A stretch of 64,000 bases of DNA, taken from the NCBI GenBank assembly GCA_029167225.1, contig JARFNK010000014.1, positions 1 to 64,000 of the forward strand, given 5' to 3'. Below, piece after piece: positions 1 to 64,000 of this stretch; position 1 is the first letter of the stretch, and each line of letters starts with the position of its first letter. Under the pieces are notes generated by a model that saw only the letters and a list, made by a program, of their open reading frames with translations, was not told where the DNA came from and ran no database searches. A program made the position numbers and the translations under genes. This DNA is from Sphingobium arseniciresistens (GTDB lineage: Bacteria > Pseudomonadota > Alphaproteobacteria > Sphingomonadales > Sphingomonadaceae).

Positions 1-418
1 AGCTTGCTCTGATCACCCGACGACCGACAAACCATGCTCGCACGAACCCGGAGCGGAGGCCTCATGAATAGTGCGGGCTAGCTGGGGCACGCCACCGGTG
101 GGCAGTCGCGTTACCATTCGCGTTAGTCTGCTCGATCCATCAAAGTTCAAGTTGAAGCGTAGAGGCTGGGTCAATCCCGGTTGGTGCGGTAACGGCATTT
201 GCTACTAGGCGAACGAAAAACGGCCGTTTACCGGAAACACCTGTCTGGTGGCGGCTATGGCCTGATAGTCGTCATAGCCAAAGCCGCCTCGCGACCTAAT
301 TGCTATTCCTGCTGTTCGTCGCGGATCCTACGGGGCTTCTCGAGACGATCTCGATCCTCCGGCGGTGTGACGATCAGCTATGGATTGGAAGCGAAGGCTG
401 AATCGAGCGCACGCCACC
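1..418. other. Left edge, no gene recognised
   Basis: This stretch precedes the stop codon of the radical SAM gene. Short open frames run on both strands, but none has a recognisable domain, a good ribosome binding site or convincing codon use. I see no tRNA, terminator or insertion-sequence end. It may be the decayed end of an unknown accessory gene. Confidence 0.4.
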
Positions 419-1402
419 TCAGACGACCTGCGCCGCCAGCGGTTCGAATTTGGCAAATTGCTGGGTGCTCGGGCAATCGGCGCAGTCGCGGTGCGCATTG
501 CCGCTCTGATGCGATCTCAGGCGCTGCGGCAAGGCATCGAGATCGGCGGGGCTGTGTAAACCGTCTACCGAGACCTCGAAATGCTCGGGCGCGAAGCTGC
601 ATGGCGCGACCCGGCCAGCCTCGTCGATAAAGAGGAAGGTCTCGGCCACCCGGCAATCGGTTATGGGAAGCGGCCGACCCGCCACGCTATCCGCGAACCG
701 TTCGAGGTAGGCAGCACCACCTACCAAAGTCGTCCCCACCTGGCTGAGCTCGGAGCGCAGCCGCGGTACTTCGTCCGCAAGGCGCGCAACGTCATCAGGG
801 CGCAGGCGATGGCTGGGATAGAATTCGGGCCGGTCGCGCCCGCCCAGCTGATTGAAGCTGATCTCGTCGACTCCCCAGTCGGCGAGCATGCGGCATAGCG
901 GGGCGAAGCCGGCAATATTGTCACGCATCAGCACGATATTGATCCGGACCTTGAGCCCAGCGCCCGCCGCGTCACGTTCGGCTACCAGCGCGGGCACCGT
1001 CTGCGCGAGCTTGGCGAACGCGCCGCGCCAGCCGCGCATGGCATCGAGGAAATCGGCCATGCCATCGATGCTGATCGTCACCTCGCGGTAGCGCCGTACC
1101 AGTTCCGCGCGGACCTGTGGCGCACCCAGGTGGGTGCCGTTGGTGGTCAGGCTGAGATCGACACCCAGCTCGGCGGCACGCGCGTCCAGTTCGGCGCGTG
1201 GTGCCCACAACAGGGGCTCGCCGCCGAGCCAGCTGAGCAGCACGGGCTGCCCTGTCGCACCGCGCCAGGCGCCGAGCAGTTCGATGAACCGCGCGACACT
1301 GGCCGGATCGGCTTCCTCGCGCGGCAGGCCCAGGCGCTTGTCATACGCGCAGAACGGGCACGCTAGATTGCAATGGTTCGATACGCGCCACAGGACGATC
1401 AT
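419..1402 (-). CDS. Radical SAM protein in the NAD salvage cluster
   Basis: This 327-aa protein begins with a radical SAM site within its first 20 residues: CNLACPFC, the CxxxCxxC set that holds a [4Fe-4S] cluster and S-adenosylmethionine. The LGGEPLL motif near residue 52 matches the family GGE motif for SAM binding. The C-terminal third carries further cysteines (in TDCRV, APCSF and DCADCP), like the SPASM/twitch region that binds extra clusters in peptide-modifying or dehydrogenase members. The start is fixed by an ATGA overlap with the stop codon of the nicotinamidase gene, so the two are translationally coupled. The substrate is unknown. Its place between pncA and the NrtR/pncB pair suggests a role tied to nicotinamide or NAD metabolism, but this is inferred from context only. 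Confidence 0.85.
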   Translation of the reverse strand: MIVLWRVSNHCNLACPFCAYDKRLGLPREEADPASVARFIELLGAWRGATGQPVLLSWLGGEPLLWAPRAELDARAAELGVDLSLTTNGTHLGAPQVRAELVRRYREVTISIDGMADFLDAMRGWRGAFAKLAQTVPALVAERDAAGAGLKVRINIVLMRDNIAGFAPLCRMLADWGVDEISFNQLGGRDRPEFYPSHRLRPDDVARLADEVPRLRSELSQVGTTLVGGAAYLERFADSVAGRPLPITDCRVAETFLFIDEAGRVAPCSFAPEHFEVSVDGLHSPADLDALPQRLRSHQSGNAHRDCADCPSTQQFAKFEPLAAQVV

Positions 1403-1992
1403 GCCGTCGTCTCCAGCCGCACCGGCGCATTCGCGAAATCCTCGGCAACGACTTGCTCGATCGGCCGCGCGATCCCGCGGGTCAGACCCGCCGGCAGCTC
1501 GACCGCGAAGGCGCGCGCCACAAATCCTTCGATCGCCCAGCGCACGCAATAGTCGGCAGCGACGCCGATGACCGCCACCTCGCGCACGTCGCGCGCCCAC
1601 AGCGCCGCGAAGAAGGCGTCGCGCGCCACGGTCTCGCCCGTGGCGACCGCCTCGATCGAGACATCGGCCTCGGCCCACATGTCGAACACGCCTTTCTCGA
1701 GCTGGTAGACCGGAATCGCCGGATCCACGGCACCTGAATCGAGCATGTTCGCCCAGCCCGGCGTGCGGCGCACGCAGTGAAGGGGAAACTGTTCGGCCTC
1801 GGCAGAGGCGGGATAGGCCTCGGCCGAATGGCTATCGAAGGTGAACAGCACCCCCGCGGTTTTCGCCGGCCGGAGCGATGCGAGCCAGCGCTGCATCGGG
1901 GCAATCAGCGCCTCGGCCCCGGCGACCGGCAGCGCCCCGTCCGCGCACATGAAATCGGCCTGTGTATCCACCACCACGACGAAGCGTTGCAT
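1399..1992 (-). CDS. pncA: Nicotinamidase / isochorismatase-family hydrolase
   Basis: This 197-aa cysteine hydrolase would deamidate nicotinamide to nicotinate and ammonia, the first step of the NAD salvage route completed by the PncB encoded nearby. The family catalytic triad is visible: Asp in VVVDTQADF near the N terminus, Lys in QLEKGVFD, and the nucleophile Cys in AADYCVRW. A metal-site histidine lies in FDSHSAEAY. I prefer the ATG at 1992 because a GGAGA ribosome binding site sits seven bases upstream; an in-frame GTG five codons earlier is the alternative. It is transcribed away from nrtR across a short divergent intergenic region, so NrtR control is likely. The last bases overlap the radical SAM start. 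Isochorismatase-like enzymes can act on other amides, but context favours PncA. Confidence 0.88.
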   Translation of the reverse strand: MQRFVVVVDTQADFMCADGALPVAGAEALIAPMQRWLASLRPAKTAGVLFTFDSHSAEAYPASAEAEQFPLHCVRRTPGWANMLDSGAVDPAIPVYQLEKGVFDMWAEADVSIEAVATGETVARDAFFAALWARDVREVAVIGVAADYCVRWAIEGFVARAFAVELPAGLTRGIARPIEQVVAEDFANAPVRLETTA

Positions 1993-2016
1993 AGTCGCAT
2001 CTCCCACGAGTCAGTC

Positions 2017-2067
2017 TTGACATAAATGCACTGTACGTATAAGTAAAGCGCATCATGAATATAAGTA
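2017..2067. promoter_or_regulatory. Divergent pncA/nrtR control region with direct repeats
   Basis: TTGACA at 2017-2022 resembles a sigma70 -35 box in front of nrtR, with TATAAG at 2038-2043 as a possible -10 (spacing of 15, short). The octamer TATAAGTA occurs at 2038-2045 and again at 2060-2067, 22 bp or about two helical turns apart, the second copy overlapping the nrtR start. These are candidate operator half-sites for NrtR, which in other bacteria binds next to NAD genes. The link to NrtR is inference. Confidence 0.4.
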
Positions 2068-2765
2068 GCGATAGCGAATTTCTTAGCGACTATGATCCGA
2101 CGGCGTACGATCGCCCGTCGGTCACCGTCGATCTTGTGCTGCTCGGCATGCACCGCCGTCGCTTGTCGGCGTTGCTGGTGCGGCGCGACCAGCCGCCGCA
2201 GGCGGGGCACTGGGCATTGCCGGGCGGATTCGTCGCGATCGACGAGAGCCTAGACGTCGCCGCCGCGCGGCTGCTTCGCGACAAGGTGGGCCTCGACGGC
2301 GCCCATCTCGAGCAGCTCTACAGCTTCGGTGCCGTCGATCGCGATCCGCGCATGCGCGTGATCACCATCGCCTATTTGGCATTGCTTCGCGAGGAGCAGA
2401 TGAATGCGGCCGTGCGCGCGGGCCGAGTAGCCGTGGCGGCGCTCGAAGGCGAGACGGTGGCGGCGATCGGCGAGGACCAGGCGGCGCTGCCTTTGGCATT
2501 TGATCACCAGGCGATCCTGGCGCGCGCGCGCGACCGGCTGCGTGGCAAGATCGACTATTCGGACCTGGCCTTCGCGTTCCTGCCCCCGCGCTTCACGTTG
2601 CGCGCGCTCCAGGACGTGCACGAGGCGGTGCTGGGCACGCCGCTCAACAAGCCCGCCTTTCGCCGCCGCATGCTCGATCGGGGCCGGCTGGTGGCGACGG
2701 GCATGCGCGAGGACGAGGCATCTCATCGCCCCGCCGAACTGTTCACCCTCGGCAGCGCCCGCTGA
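2055..2765 (+). CDS. nrtR: NrtR-type Nudix transcriptional regulator of NAD metabolism
   Basis: The 236-aa protein has an N-terminal Nudix fold (about residues 22-140) and a C-terminal winged helix (about 165-230, [20 protein letters not shown]), the architecture of NrtR, the ADP-ribose-sensing repressor of NAD genes. The Nudix box is degenerate: after [15 protein letters not shown] the expected REUxEExGU helix reads LLRDKVGL and lacks the metal-binding glutamates. This fits a sensor that has lost hydrolase activity. It is divergent from pncA and lies 17 bp upstream of pncB, so it probably autoregulates and represses both. The ribosome binding site is weak. Confidence 0.85.
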
Positions 2766-2782
2766 CCAGCCCGGAGCCATCG

Positions 2783-4087
2783 ATGGTCTATACCGATATT
2801 GCCACGCGCACCTACAACCATGGCTGGCGGCTCGACCCGATCGTGCGCAGCCTGCTCGACACCGATTTCTATAAGCTGCTGATGCTCCAGCTGATCTGGC
2901 GGCTCCACCGCGACACCCAGGCGACCTTCGCACTGATTAACCGCACCCACTCGGTACGCCTCGCCGAGGTGATCGACGAAGGCGATCTGCGCGCGCAGCT
3001 CGATCATGCGCGTACGCTACGGCTGGGCAAGAAGGAGCTGATCTGGCTTGCCGGCAACAGCTTCTATGGCAATGCGCGGATGTTCGACCCCGATTTCCTC
3101 GCGTGGCTCAAGGATTTTCGACTCCCCGAATATGAGCTGCGCGTCGTCGACGGCCAGTTCGAGCTGCACTTCGCCGGGCCATGGACGCACACCACGATGT
3201 GGGAAATCCCGGCGCTGTCGATCATCAACGAGCTACGCGCCCGCGCCGCCATGGCCGGCAAGGATCGCTTTGCGCTCGATATCCTCTACGCCCGCGCCAA
3301 GGCGAGGATGTGGGATAAGGTCGAGCGACTCCGGCAGCTGCCCGATCTGGTTCTTTCCGACTTCGGCACGCGTCGAAGACATGGCTTCCTATGGCAGCGT
3401 TGGTGCGTCGAAGCGGTCAAGGAAGGGTTGGGCGACCGCTTCATAGGGACTTCGAACGTCTTGCTGGCGATGGACAGCGATCTCGAGGCGATCGGCACCA
3501 ACGCGCACGAACTGCCGATGGTCACCGCCGCGCTGGCCGAGAACGATGGCACGCTGGCGACAGCACCCTATCGCGTGCTTGACGAATGGCGGCACGCTTA
3601 CGACGGTAATCTGCTGATTGCCTTGCCCGATGCGTTCGGCACGACCGCTTTCCTGCGCAACGCGCCCGAATGGGTTGCCGACTGGACCGGTTTCCGCCCC
3701 GACAGCGCGCCGCCGATCGCGGGCGGCGAGCAGATCCTTGACTGGTGGCGCGCACGGGGCCGAGATCCGCGCGGGAAGCTATTGATCTTTTCGGACGGCA
3801 TGGACGTCGATTCGATCGAGGCTACCTATCGACATTTTCACGGACGTGTGCGCACGAGCTTTGGATGGGGCACCAACCTGACCAACGATTTCCGCGACTG
3901 CGACCCCGATGGCGGTAGCAGTCTCGTTCCAATCTCGCTCGTCTGCAAGGTCGTCAGCGCCAATGGTCGCCCTGCAGTCAAGCTCTCCGACAATCCGGCG
4001 AAGGCCACGGGAGAGGCGGCGGAGATCCAGCGCTACCTTCGCGTTTTCGGAAACGCGGATCGCGGCATGCAGCCGGTCCGCGTATGA
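2783..4087 (+). CDS. pncB: Nicotinate phosphoribosyltransferase
   Basis: This 434-aa protein has the usual length of proteobacterial PncB. It joins nicotinate (from PncA) to PRPP, with ATP hydrolysis, to give nicotinate mononucleotide in the Preiss-Handler pathway. The N-terminal block [13 protein letters not shown] and the C-terminal phosphate-binding block [13 protein letters not shown] are characteristic of the family. A GGAG ribosome binding site precedes the ATG. It follows nrtR by 17 bp and is probably co-transcribed with it. With PncA and the radical SAM protein it forms a compact NAD salvage island inside accessory DNA, where it may duplicate or complement de novo NAD synthesis. Confidence 0.93.
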
Positions 4088-4174
4088 CCGCTCGCGGCGG
4101 TTGCCGCCGAGCTGGAGGGCAGAACCGGCGCATAACTCCTGGCGAAATTCACAGGCGGGCGGCGGTTATCGCCT

Positions 4175-5840
4175 CAGACTGTCCGAAAACTCTGTAGCGG
4201 ATTCCCGTATGATTGCATGTCCGGTATGGTCGGGCATGGGCTATATCGAAGGACATTCGCGGGACCAGATGCTGCTGCTTCCGGCATCGGTCGATGACTA
4301 TGTTGGGGCTGACAACCCGGTGCGTTTCATCGCGGCGTTCGTCGATGATCTTGATCTTGGCGAGTTGGGCTTTGGCCGTTCGCGGCCCAATGCAACGGGG
4401 CGTCCTGGCTATGATCCCGCCGATCTGCTGAAGCTGTATCTCTATGGTTATCTTAATCGCGTGCGGTCAAGCCGTTGCCTGGCGGCCGAGACGGCGCGCA
4501 ACCTTGAGGTGATCTGGCTACTTGGCGGGCTACGTCCCGATTTCCGCACGATTGCGGATTTCCGTCGCGCCAACCGGGCGGCGTTCAAGCCGCTGTGCCA
4601 ATCCTTCGTGCTTTTGTGCCGCCGCCTCGACCTGTTCGGGCGTGAACTGGTGGCGGTGGACGGCACGAGCCTCAAGGCGGTGAACAGCCGCAAGCGCAAT
4701 TTCACACGCAAGAAGCTGGCCGGATGGGTCAAACTCGCCGATGAGCGGATCGAGGAATATCTGGCCCGTCTCGATCTTGCCGATCGCGCCGAAGCCGAGG
4801 CAGAAGGTGCCGCCCGTCGTGCGGCGTTGCTGATGGCGAAGATCGCAAGAATGCGGGAACGGCGCGAACTCCACAGCGCGATGCTGGCTGACCTTGTCGC
4901 CAGTGGCGAAAGCCAGTTGTCGCTCACAGATCCTGACGCGCGCGGGATGGCGACACATCCCAAGGTCGGCGTGGGCTACAATGCGCAGGTTGCGGTCGAT
5001 GCCCGGCACAAGCTCATTGTCGAACAATATGTCACGAACTCGGGCAGCGACCTTGGCTTTCTGGCACAGACGGCCTGTGCCGCGCGCGAGGTGCTGGGCG
5101 TCCAGCAGATCGATGCCGTGGCCGACAAAGGCTACTACAAGGGCGAGGACATTGCCGCCTGTGAAAAAGTCGGCGTCATTCCCTATGTCGTGCGCCCGCA
5201 ACGCGGCCCGGCCATCAACGAAGGCTATTTCGCGAAGAGCGAGTTTCGATACGACGCCGACGAGGATTGCTACATCTGTCCCGGCCGACAGCGCCTCGAT
5301 CCTTATCGCCGCTCGCAGAAGAACGGACATGTCACCATCCGTTACGGGAATGCCCGGGCATGTCGAGACTGTGCCCTCAAACCTCAATGCGCGACAGGTG
5401 TGCGGCGGACCATCGATCGCTGAGAGGGCGAAGCCGTGCTTGAGCGCATGGCGCAAAGGCTGGATGCCCGCCCTGATATCCTCGATCGACGGCGCGAGAC
5501 GGTCGAGCATCCTTTCGGCACGATCAAACAGTCAATGAATCAGAGCGCATTCCTCATGCGCGGCCTGGCCAACGTAAATGCCGAGTTCAGCCTGACGACG
5601 CTCGCCTACAAATCTACGCAGGGTCATTAACATCCTTGGTGTTCCGGTTCTGCTGCGCGCCGTGCTGGCCTGAAATGGCCGCGCACCTCACCGTTCTCGA
5701 CGTCAAAGCGCGTCACACGTCCCGATATGGCCGATCCAGACAGTCTCCAAGCTTTCCACATCAAAAAACCAGCATCCACAGAGACCGGCGCTCTTCGGCT
5801 CTCCGCCACACGGCATGCCACTGAGTTTTCGGACGGACTG
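4175..5840 (+). mobile_element. IS1182-family insertion sequence with intact ends
   Basis: A 1666-bp element bounded by 18-bp imperfect inverted repeats: CAGACTGTCCGAAAACTC at 4175-4192 and, read on the opposite strand, CAGTCCGTCCGAAAACTC at 5823-5840 (three mismatches, at positions 4-6). A 4-bp target duplication GCCT lies directly outside both ends (4171-4174 and 5841-5844). It encodes one IS1182-type transposase, now broken. The intact duplication suggests a fairly recent insertion, just downstream of pncB. A diverged copy of the right-hand 130 bp is found near 24.3 kb. Confidence 0.85.
4236..5673 (+). pseudogene. IS1182-family transposase, nonsense codon and frameshift
   Basis: The frame starts MGYIEGHSRDQ and runs through the DDYV and NPVRFI block typical of IS1182 transposases, with the DDE region including VAVDGTSLKAVNS and DAVADKGYYKGED. 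It is broken twice near the C terminus. At 5421-5423 an in-frame TGA stands where the family has a tryptophan (TIDR-W-E), and the same frame continues with LERMAQRLDARPDILDRRRE, the normal C-terminal sequence. About 170 bp on, one extra A in CTACAAATCTACG shifts the frame; removing it restores the LAYNLRRVINILGV ending to a stop at 5671-5673. An in-frame ATG at 4209 is an alternative start. A single transposition event followed by decay fits. Confidence 0.85.
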
Positions 5841-5931
5841 GCCTGTTTCCCGGCAAGATCAATGCTATGGTTCCAGACCGCCCTGAAACTCGACACTGCC
5901 CAACACATAAGTCCGACGATTTCTGGATGAG

Positions 5932-6357
5932 TTAAAAATCCTCAATAGCACCATGAGAGGTCATCGTCGGCTGTATCCAAAGTTCAAATATGCTCATTTC
6001 AAGTCGGCTTAATACTTTCTCTGCGCCTTCTGCAATCCTTTGAGACGGCCAGTCGGGATGCCGATCCCGGATTGCTATCCGAACGGAAGAGGTTGCCGCC
6101 ACTCGCTCTGGCTCACAGAATGCTACGACACGGGCGAAGCTGGCTATGAGCGGCAGTGGCGTTGGGTCAGGGCTAAGCTGTTCGAGAGCATTTGGTGACC
6201 CGTCGCGCCCTCGCTCTTGGTACCGAAGGCATTTACGATATTGATTGACTATGGCGCTCTGAGCCACGGAAGGCAGGTCGTCTTGAGTTTGTCCGGCTCG
6301 TGCTTCCTCGCAACCCCCGATTGCCAAGATCATGGTTATGGAAACGAGATGCCGCAC
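5932..6357 (-). CDS. Predicted small lipoprotein, unknown function
   Basis: The 141-aa product starts with a short signal peptide ending in the lipobox AIGGC, with the predicted lipidated Cys at residue 16, so it should be exported and membrane anchored. The rest is soluble, with two further cysteines (KCLRY, AFCEP) that could form a disulfide, and no domain I recognise. It lies about 90 bp beyond the IS1182 right end on the opposite strand and 208 bp downstream of another exported protein gene on the same strand, so the two may share a transcript. Codon use is less GC-biased than in the housekeeping genes, which fits accessory origin. Confidence 0.55.
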   Translation of the reverse strand: MRHLVSITMILAIGGCEEARAGQTQDDLPSVAQSAIVNQYRKCLRYQERGRDGSPNALEQLSPDPTPLPLIASFARVVAFCEPERVAATSSVRIAIRDRHPDWPSQRIAEGAEKVLSRLEMSIFELWIQPTMTSHGAIEDF

Positions 6358-6565
6358 CCAGAATAATTGCCCCTTGATGTCATCTCAATGCAATGAAAAA
6401 TTGTCCTGGGTCGTCTTGCCGCCACATTCTGATCATCTAATCCGGCCCGGGCTTGTAAGCGCACTTGGCGGCAATCACACGGCGGGCGGCATGGCGGCTA
6501 TGGCCTGTTTTCCGATCTATTTCTCAGCCGGAATGGCCGGGAAAGGTTGGCGGACCGGTAAGGTG

Positions 6566-7162
6566 TCATCGCTCACGCGTGGGCGGACAGGAGTATGCTT
6601 GCAAGTATGGCAATCCCCAGCAGCGGAGGAGCGCATCAAGAACTGCCAAGTTTGGCGGCCAGGGCACGTTCAGCGGCTTGCCGCTGCTATCGATAGGGGT
6701 GAACTCCGCTGGTCTCGACGTTCCGGCTAGCCTGGCCCTGGCCCGTTCGAGAGCTCGTCGATCGGCCTGCAGAAACGCGACGCTACCACCGACATAGATG
6801 TTCCAGGCCTCTGCCATCTCCGCCGAAGGCTTTTTCCGAGATTGTCGAAAAAGGGAAATCGCATCGTTATAGTGGTTCGCGTTTGCCCGCATTTGGCCCT
6901 CGTGCCATGATAGGATCGTGTCGGATGCCGCATTCAACTCGCGCCAATCGCGGATGATATCCGCTGCTGCAAGATAGCAGCCTGACCGCGCCAACTCCCT
7001 CCATCCAGTGGGCGTTTGGTCGAAGGACTGCTGGTCCAGCGCGAGCAAACGATGGCGATCGACAGCACATTGCTTTTCGCTGGGACCGACTTCCGCCTGG
7101 CCCGCAGGAGCGGCGGTCACGGCTACAAAGAGAATGAATAGGGCGGCAACGACTCGCGGCAT
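6566..7162 (-). CDS. Predicted secreted protein, unknown function
   Basis: A 198-aa protein with a clear signal peptide (MPRVVAALFILFVAVTAAPA, cleavage likely after PAGQA). The mature part is predicted to be largely helical: stretches such as CYLAAADIIRDWRELN and AISLFRQSRKK resemble helix-turn-helix repeats of the TPR/Sel1 kind, but I cannot assign a family. Four or five cysteines are spread along the chain. It is followed on the same strand by a small lipoprotein gene. The role is unknown; a periplasmic protein is the only safe statement. Confidence 0.55.
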   Translation of the reverse strand: MPRVVAALFILFVAVTAAPAGQAEVGPSEKQCAVDRHRLLALDQQSFDQTPTGWRELARSGCYLAAADIIRDWRELNAASDTILSWHEGQMRANANHYNDAISLFRQSRKKPSAEMAEAWNIYVGGSVAFLQADRRALERARARLAGTSRPAEFTPIDSSGKPLNVPWPPNLAVLDALLRCWGLPYLQAYSCPPTRER

Positions 7163-7306
7163 GACGGTGAGAGAATAACAAGATCATGGCGGCATTTCGA
7201 CGACGTACCGGCAGCCAACCGCGCACGTCCGACTACCAAGTTTTCCATAATGGATATCTGCATTGGTGGGCAACGGATACGGCCCGTTTGTCGTGACTTC
7301 TCGGCT

Positions 7307-7720
7307 TTACCGAAAGCGATCGAGGAAAAGGAAACGCTCTGATCGTCTATCTTTGCTCGACAGCGACGCCGCGGGCGTCGGCCGCCCGGTGCATCTGGCG
7401 AACAACGCAATGGCCAGGTCGCAGACACGGCAATGCCCTTCGCAGCAATCGTGCATAAGGAACGCTACAAGGTCGGACAGGGCCGGGAAGATAACGCTGT
7501 AGATGAGCGACCGGCCCTCGCGCCGGCTGACGACCAATCCCGCCTGCTCAAGCTGACACAGATGGACCGACAGACGCGACGGCGGTATACAGCCTAACGC
7601 CTCGCCGATCGCTCCGGCAGACCGTCCGTCCGCGCCCGCCACCACCAACAGGCGGACGATCCGGAGCCGGGTCGCGTTGGAGATTGCAGCGAAGGCAGCG
7701 AGTGCTTGATTTTCGTCCAT
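7307..7720 (-). CDS. ArsR-family metalloregulatory repressor
   Basis: The 137-aa product has the ArsR/SmtB winged-helix fold: NATRLRIVRLL at residues 15-25, then recognition helix and wing (SRLSVHLCQLEQAGLVVSRR). Near the C terminus sits a cysteine cluster, MHDCCEGHCRVCD, similar to the C-terminal thiol sites of some arsenic- or metal-sensing ArsR proteins. It is transcribed divergently from the iron permease gene, and a perfect inverted repeat lies between the two, so it probably represses that gene and itself until a metal or redox signal releases it. Which metal is sensed cannot be read from the sequence. Confidence 0.8.
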   Translation of the reverse strand: MDENQALAAFAAISNATRLRIVRLLVVAGADGRSAGAIGEALGCIPPSRLSVHLCQLEQAGLVVSRREGRSLIYSVIFPALSDLVAFLMHDCCEGHCRVCDLAIALFARCTGRPTPAASLSSKDRRSERFLFLDRFR

Positions 7721-7732
7721 CCGTCGCTCAAT

Positions 7733-7752
7733 ATTTCAAGCTCAGTTGAAAT
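7733..7752. promoter_or_regulatory. Candidate ArsR operator (perfect inverted repeat)
   Basis: ATTTCAA, a six-base spacer (GCTCAG) and TTGAAAT form a perfect 7-bp inverted repeat. It starts 12 bp from the start codon of the ArsR-type gene and ends 39 bp before the iron permease start. TTCAA/TTGAA half-sites are common in ArsR-family operators, so this is the likely binding site for both divergent genes. Confidence 0.6.
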
Positions 7753-7791
7753 TCAGCCGTTCCCAGAGGTCGGCGCAAACGAGGCGTTCGG

Positions 7792-9855
7792 ATGGATCAT
7801 CATCGGATCGCCACGGGCGGGCCAGCAAGCGGCTTCGTTTTGTGGCTCTGCAGAGTGCTTTGCACATTTACCCTGCTAATGCGCCGCAATCGCGCAGCGG
7901 GCCGCTCGATCGCGCTCGGCCCGATCGCCATCGCCGCGCTGAGCGTCATGGGGGGCGCCGCCCCTGTGGCGGCACAAACCGCGCCCGCGCAAACGGCTTG
8001 GCGGCTGCTCGACTATATCGCGGTGGATTATCCCGAAGCGGTCGCGGACGGGAAAATCGCCAACGCTGGCGAGTATTCCGAAATGCAAGAGTTCTCCGCG
8101 ACGGCCGCCGAGCTGATCGGGGAGCTGCCGGCGTCCTCGGCCCGCGCCGGCCTCGAACGCCAGGCAGGCAACCTGCAACGGATCATCGCCGCTAAAGCGC
8201 CGCCGCCTGCCATCGCGACCGCTGCGCGCGGGCTCGCGGCCGATCTCATCAAAGCCTATCCCGTTCCGCTCGTGCCAGCGAGTCCGCCCGACGTGGCACG
8301 CGGCAAGGCGCTTTACGCGCAACATTGCGCGAGCTGCCACGGCGCGACCGGCAAGGGCGATGGCCCGCAAGCCCGTGACCTCGATCCCGCGCCGATCGTT
8401 TTCGCCGATGAAGCGCGGGCGCGCGAGCGCAGCATATTCGCGCTCTATCAGGTGATCGAACAGGGGCTCGACGGCACAAGCATGGTGAGCTTCGCCGAAC
8501 TGCCCCCGCAAGACCGCTGGGCGCTCGCCTTCTACGCCGGCTCGTTCGCCTATCCGGAGAGCGAGGCGAACGCCGGAAAGGCGCTGTGGGATGGCGATGC
8601 CGATCTTCGCAAGCGCCTCGATCTGGAACAGCTGGTCGGCACGACGCCGGCCGCGCTGGGGGCGCAAGTCAGTGACGACAAGGCCCGCCAGCTCATGGCC
8701 TATCTGCGCCACCATCCCGAGGCGACGATCGCGGCGGAAGCGGCGGGCACGCTGGCGCTGGCGCGCACCCGGCTTGATGACGCCCTGGCCGCCTATGGCC
8801 GGGGTGATCGCAAGGCCGCGACTGATCTGGCGCTTTCGGCCTATCTCGACGGGTTCGAGCCGGTCGAGGCGGTGCTATCGGCCCGCGACAATGCGCTGAT
8901 GATCCGCATTGAGGGGGCGATGGCCGCTCTGCGCGGAGGGATCGCCAGGGGTGAGCCGGTTGAGACGGTCAAGGATCGTGTCGCCACATTGGACGGCCTG
9001 TTCGCCGATGCCGAAACGGCGCTCGCTCCAAGCGAGGCGTCGGCCACGTCGAGTTTCGTAGCCGCGTTCACCATCCTCGCGCGCGAAGGGCTGGAAGCCC
9101 TGTTGATCGTCGTCGCCATGATCGCCTTCCTCAGCAAAGCCGATCGACGCGACATGCTGCCCTATGTGCATAGTGGTTGGGTCGCCGCCCTTGTCGCCGG
9201 GGCCGCCACCTGGGCGGCGGCGACGTGGCTGATCGAAATCAGCGGTGCGAGCCGCGAGCTGACCGAAGGGTTCGGCGGAGTGCTCGCCGCGATCGTGCTG
9301 CTGTGGGTCGGAATCTGGATGCACGGCAAGAGCAACGCTGATGCCTGGCAACGCTATATCCGCGACACGCTGAGCAAGGCGCTCAACCGCCGGTCGGCAT
9401 GGTTCCTGTTCCTGCTTTCCTTTGTCGTCGTCTATCGCGAGGTGTTCGAGACGATCCTGTTCTACGCCGCCATTTGGGGGCAGGGGAATGGCGGCGCGGT
9501 CATAGCGGGCGCGCTCACGGCCGTTGCGCTGCTCGCGGTCATCGCCTTCGTGATGATGCGCTACAGCCGCACGCTGCCGATCGGCAAATTCTTCGCCTAT
9601 AGCTCGGCGCTGATCGCGGTGCTGGCCGTGGTCCTGATCGGGAAGGGGAGCGTGGCTCTGCAAGAAGCCGGCTATCTTCCCGTTACGCCATGGCCGGGGC
9701 TTCCCCGAGGCGAGCTGCTGGGAATCTACCCGACGCGGGAGACGATCGTGGCGCAGCTCATCATGATCGTGCTGCTGGTCGCCGGCTTCCTGTGGAACCG
9801 GCGCAGCGCCGCCAAGGCGGGGGACACGACCGTCATGCCCCGGGTTGGCAGCTGA
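7792..9855 (+). CDS. Cytochrome c-FTR1 fusion iron permease
   Basis: A 687-aa protein. After an N-terminal export signal comes a periplasmic helical region, then a cytochrome c domain with heme motif CASCH in ALYAQHCASCHGATGKGD, then a second helical stretch, and from about residue 420 an FTR1/EfeU-type membrane domain. Two REXXE iron-relay motifs are visible: REGLE (in ILAREGLEALLIV) and REVFE (in YREVFETILFY). Such proteins import iron with oxidation coupled to transport; here the heme domain probably takes the electron. The ATG at 7792 has a GAGG site seven bases upstream; an internal ATG at 7879 would give a more standard signal peptide (MRRNRAAG...). Divergent from an ArsR-type repressor. 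Confidence 0.88.
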   Translation: MDHHRIATGGPASGFVLWLCRVLCTFTLLMRRNRAAGRSIALGPIAIAALSVMGGAAPVAAQTAPAQTAWRLLDYIAVDYPEAVADGKIANAGEYSEMQEFSATAAELIGELPASSARAGLERQAGNLQRIIAAKAPPPAIATAARGLAADLIKAYPVPLVPASPPDVARGKALYAQHCASCHGATGKGDGPQARDLDPAPIVFADEARARERSIFALYQVIEQGLDGTSMVSFAELPPQDRWALAFYAGSFAYPESEANAGKALWDGDADLRKRLDLEQLVGTTPAALGAQVSDDKARQLMAYLRHHPEATIAAEAAGTLALARTRLDDALAAYGRGDRKAATDLALSAYLDGFEPVEAVLSARDNALMIRIEGAMAALRGGIARGEPVETVKDRVATLDGLFADAETALAPSEASATSSFVAAFTILAREGLEALLIVVAMIAFLSKADRRDMLPYVHSGWVAALVAGAATWAAATWLIEISGASRELTEGFGGVLAAIVLLWVGIWMHGKSNADAWQRYIRDTLSKALNRRSAWFLFLLSFVVVYREVFETILFYAAIWGQGNGGAVIAGALTAVALLAVIAFVMMRYSRTLPIGKFFAYSSALIAVLAVVLIGKGSVALQEAGYLPVTPWPGLPRGELLGIYPTRETIVAQLIMIVLLVAGFLWNRRSAAKAGDTTVMPRVGS

Positions 9856-10282
9856 ATCAGCGGCAACTTCGACTGAAACGTCAATTGCGATCAGCCCCCC
9901 GCCGATCGCTATGATGTCCGTCTCGGACCGCCGTTTTCCGAAAAGCGCTTTCGCACCTCCGCGAACGCTAATAGACGACAATCACATGATCGCGCCGCCC
10001 CAGGGTGACGCTGGCGGCGAGCGACCATATCAGCCCGATACCCCCATGACGGCAAACCCTCCCCGCAAGGTTGTCGGCCACTTTTGCAATCCGGCAGTGA
10101 TTATCGGACATTGTGGAGGAATCGGGGGACGGCACAACGCCGTGAGTGCCGGGATCACCGTGGAATTGCGCCGGTCCTATGACGGGATCATGTGTTTGCC
10201 GTCAGGGACGCTATATTAATGAATAGGGCTTTATTGCTGGAAGCTCCAAGCTGACCGTCGGTTCGTAGAAAGTTCGCAAGTC
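9856..10282. other. Intergenic region, no gene recognised
   Basis: A 427-bp gap between the iron permease and an unknown gene. A 124-codon open frame crosses it, but its product has no domain, overlaps the end of the permease and lacks a ribosome binding site. The stretch GTCGGCCACTTTTGCAATC at about 10074-10092 recalls sequence near the ends of IS21-type elements, but no inverted partner is visible, so this is only a possible relic. Confidence 0.35.
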
Positions 10283-11260
10283 GTGATTGTGCCAGCAAAC
10301 CATCCTGATCCAGAGTTTATACCGACCCTGGCATGGGGGGACCCGATCCCCGCATTGTGGCAGAGATTGTCTCCCGGAAATTGGCGCGTTTGGCCTCCGG
10401 CCCAGTTTCGGACATGCTTTTCAAAAAATATCGTGACGTGGCGCAGAGAGCCAAACGGATCGCCAGCATATTGGCCCGATGCCGAGATTTCAGAAATTGC
10501 GCGCGGCTCAGTTCACGAGTGCGGATTTGGTTGGGACGCACCGGAAATGAAATGGGAAGACCCAATACCGAGCCGATGGTCGCGTTACGAGGATGGGCGA
10601 GCAAGTGCCATGCTTGGAACGATGCGAGTTCGCATCGGGCCGTCAGAACTACATTTCCAAGACAATGGATGGGGGCCGCAGTTCCGCTATCCTTCTTGGG
10701 CCAGCAACGTGCCTAGTCATGCCGACACAATACCACAGACCAAATATCACGGTGCTCCCTTGGGTTCAGTTGACCCGGCTCGTAATTGGGCCAGGCCCGC
10801 ACCCGAACATCGCTGGACCTTGGGCACACTTCTCGTTGAGCCAACAGAGCTGGTGTTCCTGGATGCCGGCGGACTTTTGCCTTTGGAGTTACCCAGTGAG
10901 GCCGAAATCGCGACGGCCGAGCAGGATCGCATGAACGAGGGCGAGCGATTGCGCGGAGAAAGTCATTATCTGACCATGCTGCCCGATCTGGCAAAATCAA
11001 AAGAGCTTATGAACAGGATAGGAGACGATCGCTTTTCTGCGCAGGTTCAATGCTTTTTGTCGGATCATGATTTCATAAGAAAAGATACTGGCGCTCGGGT
11101 ATTTTTCACGAGTGAGAGAAATTATGGAGCTATGCTATCAATACTTCGCCGTTACGGCGAGAGCTACATGATGTATAATTACAATTGGGCCAAAGGCGAT
11201 CCCATCGAACAGGGCCGCCTCAAAGTTCTTTTTGAAGAGGCTGGATATATCGTCGAATAG
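10283..11260 (+). CDS. Hypothetical protein with repeated W-x-DPIP motifs
   Basis: A 325-aa protein I do not recognise. The N-terminal half is rich in Trp, Pro and Arg and contains two similar blocks about 80 residues apart, WGDPIPALW and WEDPIPSRW, which suggests an internal duplication. The C-terminal quarter is more helical and charged (SHYLTMLPDLAKSKELMNR). There is no signal peptide or membrane segment. The start is a GTG with a weak ribosome binding site; other starts nearby are possible. Codon use has a higher A/T share than the flanking core genes, in line with acquired DNA. The next gene lies about 105 bp downstream on the same strand. Confidence 0.55.
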   Translation: MIVPANHPDPEFIPTLAWGDPIPALWQRLSPGNWRVWPPAQFRTCFSKNIVTWRREPNGSPAYWPDAEISEIARGSVHECGFGWDAPEMKWEDPIPSRWSRYEDGRASAMLGTMRVRIGPSELHFQDNGWGPQFRYPSWASNVPSHADTIPQTKYHGAPLGSVDPARNWARPAPEHRWTLGTLLVEPTELVFLDAGGLLPLELPSEAEIATAEQDRMNEGERLRGESHYLTMLPDLAKSKELMNRIGDDRFSAQVQCFLSDHDFIRKDTGARVFFTSERNYGAMLSILRRYGESYMMYNYNWAKGDPIEQGRLKVLFEEAGYIVE

Positions 11261-11365
11261 GTCGGAGCACGACAAACAGGCTTTTGCCGCAGTTGGATGG
11301 CTGAAAGAGCCAACGTCCGTCGCTCTCGGCGTCTCCATAACACCTTGCAATGATGGTGCCGGAAA

Positions 11366-11905
11366 ATGAGATTGTGCGTACCCACAGTGCAGCAAATTAG
11401 GAGCAGCGATGGCAACAGTCTGCTCACATATGAAGGTTACGATCAATCACCGGCACAGGCAGGAGGTGGGGCATTATACCTTCTGCGGGTTACCCGACCT
11501 GATGGCCCTGCGGAGTTCAGGGCGACAGTACAATCAACCACTTGGCTCAGAGCAGAGGAACACGCCAGAAAGGACGGCTTAGCGCTTGCTACCATGCGAA
11601 GCTCCGAAATCAGGAAGTATCAAGAGAAATTCGCCGAGCGACATGGCAGGTCCCACGTCGTCATTATTTTCCAATATTCGGATGATAAGAAAGATGGGCC
11701 TGCTCGTCCGATCGTCGAAGAGGAAGAATATGCGGACATATTCTGCTCTTTGTTTCTTAAATTGACTGCGCTCTATAGGTACAACAATTCGGATTACCCG
11801 GAGTGTGGTGAAGGGTTTTATCCTGACATAGTCGAGTATGCCCCTCGGGATGGGAGGCAGCGGGTGATCAAACGGGTTTCAGCTTCGGAGGGCATCACTG
11901 ACTGA
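11366..11905 (+). CDS. Hypothetical protein
   Basis: A 179-aa soluble protein with no recognisable domain, signal peptide or membrane segment. The middle is charged and helical (RKYQEKFAERHGRSHVVIIF), followed by an acidic run (IVEEEEYADIF) and an aromatic-rich segment with Tyr and two Cys. The ATG start follows GGAA at close spacing. It lies downstream of the W-DPIP protein gene in the same orientation, and the two may form an operon. The gene converges with the MFS transporter, whose stop codon is 28 bp away. Low-GC codon use points to acquired DNA. Confidence 0.5.
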   Translation: MRLCVPTVQQIRSSDGNSLLTYEGYDQSPAQAGGGALYLLRVTRPDGPAEFRATVQSTTWLRAEEHARKDGLALATMRSSEIRKYQEKFAERHGRSHVVIIFQYSDDKKDGPARPIVEEEEYADIFCSLFLKLTALYRYNNSDYPECGEGFYPDIVEYAPRDGRQRVIKRVSASEGITD

Positions 11906-11932
11906 ACCTGCTCCTAACGCCCGAAAATCAGG

Positions 11933-13123
11933 TCAATTTCGTCCGCTGACCGGTGAGGCGGACCATCTGCCATTGAATATCCGCCAGCCCATTGTTCCCG
12001 CGCTGACGCCAAGAAGGCCACCTACCACATAGGCGCTCGGTGCGTCATTCGGCACGAACAAACCGCCAGCGACATAACCGCCGATCGCAGCGGCGCGCGT
12101 CACCGCGCCATAGATCGCAGCAATCTTGCCATGATCAGCGGGCGAGCATTCCGATTGAAGCAAGGTCCGTACCGCCACATTGTGGATGCTGTTCGCGCCG
12201 CCTCCGGCAATGAAGGCAATGGCGACGACCGTAACACCGATCGGAGCAAGGCCGATCAACAGCATGGTCGCCCCCATGATGGCAGCCGTACCGAATGCGG
12301 CCAGACCGATCCGACGCCCTATCACTCGTTCAGCCAGCGCCGCGCCGATCAGCATCCCACCGGCCCAGAGTGCCGTCAGCACGCCGAATGTCGTTGGGCC
12401 GCTCCCCAGCGTCACGGTGACGAGGAACACAAAGGCAACATCGGCAATCGCGGTCGCGAACACTTCAAGACTGAGCGCCCCGATGGCCACCATCGTCCGC
12501 CGATTGCGGAGCAGCGGCTGATAGTCGGCAAGAAGCGTTCGCCCCTCATCCTCGCTCCGTTGCGGCCTGCGGCGAAGGCCACTTGCCGCGACGACGAGTA
12601 GCAGCAATCCGAAACTGGCGGCGTCGGCCAGGAGCGCAGTGCGCGATCCCACCCAGCCTACCAGCACTCCGCCTGCGACAGGGCCGACGAGCATTCCAAG
12701 GCTGCGAACCATTTCCAAAAACGAATTGGCGCGCGCAAGCGTCATGCCCAGCGCGCCCGCCAGCACCGGGATCAACGCAAAGGTGGCGGCGCTGCTGATC
12801 GTGAAAAGCATGCTCAAGAGCGCGGCCCCGGCGAGGGTGAACGGGGGATTGAGTGAGATGAACGCGATCACTACCGCTTGCAGCGCCGACACCACGACCA
12901 GCACCCGCGCCGCATCTCGGCTATCGATCAGGCGGCCCGCATAGGGTGCCACGATCAAACCGGGCAGCAGTTCCGCGATCAGTAGTACCGGCACGGCGTA
13001 GGCGGGCGCATTGTCGGCCGTGCGGAACATCAGCGTCAGCAGAGTGATTTCGTCACCGATGGTCGAAGTCGTCAGCGCTGCAAGGACCAGCCACCCCCAG
13101 CCTTGCCGAAATTCAACCCCCAC
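11933..13123 (-). CDS. MFS transporter
   Basis: A 396-aa integral membrane protein with about twelve hydrophobic segments in two halves joined by a basic/acidic loop (RRRPQRSEDEGRT) near residue 205, the layout of the major facilitator superfamily. The RLIDSRDAARVL loop between helices 2 and 3 is a weak version of the MFS motif A. It resembles the smaller MFS_3/enterobactin-exporter-like efflux proteins, but the substrate cannot be deduced. The start is a GTG. It converges with unknown genes on one side and is divergent from the SIMPL protein gene on the other. Confidence 0.8.
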   Translation of the reverse strand: MGVEFRQGWGWLVLAALTTSTIGDEITLLTLMFRTADNAPAYAVPVLLIAELLPGLIVAPYAGRLIDSRDAARVLVVVSALQAVVIAFISLNPPFTLAGAALLSMLFTISSAATFALIPVLAGALGMTLARANSFLEMVRSLGMLVGPVAGGVLVGWVGSRTALLADAASFGLLLLVVAASGLRRRPQRSEDEGRTLLADYQPLLRNRRTMVAIGALSLEVFATAIADVAFVFLVTVTLGSGPTTFGVLTALWAGGMLIGAALAERVIGRRIGLAAFGTAAIMGATMLLIGLAPIGVTVVAIAFIAGGGANSIHNVAVRTLLQSECSPADHGKIAAIYGAVTRAAAIGGYVAGGLFVPNDAPSAYVVGGLLGVSAGTMGWRIFNGRWSASPVSGRN

Positions 13124-13335
13124 TCATCAACCCTTCCGCATTGGCCTGCTCTGTGCCGAATTGCGCGCTGCAACCGGATCATGGCAAAGGAAATAGCGGA
13201 TTACGGTGATAAGCGCTGGGCCTTTCCGATCAGTTCGCGACAATCAGGTCATTTCGGCACCTCGCAGCATTTTCGCCATGAGTTGCGCCGGAGGTGCCGA
13301 CGAGTACACTGACTGAGCCATTATCGGAGATATCC

Positions 13336-14091
13336 ATGCACCGCTTCGCCGCCCTTCTTCCAATCCTCATACCATCCGTCGCTCTCGCGCAGTCCGTCGA
13401 TGAGGCGCGCCCTAGAATCGTTGTCACCAGTGCCGCAACGATCCCGAGTCCGCCTGATCGTGCCGTAGTCAGCTTCTCCGTCCACGGCGAGGGCGCTACC
13501 AGCGACGAGGCCGTCCGCGCCATGGTGGCGAAACGCGAGGCGATCGAGAAGGGGCTGGCTGGCATTTCTTCCCAGCCCGACATACGCGTCGCACAGGTCG
13601 GCATCGCCGAGGTGCGCGGCCCTGATTGCAATCGCAACGGCTACGGTAATCCGCGCCTTTCGACCGGCGCATGCGCGATCATTGGCTATACCGCCGATCT
13701 TCAGGTGGAAGTCCGCACTGCGGCGGTGAACGATGCCGGCACGATGGTGTCGCTTGCCGGACGGCTAGGCGCAACCAATCCCCGCGTTGACCGCTTCTTC
13801 CTCGCCGAGGACAAGGAAATACGGCGACGTGGGGTCGCTGAGGCGCTGGCCGAAGCTAAGCTACAGGCGGAAGCCATAGCGCGCGCCTCCGGCGTGAAGC
13901 TTGGCGGCGTCCTTAGCGTCTCAAACTTAAGCTTCAACGGTCCAGGCCCGTATGACGACATCGTTGCCACGGTGCAGCGGGTCAACGCGCCGCCCTCGCC
14001 GCCGCCACCCCCGCCAGTCGCAATCGGAATGAAGCCCCGCGCGATCGAAACACAGGTGCGCGTTCAGGTGGTCTACGCAATTCAACCCTGA
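13336..14091 (+). CDS. SIMPL domain (DUF541) periplasmic protein
   Basis: The 251-aa product has a signal peptide (MHRFAALLPILIPSVALAQS) and then a SIMPL/DUF541 domain: the opening IVVTSAATIPSPPDRAVVSF and the later helix EALAEAKLQAEAIARASGVKLGG are typical of the family. SIMPL proteins are periplasmic or outer-membrane associated and often linked to stress tolerance, but their molecular role is unclear. A proline run near residue 220 precedes a last beta strand. The ATG has a GGAGA ribosome binding site at good spacing; an earlier in-frame ATG at 13294 is less likely because it would bury the signal peptide. Confidence 0.8.
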   Translation: MHRFAALLPILIPSVALAQSVDEARPRIVVTSAATIPSPPDRAVVSFSVHGEGATSDEAVRAMVAKREAIEKGLAGISSQPDIRVAQVGIAEVRGPDCNRNGYGNPRLSTGACAIIGYTADLQVEVRTAAVNDAGTMVSLAGRLGATNPRVDRFFLAEDKEIRRRGVAEALAEAKLQAEAIARASGVKLGGVLSVSNLSFNGPGPYDDIVATVQRVNAPPSPPPPPPVAIGMKPRAIETQVRVQVVYAIQP

Positions 14092-14234
14092 TCGTCAGGC
14101 GGCGGCGTCGCGATCAAGTGACAGGGGACGTCCCCTCCTATCCATGGATGACTGAAGGCTCCCTTGGTGCCTCATAAGTTCGCCGGCCGGTAGCTCGCGT
14201 GGCCTCTGTTGAATGCGGCACCTCAACAGACGGC

Positions 14235-14254
14235 AGGAACCGGTTACTAGCGTG
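14235..14254 (+). repeat. 20-bp direct repeat, copy 1
   Basis: AGGAACCGGTTACTAGCGTG, matching the copy at 14361-14380 at 17 of 20 positions. The two copies start 126 bp apart in a gene-free stretch. Origin unknown. Confidence 0.5.
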
Positions 14255-14360
14255 CCCGGGGTAACCACGAGACGGTGCGACATATCTGGTACAGTCGCCG
14301 CGAAGCGCCTCGATCGCTTGGGGAAAGAGGTTCCGTTCGAAGGCATTGCGAACCGTGCCT

Positions 14361-14380
14361 AAGAATCTGTTACTAGCGTG
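14361..14380 (+). repeat. 20-bp direct repeat, copy 2
   Basis: AAGAATCTGTTACTAGCGTG, the partner of the repeat at 14235-14254. The last 12 bases are identical in both copies. Confidence 0.5.
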
Positions 14381-14572
14381 AGATTGACGCGCCCGAGGTC
14401 CGCCGGTGCCCAATCGCGCGCGCTGGTGAGCATGGCTAGCGTCGGCGCGTCAAGGGCGACAGTTTCACCCTCGCTGGGTGACGGTCAGCTGTCAATGGTT
14501 GCTGCCTTCGCGAAAGCAATAAGAGGCGGCGCGATGGGTGGGGCTGATCCTGTTGCCGCCGGACGAGCAGGG

Positions 14573-14986
14573 CTATTCGGCGATGGCGATCCTCGCAATG
14601 GCCACACCTACCCTAGTCCCTTCGGCTTCCAGCCTTGTTGCGATGATCGTCATTTCGGCGATCGGCTGTTCGAATTCTGCGGCTTCGGAAATGTCTTGTC
14701 CTGCCAAGTGCGCGAGCGTTGCTGACAGCCGTTCGGCCGTCGCTGCCATCAACCCTTTCGCCTTTGGCGTGAGACCGAGCGAGGGTTCCGCTAAGGCGGC
14801 GAGTTGATCACCAGCCGTTGCCGGCCGTACCAGTTTCGCGACTGTCGGATCACTGGATCGCTCAAAATAGACGGTCATGTCGTTTTTCACCGTCGGGAAT
14901 TTCGAGGCGATGAAGGAGACCGGGCTGGGCGGGCTGGTAGCGATCAAACCGCTATGATCGATGATTGTTGCTTTACCGGTCGGCAT
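14573..14986 (-). CDS. Hypothetical protein following the large lipoprotein
   Basis: A 137-aa soluble protein without a signal peptide. It begins a single base after the stop codon of the 945-aa lipoprotein gene, so the two are almost certainly one operon. The second half is a long alanine-rich helix (AKGLMAATAERLSATLAHLA) followed by IAEMTIIATRLEAEG. No family is recognised. Because its partner should be an envelope lipoprotein, this may be a cytoplasmic accessory factor of the same process, but nothing in the sequence proves it. Confidence 0.6.
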   Translation of the reverse strand: MPTGKATIIDHSGLIATSPPSPVSFIASKFPTVKNDMTVYFERSSDPTVAKLVRPATAGDQLAALAEPSLGLTPKAKGLMAATAERLSATLAHLAGQDISEAAEFEQPIAEMTIIATRLEAEGTRVGVAIARIAIAE

Positions 14987-14987
14987 A

Positions 14988-17825
14988 TCAGTTACCCTCG
15001 CTGGTCCTGGTTACCTCAATCGTCTTCTCGTTCGCCTTGTCGTCTCCCTTGAAGAAGGTCAGCGGCACAGTACGGGACGCGGGAAGACTCTCGGTTGAGG
15101 CTGTCGCGAACTTCACCTTGAGCGACTTCCCGCCCTTACCAGGCGTTAGAAGTGTCGCGGTTTGACCGTTGAGCGTCACCGCAGTCAATTGGTTGAGCTT
15201 TTCACCGGTGACCGTAAACTCGACCTCTCCTGGCGCACGGATAACCGTCGGAGTGAGGGTGGCGACCGTGGGTCCCTCAGCGGCCTTCGCGGCTGGTTTG
15301 CAGTCGCCCTTCTTGTGGACGAAATCTACCATCGCACTGGGGTCGCCATAGGGGGTCAGCAACGTTAGTCGAAGCTGGGCATCGGCGACATCGCCAATCG
15401 CCGCATCGAGTGCGGGCACATCGAGGAGTACACCAGCCATGTCTGGCGCGGCCGAAATTGCGGTCGGTCCCAGCCGATACCCGTTGATCAATGCGACACT
15501 AGCTCGCCAAAGATCGTCACCGGCGACCTTGAGCGTCGTTGGGAGGCAGGCGTTTACCGATTGCCCCCGGAGAGCTGCGGCCGCGATCGTTGCCCGCCGC
15601 GGAACGGCGACGCCGCGGTTTGCGAGTTGAGCAGTCATCACCGCATAGTCGGCGGCGTTCAGCCGTCGGAAGACAGGCGCGGTTCGACGGCCTTGCTGGC
15701 CGGATACGCTCCCGAAGTCGCCTGACGCGAGCATGCCCTCGGATATGGCGGAAGGCTTTGGCGCCCAAGCCGTCATCGTCTCGACCTGAAAAGACGGCCA
15801 CCAACTCGGCACCGAGAGGTCGACGGTTAAATCATACTCCCGGAGGCTTTGATCCATCTCGATCTTGCCCTTCGCGTCAATCGTCGCGCGCGGTCCGAGC
15901 ACCCAGCCGAAGGTCTGTTGCGCGCGCAAAGAATAGCCGACGACCGCCGGAACGCGCTCGAGAGCAGCCGCGCGGCCCATCGCCTGACGTGAATAGGAGC
16001 CCGCGGCGTTGGCAGCTACGCCGGACCCGGGAGCCGAGCCAGCGACAGAAAGCGCGAGCTGCAGGCTGTTCGCCGCACGCGCAACGGTCGATACCTGCTG
16101 CACTAAATTGCGCGGGCCAACCTCGTAGATCGAAACCTGTCCTGGGTTGGAAAGCATGTCCGAAAAGCTCGGTGGCACGAACACCTGGCCCGACCCGTTT
16201 CGGTAGGCCTGGCGCTGGTCGCGCGTGCAGCCAGTATAGGCGAAGGTCTCGAGATTTGATAGCAGATCTTCCGATCGTTTGATTCTCTGAACGATCGGCT
16301 CAAGGTGGGGATCGCTGGGCGCCGCGATATTCTTTGCCGCAAGAAGGCTGCGCGCGAGGCGGTTGACCTCGAGCAGCTGGCCCCCACCGACTATCCGCAG
16401 GCGGGCTTCGCCTAGGCTTATATAGGCCTTGTCAACGGCGCCTGCGTTCGCGAGGCCCGGTGCTGCGGCGTGAGGAAGACCGCAGCTCGTAACGAGGTCG
16501 CCAGACTGACCGGCGATCGTCGCGCGCACCTGCTGGAAATCGGTGATCTCATTCGCCTCGCTGAAGGTGGCATTGTCGAGCTTAAATACCTCGACATAGC
16601 GATAGATGTCGGAAAAGCTGCCCTCTTGGGAGGAGCTCCCCTTGAACTTCGGCACAGCAAAGAACAGCGACGCGCAATCTGGATTTGGCGCTGCGGTAGC
16701 GCTGAGTATCAAGCCGGGACAAACCGTGGCCGGCACCGCTACTGCCGCGGGGGCTTTCGCTTTCGCTTTCGCTTTCGCCTTCGCTTTAGTCTTTCCTTTG
16801 GTCGCCGGCGCCGCGGCCGCTGGCACGGGCGGCGGTGAAGGTGCATAGCGGAATTCGACGAGGTCGAAACTCTGTGAGACTGAAGGTTGGAGCATGTCGG
16901 GGTTGGGATTCCATCGATTCCCATTCTCCACGTTTATCGTGCCGTTGAGATAGCTAATCCAGCCGCGATAGACGCCCTGCTCGAACTTGAGTTCCTCGTC
17001 AGTTGTGCCCGGCACGCGCTTCACCCTAACCTGGATCACGCCCGGGATGCCTGCCGCTTTGCGGTCAGGCATGATCATGGTGTGGAAGTTGAGGCGCGTG
17101 AGAGCGGCGCCGTTGTTGTCGTGAAGCTCGTCGAGACTCGCAGCGTTGCGTGCGGTCTTGAGCATGTCACGATATGAAACCCGGTCACGGAAAACATCGG
17201 CTGGGTTGGCCGTGGTGTTAGCTAACGCTGCGGGCTTGCCCTCAGCATCAAACCGGCTGGTAAGTCCGGCATTGAGGCGGTCGATAGCGGCCTTGAGCTG
17301 GTCTGCGGCAGCGACTGCTTGGCTCGCCGGAACCGTCGTGGATTTGGGATCGCCAAGAACAGCTATGTTGGGGCTCGCGGGGTCGGTCTGCTCGGCGAAC
17401 CGGCTTCGGACAATCTCGGCGTCTCGTTTTAGCTGGTCCAACTTCAGCTGCATCTGCACGACGTCGATTTGTTGTTGGATTGCACCAGTCTCGTTGGCAC
17501 GCTTATAGTTGATTGCGCCCACGGGGTCGAAGCTGAGGCCGAGCGCGGCCGCGATTGATACGATCTGCTCGACCTCGCGAGCGATCTCTGGCTTAAACTC
17601 GATCGTCTTGCTCTGCTCGATCAATTGATCGAGCCAAGCCATCTCGCCGATCCGCTCGTTGATCAGCGCCTCGCGCCGATACTCCTTGGGATCTGAGACG
17701 GTGATAGTGCCTGGTGCCGGACGCCCGTTCCACTCGATGCCGGTTGATTGCGCAAATGGGCTGGCGCAGCCGCTCAAGCCCAGCATCACGACAAATACGG
17801 CGGAAGACGCGCCCTTGGTCCTCAT
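14988..17825 (-). CDS. Large predicted lipoprotein with a C-terminal IPT/TIG-like domain
   Basis: The 945-aa product starts MRTKGASSAVFVVMLGLSGC, a lipoprotein signal with predicted lipidated Cys at residue 20. A coiled-coil-like segment follows (about 100-140, QQQIDVVQMQLKLDQLKRDA). In the middle is a low-complexity (Ala-Lys) repeat, encoded by tandem hexamers, that may act as a flexible linker. The end (about 855-935: VATLTPTVIRAPGEVEFTVT) resembles an IPT/TIG immunoglobulin-like domain. The ATG at 17825 is chosen because it places the signal peptide at the N terminus; 22 extra codons upstream are open. The function is unknown, perhaps a cell-surface structure. It shares an operon with the small gene downstream. 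Confidence 0.7.
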   Translation of the reverse strand: MRTKGASSAVFVVMLGLSGCASPFAQSTGIEWNGRPAPGTITVSDPKEYRREALINERIGEMAWLDQLIEQSKTIEFKPEIAREVEQIVSIAAALGLSFDPVGAINYKRANETGAIQQQIDVVQMQLKLDQLKRDAEIVRSRFAEQTDPASPNIAVLGDPKSTTVPASQAVAAADQLKAAIDRLNAGLTSRFDAEGKPAALANTTANPADVFRDRVSYRDMLKTARNAASLDELHDNNGAALTRLNFHTMIMPDRKAAGIPGVIQVRVKRVPGTTDEELKFEQGVYRGWISYLNGTINVENGNRWNPNPDMLQPSVSQSFDLVEFRYAPSPPPVPAAAAPATKGKTKAKAKAKAKAKAPAAVAVPATVCPGLILSATAAPNPDCASLFFAVPKFKGSSSQEGSFSDIYRYVEVFKLDNATFSEANEITDFQQVRATIAGQSGDLVTSCGLPHAAAPGLANAGAVDKAYISLGEARLRIVGGGQLLEVNRLARSLLAAKNIAAPSDPHLEPIVQRIKRSEDLLSNLETFAYTGCTRDQRQAYRNGSGQVFVPPSFSDMLSNPGQVSIYEVGPRNLVQQVSTVARAANSLQLALSVAGSAPGSGVAANAAGSYSRQAMGRAAALERVPAVVGYSLRAQQTFGWVLGPRATIDAKGKIEMDQSLREYDLTVDLSVPSWWPSFQVETMTAWAPKPSAISEGMLASGDFGSVSGQQGRRTAPVFRRLNAADYAVMTAQLANRGVAVPRRATIAAAALRGQSVNACLPTTLKVAGDDLWRASVALINGYRLGPTAISAAPDMAGVLLDVPALDAAIGDVADAQLRLTLLTPYGDPSAMVDFVHKKGDCKPAAKAAEGPTVATLTPTVIRAPGEVEFTVTGEKLNQLTAVTLNGQTATLLTPGKGGKSLKVKFATASTESLPASRTVPLTFFKGDDKANEKTIEVTRTSEGN
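16753..16788 (-). repeat. Tandem hexamer repeat coding for Ala-Lys
   Basis: Six tandem hexamers of the GCTTTC type (two of them with one change) inside the large lipoprotein gene, read on the minus strand as alternating Ala-Lys codons. The repeat length is a multiple of three, so changes in copy number would alter linker length without breaking the frame. Confidence 0.75.
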
Positions 17826-18180
17826 ACCACACCCCCTGCGGTTGACGCCGAATCGGCCGCTCCCCTGCGGCGTCTTCCCGTCGGCGATCACAATGTAGAT
17901 TGTTGTTAGAACTGATCTTGAGTCAAGCGGAGTAACGCCGAAGATGAAGTATTCAATTGAATGAGCATTATCTTATGGTAGTGCCAAGTCAATCGTTATG
18001 GCGTATTTAGGCTGCGTTGACGGGATACGCACAGATTTGGATACGACGCTAAGGGAATTGGTATCGGTGCACACGATTGATCCCTCGTGCTTTGCAAAAA
18101 TCCCTTAAACGACGACAGGCCAAAACGTCAAGCTAACCTACTAATGCCACTAGCTTTATTCTTGGATTGGACGCTTAGGG
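17826..18180. other. Upstream region of the lipoprotein gene, no gene recognised
   Basis: A 355-bp stretch between the lipoprotein gene start and the IS66 end, A/T richer than its surroundings. It should hold the lipoprotein promoter, but no clear -35/-10 pair stands out. No open frame of note crosses it. The last eight bases, GCTTAGGG, are the left copy of the IS66 target duplication. Confidence 0.4.
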
Positions 18181-19636
18181 GTAATTGCTCACGGGGTTGG
18201 CCAAGGGCTGCAGGCTCAGGCGACGGCGAACCTGCCCTCGACGAGTTCGCGCACAGCCTGAAGGGCTGACTTTCCCTGCAGGCGTGCGGTGCCGGTCACG
18301 GATCGATAGCCGGCGTGGATCTGGGCGCCCCAGTCGGACCGGAAGCCGTTTGTGACCTTGCGGAACACAACCGAGGGGCGGATCTCACGCTCGGATATGT
18401 TGTTGGTCGCAGGGACGTCGCGGTTGCTGAGGAAGACGAAGAACTTGCCCCGCCATGCCTTGATCTGTTTGAGCAGGATCTTGCCTGCGGGATGCGCGAT
18501 GGGCATCCGCATGAGGCGGGTCAGCACGGTATCGGCCTTGGCACAATAGGCCGCCAGGGTCGTATCCTTCAGGCCGCTTCGTCGCTTGCCGATGCGTATG
18601 GCCCAGCGCAGATGGTCGCGGACCTTCGGGGCAAAGGCCCGGTCACCGCAGTCGATGGCATATTGTACGTCGCGCAGGACATGGGCGAGGCAGACCTGGT
18701 GCTCCTTGCCCAGTTCCTGTTGTCCGGCATAGCGGTCCGAGATCCACACATCGGGCTGATGTCCGCCCAGAACTTCCTCGGCGACACTGCGCGCCCGGCG
18801 CCGGGCGATCCTGTGCAGGACGGCCTCCTTCGAGAGGAAGACCCACTGCCAATGGATGATGCCGTTAGTGCGGGTCGTGGTCTCGTCGGATGCGATGACC
18901 CGTGCGGTCAGCAGTTTGTCGGTGATCGCGCGGGTCGCCGTTGCCATGCCTGCTTCCATGCGCCGGAAGGCATTGGCGATGGCGCCCTGAGAGATGCTCA
19001 GGCCGAACAGTTCCGATGTAATGCGCGACAGGCGCTCGAAACTGACATGATGGCTGTGGTGCAGATAGGCGAGTAAAGCGCGGATGCCCGGTCCAAACGG
19101 GGTTCCCGGCTCCATTCCGGCCGGGGCTGGCGCGCGCTATCGGTGTCCACACCCCCGGCAGCGCCCACCCAGCAGTTCCACCCTGGTCACAACTGGGCGG
19201 ATCGGCGGCAGGTCGATATGATCGTAACGATGCCGGCAATGCTGGGTCTGGCCGGAAACGTCGCCTCCGCAATGGCCACACGCAGCAGCCAGCACGCGCT
19301 CGGTCTTGTCCGGCGTTTCCGCAAGCGGGCGATGCCTGCGTTCACGCGAAGGACGCTTGCCCGGCTTCGCCTTGCGACCTTTGCCGCCACCCTTGCCGAA
19401 ATCGTCCTTGGAGGGCGGCACATGCGAGTTCTTCGACGTCTTGCGCGGTTTGCCGACCAGTTCCTCCAGTTCGGAAATCCGGGCAGCCATACGCTCGATC
19501 ATATCGTGTTGCGCGAGCAGAAGTTCGTTCTTCTCGGCTTCGCTCAGGACATGAAGGGGTGGTGGCGGCATGCACAGGGTGAATCAGGCATTGCCAGACC
19601 GCGCAACCTCTTTTTGCCACCCCCCTGAGCAATTAC
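18181..19636 (-). mobile_element. IS66-family element (tnpC only) with 8-bp target duplication
   Basis: A 1456-bp element. Its left end GTAATTGCTCACGGGGTTGG at 18181 matches the inverted right end GTAATTGCTCAGGGGGGTGG ending at 19636; GTAA ends are typical of IS66. The 8-bp duplication GCTTAGGG lies directly outside both ends (18173-18180 and 19637-19644), the usual IS66 value. Only the large transposase tnpC is present, without tnpA and tnpB, as in the ISBst12-like subgroup. The uninterrupted target can be rebuilt by joining 18180 to 19645. Confidence 0.9.
18216..19571 (-). pseudogene. IS66-family transposase TnpC with in-frame amber codon
   Basis: The N-terminal part (144 codons from 19571) has the coiled-coil leader (ISELEELVGKPRKTSKNSHV), the basic region and the zinc-finger cysteines CGHCGG and CRGCGHR. 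A TAG at 19137-19139 then stops it. The same frame resumes at once as RAPAPAGMEPGTPFGPGIRA and runs 299 codons from the next ATG to a normal end, with the DDE core segments VIASDETTTR, DVWISDRYAG and NISEREIRPS. The amber codon most likely replaces a Tyr codon. Unless it is read through, no full-length transposase is made. Both element ends and the target duplication are intact, so inactivation is probably recent. Confidence 0.88.
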
Positions 19637-19803
19637 GCTTAGGGCGCTGCGATCATGAAAATCTCCAATAGGATTAATTAATCATATGAAAAATGAGGAG
19701 GCATTAACTTCGATCTTGTGACGTCTGGTCGTGTCCTTATAGTGGCGCGTTCGGGCCGCGTTGACTAGCGCCGGCGCGGGGGGGAAATCACTGGCATGAC
19801 AAG

Positions 19804-20247
19804 TCACCGAAAAAGGGGAAGTCCGTTCGCGCCATCGGGTGGCAGCGTAAGCCGTGCCAGCAAGTCCTTGAGGACCGGACCGATTGGGACCAGCGCGGTA
19901 AGCGCTTCTGGTGGCGGTGCGCTGATGGTGCGGATCGCGACCTTTCGATCCTCCGGCATAAATTCAAGTCGCAAATGTGAGGCTTCGTCGAGCGTGACCG
20001 ATCGGCACAGATCGACCAGTTGCTCGGCAACTGGCTCCAGCAGTCCCACTCTGATTTCTAGGTCGATGACTAGACGTCGCACAAGTGCGAGCGCGAAAAG
20101 ATCCACAAAGTCGAACACGGACTGCCTGCCCCGTTCGCTGCCGATAGCCGGCAGCAACTTTCGCCAGTTTCGCAAGCGCTCGGTATCGATGTCGAGCAAC
20201 TCACGGACGTGTTTGGGGCCGTACAGAGGGGAGCCGGGATTGACCAT
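19804..20247 (-). CDS. MerR-like helix-turn-helix protein, divergent from the caspase cassette
   Basis: A 147-aa protein whose first 60 residues resemble a MerR-type DNA-binding head: YGPKHVRELLDIDTERLRNW, then a wing-like region (SERGRQSVFDFVDLFALALV). The C-terminal half has no sensor domain or metal-binding cysteines I recognise. It is transcribed away from the caspase-like gene across about 150 bp, so it may regulate that cassette. It lies 168 bp from the IS66 right end. The DNA-binding assignment is moderate; the regulatory link rests on gene order only. Confidence 0.6.
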   Translation of the reverse strand: MVNPGSPLYGPKHVRELLDIDTERLRNWRKLLPAIGSERGRQSVFDFVDLFALALVRRLVIDLEIRVGLLEPVAEQLVDLCRSVTLDEASHLRLEFMPEDRKVAIRTISAPPPEALTALVPIGPVLKDLLARLTLPPDGANGLPLFR

Positions 20248-20284
20248 TTATTCAACCAATTTGGGGATGACAAGTCCGTGGTGT

Positions 20285-20311
20285 TTGACGGGAGCGTCCG
20301 TTATCTATAAC
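20285..20311 (+). promoter_or_regulatory. Possible promoter of the caspase cassette
   Basis: TTGACG at 20285-20290 and TATAAC at 20306-20311 resemble sigma70 -35 and -10 boxes, with a short spacing of 15 bp. They lie between the divergent MerR-like gene and the caspase-like gene. Assignment is tentative. Confidence 0.3.
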
Positions 20312-20403
20312 GAGGACTTCCAAGATCGCCAACGTCTGGAGTTTGCCCGTTGGACTGGTATTGGATCGGCCACGATGTACTGCACGCCTCGCGAGGCGGG
20401 TCA

Positions 20404-21555
20404 GTGACCGCGCTCCTCGCTCTTGATCGGTCCGATGCAGCGGTCCACGTCCTCATCATCGCCGTCGGCCGCTATGCCGACAAAGATCTTAAGCCTCTAC
20501 CTGGCGCCGTTCTGTCTGCCGAGCGGCTCGCTGAGTTTTGGCGCGATGCGCCGCTCGCTGGCGGTCGGCAACTAGGCTCGATCGAACTGTTGGTCTCCAG
20601 TGAGAAGCCGCTCGAGATGATCGGGGTTGATGGCGTCAAGCAGGTGATTGAGCCTGCGACCTTTGATGCTGTCGGCAAGGCGATCCAGGACTGGGCGGAT
20701 CGCTGTTCCCAAGGCGCGATGGGGATCTTTCACTGGATCGGCCATGGCGAGACAGTCTCGCTGACCGATGAAGCCGGTGCCAACAATGATGCCTGCCATG
20801 CGCTTTACACTGAGGACCTGTATCGACTGGGCGATCAGGTCATACGGACTGGCTATCATTGGGGTAATACCCTGCGCGATTTGCAGCGCGTCGTGCCGAA
20901 ACCGATGCTCTGCTTCATCGATGCGTGCAGCCATGCGCCGGAGAAAAGCCGGGATGAAGGGTTTTCTTCAGTGTTTCGAATGACAAAGGGGCCCATAAAA
21001 TCGCGTGCCGACGTTTTTCTCTCAACGCGACCAGGTGCAAAGGCGCATAGCGCCCGGGAAGATCAGGATGTCGGCGGTGATTTCGTTGGGGGCGCGCTCT
21101 TCTCCGAGGGAGTTCGTCTTGCCTTGACCCGGTTTGGTGCCGATGAGCGTGACGAAGAGGGCTATGCCGTGTTTCCCGATTTCATAAAGCGCGCTGCAGA
21201 CAGTCGTTTTGGGCGCTGGCGACGTCGGCATGGTGAGCTGAAAGATCTGGGTGAGGTCTTCGTCGTCCAAGGCGCCTTCTCGAAGGCGGTCGTGAAATTG
21301 GCTGCGCCCTTCGGGATGGTTGACCTGGTTCCGCATGACCGCAGGACGAAGAACAAGAATTGCGAGGTCATGCACGATAAAGTCCCGCGGCATGAGCCGA
21401 GGCGCGCGAACGATCTCTGGGAAGCCGATCTGCCCTATGAGCGTGATTATCGTGCCAGCATAATGGAAAATCCCGGCTTCGCGCGCGAGGTGCAGGAACC
21501 CGCAACCAAATTGTTCGCCATCCATTCTCCTCACCGCAGGCTGGAGGTGATTTAA
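20404..21555 (+). CDS. Caspase-like (C14 family) cysteine peptidase
   Basis: A 383-aa protein with the caspase/metacaspase core at its N terminus: strand HVLIIAVGRY followed by the PGAVLSAERLAEF helix; catalytic His in HWIGHGE (about residue 114); and catalytic Cys in CFIDACSHAPE (about residue 175), the family D-x-C motif at the end of a strand. GGALFSEGVRLAL near 230-240 matches the following family block. The remaining 140 residues are basic and unassigned and could be a substrate- or partner-binding part. The GTG start has GAGGCGGG upstream; an in-frame TTG at 20350 is possible. It heads a same-strand cassette. Bacterial caspase-like proteases act in cell death and phage defence, but here the role is inferred. 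Confidence 0.8.
   Translation: MTALLALDRSDAAVHVLIIAVGRYADKDLKPLPGAVLSAERLAEFWRDAPLAGGRQLGSIELLVSSEKPLEMIGVDGVKQVIEPATFDAVGKAIQDWADRCSQGAMGIFHWIGHGETVSLTDEAGANNDACHALYTEDLYRLGDQVIRTGYHWGNTLRDLQRVVPKPMLCFIDACSHAPEKSRDEGFSSVFRMTKGPIKSRADVFLSTRPGAKAHSAREDQDVGGDFVGGALFSEGVRLALTRFGADERDEEGYAVFPDFIKRAADSRFGRWRRRHGELKDLGEVFVVQGAFSKAVVKLAAPFGMVDLVPHDRRTKNKNCEVMHDKVPRHEPRRANDLWEADLPYERDYRASIMENPGFAREVQEPATKLFAIHSPHRRLEVI
21543..21550 (+). promoter_or_regulatory. Strong ribosome binding site selecting a TTG start
   Basis: GGAGGTGA, nearly a full anti-16S complement, lies seven bases before the TTG at 21558 and inside the last codons of the caspase-like gene. It supports the unusual start and coupled translation of the two genes. 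Confidence 0.75.
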
Positions 21556-21557
21556 CC

Positions 21558-22679
21558 TTGGCAACCGTGTCCGATCTCGCAATCCCGCTGTTCGTCACCG
21601 CAAGGCGGAAGGCTGGCGGGATCGTCCACATGTTACTCAAGGCTGGCGTTGTCGCGGACAGCGACGGTCCGTTCCAATGCCATGCTTCCGCCCCCAACGG
21701 ACGGGAAGCCGAAGGAACGGTTCAGCGGCTCGATTATCATGAGGTCAGGCAGCTGTTCGAGAAAACCGGCGATCTCAACCTCGTCGTCGATAGAGGTCGT
21801 TTCGGTGCCGGAAAGCGATTGAAGTCGGTCGGCCTCAATCTCTGGTCAGCCGGCAAGGTGGTCGATGCGGAGAAGGGGCAGATCGAATTGGCACAAGGGC
21901 CGCCAGGCGCGGCGCATCTTCGAATAGCTCAAGCGGCTGAAGCCCCGATCAACCATGTCCAAGTGTGGAGTACGCCAGGTGCCGTTATGGTTTCGGTATG
22001 GCCTGTCGGTGGGACTCTGTTTCCTTTGCCGGGCTTGCCGGATGTCCAGCGTCGCGTCCGGCCCGTCATCCTGGGCCCTGACTTGCAATGTTCCTCATAT
22101 TGGGGCTTCTATCGCCATTCGATGGTGCCGGCGGTACGCCAGCTCGGTGCCGAACTGCTCGAGAAGGCGCTCGATCCTAAAGCGAAAGCCAGTGAGGATG
22201 AACTGCTGGTCGCAAGTCATTATGCGCTGAACTTTCTTCCACCTTCACCCGGGCAACTCGGCCCACTCGCGAGCCGCTTGAGTGCCTGCTCCGGCAGTGA
22301 TGCCGCGATCATGTCATGGTCGATCGGCTTCGATGCCGCGGAGACATTTTCGCAAGAGTCCCCTCGGGTGACATTCGAGCGCGCGATCCTCGCCCTCGCA
22401 GGCAAGGGTTGCCTATACACCGAAGTTTTCCGCATGCTCATCCAGCGCCTTGGCGAGGCCGAAGAAATCTGGCGAGATGAACCGCCCGGGCAAGAGCCTC
22501 CGTCCGCCGATGTTGAAACGGCGATCCAATGGGCCAAGCAGCTTGCCACTGCCACTTATTGGGACGCGGAGCACCTCACGTACCGTGCCCTTGATCCCTG
22601 CCTCCCCAATGCACACGCAACCTCCGACCAGTTGGTCGGGGGTGCAAAAAAAAAATGTGTCATCTTACCTCTTAAATGA
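21558..22679 (+). CDS. Unknown protein coupled to the caspase-like peptidase
   Basis: A 373-aa protein starting at TTG two bases after the caspase stop, behind a near-perfect ribosome binding site, so the two genes are one translational unit. I recognise no family. The first 150 residues look beta-rich ([21 protein letters not shown]) and the rest helical ([40 protein letters not shown]). No signal peptide or membrane helix is seen. It could be an adaptor, regulator or substrate of the peptidase. The last codons cross a run of ten A residues (22646-22655); a one-base slip there would open the frame of the S5 gene downstream. Confidence 0.7.
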
Positions 22680-22809
22680 GGCCACGGATCAGAACTTCAG
22701 GTCCCTTGGTGTCGGGCCTGCGTTCGGGGAATCGCCCCCCCTTGTGAAAAATCTGGCATCTACTTCGGCCGCCGTCTCCGTCGAGAAGGCCAATGTCGAG
22801 GCGCCGAGT

Positions 22810-23508
22810 ATGCGGGTTCCCGTCGCCGCTGACGAACAACATCCGGCGCGCGAATTTGAGCCCGTGAGAGACGCCGGCGCGCGCAGACCGGACCGCGGCG
22901 GTCGCGGTAATCGCGGCGGTCGGGGCCGACGCGACGACCGACGTGGAGGCCGCAGCACCGAGGACGATGGCGGCGAGGAGTTCATCGAGAAGCTGGTCCA
23001 CATCAACCGCGTTTCCAAGACGGTGAAGGGCGGCAAGCGCTTTGGCTTTGCGGCGCTCGTCGTCGTGGGCGATGGCAAGGGCCGTGCCGGATTTGGACAT
23101 GGCAAGGCGCGCGAGGTCCCCGAGGCGATCAGCAAGGCGACTGCGGCGGCCAAGAAGGCCATGGTCCGCGTGCCGCTGAAGGAAGGCCGCACCTTGCACC
23201 ATGATGGCCTCGGTCATTTTGGCGCCGGCAAGGTGACGTTGCGGACTGCACCTCCGGGCACCGGCATCATCGCGGGAGGTCCTATGCGCGCTGTTTTCGA
23301 GAGCCTTGGTGTTGCCGACGTAGTGACCAAGTCGAACGGTACATCGAACCCCTATAACATGATCCGGGCGACCTTCGCCGCGCTCACTGAGCAGACCAGC
23401 CCCAAGTCGGTCGCCCAGCGTCGCGGCAAGAAGGTCGCCGACCTGCTTCGTCGTGGTGGGACCTCTGCCGCCGTTGCCGCGGCCGACGCCGAGGCAATTG
23501 CGGAGTGA
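22810..23508 (+). CDS. Second copy of 30S ribosomal protein S5 (uS5)
   Basis: A 232-aa full-length uS5. A Gly/Arg-rich N-terminal extension ([20 protein letters not shown]), usual in sphingomonads, leads to the S5 N-terminal domain (58-121: [20 protein letters not shown]) and the C-terminal domain ([39 protein letters not shown]). The loop VKGGKRFGF, where spectinomycin-resistance changes occur in E. coli S5, looks unaltered. There are no neighbouring spc-operon genes (rplR, rpmD), so this is almost certainly an extra copy carried with the caspase cassette. The ATG at 22810 gives a normal length; the frame is open further upstream into the previous gene. Whether it enters ribosomes is unknown. 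Confidence 0.85.
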
Positions 23509-23563
23509 AGGTGGTGTGACAGACACTGCGGGTGAGGTGAATATCTGATCAAGGGGAATAATA

Positions 23564-24028
23564 ATGGCTCCGCTATCAATCACGAATCCTAGTCCGTTTT
23601 CGCTGCTGAAGCGCCGTAGCAGGAAAGGCTTTGATACTCAGGGTAGTTCCGGTGGCTCGGATACGCCTTCGACCGCTGCCGAAGCCTATGCGCTGAACCT
23701 CGCCAAGCTCATCCCTGGTGACACGATCGCCCTCTACAGCCTGCTCAATCAAATTCCGCTTCCGGCCGGTGGGGAGGACTATCACATTGCGCCCGTTATC
23801 TGCGTCGTCGAACTCTTCCTGCTACGCGTGTTCGCGACCAAGACGAAAGGGGCTGCTCCCCGCTGGCTGCTGGTAATTGTGTCACTCTTGACCTTCATCT
23901 GCTGGACCTATGTCCAAAATGACTGGTTCTGGAACTTGAAACCGACCGCCTATGCAAAATATACATTCAACGTACTTTTGTTTTCCGTGGCCTTCATTGC
24001 GCCGATTTTCATTGGCGAGGAGAATTAA
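23564..24028 (+). CDS. Small membrane protein with three predicted helices
   Basis: A 154-aa protein with a basic, Ser/Gly-rich N-terminal region of about 70 residues and then three hydrophobic segments (about 77-93 VICVVELFLLRVFA, 101-117 WLLVIVSLLTFICW, and 134-150 LLFSVAFIAPIFIG). No signal peptide or known family. An AAGGGG site precedes the ATG. It lies 55 bp after the S5 paralogue on the same strand and seems to be the last gene of the cassette. A membrane protein beside a caspase-like protease could be an effector activated by cleavage, or an anchor, but this is inference. Confidence 0.65.
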   Translation: MAPLSITNPSPFSLLKRRSRKGFDTQGSSGGSDTPSTAAEAYALNLAKLIPGDTIALYSLLNQIPLPAGGEDYHIAPVICVVELFLLRVFATKTKGAAPRWLLVIVSLLTFICWTYVQNDWFWNLKPTAYAKYTFNVLLFSVAFIAPIFIGEEN

Positions 24029-24569
24029 GGCTCGTTCGAGATTCTGCCGCCACTGTCGGTCGTCTAATCGCCCCTCTGTCAAGACTAACCAGCCTTCGTT
24101 GGTTCATGAGTGATGCCATGCGTATGCCGGGTACAGGGTCGTCTACGCGGTCGATACAAAGTTGATCGCCGCAGGATGGGTTCCGTAGGTGAGATCTTCC
24201 TATGTTCGTGACGCAATCTACTCATCGGGGTAGTTGCTTCCCGCTTCTCGGAATTGTCTCATCCGCGTCCCGGCCGGGACGGTTCGGCACAGCGCGTCAT
24301 ACGTCCCCGATATGGTCGATCCAGACCGTCTCTAAGCCTTCCACGTCGAAAACCAGCATCCACAGAGCCTGGCGCTCTTCGGCTCTTTGCCAAAGGATGT
24401 GCCGGTGAGTTCTCTGACGGACTGAGGCCATTGCCGCCGTGGCAGCAGCTTCGCAGTAGTCCCGCAGTCGGCAATGATTGCAATTCCGCCATGTCGAATC
24501 GGCTTTCCTGCCCGAGCCAACTACCGCCTTTCTGCTCTTAATTGATTTGCTTGCATCCGTGTCTGCGGA
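24029..24569. other. Intergenic region containing an IS1182 end remnant
   Basis: A 541-bp gap between the membrane protein gene and the convergent RadC-like gene. The part before 24293 shows no gene or repeat. The next 132 bp are a diverged IS1182 right end (listed separately), and the rest is unassigned. Confidence 0.5.
24293..24424 (+). mobile_element. IS1182 right-end remnant
   Basis: This stretch aligns over its full length with the non-coding right end of the IS1182-family element at 5708-5840. Shared blocks include CCAGCATCCACAGAG and GGCGCTCTTCGGCTCT, and both end in a GACGGACTG terminus. By eye the identity is about 80 percent. No transposase coding sequence or left inverted repeat is present nearby, so this is the leftover end of a related, older insertion. 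Confidence 0.75.
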
Positions 24570-25643
24570 TTAATTTTTCTCTACGCTAAAGTAGGAAACG
24601 AGCGCCTTTCTGGCCTGAAGCGTCAGCTCAACGAAATGACGGCGGCCGTCATTGGGATCGCCGACTTTCACCAGCAGCTTTGCATCGCAAAGCTTGTTGA
24701 AGATACGAAGCGCCGTGCTCGGCGTGGCGGTGGAGGAACCGCACACTGTGTTGACCGCGATTTTCACACCTTCGGCTTCCTGGATGAAGACCTCGACCAA
24801 CATTTCCCAGGCCGGCTCTCCGAACAGTTCCGGCGATCCGATCAGGGCGCGACGGAACCTGCGGCGCTCGCGGACGGCTCTTGCGTTCTCAAGGGCTGCG
24901 GAACCTCGATCATAGGGGGAGCCGGCTTTCGGCCCCAGGCTGTCCTTAAGGACATGCGAGCCATCAGCCGGTCGATGGGGCTGAACCGTGTCGAGGGATG
25001 GCACCCTCACGGCCCGGGTCGCGGTAACCACGATATGATCGACGATATCGATGTCCAGAGAACGACCGATTTGCGACAATGTTCGAGTAACAAAAATGTC
25101 GCTTTCGCTGGGATTGGGATCTCCACTTGGGTGATTGTGGACAAGGATCAATCCGGCGGCCTCGAGTTCTATAGCCCGGCGAAAAATAGTGCGCGGATAC
25201 AGTGCCAGTTGCCGGAGAGAACCAAGCTGCAGCTGTTCATCGGCTATCAGATGCCCTGCGCTGTCAAGAAATATGACCCGTAAGACCTCTTCGGGCAGAG
25301 CGCCCATGGACGTCATCAGATATTGCAGTAAATTGGGGCAATCTGGACTGATCGGAAGAGAGGCAAAATCCTCCCGCATTCCTTCAAGGAGCACCAAGCG
25401 AGCACCCAGCAATATCCGGGCGACGGCTGCATGACCGCGTAGAACACGCTCCAGCGATTCGGGGCTTTGAGCGAAGATGCGCCCGATGCTCCGAAATTCG
25501 TCGAAGAGGGCGTTTGCTAGCCGGGCCCCATCGACCGGCTCGATGATTTCAATGAAGTCTGCCAGGATGGATCGCTGCCGTTGCGTCGCAGGCGCAGCCG
25601 ATGTCGCCAGGTTCCGAGGGCCAGAAGCGGTGGGAGAAGCCAA
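24570..25643 (-). CDS. RadC-like JAB-domain protein with C-terminal winged helix
   Basis: A protein of about 357 aa. The N-terminal helical part (about 1-110) precedes a RadC/JAB (MPN+) domain containing the metalloprotease-like signature VHNHPSGDPNPSESD (His-x-His and Asp zinc ligands). After a linker, the last 100 residues resemble a MarR-type winged helix (LRIFNKLCDAKLLVKVGDPN, then DGRRHFVELT). RadC-type proteins are common on plasmids and integrative elements; their biochemical role is unsettled. The start is uncertain: the TTG at 25643 is the best candidate and overlaps the upstream membrane-protein gene by about 125 bp. It is the last gene of a four-gene minus-strand set headed by a LuxR-like regulator. 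Confidence 0.72.
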   Translation of the reverse strand: MASPTASGPRNLATSAAPATQRQRSILADFIEIIEPVDGARLANALFDEFRSIGRIFAQSPESLERVLRGHAAVARILLGARLVLLEGMREDFASLPISPDCPNLLQYLMTSMGALPEEVLRVIFLDSAGHLIADEQLQLGSLRQLALYPRTIFRRAIELEAAGLILVHNHPSGDPNPSESDIFVTRTLSQIGRSLDIDIVDHIVVTATRAVRVPSLDTVQPHRPADGSHVLKDSLGPKAGSPYDRGSAALENARAVRERRRFRRALIGSPELFGEPAWEMLVEVFIQEAEGVKIAVNTVCGSSTATPSTALRIFNKLCDAKLLVKVGDPNDGRRHFVELTLQARKALVSYFSVEKN

Positions 25644-25993
25644 GATGAGGCAACCTGCATCGTCAAATACGCGATTGGATGCATGCTCAGATCCAGCGCC
25701 CGGCTGAAATGCGCCAGAAGTGGAAGTATCTGGAGGACGGCAGCCGCCATCGGCCAGAACCTGTGCGCAACGATCGCCAGCGAGATCGTCGATGTCGCCG
25801 CAAAGAGATCGATCGCAAGATGACCGGTGTCGACCGTCGCAAAGTGGGCCGGTATGAAGAGGTGCAGCGCCTGATCCATCAAGGCCATGGCAATCAGGAT
25901 CGCGGCCATAGCCCGTTCCGGCATTCCTCCTTTCCAGATGGCGTATCCAATCGCCATCGACAGGAATATCAGAAACAGGGCAATGCGTAGCAT
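25517..25993 (-). CDS. Membrane protein of unknown function
   Basis: A 158-aa protein with about four or five hydrophobic helices (for example IALFLIFLSMAIGYAIW at the N terminus and AMAAILIAMALMDQALHLF) and a short basic tail (RHRLRLRRNG). It matches no family I can name; small proteins of this shape accompany RadC-like genes in sphingomonad mobile elements as far as I recall. It starts about 40 bp after the preceding 108-aa gene, and its end overlaps the start of the RadC-like gene, so all are probably co-transcribed. Confidence 0.6.
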   Translation of the reverse strand: MLRIALFLIFLSMAIGYAIWKGGMPERAMAAILIAMALMDQALHLFIPAHFATVDTGHLAIDLFAATSTISLAIVAHRFWPMAAAVLQILPLLAHFSRALDLSMHPIAYLTMQVASSWLLPPLLALGTWRHRLRLRRNGSDPSWQTSLKSSSRSMGPG

Positions 25994-26034
25994 TCTGTTT
26001 CCAGATCATGTCGATGGCTCCTGGTCAATCGACT

Positions 26035-26361
26035 TTAGGCAACGGCGGCGAGGTGAGGGGGCGCTACGGCCATCGAAGGGCATTCGTGGAGATCGAGACC
26101 TGCGGTCTCCTTGCCGATATCGGCAAGTTCGCCATGAGCCCGCAGAACGTCATTGCTGATATCGATCAGCGACATTTGCGCCTTTGCGAGACGTATGATG
26201 GTCGCTTGCCCGGTTTTCGCGGCGACGCCGATCTCACGCCGGGCAGTCACGACGCTGGTCATGAGTGTGGAAAGCGCGATGATTGCGTCGTCGATACGGG
26301 CTTCTGCGCCGGGCACATCACGTTGCAGACGCGCTACCGCGAGCGATTCGGAATTGGACAT
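26035..26361 (-). CDS. Small helical protein, unknown function
   Basis: A 108-aa soluble protein that looks almost entirely helical (ARIDDAIIALSTLMTSVVTA; KTGQATIIRLAKAQMSLIDI), with a disordered Ala/Pro-rich tail. A good AAGGAGAAACT site stands directly before the ATG, which decides the start over a longer upstream open frame. It lies 61 bp after the LuxR-like gene and 41 bp before the membrane-protein gene. Its helix pattern could support oligomerization, but no domain is recognised. Confidence 0.65.
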   Translation of the reverse strand: MSNSESLAVARLQRDVPGAEARIDDAIIALSTLMTSVVTARREIGVAAKTGQATIIRLAKAQMSLIDISNDVLRAHGELADIGKETAGLDLHECPSMAVAPPHLAAVA

Positions 26362-26422
26362 AGTTTCTCCTTCGCCGGAAGCGCGGAGCGCTCCGGAGCA
26401 ATGTTGGGCCAGATTGTCAGGA

Positions 26423-26938
26423 TCAGTTGGAAACGAGGCGCGTAAGCGTCTCGGCGATGCCGAGGCCCAGAAACACGACGATGACCAGGGCGGTGAGCAT
26501 AGCAACCATGATCATTATGCGTGCCGGGATGCTGTAATCGTGTCTCCACCCTTCCTGGAACGGCGCCAGAAGATCCTTCCCTGCGCCCCCGGTCCCGATG
26601 CTGGGCGCAATACTGTCGCTCAGCAAAAGAACCGATGACGGGTCGCCGTCCGAAAAGTGGGATGGCACCAGGACAGGCGCGGGGGGAAGCTGCACCGGAT
26701 CATATGTGACGCGATCATATACGCTATTCAGCCGGGCGTAGACGACGGCCGCCTCATCGCGGTCGGCAGCACCGAGAATTTTTCGGGCGGCGGTGATGCG
26801 CTGATCGACAGTGGGTTTGGAAATCTGAAGGATCCGTGCGATTTCCTTCGAGCTCTTGCGTTCAACTACAAGGTCGAGGCAGGCGCGATGCTTGTCGGTA
26901 AGGCGGGACCAGCGGGAGAGGTCGTCCGGTTCTTCCAC
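26423..26938 (-). CDS. LuxR-type HTH protein with C-terminal membrane anchor
   Basis: A 171-aa protein. Residues 8-60 are a LuxR/GerE helix-turn-helix (LTDKHRACLDLVVERKSSKE, then IARILQISKPTVDQRITAAR). A Pro/Ser-rich linker leads to a single hydrophobic helix near the C terminus (IMIMVAMLTALVIVVFLGLG), so the DNA-binding head should be held at the inner membrane. The start is GTG. It heads the operon that ends with the RadC-like gene and is divergent from the mobilization genes, with 257 bp between. It may control one or both; no sensor domain is visible. Confidence 0.78.
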   Translation of the reverse strand: MEEPDDLSRWSRLTDKHRACLDLVVERKSSKEIARILQISKPTVDQRITAARKILGAADRDEAAVVYARLNSVYDRVTYDPVQLPPAPVLVPSHFSDGDPSSVLLLSDSIAPSIGTGGAGKDLLAPFQEGWRHDYSIPARIMIMVAMLTALVIVVFLGLGIAETLTRLVSN

Positions 26939-27150
26939 TGATGCCTTCCTCCTGACCGACCACTCGATATGGCAATGCTCAATCTCCGCACGCCATCAAG
27001 GCGATTCGCCCCGAGGAAGCATATCCATACTCCATGCGTGAAACACCCTGCGGTCGCTAACAGCGGGAAACTGTTCCTATAACCCTTCGATTATGGATTT
27101 TTAGATCGCCGCGACTTGCACGACGAATGCAGATTCTGTACCGTCATTGC

Positions 27151-27163
27151 GCTTCATGACATC
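27151..27163 (+). repeat. 13-bp direct repeat upstream of the mobilization operon
   Basis: GCTTCATGACATC, present again at 33710-33722. This copy lies 33 bp before the RHH gene and the other lies beyond the last mobilization gene, so the pair brackets the operon. It could be an operator for the RHH protein or part of a transfer origin. Confidence 0.4.
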
Positions 27164-27195
27164 TGCGGAGGTCCCCGGACAGGGAGACCCTTCGC

Positions 27196-27495
27196 TTGCC
27201 CAAGGTCAATTTTCGCCTCGATGGGGCGCTGCACGCAGCGTTGACGCGACGTGCGCGCGGTACGAACCTCTCTTTGTCGGGTTTCATCCGCCAGCTGCTT
27301 GAGCAGGCGGTCGATGAACGCAAGCGCTACGTCTTCTCCTCGCAGGATGAGATCCTCGCCACCTCGATCCAGATCCTCTCGATCGTCGCGACGTCCGTCG
27401 GCCAGCAGTCTCCCAAGGCGCTCGAGCAGGGAATGGCCCAAGCCCGCGCCATTCTCGCCGAACGCGGTCTGCTTGGCGGGGAGGATGCCCTATGA
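27196..27495 (+). CDS. Ribbon-helix-helix protein of the mobilization operon
   Basis: A 99-aa protein beginning PKVNFRLDGALHAALTRRAR, the strand and first helix of a ribbon-helix-helix (Arc/CopG-like) DNA-binding fold, followed by NLSLSGFIRQLLEQAV. RHH proteins at the head of relaxase operons bind the transfer origin and regulate or recruit the relaxase. The start is TTG, supported by GGGAG upstream. The stop overlaps the start of the coupling-protein gene by four bases. The second half is helical with no assigned role. Confidence 0.7.
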   Translation: MPKVNFRLDGALHAALTRRARGTNLSLSGFIRQLLEQAVDERKRYVFSSQDEILATSIQILSIVATSVGQQSPKALEQGMAQARAILAERGLLGGEDAL

Positions 27496-29582
27496 GCATC
27501 TTCCGCAACGATATGCTGGGTTCATGGACGCGCGGCGGCCAGGCGATCGTCCACAACGTCCGCATGACCACGCAGGTCTTCTACCAGACCATATTGGCCG
27601 GCTCTATCATCTGGATCATCGGCACAGTCTGGTATGCGTTCGAGAAATCGAGCGAATATGAGCGTTTCGTTCTGCTCAAGCTGGCCGAAGCGACCATCAA
27701 GGTCGATGCGGCCGGCGGAACCAATGACCCTGTACAATTCCGCACGCCGGAAGGGCAGGATTATTGGACTTCGGCGGACTGGCTGGTTGCCTCGGCGCTC
27801 GCGAAGAAGACCCTTCGGTCTTTCGAGGGCTATCTGCTGCACGGTGCGCTGATTGCGGGGCTGTTCACTTTTGTCATGCTCGCCTGGGCGTGGTTCTACT
27901 TCACCCGGACGGGCAGGGGCCTGGGCTCCAACGAATATCTACGCGGCGCGCGCTTCGGCACCATCCGGCAAGTCCGACGTGCGCTGTGGGGCCAGAAAAA
28001 GGGGCCCCTCGTCATCGGGGCTGTTCCGGTTCCCGAAGCCTTCGAGCCCGAGCATATCCTGCTATGCGGGGCACCAGGTACCGGCAAGACCAACCTCATC
28101 GTGGGCATGCTCGACGGCATCCGCAAATCGGGCCGTCGCGCCATCGTCTATGATACCGCCGGTACCTTCGTCGAGAAATTCTATCGTCAGGGCACCGATA
28201 TGCTGCTCAACCCGCTCGATCAGCGCACGGCGCGCTGGTCGCCCTGGGTCGATGTGCCGCGCGATTATCATTATGATCAGATCGCCGAGTCGACGATTCC
28301 CGACAAGCATGGCGATCCCTTCTGGGCCAAGGCGGCGCGGGGCACCCTGGTCGCTGTCATGCGCAAGCTGGCGCGTCAGAAGCACACCTATGTCTCGGTC
28401 CTGCTGGATCGGCTGCTGCGCTCGAAGCTCAAGGATTTGGCTGCCTTCGTGATCGGCACCGATGCCGCCGCCTTCATCAGCACCGAGGGCGAACGGACAT
28501 CCGCCGGCATTCAGGCCGAACTCGCCTCGGTGATGCGCAGCTTCGGCTATCTCGATGATACCGAGGACGGCTTCTCGATCCGGGACTGGGTGGAGAAGGG
28601 TGAAGAGGGCAGTTGGCTTTTCATCACCGTGAAAGCCGATCAGCTACCCTCGCTCCGCCCTTTGATCACCGTCTGGCTCGACATCGCCATCAGCGCCATC
28701 ATGAGCCTGACGCCGGATCGCGACCGGCGGCTTTATTGCGTGATCGACGAATTGCCGACGCTGCAGAAGCTGCCGTCGCTCTCAGACTTTCTCGCCCGTG
28801 CCCGCAAATATGGCGGGTGCGGCATATTGGGCTTCCAGTCCTATCCCCAGCTCAAGGCGACCTACGGCAAGGAAGATGCCGCAGCGATCACCGGCTATTG
28901 TTCGACCTGGGTGGCGCTGCGGGCGAATGACACGGATACTGCGGAGCATGTCTCGATCAACCTCGGTCAGGTTGAGCAGGTCGAGGCCAATGAAGGCATG
29001 TCCTATGGCGTCAACGACATGCGCGACGGCGTCAACCTGTCGCGCATGCAGGTGACCCGCCCGCTGGTGATGCCGACCGAGGTCACCAACCTGCCCAATC
29101 TGATCGGCTTCCTGCGCTTCGGCCGCAATCTTCCCGTGGTGCGGTTTGAAAGCCAGTTCAACGACATTCCCTCGCTGGGAGAAGCCTTTTCCGAGCGCAC
29201 GGATCCGCCCGTCCAGATCGACAAGGCGCAAGCTCTCGTTCGCATTGCCCACGCCGAATCGCGTGTCCGTGAAGCCATGGAGCGCGAGGCCGCGCAGGCT
29301 CAGCCAACTCCCAACGCGGTGGACAAGCCATCCAAGAAACCCCGGCCATCTCCTGATGCACAGGCGCCCCCACCTCCACAGCCGGATCTGTTCAACCCGC
29401 CCATGCCTGAGATCGATCCGCAGCGGGTTGAGGACATCTTGCTGAATGAAGAGCATGCCGAACTCCCGGCTCCCGCGCGAACCCTTTGGACCATCCTTGC
29501 CGGCAAGCAGGGGGAGATTCGTTCGGACCTTGTCCAGCACGGCCGTGAAGACGGCCCGCGCGAACCGGCGAGGCCGGCATGA
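27492..29582 (+). CDS. traD: Type IV coupling protein, TraD/VirD4 family
   Basis: A 696-aa membrane ATPase that links the relaxase-DNA complex to a conjugation channel. Two N-terminal membrane helices (about 30-46 and 110-130) precede the ATPase domain, with Walker A GAPGTGKTNLIV near residue 197 and Walker B YCVIDELPTL near 417. LLGFQSYPQL-like sequence (GILGFQSYPQLKAT) follows. The C-terminal tail is Pro-rich and acidic, probably for cargo contact. It overlaps both neighbours by four bases (ATGA junctions), giving a tightly coupled RHH-TraD-relaxase operon. It matches the F-type TraD/TraG group; the symbol is by family resemblance. Confidence 0.9.
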   Translation: MSIFRNDMLGSWTRGGQAIVHNVRMTTQVFYQTILAGSIIWIIGTVWYAFEKSSEYERFVLLKLAEATIKVDAAGGTNDPVQFRTPEGQDYWTSADWLVASALAKKTLRSFEGYLLHGALIAGLFTFVMLAWAWFYFTRTGRGLGSNEYLRGARFGTIRQVRRALWGQKKGPLVIGAVPVPEAFEPEHILLCGAPGTGKTNLIVGMLDGIRKSGRRAIVYDTAGTFVEKFYRQGTDMLLNPLDQRTARWSPWVDVPRDYHYDQIAESTIPDKHGDPFWAKAARGTLVAVMRKLARQKHTYVSVLLDRLLRSKLKDLAAFVIGTDAAAFISTEGERTSAGIQAELASVMRSFGYLDDTEDGFSIRDWVEKGEEGSWLFITVKADQLPSLRPLITVWLDIAISAIMSLTPDRDRRLYCVIDELPTLQKLPSLSDFLARARKYGGCGILGFQSYPQLKATYGKEDAAAITGYCSTWVALRANDTDTAEHVSINLGQVEQVEANEGMSYGVNDMRDGVNLSRMQVTRPLVMPTEVTNLPNLIGFLRFGRNLPVVRFESQFNDIPSLGEAFSERTDPPVQIDKAQALVRIAHAESRVREAMEREAAQAQPTPNAVDKPSKKPRPSPDAQAPPPPQPDLFNPPMPEIDPQRVEDILLNEEHAELPAPARTLWTILAGKQGEIRSDLVQHGREDGPREPARPA

Positions 29583-32533
29583 TCCAACCTCAGCGCCTCC
29601 ATGGTCAGCCTGCTAACATTGCCCGCTATTATACGGTGGGCGACTATTACACCAAGGGTGGGAACGAGCCTTCGGAATGGGCCGGCAAGCTCGCGGACGA
29701 TCTTGGCCTGTCAGGCGCGGTCGACCCGAAAGTCTTCCGGGCGCTTCTCGCGGGCAAGGTCGGCGACCAGCAGCTTGGCCGTTACCGAGGCGACGGGCAG
29801 ATCCAACATCATCCCGGCTGGGACTTTGCGGTCAACGCGCCCAAGTCGGTGTCGATCATGGCGCTGGTGGCGGGGGACGAGCGCGTGCTTGCCGCCCATG
29901 AGCGAGCGGTGACCGCCGCCATCTCCTATCTGGAGGAGCAGGCGCAACTGCGCCGCCGGGATGAAGGCAAGATCGTGCACGAAACCACCGGTCGCATCCT
30001 CGTCGCGCGCTTCACCGAACATGGCAGCCGGGAACTCGACCCCCATCTCCACACCCATCTGGTCGTCCTCAACATGACCAACCGCCAAGCCGGCGATCCG
30101 ATGGCGAGCCTGGAAAGCCGGGTCATGTATGGCGAGCAGCGCGTCGCCGGCCAGATTTACCGCAATGCCCTGGCCTTTACTTTGCGCGAGGCAGGCTATG
30201 AGATCGACACCGACCCACGATCGGGCCTGTTTGAAATACGCGGTGTGCCCGGGGATCTCATCGCGCAATTCTCGCAGCGCGCCGAGGCGATCGAGGAACA
30301 TGCCCGCGAACATGGGCTGGTCGGGCAGAAGGCGCAGCGCGCCTCTTTCTATGCCACGCGCAAGGCCAAGGTGAAGATCGGCAAGGAAGAACTTGTCGCG
30401 CGGTGGCACCAGCGCACAGGACCCCGCCTCGAGACGCTTCACCTGATCGCCGCCGCGACGCAGGAGCGCAAGGACATGCACCTGTCACCCACCGAACGGG
30501 AGGCATCGCGCGCGGCGCTTTTCGGCTTGCGGCAGTTGGAGACCACGGAAGCAGTCAACAATCTCGGCGATATCCTGCGCACAGGGCTCGCTGCCCATGT
30601 CGGCGAGGTCCGGCTCGAGGATATCCGTCCCCGGATTGAAACTCACGAACTCGTCCGCAAGCTGCTCCCCACCCATGACCAGACCGGCGACAAGATCCTG
30701 ACCCGTGGGCGCACCAGCCGCAAAACCTGGCGACTGGAATTGGCGCTCACCCAGCATATCGCGCTGGGGCTGGGCGATACCCGCCCGATGGCCTCGAGCG
30801 ATCGACTGCTCGCCATCCTCGAGCGAACCGGCCTCAACAAGCAGCAACAGAATGCCCTTGTCGAGACGGCGTTGACCAGCGATCGCGTCACCGCCATCCA
30901 CGGTGTCGCGGGGTCCGGCAAATCGACCCTGGTTCGCGTGCTGGGCGAAGCAGCTGAGCCCGGCACGACCTTGATCGCCCTGGCGCCCACATCTTCGGCG
31001 GCAGCCGAACTGGGCAAGAAGGCCGACATAGCGTCCTTCACCGTTGCCGGTTTCGTCGCGCGAGGCGGGCAGGGGATCACCGACCGCCATGTGCTGGTCC
31101 TCGACGAGGCGGGGCAACTGAGTAACCGTCAGGCCCAGCGGCTACTTGAGATCAGCAGGACGACCGGGGCACGGTTGCTCTTCCTGGGCGACGAGAAACA
31201 GACCGGCGCCATCGAACAAGGCAAACCGTTCTGGCTGATGCGCAAGCTGGGCCTGCCGACGGTCGAACTCAGCCAGGCCGTGCGTCAGGAAACCAAATCG
31301 ATCAAGGCGGCGGTGACGGAGGCACGAGCCGGTAACTTCGCGCAAGCGCTTTCCAAGCTCGATAGCGTCAGCACCGTCACAGACAATGAGAAGATGGCTG
31401 AACAGGTCGTCCATGCCTGGGTGCGGCTCAAACCTGATTCGCGCTCGGGCACCAACATCCTCGTGCTCGACAATGCGACGCGCCTGATCGTCAACAGCAA
31501 GATTCGCGATGCGCTGAAAGGCGAGAATGGTCTCGCCGCCGAAGATAGCCGCCTGTCCATCCTCGCACCCGCCGGCCTGACGGACGTCGAGAAGCATATG
31601 GCGCGTTTCTACGGCGCTGGTCGGATCGTGCGCTTCGACCGCGATATCGTCGGTCTCGGTGTTGCCCGCCATGCCGACTATCGCGTTGCCGGACTGGGAC
31701 GTGAGCACAACGGCCGGCAGGTCGTGCGCCTCATCGATGAGCAGGGTCGCACGATTCGCTGGGACCCGCAGGCCACCAGGGCACGGCATATCAACATCTT
31801 CAATCCGGAGGATCGCGATCTTGCCGAGGGAGATCGTATCCAGTGGCGTCTCGTCAACCGTGACCTTGATCTGCGCAATGCCGAGCGCGGGACCGTGGAG
31901 AAGCTGGAAGGGGCGTTGGCAACGATCCGCTGGGATCGGGATGGGCGCGTACAGAAAGTCGATCTCTCCGAGCACAGGACCTGGGATCATGGCTATGCCG
32001 AGACCGTCTATTCCGCCCAGTCCAAAACCTATCCGCGCGTCTTCGTGCTGGCGCCGGTCGAATCGCCGCTCGTCAATGCCCAGAATTTCTACACCGCCAT
32101 CACCCGTGCGGCCTTCGGCGCCAGGCTTTGGACCAACGATGTCAAGGCGTTGATTGCAAAGCTTGAGCGGCAATCGGGCGAGAAAACATCTTCGTCCGAG
32201 GGGCTGGGCCGCCTGAAGGCAGACCGCGTCGATGCTCTCTCTAGCCGTCGTGGTGAGCATCTGGCCAACGTCAGGGCCGAACAGCAGCGAATGCGCGCGG
32301 AGCGCCGTGATCGAATGCTCGAACGGCAACTCGATCGCCGCCAGCGTCCGCCGCGCGGCGCCGCCGAACATCTCGCCGAGGGCGCGCGCAGCGTTGCGCA
32401 GCTCCTCGATCGCTTTCTCGAGGGCATTCTCGATCGCGCTCGCACTGATCGTGACGCGCCAGACAATCAGCCGGCGCGGCCGGCGCCATCTCCTGTCCAT
32501 CACCCCGAGCCCTCTCGCGAGCCCGAGCGATAA
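29579..32533 (+). CDS. traI: MobF-family conjugative relaxase-helicase (TraI/TrwC-like)
   Basis: A 984-aa protein. The N-terminal TrwC relaxase domain (about 1-300) has paired tyrosines (ARYYTVGDYY), GWDFAVNAPKSVSIMAL, and the metal-binding HxH in LDPHLHTHLVVLN. The helicase part has Walker A HGVAGSGKSTLVRV (about residue 440), Walker B VLVLDEAGQLSN, and a C-terminal UvrD-like motif AQNFYTAITRA. The tail is highly basic. Such enzymes nick the transfer origin, attach covalently to the DNA through tyrosine and unwind it during transfer. It is somewhat shorter than F TraI. No pilus or channel genes are seen, so transfer probably borrows another system. Confidence 0.93.
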   Translation: MIQPQRLHGQPANIARYYTVGDYYTKGGNEPSEWAGKLADDLGLSGAVDPKVFRALLAGKVGDQQLGRYRGDGQIQHHPGWDFAVNAPKSVSIMALVAGDERVLAAHERAVTAAISYLEEQAQLRRRDEGKIVHETTGRILVARFTEHGSRELDPHLHTHLVVLNMTNRQAGDPMASLESRVMYGEQRVAGQIYRNALAFTLREAGYEIDTDPRSGLFEIRGVPGDLIAQFSQRAEAIEEHAREHGLVGQKAQRASFYATRKAKVKIGKEELVARWHQRTGPRLETLHLIAAATQERKDMHLSPTEREASRAALFGLRQLETTEAVNNLGDILRTGLAAHVGEVRLEDIRPRIETHELVRKLLPTHDQTGDKILTRGRTSRKTWRLELALTQHIALGLGDTRPMASSDRLLAILERTGLNKQQQNALVETALTSDRVTAIHGVAGSGKSTLVRVLGEAAEPGTTLIALAPTSSAAAELGKKADIASFTVAGFVARGGQGITDRHVLVLDEAGQLSNRQAQRLLEISRTTGARLLFLGDEKQTGAIEQGKPFWLMRKLGLPTVELSQAVRQETKSIKAAVTEARAGNFAQALSKLDSVSTVTDNEKMAEQVVHAWVRLKPDSRSGTNILVLDNATRLIVNSKIRDALKGENGLAAEDSRLSILAPAGLTDVEKHMARFYGAGRIVRFDRDIVGLGVARHADYRVAGLGREHNGRQVVRLIDEQGRTIRWDPQATRARHINIFNPEDRDLAEGDRIQWRLVNRDLDLRNAERGTVEKLEGALATIRWDRDGRVQKVDLSEHRTWDHGYAETVYSAQSKTYPRVFVLAPVESPLVNAQNFYTAITRAAFGARLWTNDVKALIAKLERQSGEKTSSSEGLGRLKADRVDALSSRRGEHLANVRAEQQRMRAERRDRMLERQLDRRQRPPRGAAEHLAEGARSVAQLLDRFLEGILDRARTDRDAPDNQPARPAPSPVHHPEPSREPER

Positions 32534-32544
32534 GGTCACCTCTC

Positions 32545-33120
32545 ATGCTGTTTGCCCTGTCCGCGGTCATGCTCATCATCCTCGCCTTCCTCATCCATCG
32601 ATTTCGGGTGCCGGTAAAGCATCGCTGGCGACGACGGCAGGCCAAGGCCATGGCGGCTCAACTTCGTGAGCGTGACCGGTTTCAGCCGCCACAGCTTCTC
32701 TATGCCCGCTTGCGCGCCATGGACCCGCTCGCATTCGAGGAGCTGTTGCTCGAAAGTTTCGAGCGCCGTGGTTACAAGGTCATTCGCAACCGCCGTTACA
32801 CGGGCGATGGCGGGATCGATGGGCAGGTCGTCATCGATGGCGCCATCTGGTTGATCCAGGCCAAGCGCTATGCCGATACGATCCGGCCGGAACATGTCTC
32901 GGCTTTCGAGGCGCTCTGTCGCGCGAGAGGGAAGCGCGGACTCTTCATCCATACTGGGCGGACTGGGCCGCAAAGTCGGGCCGTCGTCGCTCACGGCAGC
33001 ACTGTCGAAATCCTTGCCGGGCGCGCGTTGCTGGCCTTGCTGACGGATGGGCCGTTCCCGGACCTCAGCGGCACGAGACTTCATGCTCGATCGGTGTCGG
33101 TGGGGATGACGGGTCAATGA
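32545..33120 (+). CDS. Membrane-anchored Mrr-like restriction endonuclease domain protein
   Basis: The 191-aa product has one N-terminal membrane helix (MLFALSAVMLIILAFLIHRF), a basic stretch, and a PD-(D/E)xK nuclease domain of the Mrr/restriction endonuclease type. The active-site signature is clear: GDGGIDGQVV followed by LIQAKRYAD, the D...QxK form typical of Mrr-like enzymes. It lies inside the transfer operon, 11 bp after the relaxase and overlapping the transglycosylase gene by four bases, so it probably serves DNA transfer or the fate of incoming DNA rather than classical restriction. Similar genes in sphingomonad transfer operons are usually annotated only as restriction endonuclease. 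Confidence 0.8.
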   Translation: MLFALSAVMLIILAFLIHRFRVPVKHRWRRRQAKAMAAQLRERDRFQPPQLLYARLRAMDPLAFEELLLESFERRGYKVIRNRRYTGDGGIDGQVVIDGAIWLIQAKRYADTIRPEHVSAFEALCRARGKRGLFIHTGRTGPQSRAVVAHGSTVEILAGRALLALLTDGPFPDLSGTRLHARSVSVGMTGQ

Positions 33121-33623
33121 CGCGCTGCGTTCCCTATCTCATCTGCGCGCTGCTGTGGGCAGCGTTGACCGCACCGTCCCCGGCGCAGGCCAGGACGCAC
33201 AATCCGGACGAGGAGCGTCTGATCGGGGCGTGCATCCGCCGGGCCTCGCTCGGCAGGCCCTGGCTCGAAAAGACGCTATGGGGTTTGCGCGACCAGGAGG
33301 CGGGCTGGATCGGTGCCGAAGTTGCCAATACCAACGGCACCCATGATCTGGGGCCGTTGCAGATCAACAGTTGGTGGGTCGGCCGCATCGCAGCGCATAT
33401 CGACCGGCCGAAAGCCCATGTGCGCCATTGGCTCCGTTTTGACCCCTGTTTCAATGCGGAGGCCGCCCGGTGGGTGTTTCTGTCCGCTCTGCGGACGACG
33501 GGGGACTATTGGAAGGCCGTCGGCGTGTACCACAGCCCGACGGCGTGGCGTCAGCGAAACTATATCGCCGCTGTGGCCGTGCACCTGAGCGCAAGGTTTG
33601 GGAACGATGTGTTCGTGCGCTGA
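33117..33623 (+). CDS. VirB1-like lytic transglycosylase
   Basis: A 168-aa protein with a signal peptide (LICALLWAALTAPSPAQA). The mature part has the SLT lysozyme-like fold: a likely catalytic Glu in LRDQEAGWIGAEV, then DLGPLQINSWWV (the family GxxQIN block), and a later aromatic segment GDYWKAVGVYHSPTAWRQRN. Such enzymes open the peptidoglycan for assembly of conjugation machinery. It is the last gene of the mobilization operon, joined by an ATGA overlap. No other channel genes follow, so it may act with a helper element's secretion system. Confidence 0.82.
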   Translation: MTRCVPYLICALLWAALTAPSPAQARTHNPDEERLIGACIRRASLGRPWLEKTLWGLRDQEAGWIGAEVANTNGTHDLGPLQINSWWVGRIAAHIDRPKAHVRHWLRFDPCFNAEAARWVFLSALRTTGDYWKAVGVYHSPTAWRQRNYIAAVAVHLSARFGNDVFVR

Positions 33624-34000
33624 ACCTCCGCCGGGCACCGTGCAACTGAAAGAGAAAGCCGACGAAGGACGGTCTTCAAGTTGTTGCAAACTATGATATT
33701 ATCTGCCTTGCTTCATGACATCGCATGGGTGCTCCAGTGAGGAGCGCGCTATGCGTTTTGCCATTTTTCGGGCTTTGAGGCCGCCTCTTGCCCTTCTGGG
33801 CGTTACAACCACTATCGGTCGCTGCCCGGACGCTGACGGTCACGTATATATAGCGGCACTCACCGGGATTCTGGGCTCGCCGTCGCTGCTGGGTGTAACG
33901 TCAGAGCACACCGACCGCCTCGTTAAGGAAGGGAGGGAGGAGTGCGGCGGGCAGGGGACCACGAGTTGGGTCTGCGCCCTGCGGCCTTGGGCAGCGTGCT
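33624..34000. other. Region between mobilization and integration modules
   Basis: A 377-bp stretch separating the mobilization operon from the integrase genes. It holds the second copy of the GCTTCATGACATC repeat and a weakly supported small open frame from 33751. The first 80 bp are A/T rich (CTATGATATTATCTGCC) and may contain a promoter. No terminator with a clear T-run was seen. Confidence 0.45.
33710..33722 (+). repeat. 13-bp direct repeat downstream of the mobilization operon
   Basis: GCTTCATGACATC, identical to 27151-27163. It stands 29 bp before a possible small gene start, a placement similar to that of the first copy. Confidence 0.4.
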
Positions 34001-34017
34001 GTGGCCGGACAGCGTAA
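33751..34017 (+). CDS. Possible small protein, weakly supported
   Basis: An 88-codon frame starting at an ATG with a good GAGGAG site six bases upstream. The product begins MRFAIFRALRPPLALLGV, which could be a basic amphipathic or membrane helix, and ends Cys/Trp-rich. No domain is recognised, and its end overlaps the next gene. The ribosome binding site is the main reason to list it; it may not be real. Confidence 0.28.
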   Translation: MRFAIFRALRPPLALLGVTTTIGRCPDADGHVYIAALTGILGSPSLLGVTSEHTDRLVKEGREECGGQGTTSWVCALRPWAACCGRTA

Positions 34018-34207
34018 ATCCTCACCACGACGCCCCAGTCTCGCCCAGGCCATCCGCATGGCCTGCGAGGGCGGACTGACGATCGTGCGTACCGAGATCC
34101 ACCCCGATGGGCGGATCATCCTCGTGCATCTGGAAACGGAACCATCCGCGGTTTCGTCGACCCCGTTCGACGAATGGAAGGCGCGGCGCGATGCGCGTCA
34201 ATCTTAA
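34001..34207 (+). CDS. Small protein encoded just before the integrase
   Basis: A 68-aa protein with a basic N terminus (GQRKSSPRRPSLAQAIRMA) and a predicted beta pair (LTIVRTEIHPDGRIILVHLE). It overlaps the integrase start by 17 bp, so it is translationally linked. Small proteins in this position often act as recombination directionality factors or integrase regulators, but it shows no clear excisionase helix-turn-helix. The start is GTG. Confidence 0.55.
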   Translation: MAGQRKSSPRRPSLAQAIRMACEGGLTIVRTEIHPDGRIILVHLETEPSAVSSTPFDEWKARRDARQS

Positions 34208-35264
34208 AGGTGTCCACAGGGTTCGTAAGAAACTGGCGACGGGCCTGTACGCGACCTACTATTACGCGTGGCGCGGGGGCCCCCGCATCGAGGCCAAATT
34301 CGGCACGCCGGAATTTCACCAGGCTTATGTCGCGGCCCATGCGACGCGATCCAACAAGCCGATCGATACGCTCAACGCGGTGTTTCGGGCTTTCGAGCAA
34401 TCCTCCGATTATACCCGTCTCGCTCCCCGGACCCGCAAGGACTATGGGAAGCATCTGAGATTCATCGAAACGGAGTTTGGAGATTTTCCGATAGGCGCAC
34501 TCGGTGACCCGCGCACGCGTGGCGAGTTTCTGGCCTGGCGCGATCGAATTGCCGGCTCATCGGAACGCACGGCAGATTATCGCTTTGCCGTCTTGGCGCG
34601 CATTCTTGCATGGGCCCTCGATCGCGGACTGGTCATCGCCAATCCCTGCAAGCGGCCTGGTCGCCTGTATCAATCCGGCCGCGTCGATTCCGTCTGGAAA
34701 GATGGTGACGAAGAAGCCTTCTACAAGCACGCGCCGCCCCACCTCCATCTGGCCATGACGCTCGCCTTGTGGACTGGACAGCGTCAAGGCGATCTCATCG
34801 ACCTTCCCTGGACGGCCTATGACGGCGCTGAAATCCGTCTCACGCAGAGCAAGACGAAGAGCAAGGTGAAGAACCGCAAGCCCAAGCGGGTGATCGTTCC
34901 TGTGGGAGCACCGCTCAAGCGTGCGCTGGACGCATTGAAGGCCAGCTACGACGTCGAGGGGAAGTCATTGCCGCCGACCATCCTGCTCACCGAACGCGGG
35001 CAATCCTGGACAAGCGACGGATTCAGGACATCGTGGCGCAAGGCCTGTGGGAAAGCCGGTATTGCTGGTCTCACTTTCCACGATCTGCGGGGCACAGTCG
35101 TGACCCGTCTGGCGATCGCAGGAGCGAGTGTTCCGCAGATCGCGACGATCACCGGGCATAGCCTCAAGGACGTCGAGACGATCCTCGATACGCACTATCT
35201 CAAGCGGGATTCCGAGATGGCGGAAACGGCCATTTCGAAGCTCGAAAACCGGAGGAAATTGTAA
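34191..35264 (+). CDS. int: Tyrosine recombinase / phage-type integrase
   Basis: A 357-aa site-specific recombinase. It has an N-terminal arm- and core-binding part (SAM-like segment around RTRKDYGKHLRFIETEF) and a catalytic domain with the conserved set: Arg in WTGQRQGDLIDLPW, Lys in the RLTQSKTKSK region, HxxR in FHDLRGTVVTRL, second His in ITGHSLKDV, and nucleophile Tyr in LDTHYLKRDS. The gene ends 71 bp from the 3' end of tRNA-Lys, the classic layout for an element integrated into a tRNA gene. The ATG at 34191 is chosen because the sequence before it lies inside the upstream small gene and is not integrase-like. Confidence 0.92.
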   Translation: MRVNLKGVHRVRKKLATGLYATYYYAWRGGPRIEAKFGTPEFHQAYVAAHATRSNKPIDTLNAVFRAFEQSSDYTRLAPRTRKDYGKHLRFIETEFGDFPIGALGDPRTRGEFLAWRDRIAGSSERTADYRFAVLARILAWALDRGLVIANPCKRPGRLYQSGRVDSVWKDGDEEAFYKHAPPHLHLAMTLALWTGQRQGDLIDLPWTAYDGAEIRLTQSKTKSKVKNRKPKRVIVPVGAPLKRALDALKASYDVEGKSLPPTILLTERGQSWTSDGFRTSWRKACGKAGIAGLTFHDLRGTVVTRLAIAGASVPQIATITGHSLKDVETILDTHYLKRDSEMAETAISKLENRRKL

Positions 35265-35335
35265 ACCAAGCTGTAAACTGGAGGGGGTGGGTCCAGCTTT
35301 GGGCCTCAAACCACCCTCTAAGCCTTTGAAAAATA

Positions 35336-35411
<76 letters not shown>

Positions 35412-35576
35412 ACATTGCTTGGAGAAGTCCGCGTCAGGCGGGTCTCCGTTGGCCAGGGCGCGGCTAATAACATCCTTGTCGGACCTTGCAACCACGAAAT
35501 GCATATGCGGAACATTTTTTTGAAAAAGCCCGGAAAATGGCGCTACGGTGCGGCGCAATCGGGAGCTGGGCGGCCG

Positions 35577-36683
35577 TTACCCCCAGTTGCGCACGCCCGT
35601 CTGCCCGGCGCGGTCGATCGACATGATGATGCCGATGCAGATCATCACCGTGAGCATCGAGGAGCCGCCATAGGACATGAAGGGCAGGGGGATGCCCACC
35701 ACCGGCGCCAGGCCCATCACCATGAGCATGTTGATCGCCACATAGAAGAAAATGGTGGTGGTGAGGCCAGCAGCGACCAGCCGGGCGAACTTGTCCGGCG
35801 TGCGCAACGAGACTCGGATGCCCCAGCGGAAGATCATCGCGAAGGCGACGATGAGCGCGATGCCGCCGGCCAGTCCCCATTCCTCGGCCATGGTCGCGAA
35901 GACGAAATCGGTGTGGCCTTCGGGGAGATAGTCCAGGTGGCTCTGCGTGCCGTTCAGGAAGCCCTTGCCGAAGACCCCGCCTGATCCGATCGCGATCTTG
36001 GACTGGCTGATATGATAGCCTGAACCGAGCGGATCGCTCTCGGGGTCGAGGAAGATCAGCACGCGCTTCTGCTGATAGTCATGCAGGAAACTGAAGGCGA
36101 TCGGGATCGCTGCAGCGAGTGTCAGCCCCGATCCGATGAACAGCCAGAGCGGCAGGCCGGCAAGGAACATCACCGTGATGCCGCCCGCCGCGATCATCGT
36201 GGCGGTGCCAAGGTCGGGCTGGACCAGCACAAGTGCCCAGGGCAATCCAATAAGCACCAGAGCCGGCCAGAGCGCGTTCCATCCGCGCAGTTCTCCGACG
36301 GGCAGCCGCGCATAGAAGCGCGCGACCGCAAGCACGATCACCGGCTTCATGAATTCGGACGGCTGAAGCTGCATGAAACCGAGGTTGATCCAGCGCTGGC
36401 TCCCGCCCGCCACGCCGCCGATCAGTTCGACCAGCACCAGGGCGACGAGAATGGCGCCATAGGCCGGAAAGGCCATGTCCGCGATGAGTGCCAGCGGCAC
36501 GCGGCGGATCGCCAGCGCCATGCCCATGAAGATCACGAACCGGACGGCCTGGTTGACGGCCCAGGGCGTGATGCTGCCCCCTGCGGCGCTGTAGAGCACG
36601 ATGAAGCCGAAGATGGCGATGGCGGTGAGCACCGTCATCACGCGCCAGGGCAGGGCGGCAATGCCTGCTGGAACCATGCTCAT
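35577..36683 (-). CDS. rodA: Rod shape-determining protein RodA (SEDS glycosyltransferase)
   Basis: A 368-aa inner-membrane protein with about ten helices, of the SEDS family, which polymerizes lipid II into glycan strands during cell elongation and works with PBP2. Family blocks are visible: GSQRWINLGFMQLQPSEFMK, LVQPDLGTAT, and near the C terminus GIPLPFMSYGGSSMLTVM. Its start overlaps the mrdA stop by an ATGA junction, and it is the last gene of the mreB-mreC-mreD-mrdA-rodA cluster. There is 165 bp between its stop and the tRNA-Lys gene. Confidence 0.96.
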   Translation of the reverse strand: MSMVPAGIAALPWRVMTVLTAIAIFGFIVLYSAAGGSITPWAVNQAVRFVIFMGMALAIRRVPLALIADMAFPAYGAILVALVLVELIGGVAGGSQRWINLGFMQLQPSEFMKPVIVLAVARFYARLPVGELRGWNALWPALVLIGLPWALVLVQPDLGTATMIAAGGITVMFLAGLPLWLFIGSGLTLAAAIPIAFSFLHDYQQKRVLIFLDPESDPLGSGYHISQSKIAIGSGGVFGKGFLNGTQSHLDYLPEGHTDFVFATMAEEWGLAGGIALIVAFAMIFRWGIRVSLRTPDKFARLVAAGLTTTIFFYVAINMLMVMGLAPVVGIPLPFMSYGGSSMLTVMICIGIIMSIDRAGQTGVRNWG

Positions 36684-38773
36684 TGCGTGCCTCCGGTTGC
36701 GGGCGAGCCGGTCGGCGGGGCGTCGTCGGCTTCGGGATCGACTGGCGGTTCGGGCGCGGTGGGCAGAGGAGCGGCGCGATTCGCCGGTGCCGTGGCGTTG
36801 GAGGCCTCCGTCGCGTTTTCCATGGGCGGTAGGACTTCGCCGCGTTCGATCGCCTTCTGCCGGCGAAAGGCATTCATCTGCACGGCCTGTCGCTGAGCGG
36901 GCGTGCCGCCCCAGCCCTTTTCCAGCGTCTCCAGCTTCTCCATCGCCTTGGCGGGATCGAACAGGAAGGACATGGTGTCGCTGGCGATCATCGGGGCGTC
37001 CTCGACGCGGATGTTATGCCCGCCATGCTCGATGATGCAAGATACGGCGTAGCGGGGATTGTCGAAGGGGGCGAACCCCTGAAACAGGGCGTGGTCGCGC
37101 AGCTTGAACGGCAGACCGGCATTGCCGCGCACGCCGCCGGCGCGCTCCGCCATGGTGATACGGCGGACCTGCGCGGTGCCGGTCTTGCCGGCGATCATCA
37201 CGCCGGGAACGTTCATACGCGCGGCGCCGCCGGTGCCGCCGCCGTTCACCACCGCGCTCATCGCATCTCGGATCACGGAAAGATGCTCCTGCGACGCGCC
37301 GATATAGCCGGGCTCCGGCATATGCGCGCCATGCAGGAAATTGGGCATCAACAACCGCCCCGAGGCCAGTCGCGCCGCCATCACCGCCATCTGCAGCGGG
37401 TTGATGAGCATATAGCCCTGGCCGATGGTGGCGTTGACCGTGTCGTAGACTTCCCACTTCTTCCCGTATTTCTTCATCTTCCATGCCGGGTCGGGCACGG
37501 TGCCATAGCTCTGGCTGGGGAAGGGAATGGGGAATTTCTGGCCCATGCCGACACGGCGGGCCATGCTGGCGATCACATCCATGCCGACGCGCTGGGCCAT
37601 CTGGTAGAAATAGATGTCGCAGCTCTGGGCGATGCCGGTACGCATGTTGACCGCGCCATGGCCGCGCCGCTTGTGGCAATGGAACAGGGTATTGCCGACC
37701 CGAATCGCGCCCGAGCAATTTACCGTCTCAGTCGGGCTGATCCCGGCTTCCAGCAGGGAGAGCGCCACCATGGGCTTGACCGTCGATCCGGGCGGATACA
37801 GGCCCTGCAGCGTCTTGTTGCGCAGCGGGACATGGTCGTCCTTCGACAGCATTTCCCATTCCAGATGGCTGATGCCGTCGGAAAAGCTGTTGGGATCGAA
37901 ACTGGGCATCGACGCCATGGCGAGCACATTGCCGTTCTGGCAATCGATGACCACCACGGAGCCCGACTGGGTCGCCAGGCGCCGTCCGGCATATTCCTGC
38001 AGCCCCGCGTCGATGGTGAGGCGGATGGTGTTACCGGGATCATCCGGCCGGGTGGTGAGTTCGCGAACGATCTTGCCGCGCGCGGTCACTTCGACCCGCT
38101 TTGCGCCGGGCTTGCCGGTCAACTGCTTGTCGAAGGTCTTCTCAAGGCCATCCTTGCCGACCTTGAACCCAGGCGTGATGAGCAGCGGATCCTTGCGCTC
38201 CTCATAATCCTTGGCCGAGGCGATGCCGACATAGCCGAGCAGATGACCGACGGCGGCACCAGCGGGATAATGGCGCGAGAAGCCTTGGGCGGGCGCCACG
38301 CCGGGCAGTTCGGGCAGGCGCACGCTGATCGCGGCGAATTGATCGTAGGACAGGTTCTCCGCGACCTGCACTGGCTGGAACCCGGCGGCCTTCTTCAGGT
38401 CTTCACGGATACGGTCGACCTCGTCAGGGGGCAGCATCAGGATGCGGGCGAGGGTGGCGAGCGTCTCTTCCTCGTTGCGCAGGCGATCGGGAATGAGATC
38501 GACGCGAAAATCGGTCTTGTTGTTGGCGAGCGGGCGGCCGTTGCGATCCACGATCCAGCCGCGGCGGGGCGGAATGAGGGTCAGGTTGACGCGGTTGCTT
38601 TCGGATAGCAGCTTGTATTTCTCGTTCTCCGCGACACTGATCCACATCATGCGCGCAGCCAGCATCGCGCCGATGCCGCCCTGAATGCCGCCGACCACCA
38701 TGGCTCGGCGGGTGAAGGAAAATGTCTGGCTGCCCTCGGTCACGACCTGCCGGGGCTTCCGGGTAAACTTCAT
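36680..38773 (-). CDS. mrdA: Penicillin-binding protein 2 (elongation transpeptidase)
   Basis: A 697-aa class B PBP that cross-links peptidoglycan in the elongasome with RodA and MreBCD. After a short cytoplasmic tail and one membrane anchor (AMVVGGIQGGIGAMLAARM), the dimerization domain starts with PPRRGWIVDRNGRPLANN. The transpeptidase has the active-site serine in PGSTVKPMVAL, the second motif SCD in AQSCDIYFYQ, and KTGTAQV. The tail is Pro/Ala-rich. The ATG at 38773 is fixed by its ATGA overlap with the mreD stop; eleven codons further upstream are open but lie within mreD. Confidence 0.96.
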   Translation of the reverse strand: MKFTRKPRQVVTEGSQTFSFTRRAMVVGGIQGGIGAMLAARMMWISVAENEKYKLLSESNRVNLTLIPPRRGWIVDRNGRPLANNKTDFRVDLIPDRLRNEEETLATLARILMLPPDEVDRIREDLKKAAGFQPVQVAENLSYDQFAAISVRLPELPGVAPAQGFSRHYPAGAAVGHLLGYVGIASAKDYEERKDPLLITPGFKVGKDGLEKTFDKQLTGKPGAKRVEVTARGKIVRELTTRPDDPGNTIRLTIDAGLQEYAGRRLATQSGSVVVIDCQNGNVLAMASMPSFDPNSFSDGISHLEWEMLSKDDHVPLRNKTLQGLYPPGSTVKPMVALSLLEAGISPTETVNCSGAIRVGNTLFHCHKRRGHGAVNMRTGIAQSCDIYFYQMAQRVGMDVIASMARRVGMGQKFPIPFPSQSYGTVPDPAWKMKKYGKKWEVYDTVNATIGQGYMLINPLQMAVMAARLASGRLLMPNFLHGAHMPEPGYIGASQEHLSVIRDAMSAVVNGGGTGGAARMNVPGVMIAGKTGTAQVRRITMAERAGGVRGNAGLPFKLRDHALFQGFAPFDNPRYAVSCIIEHGGHNIRVEDAPMIASDTMSFLFDPAKAMEKLETLEKGWGGTPAQRQAVQMNAFRRQKAIERGEVLPPMENATEASNATAPANRAAPLPTAPEPPVDPEADDAPPTGSPATGGTQ

Positions 38774-39270
38774 GACATGACGCGCCAGTGGTCGATCCGG
38801 GCGCATTGCCGGGCGACGAAGGGAAAAATGAGGATGGAGCCAATCATCTGCGGAACGATCAATGCCGGCCTTCCGGTGCCGCCTGTCAGGCGCGCGAACA
38901 ACAATCCCCCCGCCAGGAAGAAGGTAATAGCAAATATCGCGATTAGCCAGTCATGCCAGTAATCGCGCCATAGCAGGCGCCGGTCGATGACGTCGACGCC
39001 GATCATGATTGCTGTCCACAGGAAGACGGCGCTGCCGAGCGGTTGTCCGCTCATCAGGTCGTCGAACAGCCCCAGCGGCAGGGCGATCCACGCCGCCCAT
39101 AGCTCCGGCCTCAGTAGTCGCCAGGACAGCAGCATCAGCAGGCCGAAAGGTGGCATCACAGGCGACTGTGCGATCACCGGCAGGGCCGTCGTCATCGATC
39201 CCAGCATCACCGTGATGATCGGCGTGCTCTCGAGCCGCCAGCGGGAAGGATAATGGCCGAGCCGAGGCAT
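38770..39270 (-). CDS. mreD: Rod shape-determining protein MreD
   Basis: A 166-aa protein with about five hydrophobic segments and the family signature region PLGLFDDLMSGQPLGSAVFL. MreD is the small inner-membrane partner of MreC and the elongation machinery. Its start shares a base with the mreC stop (TGATG junction), and its stop overlaps the mrdA start, so the cluster is tightly coupled. The family is poorly conserved, and position supports the call as much as sequence does. Confidence 0.9.
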   Translation of the reverse strand: MPRLGHYPSRWRLESTPIITVMLGSMTTALPVIAQSPVMPPFGLLMLLSWRLLRPELWAAWIALPLGLFDDLMSGQPLGSAVFLWTAIMIGVDVIDRRLLWRDYWHDWLIAIFAITFFLAGGLLFARLTGGTGRPALIVPQMIGSILIFPFVARQCARIDHWRVMS

Positions 39271-40196
39271 CAGGGTGCTTCCGATATATTGTCCGCGGCG
39301 CTGTTCACAGGGGCGCCATTTTCATCGATCGCGCCGACCGGGGTGCGCGTGACGGTTTCCTGATAGGGGGGCTGCACCATCACCGCGTCCACGCGCGCGG
39401 GGCTGGCGAGCGGCACGGCAATGGCCGCTTCTCCGCGCAGGCGCACGACGATCGCCACGGGAATATTCGGCTTGTAGAGGCCGCCGGTGCCCGAAGTCAC
39501 CATGATGTCGCCGGGCCGGAATGGGTTGCGCCCGGCCGAGAGCGCGCGAATTTCCAGCGTGCCGTCGTCCAGCCCGGTCGAGAGCGCGGCGATATTGTCG
39601 CTCGCGCGACGCACGGGAATGATGTTGCTTCCGTCGGTGAGCAGCAGAACCTGGGCGCTGTTGGGGCCGGCAGTGAAGATGCGGCCGACCAGCCCTTCGG
39701 GCGCCCGCACGCCCATGCCCGGCTGCACGCCCTGCAGGCGGCCCGCATTGAGCAGCGCGAAGCGCCGCGTACTGCTGGACGAGGAACTGATGAGCCGCGC
39801 GGTGACGACGCTGTCGCGCTCCGTTTCCACCAGCTTCAGCAGCTTCTTGAGCCGGATATTCTCCTGCTCGATCGCAGCCGCCTCGATCAGGCGCGTGCGG
39901 TTCGCATCAACCTGCCGGCGCAGGCCGATATTCTGGGAGCCCGCCAGGAAATAGGCGGCGACATGCTCGTCCAGGGAGCCGATGCCGCTCACCAGATTGC
40001 TGAGCCCCGCCGAGGCAGGGCGCGTGATTTCCTGCGTGCCCGATCGGATCGCTGCAAAGCCGGTGGGATCGAAGATCGCCACGACGACGAGCAGCAACCC
40101 CACAAATGCGCCCGTTACGGCAATGACATAGCTTGCGAACAAGCCATATTGCGCCTTCCGGTCATATCCGGGGCGCCGGCTGGGTGGCCGCGCCAT
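39270..40196 (-). CDS. mreC: Rod shape-determining protein MreC
   Basis: A 308-aa periplasmic scaffold protein with a single N-terminal anchor (YVIAVTGAFVGLLLVVVAIF), a coiled coil (about 85-115, IEAAAIEQENIRLKKLLKLV) and the two-barrel MreC domain (LNAGRLQGVQPGMGVRAPEG; GDIMVTSGTGGLYKPNIPV). It binds PBP2 and activates RodA-PBP2. It lies between mreB (29 bp upstream) and mreD. The C-terminal tail after the domain is probably disordered. Confidence 0.95.
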   Translation of the reverse strand: MARPPSRRPGYDRKAQYGLFASYVIAVTGAFVGLLLVVVAIFDPTGFAAIRSGTQEITRPASAGLSNLVSGIGSLDEHVAAYFLAGSQNIGLRRQVDANRTRLIEAAAIEQENIRLKKLLKLVETERDSVVTARLISSSSSSTRRFALLNAGRLQGVQPGMGVRAPEGLVGRIFTAGPNSAQVLLLTDGSNIIPVRRASDNIAALSTGLDDGTLEIRALSAGRNPFRPGDIMVTSGTGGLYKPNIPVAIVVRLRGEAAIAVPLASPARVDAVMVQPPYQETVTRTPVGAIDENGAPVNSAADNISEAP

Positions 40197-40225
40197 CGCT
40201 GGTCCCCCTTCCTATGCTGTTGCTG

Positions 40226-41326
<1,101 letters not shown>

Positions 41327-41416
41327 TCATCCGCCAGTGACGCGCCCTTGAGTGAAGTCGAAAAAAATGTCGGGCAGCGGTCGCGGAATGCGCTCGATTG
41401 GGCTAGTCCCTGCCAT

Positions 41417-43222
41417 ATGTCAATACGCCGCCTGCCCGAACATCTGGTCAATCGTATCGCCGCGGGCGAAGTGGTCGAAAGACCGGCCAGCGCGCTCAAG
41501 GAACTTGTTGAAAACGCCGTCGATGCTGGATCGACGCGCATCGCGATTCGGCTGTCGGCGGGCGGGCTCGACGGCATAGAGGTGGTGGACGACGGCTGCG
41601 GCATGAGCCCGTCGGACATGGCGTTGGCGCTGGAGCGACATGCCACCTCCAAGCTGCCCGATGACGCTATCGAACTGGTTTCGACCCTTGGTTTCCGGGG
41701 CGAGGCCTTGCCCTCCATCGCCAGCGTCGCCCGCCTGTCCATCGAGAGCCGCCCGCGCGGAGGCGAGGGCTGGCGCCGGGTGGTCGACAATGGCGTCGTG
41801 GCCGAGGAGGGGCCTGCCGCGATGGCGCCCGGCACCCGCATCCGCGTGGAGCAACTGTTCGCCCGCGTACCCGCGCGCCGCAAGTTCCTGCGCTCCGCCC
41901 GGTCGGAATATGCCGCCTGTCTCGATATCGTCCGCCGTCTCGCGATGGCGCGGCCGGATATCGCCTTCACGCTGGAGCATGACGGGCGGCGGGCCCTTGG
42001 CGTGCAGGGCGGCGAAGCGCGCGAGGACCGGGTGGCGGGGCTGACCGACCGCGCGCTCGCGGAAAATCACGTCATCGTCTCGCTTGAGCGCGACGGCATT
42101 GGCTTGAGCGGCGTTGCGGGCCTTCCGACCTATCATCGCGGCGTTGCCGACCATCAGTTCCTGTTCGTCAACGGCCGGCCGGTGCGGGACCGGCTGCTGA
42201 TGGGGGCATTGCGGGGCGCCTATGCCGATCTGCTGGCACGGGATCGCCATCCCGTGGTGGCGCTGTTCCTCGACCTGCCGCCGACCGAAGTGGACGTGAA
42301 TGTCCACCCGGCCAAGACGGAAGTGCGCTTCCGTGATCCGGCGCTGGTGCGCGGCATGATCGTGGGCGGGCTCAAGCGTGCGCTCGATGAGGCAGGGTTC
42401 CGTTCCGTCCAGCGTGCCGACCCGGCGAGCTTCGCTGCCTGGCAATCGGAACCCGTTTCGCCGACGCCGATCGGCGCCATGCCGATCTTCGATGCCGTCG
42501 GCGCGTCGGTGGAGGAGAGGACGCCCGCCTATGCTCCGCCCGGTGCCGGCTACCAGCTTGCGGACCGGCGACAGAATTTCATCACGCCTCCGCCTATGGC
42601 GCGCGCCGAGCCTGCGGCCGAAGCACCGCCTGAAGGGACGCGCTTCCCGCTCGGAGTCGCGCGCGGTCAGGTGGCGCGCACCTATATCGTTGCGGAAGCC
42701 GAGGATGGGCTGGTGCTGGTCGATCAGCATGCCGCGCATGAGCGTCTGGTGCTGGAACGGATGCGCCGGGCGCTGGACGGGGCGGGGGTGTCTTCGCAGG
42801 CGCTGTTGTTGCCGGAAGTCGTCGAACTCGAGGAGCCTGCCTGCGACCGGCTGGAAGCGCGGATCGGCGAGCTGGCCGAATTCGGGCTGGAACTGGAGCG
42901 CTTCGGGCCGACCGCCATGCTGGTGCGCGCCAGCCCCGCGATGCTGGGCGCTGGCGGCGTCCAGGGGCTGGTGCGGGATCTTGCCGACGATCTGGCCGCG
43001 CATGACGATGCGCTCAGCCTGAAGGACCGCCTGAACCATATCGCCGCGACCATGGCCTGCCACGGATCGGTGCGGGCCGGGCGCGCTCTGTCAGTCGCGG
43101 AAATGAACGCCCTGCTGCGCGAGATGGAAGTGACGCCGCATAGCGGCCAGTGCAATCATGGCCGACCGACCTGGATCAAATTGCAGCATGGCGATATTGA
43201 GAAGCTGTTTGGACGGAAGTAA
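41417..43222 (+). CDS. mutL: DNA mismatch repair protein MutL
   Basis: A 601-aa protein. The N-terminal GHKL ATPase shows ELVENAVDAGSTRI, VDDGCGMSPSD and TLGFRGEALPSIASV. After a Pro-rich linker (about 390-430) comes the C-terminal dimerization/endonuclease domain with DQHAAHERLVLE (the DQHAx2Ex4E metal motif) and the ends MACHGSVRAGR and GQCNHGRPTWI. So this MutL should have latent nicking activity, as expected where MutH is absent. The chosen ATG starts MSIRRLPEHLVNRIAAGEVV, the standard beginning; 23 upstream codons are open but unlike the family. Confidence 0.96.
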   Translation: MSIRRLPEHLVNRIAAGEVVERPASALKELVENAVDAGSTRIAIRLSAGGLDGIEVVDDGCGMSPSDMALALERHATSKLPDDAIELVSTLGFRGEALPSIASVARLSIESRPRGGEGWRRVVDNGVVAEEGPAAMAPGTRIRVEQLFARVPARRKFLRSARSEYAACLDIVRRLAMARPDIAFTLEHDGRRALGVQGGEAREDRVAGLTDRALAENHVIVSLERDGIGLSGVAGLPTYHRGVADHQFLFVNGRPVRDRLLMGALRGAYADLLARDRHPVVALFLDLPPTEVDVNVHPAKTEVRFRDPALVRGMIVGGLKRALDEAGFRSVQRADPASFAAWQSEPVSPTPIGAMPIFDAVGASVEERTPAYAPPGAGYQLADRRQNFITPPPMARAEPAAEAPPEGTRFPLGVARGQVARTYIVAEAEDGLVLVDQHAAHERLVLERMRRALDGAGVSSQALLLPEVVELEEPACDRLEARIGELAEFGLELERFGPTAMLVRASPAMLGAGGVQGLVRDLADDLAAHDDALSLKDRLNHIAATMACHGSVRAGRALSVAEMNALLREMEVTPHSGQCNHGRPTWIKLQHGDIEKLFGRK

Positions 43223-43312
43223 CGGCGGGAAGGTCGGCGTCTTCTCTACGACGATGGGGCGCCGAGATTCCTCAGCCCAGAAGCGACCACGCCGTCAATA
43301 TTGCCGACGGGC

Positions 43313-43594
43313 TCAATCCTCTTTGCAGGGCCACTCCGCCATTTCCTCGAGATAGGCTTCGAGTTCGCGCCAGTGGCGATCCCAGCCGGGGCCGCGCTTT
43401 GACGGGGGAACCTCGGCTTCAACGCGCAGCCTGGCCCTTGTCACGGGGTTGGTGACGGGTTGCTGGATGCGCTCGACGATGGTGCGCAGGGTGAGCGCGG
43501 GTGATGCTCTGGGCGCTTCACCAGCATTCGGGGTGCTTTCCTCTTCAACCGAAGAGGCATCGACGGGTGTGTCATGGGGATGGTTGTCGGCCAT
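43313..43594 (-). CDS. Small acidic hypothetical protein
   Basis: A 93-aa soluble protein with an acidic, probably disordered first third (VDASSVEEESTPNAGEAPRA) and a helical C-terminal part with several Trp (GWDRHWRELEAYLEEMAEWP). No family is recognised. It lies between the end of mutL, which it faces, and the TauE-like permease gene upstream on the same strand, 57 bp away. The ATG at 43594 is preferred over one 13 codons upstream because the extra residues are Arg-rich and unlike the rest. Confidence 0.55.
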   Translation of the reverse strand: MADNHPHDTPVDASSVEEESTPNAGEAPRASPALTLRTIVERIQQPVTNPVTRARLRVEAEVPPSKRGPGWDRHWRELEAYLEEMAEWPCKED

Positions 43595-43651
43595 ATCGTC
43601 ATGGCCTCTCCTCCCAATAGCGCGCGGACGCAAGCCGAAAGAGGCGCGTCC

Positions 43652-44398
43652 CTACAGCGCGTCGACAACCAGCTTGAGACCAAGCAGGACCATCAGGACA
43701 TAGATCATCTTGTAGAAGCGAGCCGGGTCGACCCGGCGCACCAGCGCAACGCCCGCCACGGTCGAGGCGAGCGCCAGCGGCAGCAGCATGGCGGTCGCAA
43801 TCAGGTTGGCGCTGGTGAACTGGCCGAGCGCCGCATAGGCAGGCACCTTGATCCAGTTCATCACCGCAAAGGCGATGGCGCCGGTGCCGACCAGAATGTC
43901 ACGCGGCAAGCGGCGGGGGAGAACCCACATCTGGAAGGGCGGCGATCCGGCATGCGCGATCTGGCTGGTGAAGCCGGAGACGATGCCGAAGATCGTGCCG
44001 ACCCAATTGGGTGAGGTCGAGGGCTGGGGGACTGCCACGCCGCGTTCCAGCCAGAGCCGGTGCAGACCGAAAACCATCGAAATGACGCCCAGCGCGCCCA
44101 GGACGACGCTCTCATCCACCTTGGCCGCGAACAGATAGCCAAGCCCGACACCCGTTGCCATGCCGGGAAGCATGACCTTGAGCACCAGCGCGTCCCATGT
44201 GCGGCGGAAGGCCCACACGCTGACGGCGTCCTGCACGATCAGGATGGGCAGCAGGATCGCCGCGCCGCGCACCGGATCGATGCCGAGCGCCATGATCGGC
44301 ATCGCCAGTGCCCCTACGCCCGAAAAGCCGCCCTTGGCGAGACCGGAAATGATGACTGCCGGAACGGCGCACAGATAGAAAAGCATGTCTTGCTGCAT
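43652..44398 (-). CDS. TauE/SafE-family membrane permease
   Basis: A 248-aa integral membrane protein with seven or eight helices in two similar halves, as in the TauE/SafE (COG0730) sulfite/organoanion exporter family. The first loop has the family-like ISGLAKGGFSGVGALAMPIM and the second half the related GFTSQIAHAGSPPFQMWVLP. Substrate unknown; annotated members export sulfite, sulfoacetate or similar anions. The ATG at 44398 is chosen because upstream codons give a charged, non-membrane N terminus. Divergent from the acyltransferase gene. Confidence 0.85.
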   Translation of the reverse strand: MQQDMLFYLCAVPAVIISGLAKGGFSGVGALAMPIMALGIDPVRGAAILLPILIVQDAVSVWAFRRTWDALVLKVMLPGMATGVGLGYLFAAKVDESVVLGALGVISMVFGLHRLWLERGVAVPQPSTSPNWVGTIFGIVSGFTSQIAHAGSPPFQMWVLPRRLPRDILVGTGAIAFAVMNWIKVPAYAALGQFTSANLIATAMLLPLALASTVAGVALVRRVDPARFYKMIYVLMVLLGLKLVVDAL

Positions 44399-44534
44399 CC
44401 CGCCCGCATAGGGCAGGTAGTGCGGCGATGCACGGTGATTGTCGCATCCAGCGCGCGGTCGTCGCATGGGGCGATGTTGCCGCCAGCCCGCCGGCTCCTT
44501 TCGGCAGGGCGGATCGGTTTGACGAAGGAGGATT

Positions 44535-45485
44535 ATGAGCGAAACGTCCGGCCGGATTGACTGGATCGATCATCTTCGCGGTCTTGGCATCGTGCTCGTG
44601 GTGATCGGTCATGTGACCAGCAGCGCGCCCTTGCACCACTGGATCTTCCTGTTCCACATGCCGCTTTTCTTCCTGCTGTCGGGCTATCTGGCCCGGCCGC
44701 GCGCACCTTGGCTGCTCGCTCGATCCCGATTTTTTGCGTTGCTCGTGCCATATGCGGCCTTTCTGCTGCTCGTGGCCGGACTCGACTATATCTGGGGGAG
44801 GATCGACGGCTCCGGCTCCATGATCGCGCATTATGGGCCGGTCGGAAGCGTCGTGCGCTTGGTCTTCGGCGGTTCCGCGCTGGTGGAAGTGTTCGGCACC
44901 TTCTGGTTCGTGCCGTGCCTCTATGTCGCCGGGTTGATCCTGAACCAGATCGTCGGGCATCGCCAGGCCATGGGCTTGGCGCTTGCCGCAATCATCCTGG
45001 GTGTGGCGATCAGCTATCTGGTGCCGGCAATCCCATCTCCGCTGGGCGTGGTACAGGTGCCAATGGCGCTCGCCCTGATGGCATGTGGCTGGCTTGCGCG
45101 CGGTCGTGGGAGTGTTTCGCCAGCGGTGCTGGCGATCGCGACGATCCTGTTCGTGGTGGCGGGAACAATGGCCGATCCCTTCGATATGAAGTATCTCAGC
45201 TTCGGGACGTTCCCGACGAACATCGTCTCGGCGATAGCCGGAACGGTGACCGTCGCCGGCGTTGCACAATGGCTGGGCCGGGTGACGGTGATCGGAAGCG
45301 GGCTCTCCCTTCTGGGCCGCGCCTCGCTGGTCATCATGTTCCTCCACCAACTCATCAACGTGCACCTGCATCCCTATGCCGGAGACTGGTTGACGGTGGT
45401 GGTCGCCATCCTGCTGCCACTCGCATTCTGGTGGGCTGTCGGTCGTGGCGCTCTGACATCTCGCCTTTTCCTGGGCCGGGCATGA
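44535..45485 (+). CDS. Membrane acyltransferase (acyltransferase 3 family)
   Basis: A 316-aa protein with about ten hydrophobic segments. It starts with the family signature DWIDHLRGLGIVLVVIGHV (catalytic-type His), followed by FHMPLFFLLSGYL. These mark acyltransferase-3/fucose 4-O-acetylase-like enzymes, which transfer acetyl or other acyl groups to sugars of polysaccharides or lipids at the inner membrane. The acceptor is not known. A GGAGG site precedes the ATG. The gene is followed by a hairpin terminator shared with the convergent small lipoprotein. Confidence 0.85.
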   Translation: MSETSGRIDWIDHLRGLGIVLVVIGHVTSSAPLHHWIFLFHMPLFFLLSGYLARPRAPWLLARSRFFALLVPYAAFLLLVAGLDYIWGRIDGSGSMIAHYGPVGSVVRLVFGGSALVEVFGTFWFVPCLYVAGLILNQIVGHRQAMGLALAAIILGVAISYLVPAIPSPLGVVQVPMALALMACGWLARGRGSVSPAVLAIATILFVVAGTMADPFDMKYLSFGTFPTNIVSAIAGTVTVAGVAQWLGRVTVIGSGLSLLGRASLVIMFLHQLINVHLHPYAGDWLTVVVAILLPLAFWWAVGRGALTSRLFLGRA

Positions 45486-45512
45486 AGCCGAGAGAGACGT
45501 ACCCTTGAGACC

Positions 45513-45548
45513 AATAAAAAGGGACGGCGCGCAATGCGTGCCGTCCCC
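45513..45548. terminator. Bidirectional rho-independent terminator
   Basis: GGGACGGC (45521-45528) pairs with GCCGTCCC (45540-45547) around an 11-base loop. The minus-strand transcript continues into TTTTTATT, and the plus-strand side has CTTAAAAAT. It ends the small lipoprotein gene and probably the acyltransferase gene, which converge here. Confidence 0.8.
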
Positions 45549-45574
45549 TTAAAAATCTTGCGCAGAGCGCAGGA

Positions 45575-45781
45575 TTACATCGCGTTCGTCGCGTTAGCGG
45601 CGTTCTCGGTCGCGTTCGCGGCGTTGTTCGTCGCGTTAGCAGCGTTCTCGAGTGCGTTTGCAGCGTTGTCGACAACGTTCTCGACAGCGTTCGAGGCGTT
45701 GGCTTCGTTGGCAGGCTTCTCACCGCAGGCGGCGAGCGCCATCAGGCCGGCCGAAGCGAAAACAACAGCGATCTTCTTCAT
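45575..45781 (-). CDS. Small Asn/Ala-rich lipoprotein
   Basis: A 68-aa protein. The signal peptide MKKIAVVFASAGLMALAAC ends in a clear lipobox with Cys at residue 19. The mature part is almost only Asn, Ala, Glu and Thr in repeats of the NAANAT/ENAANA type, which should form a single amphipathic helix, somewhat like Lpp-type or alanine-zipper lipoproteins. It may be an abundant envelope protein. It ends in a strong terminator and has good single-gene structure. Function unknown. Repeat-number changes could arise easily. Confidence 0.8.
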   Translation of the reverse strand: MKKIAVVFASAGLMALAACGEKPANEANASNAVENVVDNAANALENAANATNNAANATENAANATNAM

Positions 45782-45936
45782 TGAAAGGCTCCCATAGCAA
45801 TAAGCCGCGTATGGCGTATTCGGTCCCTTACGCGAGCGACCGCATTAACCTGTGCAGTGCACAAATCAACGCTTTTTTGCATCGGTGAAACGATAGAATC
45901 ACGCGACGACATGTTGTCTACTATACAAGTCCACTT

Positions 45937-47304
45937 TTATCGCAAGGCCTGCTGGTCATCCGCGGCGATCGCGAGGGTGGCGGTCCAGGCTGCGACATTC
46001 TGCCGCAATTGCTGGAGATCGACCTTGTCGAGCGTGTCGTCGGCGGTGTGGTGGATGTCGAAATAACGGGTGCCATCCTGCTGCAGGTCGATCACCGGCA
46101 CGCCAGCCGTCACCAGCGGTTCTATGTCCGATCCGCCATGCGCTTTTGTGCTTCCGATGCCGATTCCGAGAGGAGAAAGTGCGTTGCCGACCTTGGTTGC
46201 GAGCGGCGCTGCCCCCTCGGGCAGGGTGAATTGCACCTGCCACACCCTGTCTGCCCCGAAGTCCGATTCCAGGGTGAGAGCATGTTTCTCTTTGGAGTGG
46301 GCCTTGAAATAGGCCTCGCCGCCAAAGCCGCCCACTTCTTCCGCGCCGGCCAGCAGCAGGCGGATGGTGCGGCGCGGCTTGCTTCCCGAATCCAGTATCT
46401 GCTTTGCTGCCGCGGTCACGATCGCGCAGCCCGCTGCATCGTCGATCGCGCCGGTCGCAAGATCCCAGCTGTCCATATGGCAGGCGGCAACGATCATGCC
46501 GGCCTTAGGGTCGGTGCCCGGAACCTCGGCTATGACATTGCCGGAGGTCTGCTCTCCGATGAACTTCGGCGTGAGCGTCATCGCGACCGTCACAGGCTTG
46601 CCGCGCGCGAGCACGCGCTCCAGTTGCTCTGCATCGGGCACGGACAGCGCGGCGGCGGGAATCGGCGTAACCCCCTTATCCCAGGTCTGCACGCCGGTAT
46701 GTGGCACGCGGTGATGATCGGTGCCGATCGACCGGATGAGAATCGCAACGGCGCCCTTCTTGGCCGCGATGCTCGGTCCCTGCCGCCGGGCGGCGCCGAA
46801 ATAGCCGTAGGACGATCCATCCTGCGTCGCCTTCATGGCGTGGCTCACAAAGGCGATCTTGCCCTTCAGGCTACCTTCTGGCGCGGCGCGCAGGTCGGCG
46901 ATGGTAGGGAAATAGACGACAGGAGCGGACAGCCCGGCCTCAGGAGTCGCGCCGCTGTTGCCCAATGCGGTGATCGCCAGCTTCTGCGGGAAGGGGCCGA
47001 CGATGCTGGCGCTTTCCTCGCCGCGCACCCATGTCGGCATCTGATATTCCTCGATCCGCGCATTGGCGAAGCCCAGCGCCTTCAGGCGCGCCAGGGCCCA
47101 TGCGCGGCCATTGGCTTCTTCCGGCGTGCCGGCCAGTCTCTGCCCGACCTCCGTCGTGAGCCCTTCAACAAAGGCCCATGCGACCTTATCTTCTGCTAGA
47201 GCGGTGTCGCGAAGCCTGCCGACCTGATCGGACGGTCCTGCGGCGACAGACATGGCGGGAAGGGTGGCGAGCAGCGCGATGGGCGCCAGAAGGATTTTCT
47301 GCAT
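45937..47304 (-). CDS. M28-family zinc aminopeptidase-like protein with PA domain
   Basis: A 455-aa secreted metallopeptidase. The signal peptide (ILLAPIALLATLPAMSVAAG) is followed by an inserted protease-associated (PA) region (about 135-260). The catalytic domain has the M28 zinc ligands: His and Asp in ACHMDSWDLATGAIDDAAG, the Glu pair in LAGAEEVGGFGG, Asp in ESDFGADRV, and the last His in DIHHTADDTLDKVD. It resembles carboxypeptidase Q/aminopeptidase proteins of Gram-negative bacteria and probably trims peptides in the periplasm. The ATG at 47304 places the signal peptide correctly. Confidence 0.88.
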   Translation of the reverse strand: MQKILLAPIALLATLPAMSVAAGPSDQVGRLRDTALAEDKVAWAFVEGLTTEVGQRLAGTPEEANGRAWALARLKALGFANARIEEYQMPTWVRGEESASIVGPFPQKLAITALGNSGATPEAGLSAPVVYFPTIADLRAAPEGSLKGKIAFVSHAMKATQDGSSYGYFGAARRQGPSIAAKKGAVAILIRSIGTDHHRVPHTGVQTWDKGVTPIPAAALSVPDAEQLERVLARGKPVTVAMTLTPKFIGEQTSGNVIAEVPGTDPKAGMIVAACHMDSWDLATGAIDDAAGCAIVTAAAKQILDSGSKPRRTIRLLLAGAEEVGGFGGEAYFKAHSKEKHALTLESDFGADRVWQVQFTLPEGAAPLATKVGNALSPLGIGIGSTKAHGGSDIEPLVTAGVPVIDLQQDGTRYFDIHHTADDTLDKVDLQQLRQNVAAWTATLAIAADDQQALR

Positions 47305-47412
47305 GGAAAGCGGCTTAACCCGGCGTCCGGGATTTGCCAATGCCGCCCCGCTCGGCTAACCGGACGCCAAACCCCGCGACAGCGAATTTACGATATCGGA
47401 GCATCGACCAGC

Positions 47413-49092
47413 ATGGCCGTACAATACAGCTTTGTGATGAAGGGCCTGACCAAGACCTTCCCCGGCGCCAACAAGCCGGTGTTCAACAACATCCACCTGC
47501 AGTTCCTGCCGGGCACGAAGATCGCCGTCATCGGTGTCAACGGTGCGGGTAAGTCGACCCTGATGAAGGTCATGGCCGGCATGGACAAGGACTATCAGGG
47601 TGAAGCCTGGGCGGCCGAAGGGCTGCGCGTGGGTTATCTGGCGCAGGAACCGCAGCTCGACAACAGCAAGACGGTGATGGAGAACGTCAAGGACGGCGTG
47701 CGCCCGGTCGCCGACATGCTCGACCGTTTCAACGAGATCAGCACCATCATGGGCGATCCGCCGGAAGACGTCGATTTCGACGCGCTGATGGAGGAAATGG
47801 GCACGCTGCAGGAAAAGATCGACGCGGTTGATGGCTGGACGCTCGACAACCAGCTCGAAATCGCAATGGAAGCGCTGCGCTGCCCGCCGGGCGACTGGGG
47901 TGTGGAAAGCCTTTCGGGCGGTGAAAAGCGCCGCATCGCGCTGTGCCGCCTGTTGCTGGAAAAGCCCGACATCCTGCTGCTCGACGAACCGACCAACCAT
48001 CTCGATGCGGAAAGCGTCCAGTGGCTGGAGCAGCATCTTATCAACTATACCGGCAACGTCATCCTCGTCACCCATGACCGCTACTTCCTCGACAATGTCG
48101 TGGGCTGGGTGCTGGAACTCGATCGCGGCCGGGGCATCCCCTATGAAGGCAATTATTCCAATTGGCTGGATCAGAAGGCCAAGCGGATGGAGCTGGAAGA
48201 GCGGGAGGACGCCGGCCGGCAGAAGGCGATCAAGGAAGAGCTGGAGTGGATCCGGCAATCGCCCAAGGCCCGCCAGACCAAGTCCAAGGCCCGTATCCGC
48301 GCGTTCGACGAGCTGGTCGAAAAGCAGGAAAACCGGGCGCCTGGCAAGGCCCAGATTGTTATCCAGACCCCGAAGCGCCTTGGTGGCAAGGTGATCGAGG
48401 CGCATGGCCTGACCAAATCCTATGGCGACAAGCTGCTGTTCGAAAATCTCGACTTCCTGCTGCCGCCCGGTGGTATTGTCGGCGTGATCGGCCCGAACGG
48501 CGCGGGCAAGTCCACCCTGTTCCGCCTCATCACCGGCCAGGAGACGCCCGACGCGGGTAGCATCCAGGTGGGTGAGACGGTGCAGCTTGGCTATGTCGAC
48601 CAGAGCCGCGACTCGCTCGACGCCAACCATAATGTCTGGGAGGAAATCTCCGGCGGCCACGACCTGATGACCATCGGCAAGCATGAGATCCAGACGCGGG
48701 CCTATGTCGGCGCCTTCAACTTCAAGGGGCCGGACCAGCAGAAGAAGGTCGGCCAGCTTTCGGGCGGTGAGCGCAACCGCGTCCATCTGGCGAAGATGCT
48801 TAAGGAGGGTGGCAACGTTCTCCTGCTCGACGAACCGACCAACGATCTTGACGTCGAAACCCTGCGCGCCCTGGAAGACGCGCTGGAGAATTTCGCCGGC
48901 TGCGCCGTGGTCATCAGCCATGACCGCTTCTTCCTCGATCGCCTCGCGACCCATATCCTCGCGTTCGAGGGCGACAGCCATGTCGAATGGTTCGAGGGGA
49001 ATTTCGAGGCCTATGAGGAAGACAAGCGCCGCCGCCTGGGCGACGCCGCCGATCGGCCCACGCGCCTCGCCTACAAGAAGCTGACCCGATAA
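47413..49092 (+). CDS. ettA: Energy-dependent translational throttle protein EttA (ABC-F)
   Basis: A 559-aa soluble ABC-F protein with two ATPase domains. Walker A sites are GVNGAGKST and GPNGAGKST; signatures are LSGGEKRRIAL and LSGGERNRVHL; Walker B sites are LLLDEPTNHLD and LLLDEPTNDLD. The arm region and linker between domains (residues about 250-320, KAIKEELEWIRQSPKARQTK) match EttA. It binds the ribosomal E site and gates the first steps of elongation according to the ATP/ADP ratio. Its length and start (MAVQYSFVMKGLTKTFPGAN) are normal for the family. Confidence 0.96.
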   Translation: MAVQYSFVMKGLTKTFPGANKPVFNNIHLQFLPGTKIAVIGVNGAGKSTLMKVMAGMDKDYQGEAWAAEGLRVGYLAQEPQLDNSKTVMENVKDGVRPVADMLDRFNEISTIMGDPPEDVDFDALMEEMGTLQEKIDAVDGWTLDNQLEIAMEALRCPPGDWGVESLSGGEKRRIALCRLLLEKPDILLLDEPTNHLDAESVQWLEQHLINYTGNVILVTHDRYFLDNVVGWVLELDRGRGIPYEGNYSNWLDQKAKRMELEEREDAGRQKAIKEELEWIRQSPKARQTKSKARIRAFDELVEKQENRAPGKAQIVIQTPKRLGGKVIEAHGLTKSYGDKLLFENLDFLLPPGGIVGVIGPNGAGKSTLFRLITGQETPDAGSIQVGETVQLGYVDQSRDSLDANHNVWEEISGGHDLMTIGKHEIQTRAYVGAFNFKGPDQQKKVGQLSGGERNRVHLAKMLKEGGNVLLLDEPTNDLDVETLRALEDALENFAGCAVVISHDRFFLDRLATHILAFEGDSHVEWFEGNFEAYEEDKRRRLGDAADRPTRLAYKKLTR

Positions 49093-49117
49093 GAAGCGGG
49101 GCGGGGAGGGAACGACC

Positions 49118-49561
49118 ATGTCGGATTACCTTCCCGCCTTCGTGACCCGCGCCTATGAACTGGCCCTGCAGGGCTATGGCGAGGGTGGCTGCCCCATCGG
49201 CTCTGTCCTCGCGCGCGGCGACCATCTGATCGCGGAGGGATATAACCGGCGGGTCCAGCAGGGTGATCCCATCGCCCATGGCGAGATGGACTGCCTGCGC
49301 AATGCCGGTCGGCAGGCAAGCTATGCCGGGATGACGCTCTACACGTCGCTTTCGCCCTGCATGATGTGCGCAGGGACCATCGTGCAGTTCAAGATTTCGC
49401 ATGTTGTGATTGCCGAGAACGTGACCTTCGGCGGGAACGAGCAGTTCCTGCGCGATCATGGCGTCACGGTGACGCTGTTGTCCGATCGGCGCTGTATCGA
49501 CCTGATGACCCGGTTCATCGCCGAAAAGCCCGCGCTGTGGAACGAGGATATCGCCGAATAG
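49118..49561 (+). CDS. Zinc-dependent nucleoside/cytosine deaminase
   Basis: A 147-aa member of the cytidine deaminase-like fold. The zinc motif is complete: HGEMDCL (HxE, proton shuttle Glu) and SPCMMCAG (PCxxC). The C-terminal strand-helix block (DLMTRFIAEKPALWNEDIAE) resembles yeast-type cytosine deaminases, which turn cytosine into uracil in pyrimidine salvage. Related family members act on guanine or tRNA adenosine, so the substrate is not fixed. It starts 25 bp after ettA and may be co-transcribed; a GGGAGGGAA site lies upstream. Confidence 0.85.
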   Translation: MSDYLPAFVTRAYELALQGYGEGGCPIGSVLARGDHLIAEGYNRRVQQGDPIAHGEMDCLRNAGRQASYAGMTLYTSLSPCMMCAGTIVQFKISHVVIAENVTFGGNEQFLRDHGVTVTLLSDRRCIDLMTRFIAEKPALWNEDIAE

Positions 49562-49578
49562 AGAGAATGCCCGCCGCT

Positions 49579-49857
49579 TCAGGCGGTGGCGTGCTGCTCG
49601 AAGGGCTGGGGCAGGGCGCGATCCTCCTTAAGCGGCGTCTGGTCGATCCGATCGACCCGCGCGGCAGCAGGCCCCTGTTTCGCATGGGCGATGAATGCCG
49701 TCACGGCGGCCTCATCGGCTGACACGAGCGCCTCCACGCTTCCGTCCATCCGGTTGCGGACCCAGCCGGACAGGCCGAGCGATCGCGCCATTTGCACCGC
49801 CCAATAGCGATAGCCAACGCCCTGAACCCGGCCGATGATGTTCAGGTGCAGGATCAT
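49579..49857 (-). CDS. acyP: Acylphosphatase
   Basis: A 92-aa protein with the acylphosphatase signature IIGRVQGVGYRYWAVQMA (phosphate-binding loop with catalytic Arg) and GWVRNRMDGSVEALV (catalytic Asn). It hydrolyses acyl phosphates such as carbamoyl phosphate or 1,3-bisphosphoglycerate. It overlaps the end of the NYN-domain gene by four bases, so it is translated downstream of it. It converges with the deaminase gene. Length and motifs are normal. Confidence 0.93.
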   Translation of the reverse strand: MILHLNIIGRVQGVGYRYWAVQMARSLGLSGWVRNRMDGSVEALVSADEAAVTAFIAHAKQGPAAARVDRIDQTPLKEDRALPQPFEQHATA

Positions 49858-50582
49858 CTGACCCGCTTCACATAGCTGTGGCCATCGTCCCGCTGTTCGA
49901 CCGTGAAATTGGGGATGCGGGCCAGCAGTTCGGACAGGCTGGTCACGCCATAGTTGCGCTTGTCGAAGCTGGAGCGGTTCGCTGCGCGCTGCCCGACCTC
50001 GCTCAGCCGGGCAAAATTGCGCTCGTCCCGCTTCGATGCCTTCCAGGCGTCCGTCAGCAGTCGTATGACATCTTCATCGATCAGGTTTTTTCCCGCTTCC
50101 GGCAAGGCGCCCGCCGATGGAATCGGCTCTTCCTCGATGCGCAACAGCGCGCCGACATCGATGAAGCGGGTGCAGGCCTGCCGGAACCCCTCCGGCGTGT
50201 TGGACGCGCCAAAACCATAGACCGGCAGCCCGTCCTGCCTGATCCGCATGACGAGCGGGGTGAAATCGCTGTCGCTCGACATCAGCCCGAAGCCTTGCAC
50301 CCGGCCGCTATAGAGCATGTCCATCGCATCGATGGTCATCCGCATGTCGGTCGCGTTCTTGCCTTTGGTCAGGTCGAACTGCTGATAGGGCTGGATCGCC
50401 TGCGCTATGGAAAGATCTGCCCAGGCTTTGAGCGCGGGCTTGCGCCAATTGCCATAGGCGCGGCGGATGTTGACCGTTCCCAGCTCGGCAAGAACGGTCA
50501 GCACCGGGTCGAGCGCCCGGTGCGAGGCGTTGTCGGCATCGATCAGCAGGGCGATATTTGCCGTCAGGGCACTGTCCGGCAT
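49854..50582 (-). CDS. NYN-domain (LabA/DUF88) protein with C-terminal OST-HTH-like domain
   Basis: A 242-aa protein. The N-terminal NYN (PIN-like ribonuclease) domain shows the acidic residues expected for metal binding: LLIDADNAS, KNATDMRMTIDAMD and LMSSDSDFTPLV. A linker leads to a C-terminal domain (about 170-240: IRLLTDAWKA; FDKRNYGVTSLSELLARIP) resembling OST-HTH/LOTUS RNA-binding domains. The arrangement suggests an RNA-processing nuclease, but substrates in bacteria are poorly known. The acyP gene overlaps its stop. Confidence 0.85.
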   Translation of the reverse strand: MPDSALTANIALLIDADNASHRALDPVLTVLAELGTVNIRRAYGNWRKPALKAWADLSIAQAIQPYQQFDLTKGKNATDMRMTIDAMDMLYSGRVQGFGLMSSDSDFTPLVMRIRQDGLPVYGFGASNTPEGFRQACTRFIDVGALLRIEEEPIPSAGALPEAGKNLIDEDVIRLLTDAWKASKRDERNFARLSEVGQRAANRSSFDKRNYGVTSLSELLARIPNFTVEQRDDGHSYVKRVR

Positions 50583-50639
50583 CGGCGATCTCCTGGGTGA
50601 TTAAGCCCTGCAGCGGAAACTGGATTTCAAAGCAGAATA

Positions 50640-51284
50640 TCAGGCCTCGGCAGGCGCGAAGCGATCCGTTTCCTCGTCCAGCACATGAAGGATGCCGTCC
50701 GATATCGCGAAGAACGCGCCGACCAGCCGGATCGTGCCCTTGCGTTCCTTGGATTGGACACAGGGGAATGTGCGTAGGTTGGTCAGGCTGACGCGCACGG
50801 CCTCCTGCTCCATCGCCCGCTGCGCCGGCCTGTCCCGCGCATCGCCATGCACGGCGACGACGCGCTCGCGCGCTTCGTCCAGCATTTCGATCCAGTTGGC
50901 AATGAAGCCGCCCTCTCCAGGGGGAGCATTTTTGAGTTCCTGAGTCAGTGCCGCGTTGCAGCCGCCGCAAAGCCCGTGCCCCATGACGACGATCTCGCCG
51001 ACATTGAGCACCTGCACGGCAAACTCCAGAGCCGCCGACACGCCGTGATGGCCCGGCGCTGTTTCAAACGGGGGGACAAGCGCGGCGACATTGCGCACGA
51101 CGAAGATTTCGCCGGGATTCGTGTCGAAGATCTGGGCGGGATCGACTCGGCTGTCGGAACAGGCGATCACCATCACGCGGGGCTTCTGCCCGGTGCTCAG
51201 CTCGCCCCAGCGCTCGCGCTGTGCGGTCCATCCGGTGTCGCGAAAGCGCCGGTATCCGGCCAGCATATCGGTAAAATCGGTCAT
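50640..51284 (-). CDS. Beta-class carbonic anhydrase
   Basis: A 214-aa enzyme that interconverts CO2 and bicarbonate. The zinc ligands and catalytic dyad of the beta class are present: Cys-x-Asp-x-Arg in VIACSDSRVDP, and His and Cys in MGHGLCGGC. NVAALVPP follows the first block, as in the family. Length is typical. The ATG at 51284 begins MTDFTDMLAGYRRFRDTG, a normal start with AGGAGAGCCGAGCC upstream; 42 further upstream codons are open but not family-like. It is divergent from lipA. Confidence 0.93.
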   Translation of the reverse strand: MTDFTDMLAGYRRFRDTGWTAQRERWGELSTGQKPRVMVIACSDSRVDPAQIFDTNPGEIFVVRNVAALVPPFETAPGHHGVSAALEFAVQVLNVGEIVVMGHGLCGGCNAALTQELKNAPPGEGGFIANWIEMLDEARERVVAVHGDARDRPAQRAMEQEAVRVSLTNLRTFPCVQSKERKGTIRLVGAFFAISDGILHVLDEETDRFAPAEA

Positions 51285-51367
51285 GGGGCTCGGCTCTCCT
51301 TGTCTTATCGCGTTAAGACGTGTGCAAGGGACTGGCAAGAGCGCCGATGCATCGCTATCTGGGGCCA

Positions 51368-52318
51368 ATGAACGAGATCTCACGCATCGACCCTGCGACG
51401 CCTCGCGCACGCAAGCCTGACTGGATCCGGGTCAAGGCTCCCACGAGCCCCGGCTACATGGAAACCAAGAAGCTGATGCGGGAAAAGGGCCTCGCGACCG
51501 TCTGCGAGGAAGCGGCCTGCCCCAATATCGGTGAGTGCTGGAGCAAGAAGCACGCGACCGTGATGATCCTGGGTGATGTCTGCACGCGGGCCTGCGCCTT
51601 CTGCAACGTCAAGACGGGCCTGCCGCGCAAGGTCGATCCGCTGGAGCCGATGCATCTGGCCGAAGCCGCTGCGGAAATGGGCCTCGAGCATATCGTCATC
51701 ACCTCGGTCGACCGCGACGACCTGCCCGATGGCGGCGCATCGCAGTTCGTGAAGGTGATCCAGGAACTGCGCCGGACCACGCCGAACACGACGATCGAGA
51801 TCCTGACCCCGGATTTCCGCAACAAGGCGCAGTCCGCCGTCGAGTCGATCGTGGAAGCACGCCCGGACGTCTACAACCATAATCTGGAGACGGTGCCCCG
51901 GCTCTATCCGACCATCCGCCCCGGCGCGCGCTATTACGCCTCGTTGCGACTGCTCGAGTCGGTGAAGCGGCACGATCCCTCGATCTTCACCAAGTCCGGC
52001 ATCATGCTGGGGCTCGGCGAAGAGCGTCTGGAAGTGCATCAGGTGATGGACGACATGCGCTCGGCCGACATCGATTTCCTCACCATGGGGCAATATCTCC
52101 AGCCTACGCCGAAGCACGCCAAGGTGATCGACTTCGTGACGCCGCAGGCATTTGCGGGCTTCGCGGCGATCGCACGGGCCAAGGGCTTCCTGCAGGTCGC
52201 CTCCAGCCCGCTGACCCGCTCCAGCTATCACGCTGGCAAGGATTTCGCGGAAATGCGCGCCGCGCGTGAGGCCCAGCTTGCCAAGGCCGCTGCCGGGAAG
52301 GCCGATGCCAAAGCATAA
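51368..52318 (+). CDS. lipA: Lipoyl synthase
   Basis: A 316-aa radical SAM enzyme that inserts two sulfurs into octanoyl-lipoyl domains. The auxiliary cluster cysteines are in [13 protein letters not shown] (CxxxxCxxxxxC), the SAM cluster in [10 protein letters not shown] (CxxxCxxC), and the C-terminal RSSYHAG supplies the serine ligand of the auxiliary cluster. The chosen ATG starts [19 protein letters not shown]; an ATG seven codons upstream is possible. It overlaps the next gene by 14 bp, the common lipA-COQ10/RatA order in alphaproteobacteria. Confidence 0.97.
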
Positions 52319-52793
52319 CGAAACACGGGCGCTGCCCTATTCGCCTGAACAGATGTTCGATCTGGTTGCCGACGTTCAGTCCTATGATCAGTTCCTGCCA
52401 TGGGTTTCCGCCATCCGCGTACGCGAGGATAGCGAGACGCTGATGGTCGCGGACATGATCGTGGGCTTCAAGGGGCTGCGGGAGAGCTTTACCTCGCGCG
52501 TCAACAAGGTGCGGCCGGAGCGGGTGCATGTCGATTATATCGACGGGCCGCTGAAGCATCTGCACAATGACTGGCGTTTCCGCCCGGATGGGAAGGGCGG
52601 GGTGCTCGTCGATTTCGAGGTGGAGTTCGCCTTCAAGAACCGCCTGTTCGAAGCGCTGGCCGGGCAGATGTTCGACAGTGCCCTGCGCAAGATGATCGGC
52701 GCGTTCGAAACCCGTGCCGCCGCGCTTTATGGGGCCGGTACGGGCGCTGGCGAGTCGGGCAGCAGCAGTTCGAGCGCGCAGAGCGCGGCCTGA
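52305..52793 (+). CDS. COQ10/RatA-type START-like protein
   Basis: A 162-aa protein of the polyketide cyclase/START-like fold: the start [20 protein letters not shown], the W and KG segments ([21 protein letters not shown]) and [13 protein letters not shown] are typical of the COQ10/RatA group. Members bind ubiquinone and support respiration; the E. coli homologue RatA was described as a toxin acting on 50S subunits. The role here is therefore either coenzyme Q handling or ribosome association. The Ser-rich tail is disordered. Its last 67 bp overlap the convergent cinA-like gene. Confidence 0.87.
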
Positions 52794-53257
52794 AGCCGCA
52801 CGCCGCCCCGGCCGTTATCTTCGAAATGATGCATGTCGGCGACGATCTTGTCGGGGCTTGCCCCGCGCTCGGCGCGCGCGAAGACCACGGTTCCGACGGG
52901 CTTTTTCTCGGATCCACCACCCGGCCCCGCAATCCCCGTGATCGCGACCGCGACGTCTGCGCGTGACCGCGTAAGTGCGCCCTGCGCCATGGACCACGCC
53001 ACCGCGATCGAAACGGCGCCGAACGTGTCCAGGATGTCATGGGACACATTCAGAACATCGTTCTTTATCTCATTGGAATAGGTGATGAAACCTGCGCCGA
53101 ACATGTCGGATGATCCGGCGATCTCGGTGATCGCGGCGGAGACGAGGCCGCCGGTACAGCTTTCCGCGACGGCGACGATGCGGCCGGCACGCTTGTTCGC
53201 GTCAACGACCTTGCGGGCCATTTCAACCAGTTCGTTGGGGAGGATCGTGTCGGGCAT
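52727..53257 (-). CDS. CinA C-terminal domain protein (PncC-like NMN amidohydrolase)
   Basis: A 176-aa stand-alone CinA C-terminal domain. Family motifs are VAVAESCTGGLVSAAITEIA (with the Ser-x-Thr-Gly-Gly block), GFITYSNEIKN, and AVAITGIAGPGGGSEKKPVG. E. coli PncC with this fold deamidates nicotinamide mononucleotide to nicotinate mononucleotide. So the window contains a second NAD-recycling function besides the pncA/pncB cluster. It ends inside the convergent COQ10-like gene and starts 5 bp after the ispDF stop, on the same strand. Confidence 0.9.
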   Translation of the reverse strand: MPDTILPNELVEMARKVVDANKRAGRIVAVAESCTGGLVSAAITEIAGSSDMFGAGFITYSNEIKNDVLNVSHDILDTFGAVSIAVAWSMAQGALTRSRADVAVAITGIAGPGGGSEKKPVGTVVFARAERGASPDKIVADMHHFEDNGRGGVRLQAALCALELLLPDSPAPVPAP

Positions 53258-53261
53258 GGGA

Positions 53262-54473
53262 TCAGAATAGGTCCGGAAGGGTGAGAGTTGCAACTGCCTG
53301 TGCGGCGATGCCTTCGCCGCGCCCGGCAAAGCCCAGCCTTTCGGTCGTCGTCGCCTTTACGGAGATACGGGACATCGGGATCTGCAGCAATTCGGCGATC
53401 CGGGCGCGCATCGCGTCCCGGTGCGGCCCGATCTTCGGCGCTTCGCAGATGATGGTGACGTCGACATGGACGATCGCGCCATCGCGCTGCGCGACCAGGT
53501 CGCGCGCGTAGGTGAGAAAGCGCGAGGATGGCGCGCCGCGCCACTGCGGATCGGACGGTGGGAAATGACTGCCGATATCCCCGTCCGCCAGCGCCCCCAG
53601 GATGGCATCGACAAGTGCGTGGATCGCGACATCGGCATCGCTATGGCCGGAAAGTCCCTTGTCGTGGGGGATGCGCACGCCGCACAGCCAAAGCTCCTCA
53701 CCCGCGACCAGCCGATGGACATCATAGCCCATTCCCGTGCGTGGTAGCCCCATGCCGCCCTGACCCGTGCCGCCCAGCAGGACAGCCGCAGCCTCGAAAT
53801 CTTCCGGCATCGTGATTTTCTCCAGCGCGCGGTCGCCATCGACCAGAGTGACGTCATGGCCCCATGCACGCAGCATCTGCGCATCGTCGGTCGGTTCCGG
53901 CCGGCCGGTCCAGCCGCGATGCGCCGCCAATATGGCATCGAATACGAAGGCCTGCGGGGTCTGGACGCGGTATAGATGATTGCGATCGACGATGTCGCCC
54001 AGTTGTCCGGCCCCGCGCGCCAACGTGTCGACCACGGGGATGACGGGCACGGCGCCCTGCGCGCCATTCAGTCCGGAAAGCAGCCTGTCTATGACAGAAG
54101 CGGTCAGCAATGGCCGCGCCGCATCATGGATCAGGACATGGCGGGCACCACCGGATGCCTCGACCTGAGCGAGGCCGGCAAGAACGGATTGCCTCCGGGT
54201 CGCGCCTCCCGCAACGATCAGGGGCGGCGGCGAAAGCGCTGGCGTCATGCTATCAAGCGCCGCACGAGCCATGTCCATCTGGCCCTCGCCGACGACGAGG
54301 ATGATCGAGTCGATGCGGGGATGGGCTGCCAGCGGCGCGATGGCCCGCGCAACCACCGGTTGCCCACCGAGTTGGCGGAATTGCTTGGGCAATCCGCCGC
54401 CGGCGCGCTCGCCCTTGCCTGCAGCGACGATGATCGCGACGGTTCTTCCGGCCTGTGTCATGGCGCGGCGCAT
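53262..54473 (-). CDS. ispDF: Bifunctional IspD/IspF isoprenoid synthesis enzyme
   Basis: A 403-aa fusion for two steps of the MEP pathway. The N-terminal IspD part (about 10-235) has VAIIVAAGKGERAGGGLPKQ and IHDAARPLL and makes CDP-methylerythritol. The C-terminal IspF part (about 245-403) has GMGYDVHRL (zinc ligands Asp and His), GLSGHSDADVAIHAL and the end EKATTTERLGFAGRGEGI-like block (here SVKATTTERLGFAGRGEGIA), and forms the cyclodiphosphate. Fusion of these genes is common in alphaproteobacteria. A start four codons later (54461) is also plausible. The cinA-like gene follows after 4 bp. Confidence 0.95.
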   Translation of the reverse strand: MRRAMTQAGRTVAIIVAAGKGERAGGGLPKQFRQLGGQPVVARAIAPLAAHPRIDSIILVVGEGQMDMARAALDSMTPALSPPPLIVAGGATRRQSVLAGLAQVEASGGARHVLIHDAARPLLTASVIDRLLSGLNGAQGAVPVIPVVDTLARGAGQLGDIVDRNHLYRVQTPQAFVFDAILAAHRGWTGRPEPTDDAQMLRAWGHDVTLVDGDRALEKITMPEDFEAAAVLLGGTGQGGMGLPRTGMGYDVHRLVAGEELWLCGVRIPHDKGLSGHSDADVAIHALVDAILGALADGDIGSHFPPSDPQWRGAPSSRFLTYARDLVAQRDGAIVHVDVTIICEAPKIGPHRDAMRARIAELLQIPMSRISVKATTTERLGFAGRGEGIAAQAVATLTLPDLF

Positions 54474-54594
54474 AGCGCTTCCCAGTCCGCGCCGCTAGCG
54501 GGAGGTGTTGTCATGCCAGAGCGCATCGTCGCACCGGCCTTGTGGAAATCGCCGCTAAGGGCTATGGGCTGCCTGATTTTTAGGCAACAGGTAT

Positions 54595-55617
54595 ATGCGC
54601 ACGCTCGCTCCCATCTCCATCGGCCCGGTCGTCATCGACTCGCCCGTCATTCTCGCACCCATGACCGGCGTGACGGACATGCCTTTCCGTACGCTTGTGC
54701 GGCGCTTTGGCTGTGGCCTCAACGTGACCGAGATGATCGCCTCTGCCGCGATGATCCGCGAGACGCGGCAGTCCATCCAGAAAGCCGCCTGGCACCCGAC
54801 CGAAGAGCCGGTGTCGATGCAGCTTGCCGGCTGCTCGCCAACGGAAATGGCCGAAGCGGCAAAACTCAATGCCGATCGCGGCGCCGCCATCATCGACATC
54901 AACATGGGCTGCCCGGTCAAGAAGGTCGTGAACGGCGACGCCGGTAGCGCCCTGATGCGTGACCTTCCGCTGGCGGCCTCGCTGATCGAGGCTACCGTGA
55001 AGGCGGTTGACGTGCCGGTGACGGTCAAGATGCGGATGGGGTGGGACCACAATAGCCTGAATGCGCCCGAACTCGCCCGGATCGCCGAGGATCTGGGTGC
55101 AAAGCTCATCACCGTCCACGGCCGTACCCGGTGCCAGATGTACAAGGGCTCTGCCGACTGGTCATTCGTCCGCAAGGTGAAGGACGCTGTGTCGCTGCCC
55201 GTGATCGTCAATGGCGACATTTGCTCCATCGCCGATGTCGACGCGGCGCTCGACCAGAGCGGCGCTGATGGCGTGATGATCGGCCGTGGCGCATATGGCA
55301 AGCCCTGGCTGATCGGTCAGGTCATGCACTGGCTGGCGACGGGCCAGGAACTCGCGGACCCTTCGCTAGCCGAGCAATATGCAGTCATCGTCGAACATTA
55401 TCGGGCGATGCTGGACCATTATGACCATGGCGTCGGCGTCAACATGGCCCGCAAGCATATCGGCTGGTATACCAAGGGGCTGACCGGATCGGCGGAATTC
55501 CGCAATAGCGTGAACCAGGAACCCTCGGCCGAGCGCGTGCTGGAGATGCTGGAAGGCTTCTACACGCCATTGATCAAGGCTGCCGACAACGGCGTCGATA
55601 TCAGGCAGGCCGCCTGA
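54595..55617 (+). CDS. dusB: tRNA-dihydrouridine synthase B
   Basis: A 340-aa FMN enzyme that reduces uridine in the tRNA D-loop. Key blocks: [15 protein letters not shown] near the N terminus, NMGCPVKKV with the catalytic Cys, and [15 protein letters not shown]. The C terminus has a helical tRNA-binding domain. It is followed by ntrB after 5 bp; the dusB-ntrB-ntrC order is standard in alphaproteobacteria (nifR3 in older literature), so it is the first gene of that operon. Confidence 0.95.
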
Positions 55618-55622
55618 TCCAG

Positions 55623-56735
55623 ATGGACATTTCCACTCCGCCAAGGCGACAATCCCCCGGTCGACCGCGGCAGGAGGCGCCCTCGCTTGCGGACATCATC
55701 ACGGCTTTTCCTGTCGCGATCCTCGTGGTCGGGCCGGACAATCGCATTGCCGACACCAATGTTCGTGCCGAAACGCTGCTCAACATGGCGCGCTCGGCGA
55801 TCATCGGCAGCGATATCGGTCGTACCGTCCGCATGGCCGATAATTCGACGCGCTTCGACATCTGGCATAGCGACAAGCCGCTCGCTGCCTATGATGTGCA
55901 GGTCCATGCCGGTCGCACAGCCGCAGCGGAAGTTGATCTCATGATTGCGCCGATCCCCGATCATGATGGGTGGCGCGCCGTTTCGATCCACCCGAAGAGC
56001 CAGGCACAGAAGATCGGCCATCGCCGGACGGCCGGCGGTACGCGATCGGCCATGGGGGCCGCCGCGATCCTCGCGCACGAGATCAAGAATCCGCTGTCGG
56101 GAATTCGGGGCGCGGCGCAGCTGCTCGACAATGGCGACGATGCCGGCACGACTGCGCTGACGCAGCTGATCTGCAACGAGGTGGACCGGATCGCAGCGCT
56201 GATCGATCGCATGCAAGATTTTACGACCGAGCGCACGCTGGATTGCACGGCTGAAAACATCTACCCGCTGATTGATCGCGCGGTAAATGTTGCCCGTGCC
56301 GGTTTTGCTAAAAACATCAAAATTACAAAACTTTATGATCCATCATTGCCATTTTCTCTTATCAACGGCGATGCGCTGGTGCAGGTGATGATCAACCTGC
56401 TCAAAAATGCCGCTGAAGCCTTGGGCAAGGTCGAAAACCCCTCGGTACGGATCGAAACGGCGTTTCGCCATGGCGTATCGGTCATGCTGGGCGAGCAGGG
56501 CAGCAAGGTGCTGCCGATCGAGATTGTCGTGATCGACAATGGGCCGGGCGTGCCAGAGAATATCCGCGATCATCTGTTCAACCCGTTCATTTCGGGCAAG
56601 CGTGATGGACAGGGGCTCGGTTTGGCGCTCGTCGACAAGCTCGTGCGCGATATGAACGGGTTTGTTCAATATGTGCGTGATGAAGAATCCGGTGAAACGA
56701 TCTTTCGCGTGCTTCTGCCGATGGGAATGGGTTGA
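55623..56735 (+). CDS. ntrB: Nitrogen regulation sensor histidine kinase NtrB
   Basis: A 370-aa cytoplasmic kinase. A PAS-like sensor region (about 25-130: ADIITAFPVAILVVGPDNRI) precedes the H-box AAAILAHEIKNPLSGIRGAA with the phosphorylated His. The ATPase domain shows MINLLKNAAEAL (N), DNGPGVPENI (G1) and GQGLGLALVDKL (G2). With PII protein it controls NtrC phosphorylation according to nitrogen supply. There are no membrane segments. The stop overlaps the ntrC start (TGATG). Confidence 0.94.
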   Translation: MDISTPPRRQSPGRPRQEAPSLADIITAFPVAILVVGPDNRIADTNVRAETLLNMARSAIIGSDIGRTVRMADNSTRFDIWHSDKPLAAYDVQVHAGRTAAAEVDLMIAPIPDHDGWRAVSIHPKSQAQKIGHRRTAGGTRSAMGAAAILAHEIKNPLSGIRGAAQLLDNGDDAGTTALTQLICNEVDRIAALIDRMQDFTTERTLDCTAENIYPLIDRAVNVARAGFAKNIKITKLYDPSLPFSLINGDALVQVMINLLKNAAEALGKVENPSVRIETAFRHGVSVMLGEQGSKVLPIEIVVIDNGPGVPENIRDHLFNPFISGKRDGQGLGLALVDKLVRDMNGFVQYVRDEESGETIFRVLLPMGMG

Positions 56736-58186
56736 TGTCTTCGATGCCGGGCAAGGTACTGGTCGTGGATGACGATCCCGCCATCTGTGTCGTCGTAGGA
56801 GAAGCGCTGCGTCGGCGCGGGCACAAGGTGAAGACGGCAGCCTCCGTTGGCGAGCGCACGGCGCTGCTGGCCAGCTTTGCGCCCGATGTCCTCATCACCG
56901 ACGTCATGCTGCCCGATGGTGATGGCCTTGATGACGTCAAGGACATCGTCGCCCAGGATCCGGGCATCAGCGTCATCATTTTGTCGGCACAGAACACGCT
57001 GAACACGGCGGTTCGTGCGACGGAGCAGGGGGCGTTCGAATATCTCCCCAAGCCCTTCGACCTCAACGAACTCTCCCGCGCGGTCTCCGACGCGCTGGCG
57101 ACGCGGCGGCAAAATCCCGGCGGCGAAGCGGACAGCGGACCAATCAGTGACGGCCTGCCGCTGGTCGGCCGCTCGCCCGCGATGCAGGAGGTCTACCGCA
57201 CCATCGCGCGGGTGATCTCCAATGACCTTACCATCCTCGTTCTGGGCGAATCGGGTACGGGCAAGGAACTGGTGGCGGAGGCGATCCACGACCTCGGTCA
57301 TCGCCGCACCAAGCCTTTCGTTGCGATCAACATGGCTGCGATCCCCCGTGAACTGATCGAGGCGGAGCTTTTCGGCTATGAAAAGGGCGCGTTTACAGGC
57401 GCTCATGCCCGCACCGCGGGCAAGTTCGAACAGGCGCAGGGAGGCACGCTGTTCCTCGACGAGATCGGGGACATGCCGCTGGAGGCCCAGACACGGCTGC
57501 TGCGCGTGCTACAGTCCGGTGAAGTAACTACGGTCGGCGGGTCCAATCCGGTCAAGGTCAATGTCCGCATCATCGCGGCGACCAACAAGAATCTGCCCAC
57601 GCTGATCGGCGAAAACCGATTCCGCGAGGATCTCTATTACCGGCTGGCCGTCGTCCCGATCGCCCTGCCTCCGCTGCGTGAGCGGGGGGACGACATCATG
57701 CTACTGGCGCGGCACTTTCTGGACCGAGCCGCCAATGACGGCTTGCCGCGCAAGGCGCTGGCCAGCGATGCGGCAACGCTGCTGGCGGCGCATGCTTGGC
57801 CGGGTAATGTTCGTGAATTACAGAATCTTATGCAGCGTCTTTCAGTGCTGACACGAGAAACTCTAATTACCAGCGAGATGCTGCGCAACGCGCTGCCGCT
57901 GGGGCATGTGGGGGACGATCAGCCCAATGTCGGGGCGGACCAGGTTGCCAGTGCGGTGAAGACCTGGGCGCGGGGGCAGTTGGGTATCGGCGGGGTCCGC
58001 GCGCTCGAAACACTCTATGATGACTTGCTGGCGATCGTCGAGCCGGTGCTGCTGCGCGAAACCCTGTTGAGCGTGGACGGCAATCAGATCCGGGCCGCGG
58101 CCCTGCTGGGCATCAATCGCAACACCTTGCGCAAGAAGCTCACTGATCACGGCCTTGATCCCAACATGTTACGCCAGGGCGATTGA
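56735..58186 (+). CDS. ntrC: Nitrogen response regulator NtrC
   Basis: A 483-aa sigma54 activator. The receiver domain (about 5-120) has VLVVDDDPA, the phospho-Asp in DVLITDVMLPDGDG, and a Lys in YLPKPFDL. The AAA+ domain shows Walker A LGESGTGKELVAEA, the sigma54 contact loop EKGAFTGAHART (GAFTGA intact) and GGTLFLDEIGDMP. The C-terminal Fis-type helix-turn-helix is AAALLGINRNTLRKKLTDHG. It activates nitrogen assimilation genes when phosphorylated by NtrB. Translation is coupled to ntrB. Confidence 0.96.
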   Translation: MSSMPGKVLVVDDDPAICVVVGEALRRRGHKVKTAASVGERTALLASFAPDVLITDVMLPDGDGLDDVKDIVAQDPGISVIILSAQNTLNTAVRATEQGAFEYLPKPFDLNELSRAVSDALATRRQNPGGEADSGPISDGLPLVGRSPAMQEVYRTIARVISNDLTILVLGESGTGKELVAEAIHDLGHRRTKPFVAINMAAIPRELIEAELFGYEKGAFTGAHARTAGKFEQAQGGTLFLDEIGDMPLEAQTRLLRVLQSGEVTTVGGSNPVKVNVRIIAATNKNLPTLIGENRFREDLYYRLAVVPIALPPLRERGDDIMLLARHFLDRAANDGLPRKALASDAATLLAAHAWPGNVRELQNLMQRLSVLTRETLITSEMLRNALPLGHVGDDQPNVGADQVASAVKTWARGQLGIGGVRALETLYDDLLAIVEPVLLRETLLSVDGNQIRAAALLGINRNTLRKKLTDHGLDPNMLRQGD

Positions 58187-58322
58187 CCCGTTCGGCTGGC
58201 GCCGGGAACGGCAAAGGGATCGTCGCCGATTTCGACCAAATGCCGCGTCGATTAGACCAACGGCGGCTATGTGACGATATTGTGTGTTTTAATAGGCACG
58301 TCATCGTTGTATCCGTGCAACT

Positions 58323-60704
58323 ATGACTTCAAACGCGGGACTCCCGCAGACTCATGATGCTAAGACGAAGGCGAGCGTTTCCCTGGCCGTTTCGACGGTA
58401 GCGCAGGATTCCGAGACGGCGGCATCGCCGACCGATGGAAATGACGACGAGTCTGAAGCGCTGACCGGCTGGCGCCGGCACCTTCCGCGGCGGCTGAAGC
58501 AGACCAATCTCGCCGCGATCGTCGAAGGCGTGACGCTGCTGCTGCTGCTCGCCATCGCGATCATGACCTATTTCCTCGTGTCGGGTCAGGGCCAGAGCTA
58601 CAGCCTGCTGACCCCGCCGATCGTCGCGCTGCTGCTCGTTTCCAATCTGGTGCCGGCCATTGCCCTGCTGATGCTGCTCGGGCGGCGCGTGGCGAAGCGC
58701 CGGGCGGCGCGGTCTGCCGTCGGCAGCGACGGGCAGCTTCATGTCCGCCTCGTCGCGATTTTCTCGATCATCGCCAGCGTGCCGATGTTGCTGGTGGTGA
58801 TCTTCGCATCGCTGCTGTTCCAATATGGTGTGCAGTTCTGGTTCTCCGACAGCGCGCGCGGCATGTTGCAGACCGCCAGCGATTTCGCGCGCGGCTATTA
58901 TGAGCAGAACCTGCGCGAAGTGCGTGACGAAACCGTGACCATGGCGAGCGACCTTCGCGACTATCTGAATGAAAAAGGTGTCAACAGCCCCGATTTCACC
59001 GAAGGCTATGTCTATCAGGTCGTGACCCGTAAGCTCAGTCGTTCGGCGATCATCGAGGTCGGCAAGGACAGGATGGCGCGGACGGTCGCCAAGGTCGACC
59101 CGGACAATACGCCGATCAATGCGATCCTGACGCCCAATGTCGTGCAAAGGCTGCAAAACGGCGAAGATGCCGTGGTGCGCGCGCAGGATAAACAGATCGA
59201 GGCTGTCACCCTGCTCTATCCCGGATCACAGGTCTATCTCTATACGACGCGCGATTCCGATGTCTGGAGCTTCAGCCAGGTCGAGCGGGCGCAGGCGTTG
59301 CAGGGCAGCTATGAGGATTTCGCCAAGAGATCGCGGCAGTTGCAGCTACGTTTCAACATCGCGCTGTTCGTGGGGTCGCTGCTGCTCGTCGGCATCGCCG
59401 TGTGGATCGCGCTGAAGGTCGCGGACAGGCTGGTGCGGCCGGTCAATGAACTGGTGGATGCTTCCCGCCGGATTACCGCAGGCGACCTTTCGACCCGCGT
59501 TTCCGGGCCTCATGCCCGCGACGAGATCGGCACGCTCGCCAGCGCCTTCAATCGCATGACGCAGCGGCTCGAGGCGCAGACGAGCGCGCTGGTGGCGGCC
59601 AATGGCCAGCTCGATAACCGCCGCGTCTTCATCGAGGCGATCCTGTCGGCGGTGACCGCCGGCGTGCTTTCGGTCGATCAGAAGGGGATCATCAAGCTGC
59701 TCAACAGCTCCGCCATGGCCATTCTGGTGGAGGAGGGCAATGATCCGGTGGATCGCCCGTTGCGCGACTTGTCGCCGGATCTGGCGGACCTGATCGACCA
59801 AGGGGAAGCCGCCGCGATCGTTCAGGTGAAGACGCTTGGCGATCTGCGGACGCTGGCGGTGAAGGTAACGCGCGATTCATCGGGACACGTGCTGACCTTT
59901 GATGACATCACCCAGCAACTCTCCGATCAGCGCCGCGCGGCCTGGTCCGATGTTGCCCGCCGCATCGCGCATGAGATCAAGAACCCGCTCACCCCGATCC
60001 AGCTGGCTGCGGAGCGGCTACAGCGGCGCTATGCCGAGGAAATTCAGGGCGACAGGGCGACCTTCACCCGGCTGACCGGCACCATCGTCCGGCAGGTGGG
60101 GGATCTGCGCAGGATCGTGGACGAGTTTTCCTCCTTCGCGCGGATGCCGAAGCCGGTCTTCCGGTCGGAAGCGATCGGTGACATCGCGCGCCATGCGCTG
60201 TTCCTGCATGAGGTCGCGCATCCCGACATCGCATTCCGGTTCGAATCCGAAGTGGGCGCGCTCGAAATGGTTTGCGACCGGCGCCAGATCGGCCAGGCGT
60301 TGACCAATATCGTCAAGAATGCCGTGGAAGCGATCGAGGCCAAGCCGCCGGGCACCGATGGAGCGATGCGCGGGCATGTCACCATGGCGCTGAGCCGCGG
60401 CGACGATGGCCGGTTGCTCATCGAGGTAAAGGATGACGGCGTCGGCCTGCCGCCCGAGCGCGAGCGCATCCTGGAACCCTATATGACGACGCGGGCGAAA
60501 GGCACGGGCCTGGGCCTCGCCATCGTCAAGAAGATCGTCGAGGAACATTTCGGCGACATCAACTTTACCGATGCGCCCGGCGGCGGCGCGCGTGTCTCCA
60601 TCCATCTTGCCCCGGACGTGCTCGATCGTCTGGAGGCAGGGCGGGAAAGCCCCGATGGCAGGGGTATCGACAGCAAGGGAATGATGACCACTCATGGCGC
60701 TTGA
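58323..60704 (+). CDS. ntrY: Sensor histidine kinase NtrY
   Basis: A 793-aa membrane kinase. Several hydrophobic helices lie in the first 160 residues (VTLLLLLAIAIMTYFLV; IVALLLVSNLVPAIALLMLL; IFSIIASVPMLLVVIFASLL), then a periplasmic loop, a further helix near 345, a HAMP domain (about 365-420: VNELVDASRRITAGDLSTRV), a PAS domain, the H-box VARRIAHEIKNPLTPIQLAA and the ATPase motifs IVKNAVEAIE and GTGLGLAIVKKI. It partners with NtrX and in other alphaproteobacteria responds to nitrogen, oxygen or envelope cues. The last 11 bp overlap ntrX. Confidence 0.95.
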   Translation: MTSNAGLPQTHDAKTKASVSLAVSTVAQDSETAASPTDGNDDESEALTGWRRHLPRRLKQTNLAAIVEGVTLLLLLAIAIMTYFLVSGQGQSYSLLTPPIVALLLVSNLVPAIALLMLLGRRVAKRRAARSAVGSDGQLHVRLVAIFSIIASVPMLLVVIFASLLFQYGVQFWFSDSARGMLQTASDFARGYYEQNLREVRDETVTMASDLRDYLNEKGVNSPDFTEGYVYQVVTRKLSRSAIIEVGKDRMARTVAKVDPDNTPINAILTPNVVQRLQNGEDAVVRAQDKQIEAVTLLYPGSQVYLYTTRDSDVWSFSQVERAQALQGSYEDFAKRSRQLQLRFNIALFVGSLLLVGIAVWIALKVADRLVRPVNELVDASRRITAGDLSTRVSGPHARDEIGTLASAFNRMTQRLEAQTSALVAANGQLDNRRVFIEAILSAVTAGVLSVDQKGIIKLLNSSAMAILVEEGNDPVDRPLRDLSPDLADLIDQGEAAAIVQVKTLGDLRTLAVKVTRDSSGHVLTFDDITQQLSDQRRAAWSDVARRIAHEIKNPLTPIQLAAERLQRRYAEEIQGDRATFTRLTGTIVRQVGDLRRIVDEFSSFARMPKPVFRSEAIGDIARHALFLHEVAHPDIAFRFESEVGALEMVCDRRQIGQALTNIVKNAVEAIEAKPPGTDGAMRGHVTMALSRGDDGRLLIEVKDDGVGLPPERERILEPYMTTRAKGTGLGLAIVKKIVEEHFGDINFTDAPGGGARVSIHLAPDVLDRLEAGRESPDGRGIDSKGMMTTHGA

Positions 60705-62070
60705 TGTTCTTATTGTCGACGATGAGGAAGATATCCGGGATCTGGTAGCCGGTGTTCTGGAGGATGAGGGCTATGCCGCTCGCACCGCCGCGAACAGCGA
60801 TGCCGCGATGGAGGCGCTAGACGTGCGTCGCCCTTCGCTGGTGCTGCTCGATGTCTGGCTCCAGGGCTCCCGGCTCGACGGGCTTGAACTGCTGGACGAG
60901 ATCAAGAAGCGCGATCCTTCCATCCCTGTGCTGATGATATCGGGCCATGGCAATATCGACACGGCGGTCGCGGCCATCCGCAAGGGCGCGGCCGATTTTA
61001 TCGAAAAGCCGTTCGAGGCCGATCGCCTGATCCATCTGGTGGCGCGTGCGACCGAGACGGAACGGTTGCGCCGGGAAAATCAGGTTCTGCGCGCGCGTGT
61101 CGGCCAGGATGACGAACTGACGGGCACCTCGACCGCGATCAACGGTGTCCGTGCGACCATAAAGAAGGTTGCCGGCACGGGCAGCCGAGTGCTGATTTCC
61201 GGTCCCGCCGGCGTCGGCAAGGAAGTCGCGGCGCGGATGCTGCACACATGGTCGGGCCGGACGGATGCGCCCTTCGTGGTCGTCTCGGCGGCGCGCATGG
61301 ACCCGGAGCGCGTCGAAGAGGAACTGTTCGGCGTGGAGGACCAGAGCGGCCTTGTGCGCCCCGGCTTCCTTGAGCAGGCGCATGGCGGCACGCTGTATCT
61401 GGACGAGATCGCGGACATGCCGATGACCACGCAGGCGAAGATCCTGCGGGTGCTGACCGACCAGAGCTTTACGCGCGTCGGCGGGCAACGGCAGGTGAAG
61501 GTGGACGTGCGTGTCATTTCCTCCACCGCGCTCGATCTGGCGCAAGAGATCGAGGAACGGCGCTTCCGCGAGGATCTCTATTATCGCCTGAACGTCGTCC
61601 CTCTGGTCATTCCGCCGCTCAGCGAACGGCGAGACGATATTCCGCCGCTGGTGGATCATTACTTGGCGCGTTTCGCGGCGGAGCGGCGGGTGCCGGCGCC
61701 GGAGATCGCGACCGATGCCATCGCCGCGCTGCAGGCGTGCGAGTGGCCCGGCAATGTCCGCCAACTGCGCAATGTCATCGAGCGGACGATGATCCTGGCG
61801 CCGGGCGATCGCATCGGCCGGATCGAGCTGGACATGCTGCCCGCAGAGGCCACCGGCGGCTCGGGATCGGAAGTGCTCGGCCATGGCGCGATCATGGGTT
61901 CGCCCTTGCGGGAAGCGCGGGAAAGCTTTGAACGCGAATATCTTCGCATCCAGATCCGCCGCTTTTCCGGCAATATATCCCGCACTGCAACATTTATCGG
62001 GATGGAACGCTCTGCACTGCATCGGAAGCTGAAACTTCTGGGAATTACCGATGGCAAGGACGGCAATTAA
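60694..62070 (+). CDS. ntrX: Response regulator NtrX lacking the GAFTGA loop
   Basis: A 458-aa NtrC-family regulator. The receiver domain has VLIVDDEEDIRDLV, phospho-Asp in LVLLDVWLQGS and FIEKPFE. The AAA+ domain has Walker A ISGPAGVGKEVAARM and GGTLYLDEIADMP, but where GAFTGA should stand the sequence reads FGVEDQSGLVRPGFLE, so the sigma54 contact loop is absent. The C-terminal Fis-like helix-turn-helix is TATFIGMERSALHRKLKLLG-like (ISRTATFIGMERSALHRKL). It may therefore act on sigma70 promoters or as a repressor, as proposed for some alphaproteobacterial NtrX. It overlaps ntrY. Confidence 0.94.
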   Translation: MALDVLIVDDEEDIRDLVAGVLEDEGYAARTAANSDAAMEALDVRRPSLVLLDVWLQGSRLDGLELLDEIKKRDPSIPVLMISGHGNIDTAVAAIRKGAADFIEKPFEADRLIHLVARATETERLRRENQVLRARVGQDDELTGTSTAINGVRATIKKVAGTGSRVLISGPAGVGKEVAARMLHTWSGRTDAPFVVVSAARMDPERVEEELFGVEDQSGLVRPGFLEQAHGGTLYLDEIADMPMTTQAKILRVLTDQSFTRVGGQRQVKVDVRVISSTALDLAQEIEERRFREDLYYRLNVVPLVIPPLSERRDDIPPLVDHYLARFAAERRVPAPEIATDAIAALQACEWPGNVRQLRNVIERTMILAPGDRIGRIELDMLPAEATGGSGSEVLGHGAIMGSPLREARESFEREYLRIQIRRFSGNISRTATFIGMERSALHRKLKLLGITDGKDGN

Positions 62071-62074
62071 TTTG

Positions 62075-62171
62075 GCCATTGCCGGAACTGGTAGACCTGC
62101 TTTCGCATTTGCGTTAGGAAGCGGAGTGCCCTTCGATGAGCGGGGGGCAGGTTCGACGCCCTACCAAGGGC
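62075..62171 (+). other. tRNA-like sequence between ntrX and hfq
   Basis: This stretch starts GCCATTG and ends CAAGGGC, which pair at six of seven positions, and contains GGAACTGGTAGACC, like a tRNA-Leu D-loop, and CAGGTTCGACGCC, like a T-arm. The D and T stems do not pair properly and no anticodon arm is clear. It may be a decayed tRNA-Leu or part of a structured hfq leader. Not called as a tRNA. Confidence 0.3.
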
Positions 62172-62213
62172 GCGCGCGCGGGCAACGTCCCGCCAATAAC
62201 GGAAAGGCTGAAT

Positions 62214-62702
62214 ATGGCCGACAAAGTGAACAATCTTCAGGATATTTTCCTGAACAGCCTGCGCAAATCGAAGACGCCCGTCACGATGTTTCTCGTCAAG
62301 GGCGTGAAGCTGCAGGGCATCATCACCTGGTTCGACAATTTCTCTGTCCTGCTTCGCCGCGATGGGCAGTCGCAGTTGGTGTACAAGCATGCCATTTCGA
62401 CCGTGATGCCGGGCCAGCCGATGGACCTGTCGGACGTGCGCAAAAGCTTCGATGCGAACGACCGCAAGCCCAAGCTGCTGCAGGAAATCTTCCTGACGGC
62501 AGTCCGCAAGGCACGCGAGCCGGTCACGATGTTCCTGGTGAACGGCGTGATGTTGCAGGGCGAGATCGCCGCGTTCGACCTGTTCTGCATGTTGCTGGAA
62601 CGGGACGGCATGGCGCAGCTGGTCTACAAGCACGCCATTTCCACGGTTCAGCCTGCCCATCCGCTCGACCTTTCGGCCGAGGGCGAGGGCGCGGACGACT
62701 GA
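62214..62702 (+). CDS. hfq: RNA chaperone Hfq, tandem two-domain form
   Basis: The 162-aa product holds two complete Hfq (Sm-like) domains in one chain: residues 7-66 and 88-147. Each has the Sm1 block ([20 protein letters not shown] and [20 protein letters not shown]) and the Sm2 motif [10 protein letters not shown]. Normal Hfq is a single domain of 70-100 residues that forms a hexamer, so this form could build a ring from three chains. The two halves differ at many positions and may have specialized RNA faces. The ATG at 62214 has GGAAAGG upstream; 26 earlier codons are open but not Hfq-like. It lies upstream of hflX, the usual neighbour. Confidence 0.95.
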
Positions 62703-62728
62703 GAGCCGGAGGCAATGCCACGATAATG

Positions 62729-62753
62729 GCCGTCCTGCCTGGTGCAGGACGGC
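62729..62753 (+). terminator. Strong hairpin between hfq and hflX
   Basis: GCCGTCCTGC (62729-62738) and GCAGGACGGC (62744-62753) form a perfect 10-bp stem with a five-base loop. No T-run follows, so it may be a partial terminator, an mRNA-stabilizing 3' end for hfq, or an attenuator before hflX, rather than a full intrinsic terminator. Confidence 0.5.
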
Positions 62754-62790
62754 TAGTGGCGCCTTTCTCTGTCGTTCACGCTGATGTTCC

Positions 62791-64000
62791 ATGAGTGTCT
62801 TTGATCGCGATAGCGAAGATGAAGTCTCGCGCGGTGCGCGGGCGATCGTCGTCCATGCCGACACCCGCGGAGACAATCGCCGCGACAGCGACGCGCGGCT
62901 GGAAGAGGCAAGGGGACTTGCCGTCGCCATCGGCATCGACGTGCGTGACGCGCGTGCCTATCGCGTGCGCGACCGTCGCCCGGCAACCCTGTTTGGCAGC
63001 GGCCAGGTGGACGACATCATGGCGCTGGCGAAGGAGCAGGACGCAGAACTTGTCATCGTCGATAACGCGCTGACCCCCGTTCAGCAGAGCAATCTTGAAA
63101 AGGGGACCGGCGCCAAGGTCATCGACCGGACCGGGCTGATCCTGGAAATCTTCGGCGAGCGCGCTGCCACCAATGAAGGCCGGTTGCAGGTCGAGCTTGC
63201 CCATCTGGACTATCAGGCCGGGCGGCTGGTGCGCAGCTGGACCCATCTTGAGCGGCAGCGCGGTGGCTTCGGCTTCCTGGGTGGTCCCGGTGAGACCCAG
63301 ATCGAGGCCGACCGGCGGATGATCCGCGATCGCATGGCCAAGATCCGCCGCGAACTGGATCAGGTGACGCGCACGCGCGGGCTGCATCGCGCACGCCGGC
63401 AGAAGGCGCCGTGGCCGGTGATCGCGCTGGTCGGCTATACCAATGCCGGCAAGTCGACGCTGTTCAACCGCTTGACCGGCGCCGACGTCATGGCGCAGGA
63501 CATGCTGTTCGCGACACTGGACCCGACTATGCGCCAGATCGCGTTGCCGGGCCTCGATAAGGCGATCCTGTCCGACACCGTGGGCTTTGTGTCCGATCTG
63601 CCGACCCAGCTCGTCGCGGCCTTTCGCGCGACGCTGGAGGAGGTGCTGTCCGCCGACCTGATCGTGCATGTCCGCGACATTGCCCATCCCGACAGCGAGG
63701 CGCAGCGAGACGACGTGCTGGACGTGCTGGCCGAACTGGGCGTGATCGAGCGGGACGATCGCGGCGCTTCTGTGGGGGAGCCAGTGTCGCCGGTGCCGAT
63801 CGTGGAGGCATGGAACAAGTTGGACCTGCTCAGCGACGAGGATGCAGCCACGGCGCGGGAGCGCGCGACGCGGCGCGACGATGTCGTGATCCTCTCGGCG
63901 CTGACCGGCGAGGGTGTCGATGCGCTGAGGGAGGATGTCAGCAGGCGGCTTACGGCCGATGCGAAGATCCTGACCTTCCATCTGGCGGCGAGCGATGGCG
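62791..64000 (+). CDS. hflX: GTPase HflX, partial (runs off the window)
   Basis: The first 403 codons of the ribosome-associated GTPase HflX, which splits stalled or heat-damaged ribosomes. The N-terminal HflX domain (about 30-200) has FGSGQVDDIM and DRTGLILEIFGERA, then the glycine-rich linker RGGFGFLGGPGETQIEADRR. The G domain shows G1 GYTNAGKSTLFNRL, G3 DTVGFVSDLP and G4 NKLDLL. The ATG at 62791 is the first good start after hfq. The C-terminal end lies beyond position 64000. Confidence 0.93.
   Translation, partial: MSVFDRDSEDEVSRGARAIVVHADTRGDNRRDSDARLEEARGLAVAIGIDVRDARAYRVRDRRPATLFGSGQVDDIMALAKEQDAELVIVDNALTPVQQSNLEKGTGAKVIDRTGLILEIFGERAATNEGRLQVELAHLDYQAGRLVRSWTHLERQRGGFGFLGGPGETQIEADRRMIRDRMAKIRRELDQVTRTRGLHRARRQKAPWPVIALVGYTNAGKSTLFNRLTGADVMAQDMLFATLDPTMRQIALPGLDKAILSDTVGFVSDLPTQLVAAFRATLEEVLSADLIVHVRDIAHPDSEAQRDDVLDVLAELGVIERDDRGASVGEPVSPVPIVEAWNKLDLLSDEDAATARERATRRDDVVILSALTGEGVDALREDVSRRLTADAKILTFHLAASDG

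Follow-up and report, generated by a model that had tools for sequence, protein, structure and literature searches.

What does a caspase-like peptidase gene do next to an additional ribosomal protein gene, on mobile DNA? The question is raised by four genes at 20404-24028 of the window (the whole 64-kb stretch of DNA that was analysed): a caspase, an ORF for a 373-aa protein, a frame for ribosomal protein S5 and a gene for a membrane protein (Table 1). An earlier note had described them as a same-strand cassette in accessory DNA and had hypothesised a stress- or phage-triggered protease module that acts on, or protects, the ribosome or membrane. All four reading frames are indeed open on the plus strand, and every gene scores best for codon use in its own frame (4/4). 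The TTG start of the 373-aa ORF lies 2 bases past the caspase stop, with GGAGGTGAT within the caspase end, which upholds the proposed coupling of the two genes. The S5 frame follows with a 23-base overlap, if it starts at GTG 22657, and the membrane protein gene after a further 55 bases. No terminator-like site was found on the plus strand between the four genes, which would form a single operon.

Table 1. Features of the locus and its surroundings, in window coordinates.
Feature	Position	Strand	Basis
IS66 transposase, two pieces	18216..19571	-	Pfam DDE_Tnp_IS66 for 18216-19115; second piece by eye
147-aa ORF, divergent; putative regulator, MerR-like on visual reading only	19804..20247	-	ORF
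Caspase-family peptidase, CanA-like, 383 aa, GTG start	20404..21555	+	Pfam, PADLOC, alignment, profile, tree
Catalytic codon His114	20743-20745	+	alignment
Catalytic codon Cys175	20926-20928	+	alignment
373-aa protein, family unassigned, partner (CanB) slot, TTG start	21558..22679	+	ORF, coding score
A10 run, end of 373-aa gene	22646..22655	+	homopolymer scan
Likely S5 N-terminal extension, candidate start GTG 22657	22657..22809	+	codon score, translation
Second uS5 (rpsE) copy, intact core, Gly/Arg-rich N-terminal tail	22810..23508	+	TIGR01021, alignment
154-aa protein, three hydrophobic segments (74-92, 96-114, 133-151)	23564..24028	+	ATG start, translation
TrwB/TraG-type coupling protein	27492..29582	+	Pfam
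TrwC-type relaxase/helicase	29579..32533	+	Pfam
Tyrosine integrase	34107..35264	+	Pfam Phage_integrase
tRNA-Lys(CTT), hotspot	35336..35411	-	tRNA call, comparison with relatives

The first gene encodes a C14-type peptidase, as had been read from its His and Cys motifs. It scores 26.4 bits against Pfam Peptidase_C14 (curated cut-off 21.4) and 44.2 bits against the PADLOC 'caspase' model, in a scan of the cassette and its divergent neighbour. The catalytic pair His114 and Cys175 is kept in all six relatives aligned and is thus invariant in 7/7 sequences. Judged from its sequence, the window caspase appears to be a relative of those in canu (CanABC)-like anti-phage operons. According to Tuck et al. 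2025 (PMC12799240), a complex of CanA and CanB makes CanC an active nuclease. The third canu gene codes for a gated nuclease that serves as substrate of the caspase itself.

The likeness to canu was judged by a profile and a tree of caspases other than KaeCanA. A profile of eight related caspases, built without the window caspase, recovers it from 258 ORFs at 62.7 bits (E 4.7e-19); eight further caspases outside the profile score higher, at 89.5 to 234 bits, and several lack the three-gene layout. In a tree of 47 caspases, the window sequence groups with those of Bradyrhizobium, Caballeronia, Sinorhizobium and Streptomyces and with a second Bradyrhizobium caspase, with modest outward supports of 0.39, 0.86, 0.60 and 0.83. 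The canu-like caspases do not form one clade in this tree, as those of Agrobacterium, Rhizobium, Bosea and the second locus of the window genome are placed elsewhere. Used as a single query, the window caspase found no match in the rest of 296 genomes of the order; one stretch of it found none in a collection of genome contigs, and no solved chain matched its sequence. An Ig-like domain at its C-terminus is a weak match (2.5 bits, E 0.0097 for a single comparison). Likeness to the EACC1-associated caspases (NCBIfam NF047832) is confined to a short N-terminal match of 19.2 bits against a cut-off of 140 bits, and no such partner was present among the five proteins scanned. Single-sequence structure models reached a pLDDT of 31 for the caspase and 37 for the 373-aa protein.

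Seventeen other caspase loci were opened, and in 14 of them an uncharacterised partner adjoins the caspase or is fused to it. At five of seven loci tested, the third gene resembles metallo-beta-lactamase (MBL)-fold proteins at E<=0.01, three of them over the Pfam cut-off. The window shares with canu a caspase of an apparently related group in first position, a tightly coupled mid-sized protein in second position and a mobile context. It differs in that S5 and the membrane protein follow, whereas the gated MBL nuclease (CanC) is missing there; no MBL gene was found with Pfam among ten further window ORFs. Two other loci, on contig C36 of the same genome and in genome G605, likewise carry a caspase-partner pair with no MBL gene in the third slot but, unlike the window, have an extra hydrolase-like gene in front of the caspase. 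The hydrolase matches of the C36 gene are weak and below cut-off; its presence at a caspase-partner locus suggests that other payloads exist.

The 373-aa protein fits CanB in position and size, but shows no recognisable homology with the partners observed. A profile of nine partners scores it at -0.8 bits, which is chance level, whereas the C36 and G605 partners, which were members of the profile, do fit it. In a ranking of 246 ORFs by likeness to the 373-aa protein, the ten that bear partners occupy places from 20th to 239th, and homology to caspase partners was unsupported by hmmsearch, hhalign and pairwise scores. An apparent likeness to the Bosea partner (z 4.4) dropped to 2.0 with 1000 shuffles. 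No relative was found in 72,556 plasmid records, among solved structures, by the patterns used in genome and viral contig collections, or at E<=0.001 in 41 other caspase-bearing genomes of the class (best other match E 0.016). The single match besides its own in 298 genomes of the family, in G149 (E 4e-4; E 2e-6 for the pair alone), gave the strongest shuffle signal (z 16.9, 30 shuffles), the next being 6.2 with an unrelated window ORF. We treated this match as chance, because its frame opposes a gene that, on visual inspection, resembles one for an S8 peptidase and because it is the best of about 300 genomes. In the proposed operon, the 373-aa protein would cooperate with the caspase.

The accessory setting was recognised correctly. 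Integrase and relaxase genes lie near the cassette, and the DNA over 18188-19636 matches a Novosphingobium IS66 gene. Leftward of tRNA-Lys, no DNA is shared with the four relatives compared over about 16 kb; rightward, the same contig extends into a block that the relatives conserve. The tRNA gene is likely the integration site and the right end of the variable DNA, and the window contains no second att copy. No known defence gene was seen among the ten further window ORFs (Pfam). The MerR-like label of the earlier note for the divergent ORF found no support here: this ORF had no match, MerR or other, at E<=1 in Pfam, PADLOC, NCBIfam or PHROGs.

The third gene is an extra uS5 with an intact core, scoring 204.6 bits against TIGR01021 (cut-off 164.05). 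Its coding part had to be corrected and likely reaches upstream of ATG 22810. The codon score in the S5 frame over 22656-22809 is +10.4 bits. Coding probably begins near 22656, ahead of the part opened by ATG 22810, and the upstream portion shares bases with the last part of the 373-aa gene, next to the A10 run. The carried gene is 84% identical in DNA to the genome's own copy and, like it, has a core conserved at the same positions, with no departures at 150 genus-invariant columns. Its dN/dS is 0.02-0.07 against six S5 genes, compared with 0.03-0.09 for six ordinary S5 pairs. Unlike the host gene, which sits amid other ribosomal protein genes, it stands alone, clusters with S5 genes from other lineages within the genus and has a different N-terminal tail, which is probably longer and probably disordered; the genus-typical start is missing. 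S5-like DNA occurs in 13 plasmid records, none of them a caspase plasmid, and in the two opened (Sphingomonas, Sphingopyxis) it belongs to complete ribosomal protein operons carried by large replicons. An intact extra uS5 on mobile DNA is rare. A second S5 is also present in genome G070.

Three hydrophobic segments bear out the reading of the fourth gene product as a three-helix membrane protein. It has one distant relative, which stands alone, and no match was found in the plasmid search. The four-gene arrangement was absent from the other genomes checked, in searches that covered samples of genomes rather than all of GTDB, and the cassette was seen in one genome only. Among the matches listed in a literature search, no paper on such a cassette was found, nor any that links ribosomal protein S5 with a caspase in bacterial phage defense.

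We tentatively propose a mobile canu-like protease operon with an altered payload. Here, the CanA-like caspase would form a sensor-protease pair with the 373-aa protein that is coupled to it and occupies the CanB slot, and infection or a similar stress would switch this pair on. As the third gene of canu encodes the caspase's substrate and S5 and the membrane protein take its place here, the active caspase would most likely act on one of these two co-encoded proteins, either by cleaving the tail of S5 or by setting the membrane protein free, and this would stop growth. The anti-phage-related caspase, the mobile, variable DNA and the coupled, partner-sized gene speak for the protease module of the earlier note, but the full set of four genes never recurs at the 17 other loci.

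A canu-like module with an unusual payload is the best reading, and a chance neighbourhood is nearly as likely. In the latter case, the caspase and the 373-aa protein form a unit, and the S5 and membrane protein genes are unrelated cargo in a variable island. The earlier note's own check, recurrence of the four genes and conservation of the catalytic residues, gives a split result: a caspase with a partner does recur and the catalytic pair is conserved, but S5 or the membrane protein adjoins a caspase at 0/17 loci, as read from annotation and ORF lists. The plasmid results, the solitary relative of the membrane protein, the grouping of the carried S5 with other lineages rather than with the host copy and the IS66 remnants and mobile genes around the cassette also favour chance. 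The shared strand, the close spacing, the overlap of the S5 frame with the 373-aa gene and the lack of a terminator-like site argue against it.

A ribosome-wired caspase operon appears improbable. Here, the partner and the acquired S5 would partly be made as one protein through slippage at the A10 run, or the tailed S5 would be the substrate. A narrower version, which we consider less probable still, is a ribosome-tethered sensor: slippage would fuse some of the 373-aa protein to S5 and anchor the protease partner on the ribosome, where, with equally little likelihood, phage take-over of translation would trigger it. The A10 run is the only homopolymer of at least 8 in the window, S5 lies in the +1 frame at the run and is coding-like directly after it, and the genus-type start is absent. 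However, a start at GTG 22657 accounts for the S5 frame with no need of the hypothetical slippage, and the arrangement is seen in one genome only.

It is also very unlikely that the locus is an assembly or binning artefact or has decayed. The assembly (6.6 Mb, 120 contigs, 6.02% contamination) is the largest among 61 genomes of the genus listed, but unrelated genes flank the carried S5, the conserved block right of tRNA-Lys runs on in the same contig, and the codon use of all four genes and the unaltered S5 core speak against decay. Least likely of all is an antidote, in which the caspase attacks host S5 and the carried S5, with its unaltered core and changed tail, replaces it, as caspase action on S5 is hypothetical and the caspase pair of the canu operon tested activates a co-encoded nuclease (PMC12799240).

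If the four genes do not cooperate, the locus still combines a canu-like caspase and its unknown partner with a rare intact extra uS5. If the ribosome-wired reading is true, proteolysis would act at the ribosome rather than free a nuclease. If the four genes cooperate, bacterial protease-activated immunity would extend past nucleases to a ribosome or membrane target. The caspase with its partner would then act as a switch of general use with attachable payloads, a view toward which the hydrolase-like gene at the second locus of the same genome also points.

Four open genes on the + strand, from 20404 to 24028, make up the cassette (see table). The caspase matches Pfam C14 at 26.4 bits, over the cut-off of 21.4, and the PADLOC 'caspase' model at 44.2 bits, in a scan of five proteins of the window only. 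Its His114 and Cys175 are invariant in all seven aligned caspases. The 373-aa frame opens with a TTG two bases past the caspase stop, preceded by GGAGGTGAT. Across Pfam, PADLOC, NCBIfam and PHROGs, its sole match is one PHROG at E 0.13, and the 154-aa protein has none at E<=1.

Features of the cassette and the adjoining tRNA gene
Feature	Coordinates	Strand	Place in cassette	Basis
Caspase-family peptidase, 383 aa	20404-21555	+	first of four	Pfam C14, PADLOC
373-aa protein	21558-22679	+	second of four	open frame
Ribosomal protein S5	to 23508	+	third of four	open frame
154-aa protein, three hydrophobic segments	23564-24028	+	fourth of four	open frame
tRNA-Lys	35336-35411

With the window caspase as tblastn query, three of 72,556 plasmid records were matched, two of which were examined. 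On these Bradyrhizobium and Streptomyces plasmids, the caspase is directly followed by an uncharacterised gene (the partner) and a metallo-beta-lactamase (MBL)-like gene. Follow-on searches from both loci yielded 13 more plasmid regions, 12 of them with an annotated caspase. Tuck et al. 2025 (PMC12799240) describe the same layout for canu operons, in which the caspase CanA, purified with CanB, switches on the gated nuclease CanC, and report protection from phage T4 by the operon of K. aerogenes. We identify the plasmid loci as canu from layout and family alone.

The 17 caspase loci besides that of the window comprise the plasmid regions and three genome stretches, one being a contig of the same genome, and leave out the shorter caspase loci from the class-genome profile search. 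In 14 of them, a partner profile matches either next to the caspase gene or inside it; nine of these contributed to the profile, and among the remaining five, three have the match inside the caspase ORF itself. It is unmatched at L019, where similarity was seen by tblastn alone, at L025, and at L027, where an insertion sequence comes after the caspase. Five of seven third genes tested match MBL models at E<=0.01, and three exceed the cut-off. At L019, L024 and L025, caspases of the same group adjoin very long proteins with annotated trypsin-like or phospholipase-D-like domains, as well as M12 peptidase or alpha/beta-hydrolase genes. On the Agrobacterium plasmid L017, CHAT and S8 peptidase genes adjoin the caspase-partner locus, and divergent from it are another caspase and a gene with a TIR domain (3349-4726).

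Run on 258 ORFs, a profile of eight canu-like caspases, excluding that of the window, gives the window caspase 62.7 bits (E 4.7e-19), but eight other caspases that were likewise not used to build it reach 89.5 to 234 bits. A rough tree of 47 caspase domains, which is unrooted, places the window caspase with those of Bradyrhizobium, Caballeronia, Sinorhizobium, Streptomyces and a second Bradyrhizobium (support values from the innermost node outward 0.39, 0.86, 0.60 and 0.83), separate from most class caspases. The canu-like caspases do not form one clade in this tree, as those of Agrobacterium, Rhizobium, Bosea and the genome's own second locus fall elsewhere. The C-terminal domain gives a weak match only, and a single-query search of 296 order genomes returned only the caspase itself. 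Taken together, the window caspase appears related to the canu-like group without being a clean member. A seven-row profile found caspases in 42 of 385 class genomes, this one counted; among the matches listed, all score at most 52.4 bits except this genome's two, G569 and G605.

The 373-aa protein fits the partner slot in position, size and coupling only, and sequence comparison does not support homology to the partners. It scores -0.8 bits against the partner profile, and among 246 ORFs compared with it the ten that bear a partner take ranks from 20th to 239th. No accepted relative was found in plasmid records, family genomes, genome and viral contigs, caspase-bearing class genomes or solved structures. 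A low-confidence model (pLDDT 37) of strands followed by helices was given no weight. Two defining features of canu operons, a CanB-like partner and a downstream MBL nuclease, were looked for in the window cassette and not seen, and we therefore do not class it as canu.

Second full S5 copies are rare, occurring in one of 61 genus genomes, where remaining second matches span 30-66 bases, and in two of 159 family genomes (this one and G070). An IS66 match and further matches on plasmids point to Novosphingobium as the probable genus. The core DNA of the window S5 is 84-85% identical to the host's own copy and 88% to the genus member G076. In a tree of 60 S5 genes it groups with G899 (0.92), then G076 (0.81), apart from the host copy. 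Its dN/dS of 0.02-0.07 against six S5 genes, the host's included, is in the ordinary range of S5 pairs, a constraint that may pre- or postdate capture, and it agrees with 30 genus sequences at all 150 columns where these do not vary. The S5 is thus intact and was probably acquired from within the genus.

By eye, 28 of 30 genus copies begin with MADE, or once MAEE, followed by a variable Gly/Arg-rich tail; two are truncated. Such a start is absent from the window S5, whose frame stays open upstream of ATG 22810. Over 22656-22809, this frame scores +10.4 bits for codon use; the two remaining forward frames score -12.0 and -27.9, and the opposite strand 2.0 at best. For this length, the 95th and 99th percentiles of open off-frame segments are 3.1 and 19.1, and 12.2 marks the 25th percentile of true in-frame ones. 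Codon scores are noisy at about this length, since 22810-22970 scores just 4.3 in the S5 frame, below two wrong frames (8.1 and 11.2). Candidate starts are GTG 22657, which would place the first 23 bases of the S5 gene within the end of the 373-aa gene, and GTG 22744. An A10 run (22646-22655), the window's only homopolymer of 8 or more, ends one base before the former. Homopolymer runs of this kind cause slippage in other bacteria. As the S5 frame is +1 relative to the 373-aa frame, a one-base slip here would join both.

Among 298 family genomes, the 154-aa protein has two non-self matches, a stand-alone 164-aa protein in G096 (30% identity) and part of a longer ORF in G238; 210 class genomes gave two borderline ones (E about 5e-4). 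Neither it nor the G096 relative matched any plasmid record. A role for S5 and the membrane protein in the cassette is argued from spacing, strand and overlapping frame alone, in one genome, and we thus consider chance neighbours and a single unit about equally probable.

Downstream, the cassette is followed by an ORF with a RadC domain, by genes for a coupling protein of TrwB type, a relaxase of TrwC type and a tyrosine integrase, and by the tRNA-Lys. The block to the right of this tRNA is conserved in relatives. To the left, over about 16 kb, no DNA is common to the window and four compared relatives (of six searched); of the relatives' six possible pairs, four were compared, three sharing nothing and one only 175 bases. 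This pattern points to an integration hotspot at the tRNA-Lys. A search of the window for a second attachment copy gave none. In G907, two tRNA-Lys-like copies stand in tandem at the site (L140 16019-16211). Within 24121-24291, roughly 100-170 bases resemble DNA of 31 plasmid records, mostly from alphaproteobacteria, with no annotated feature underneath in the 15 listed and no Rfam family at threshold. A 967-aa ORF (14988-17891), lipoprotein-like by eye and without a Pfam match at E<=0.01, lies left of an IS66 remnant.

Given the caspase, the gene coupled to it and the mobile DNA around them, our best guess is that the cassette is a protease module of canu-like kind. Its odd feature relative to canu would be the replaced payload. 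Another caspase-partner locus lies elsewhere in this genome (L059, on contig C36, G000:C36:32000-48000; 7005-10910), where, as in G605, the gene before the caspase has weak, below-cut-off alpha/beta-hydrolase matches. In G605 (L060 4163-8098), the order of hydrolase-like gene, caspase and partner repeats, followed by an ORF matching SIR2 and HATPase_c_4. The hydrolase-like gene before the caspase at both loci suggests that the caspase-partner pair may take other payloads.
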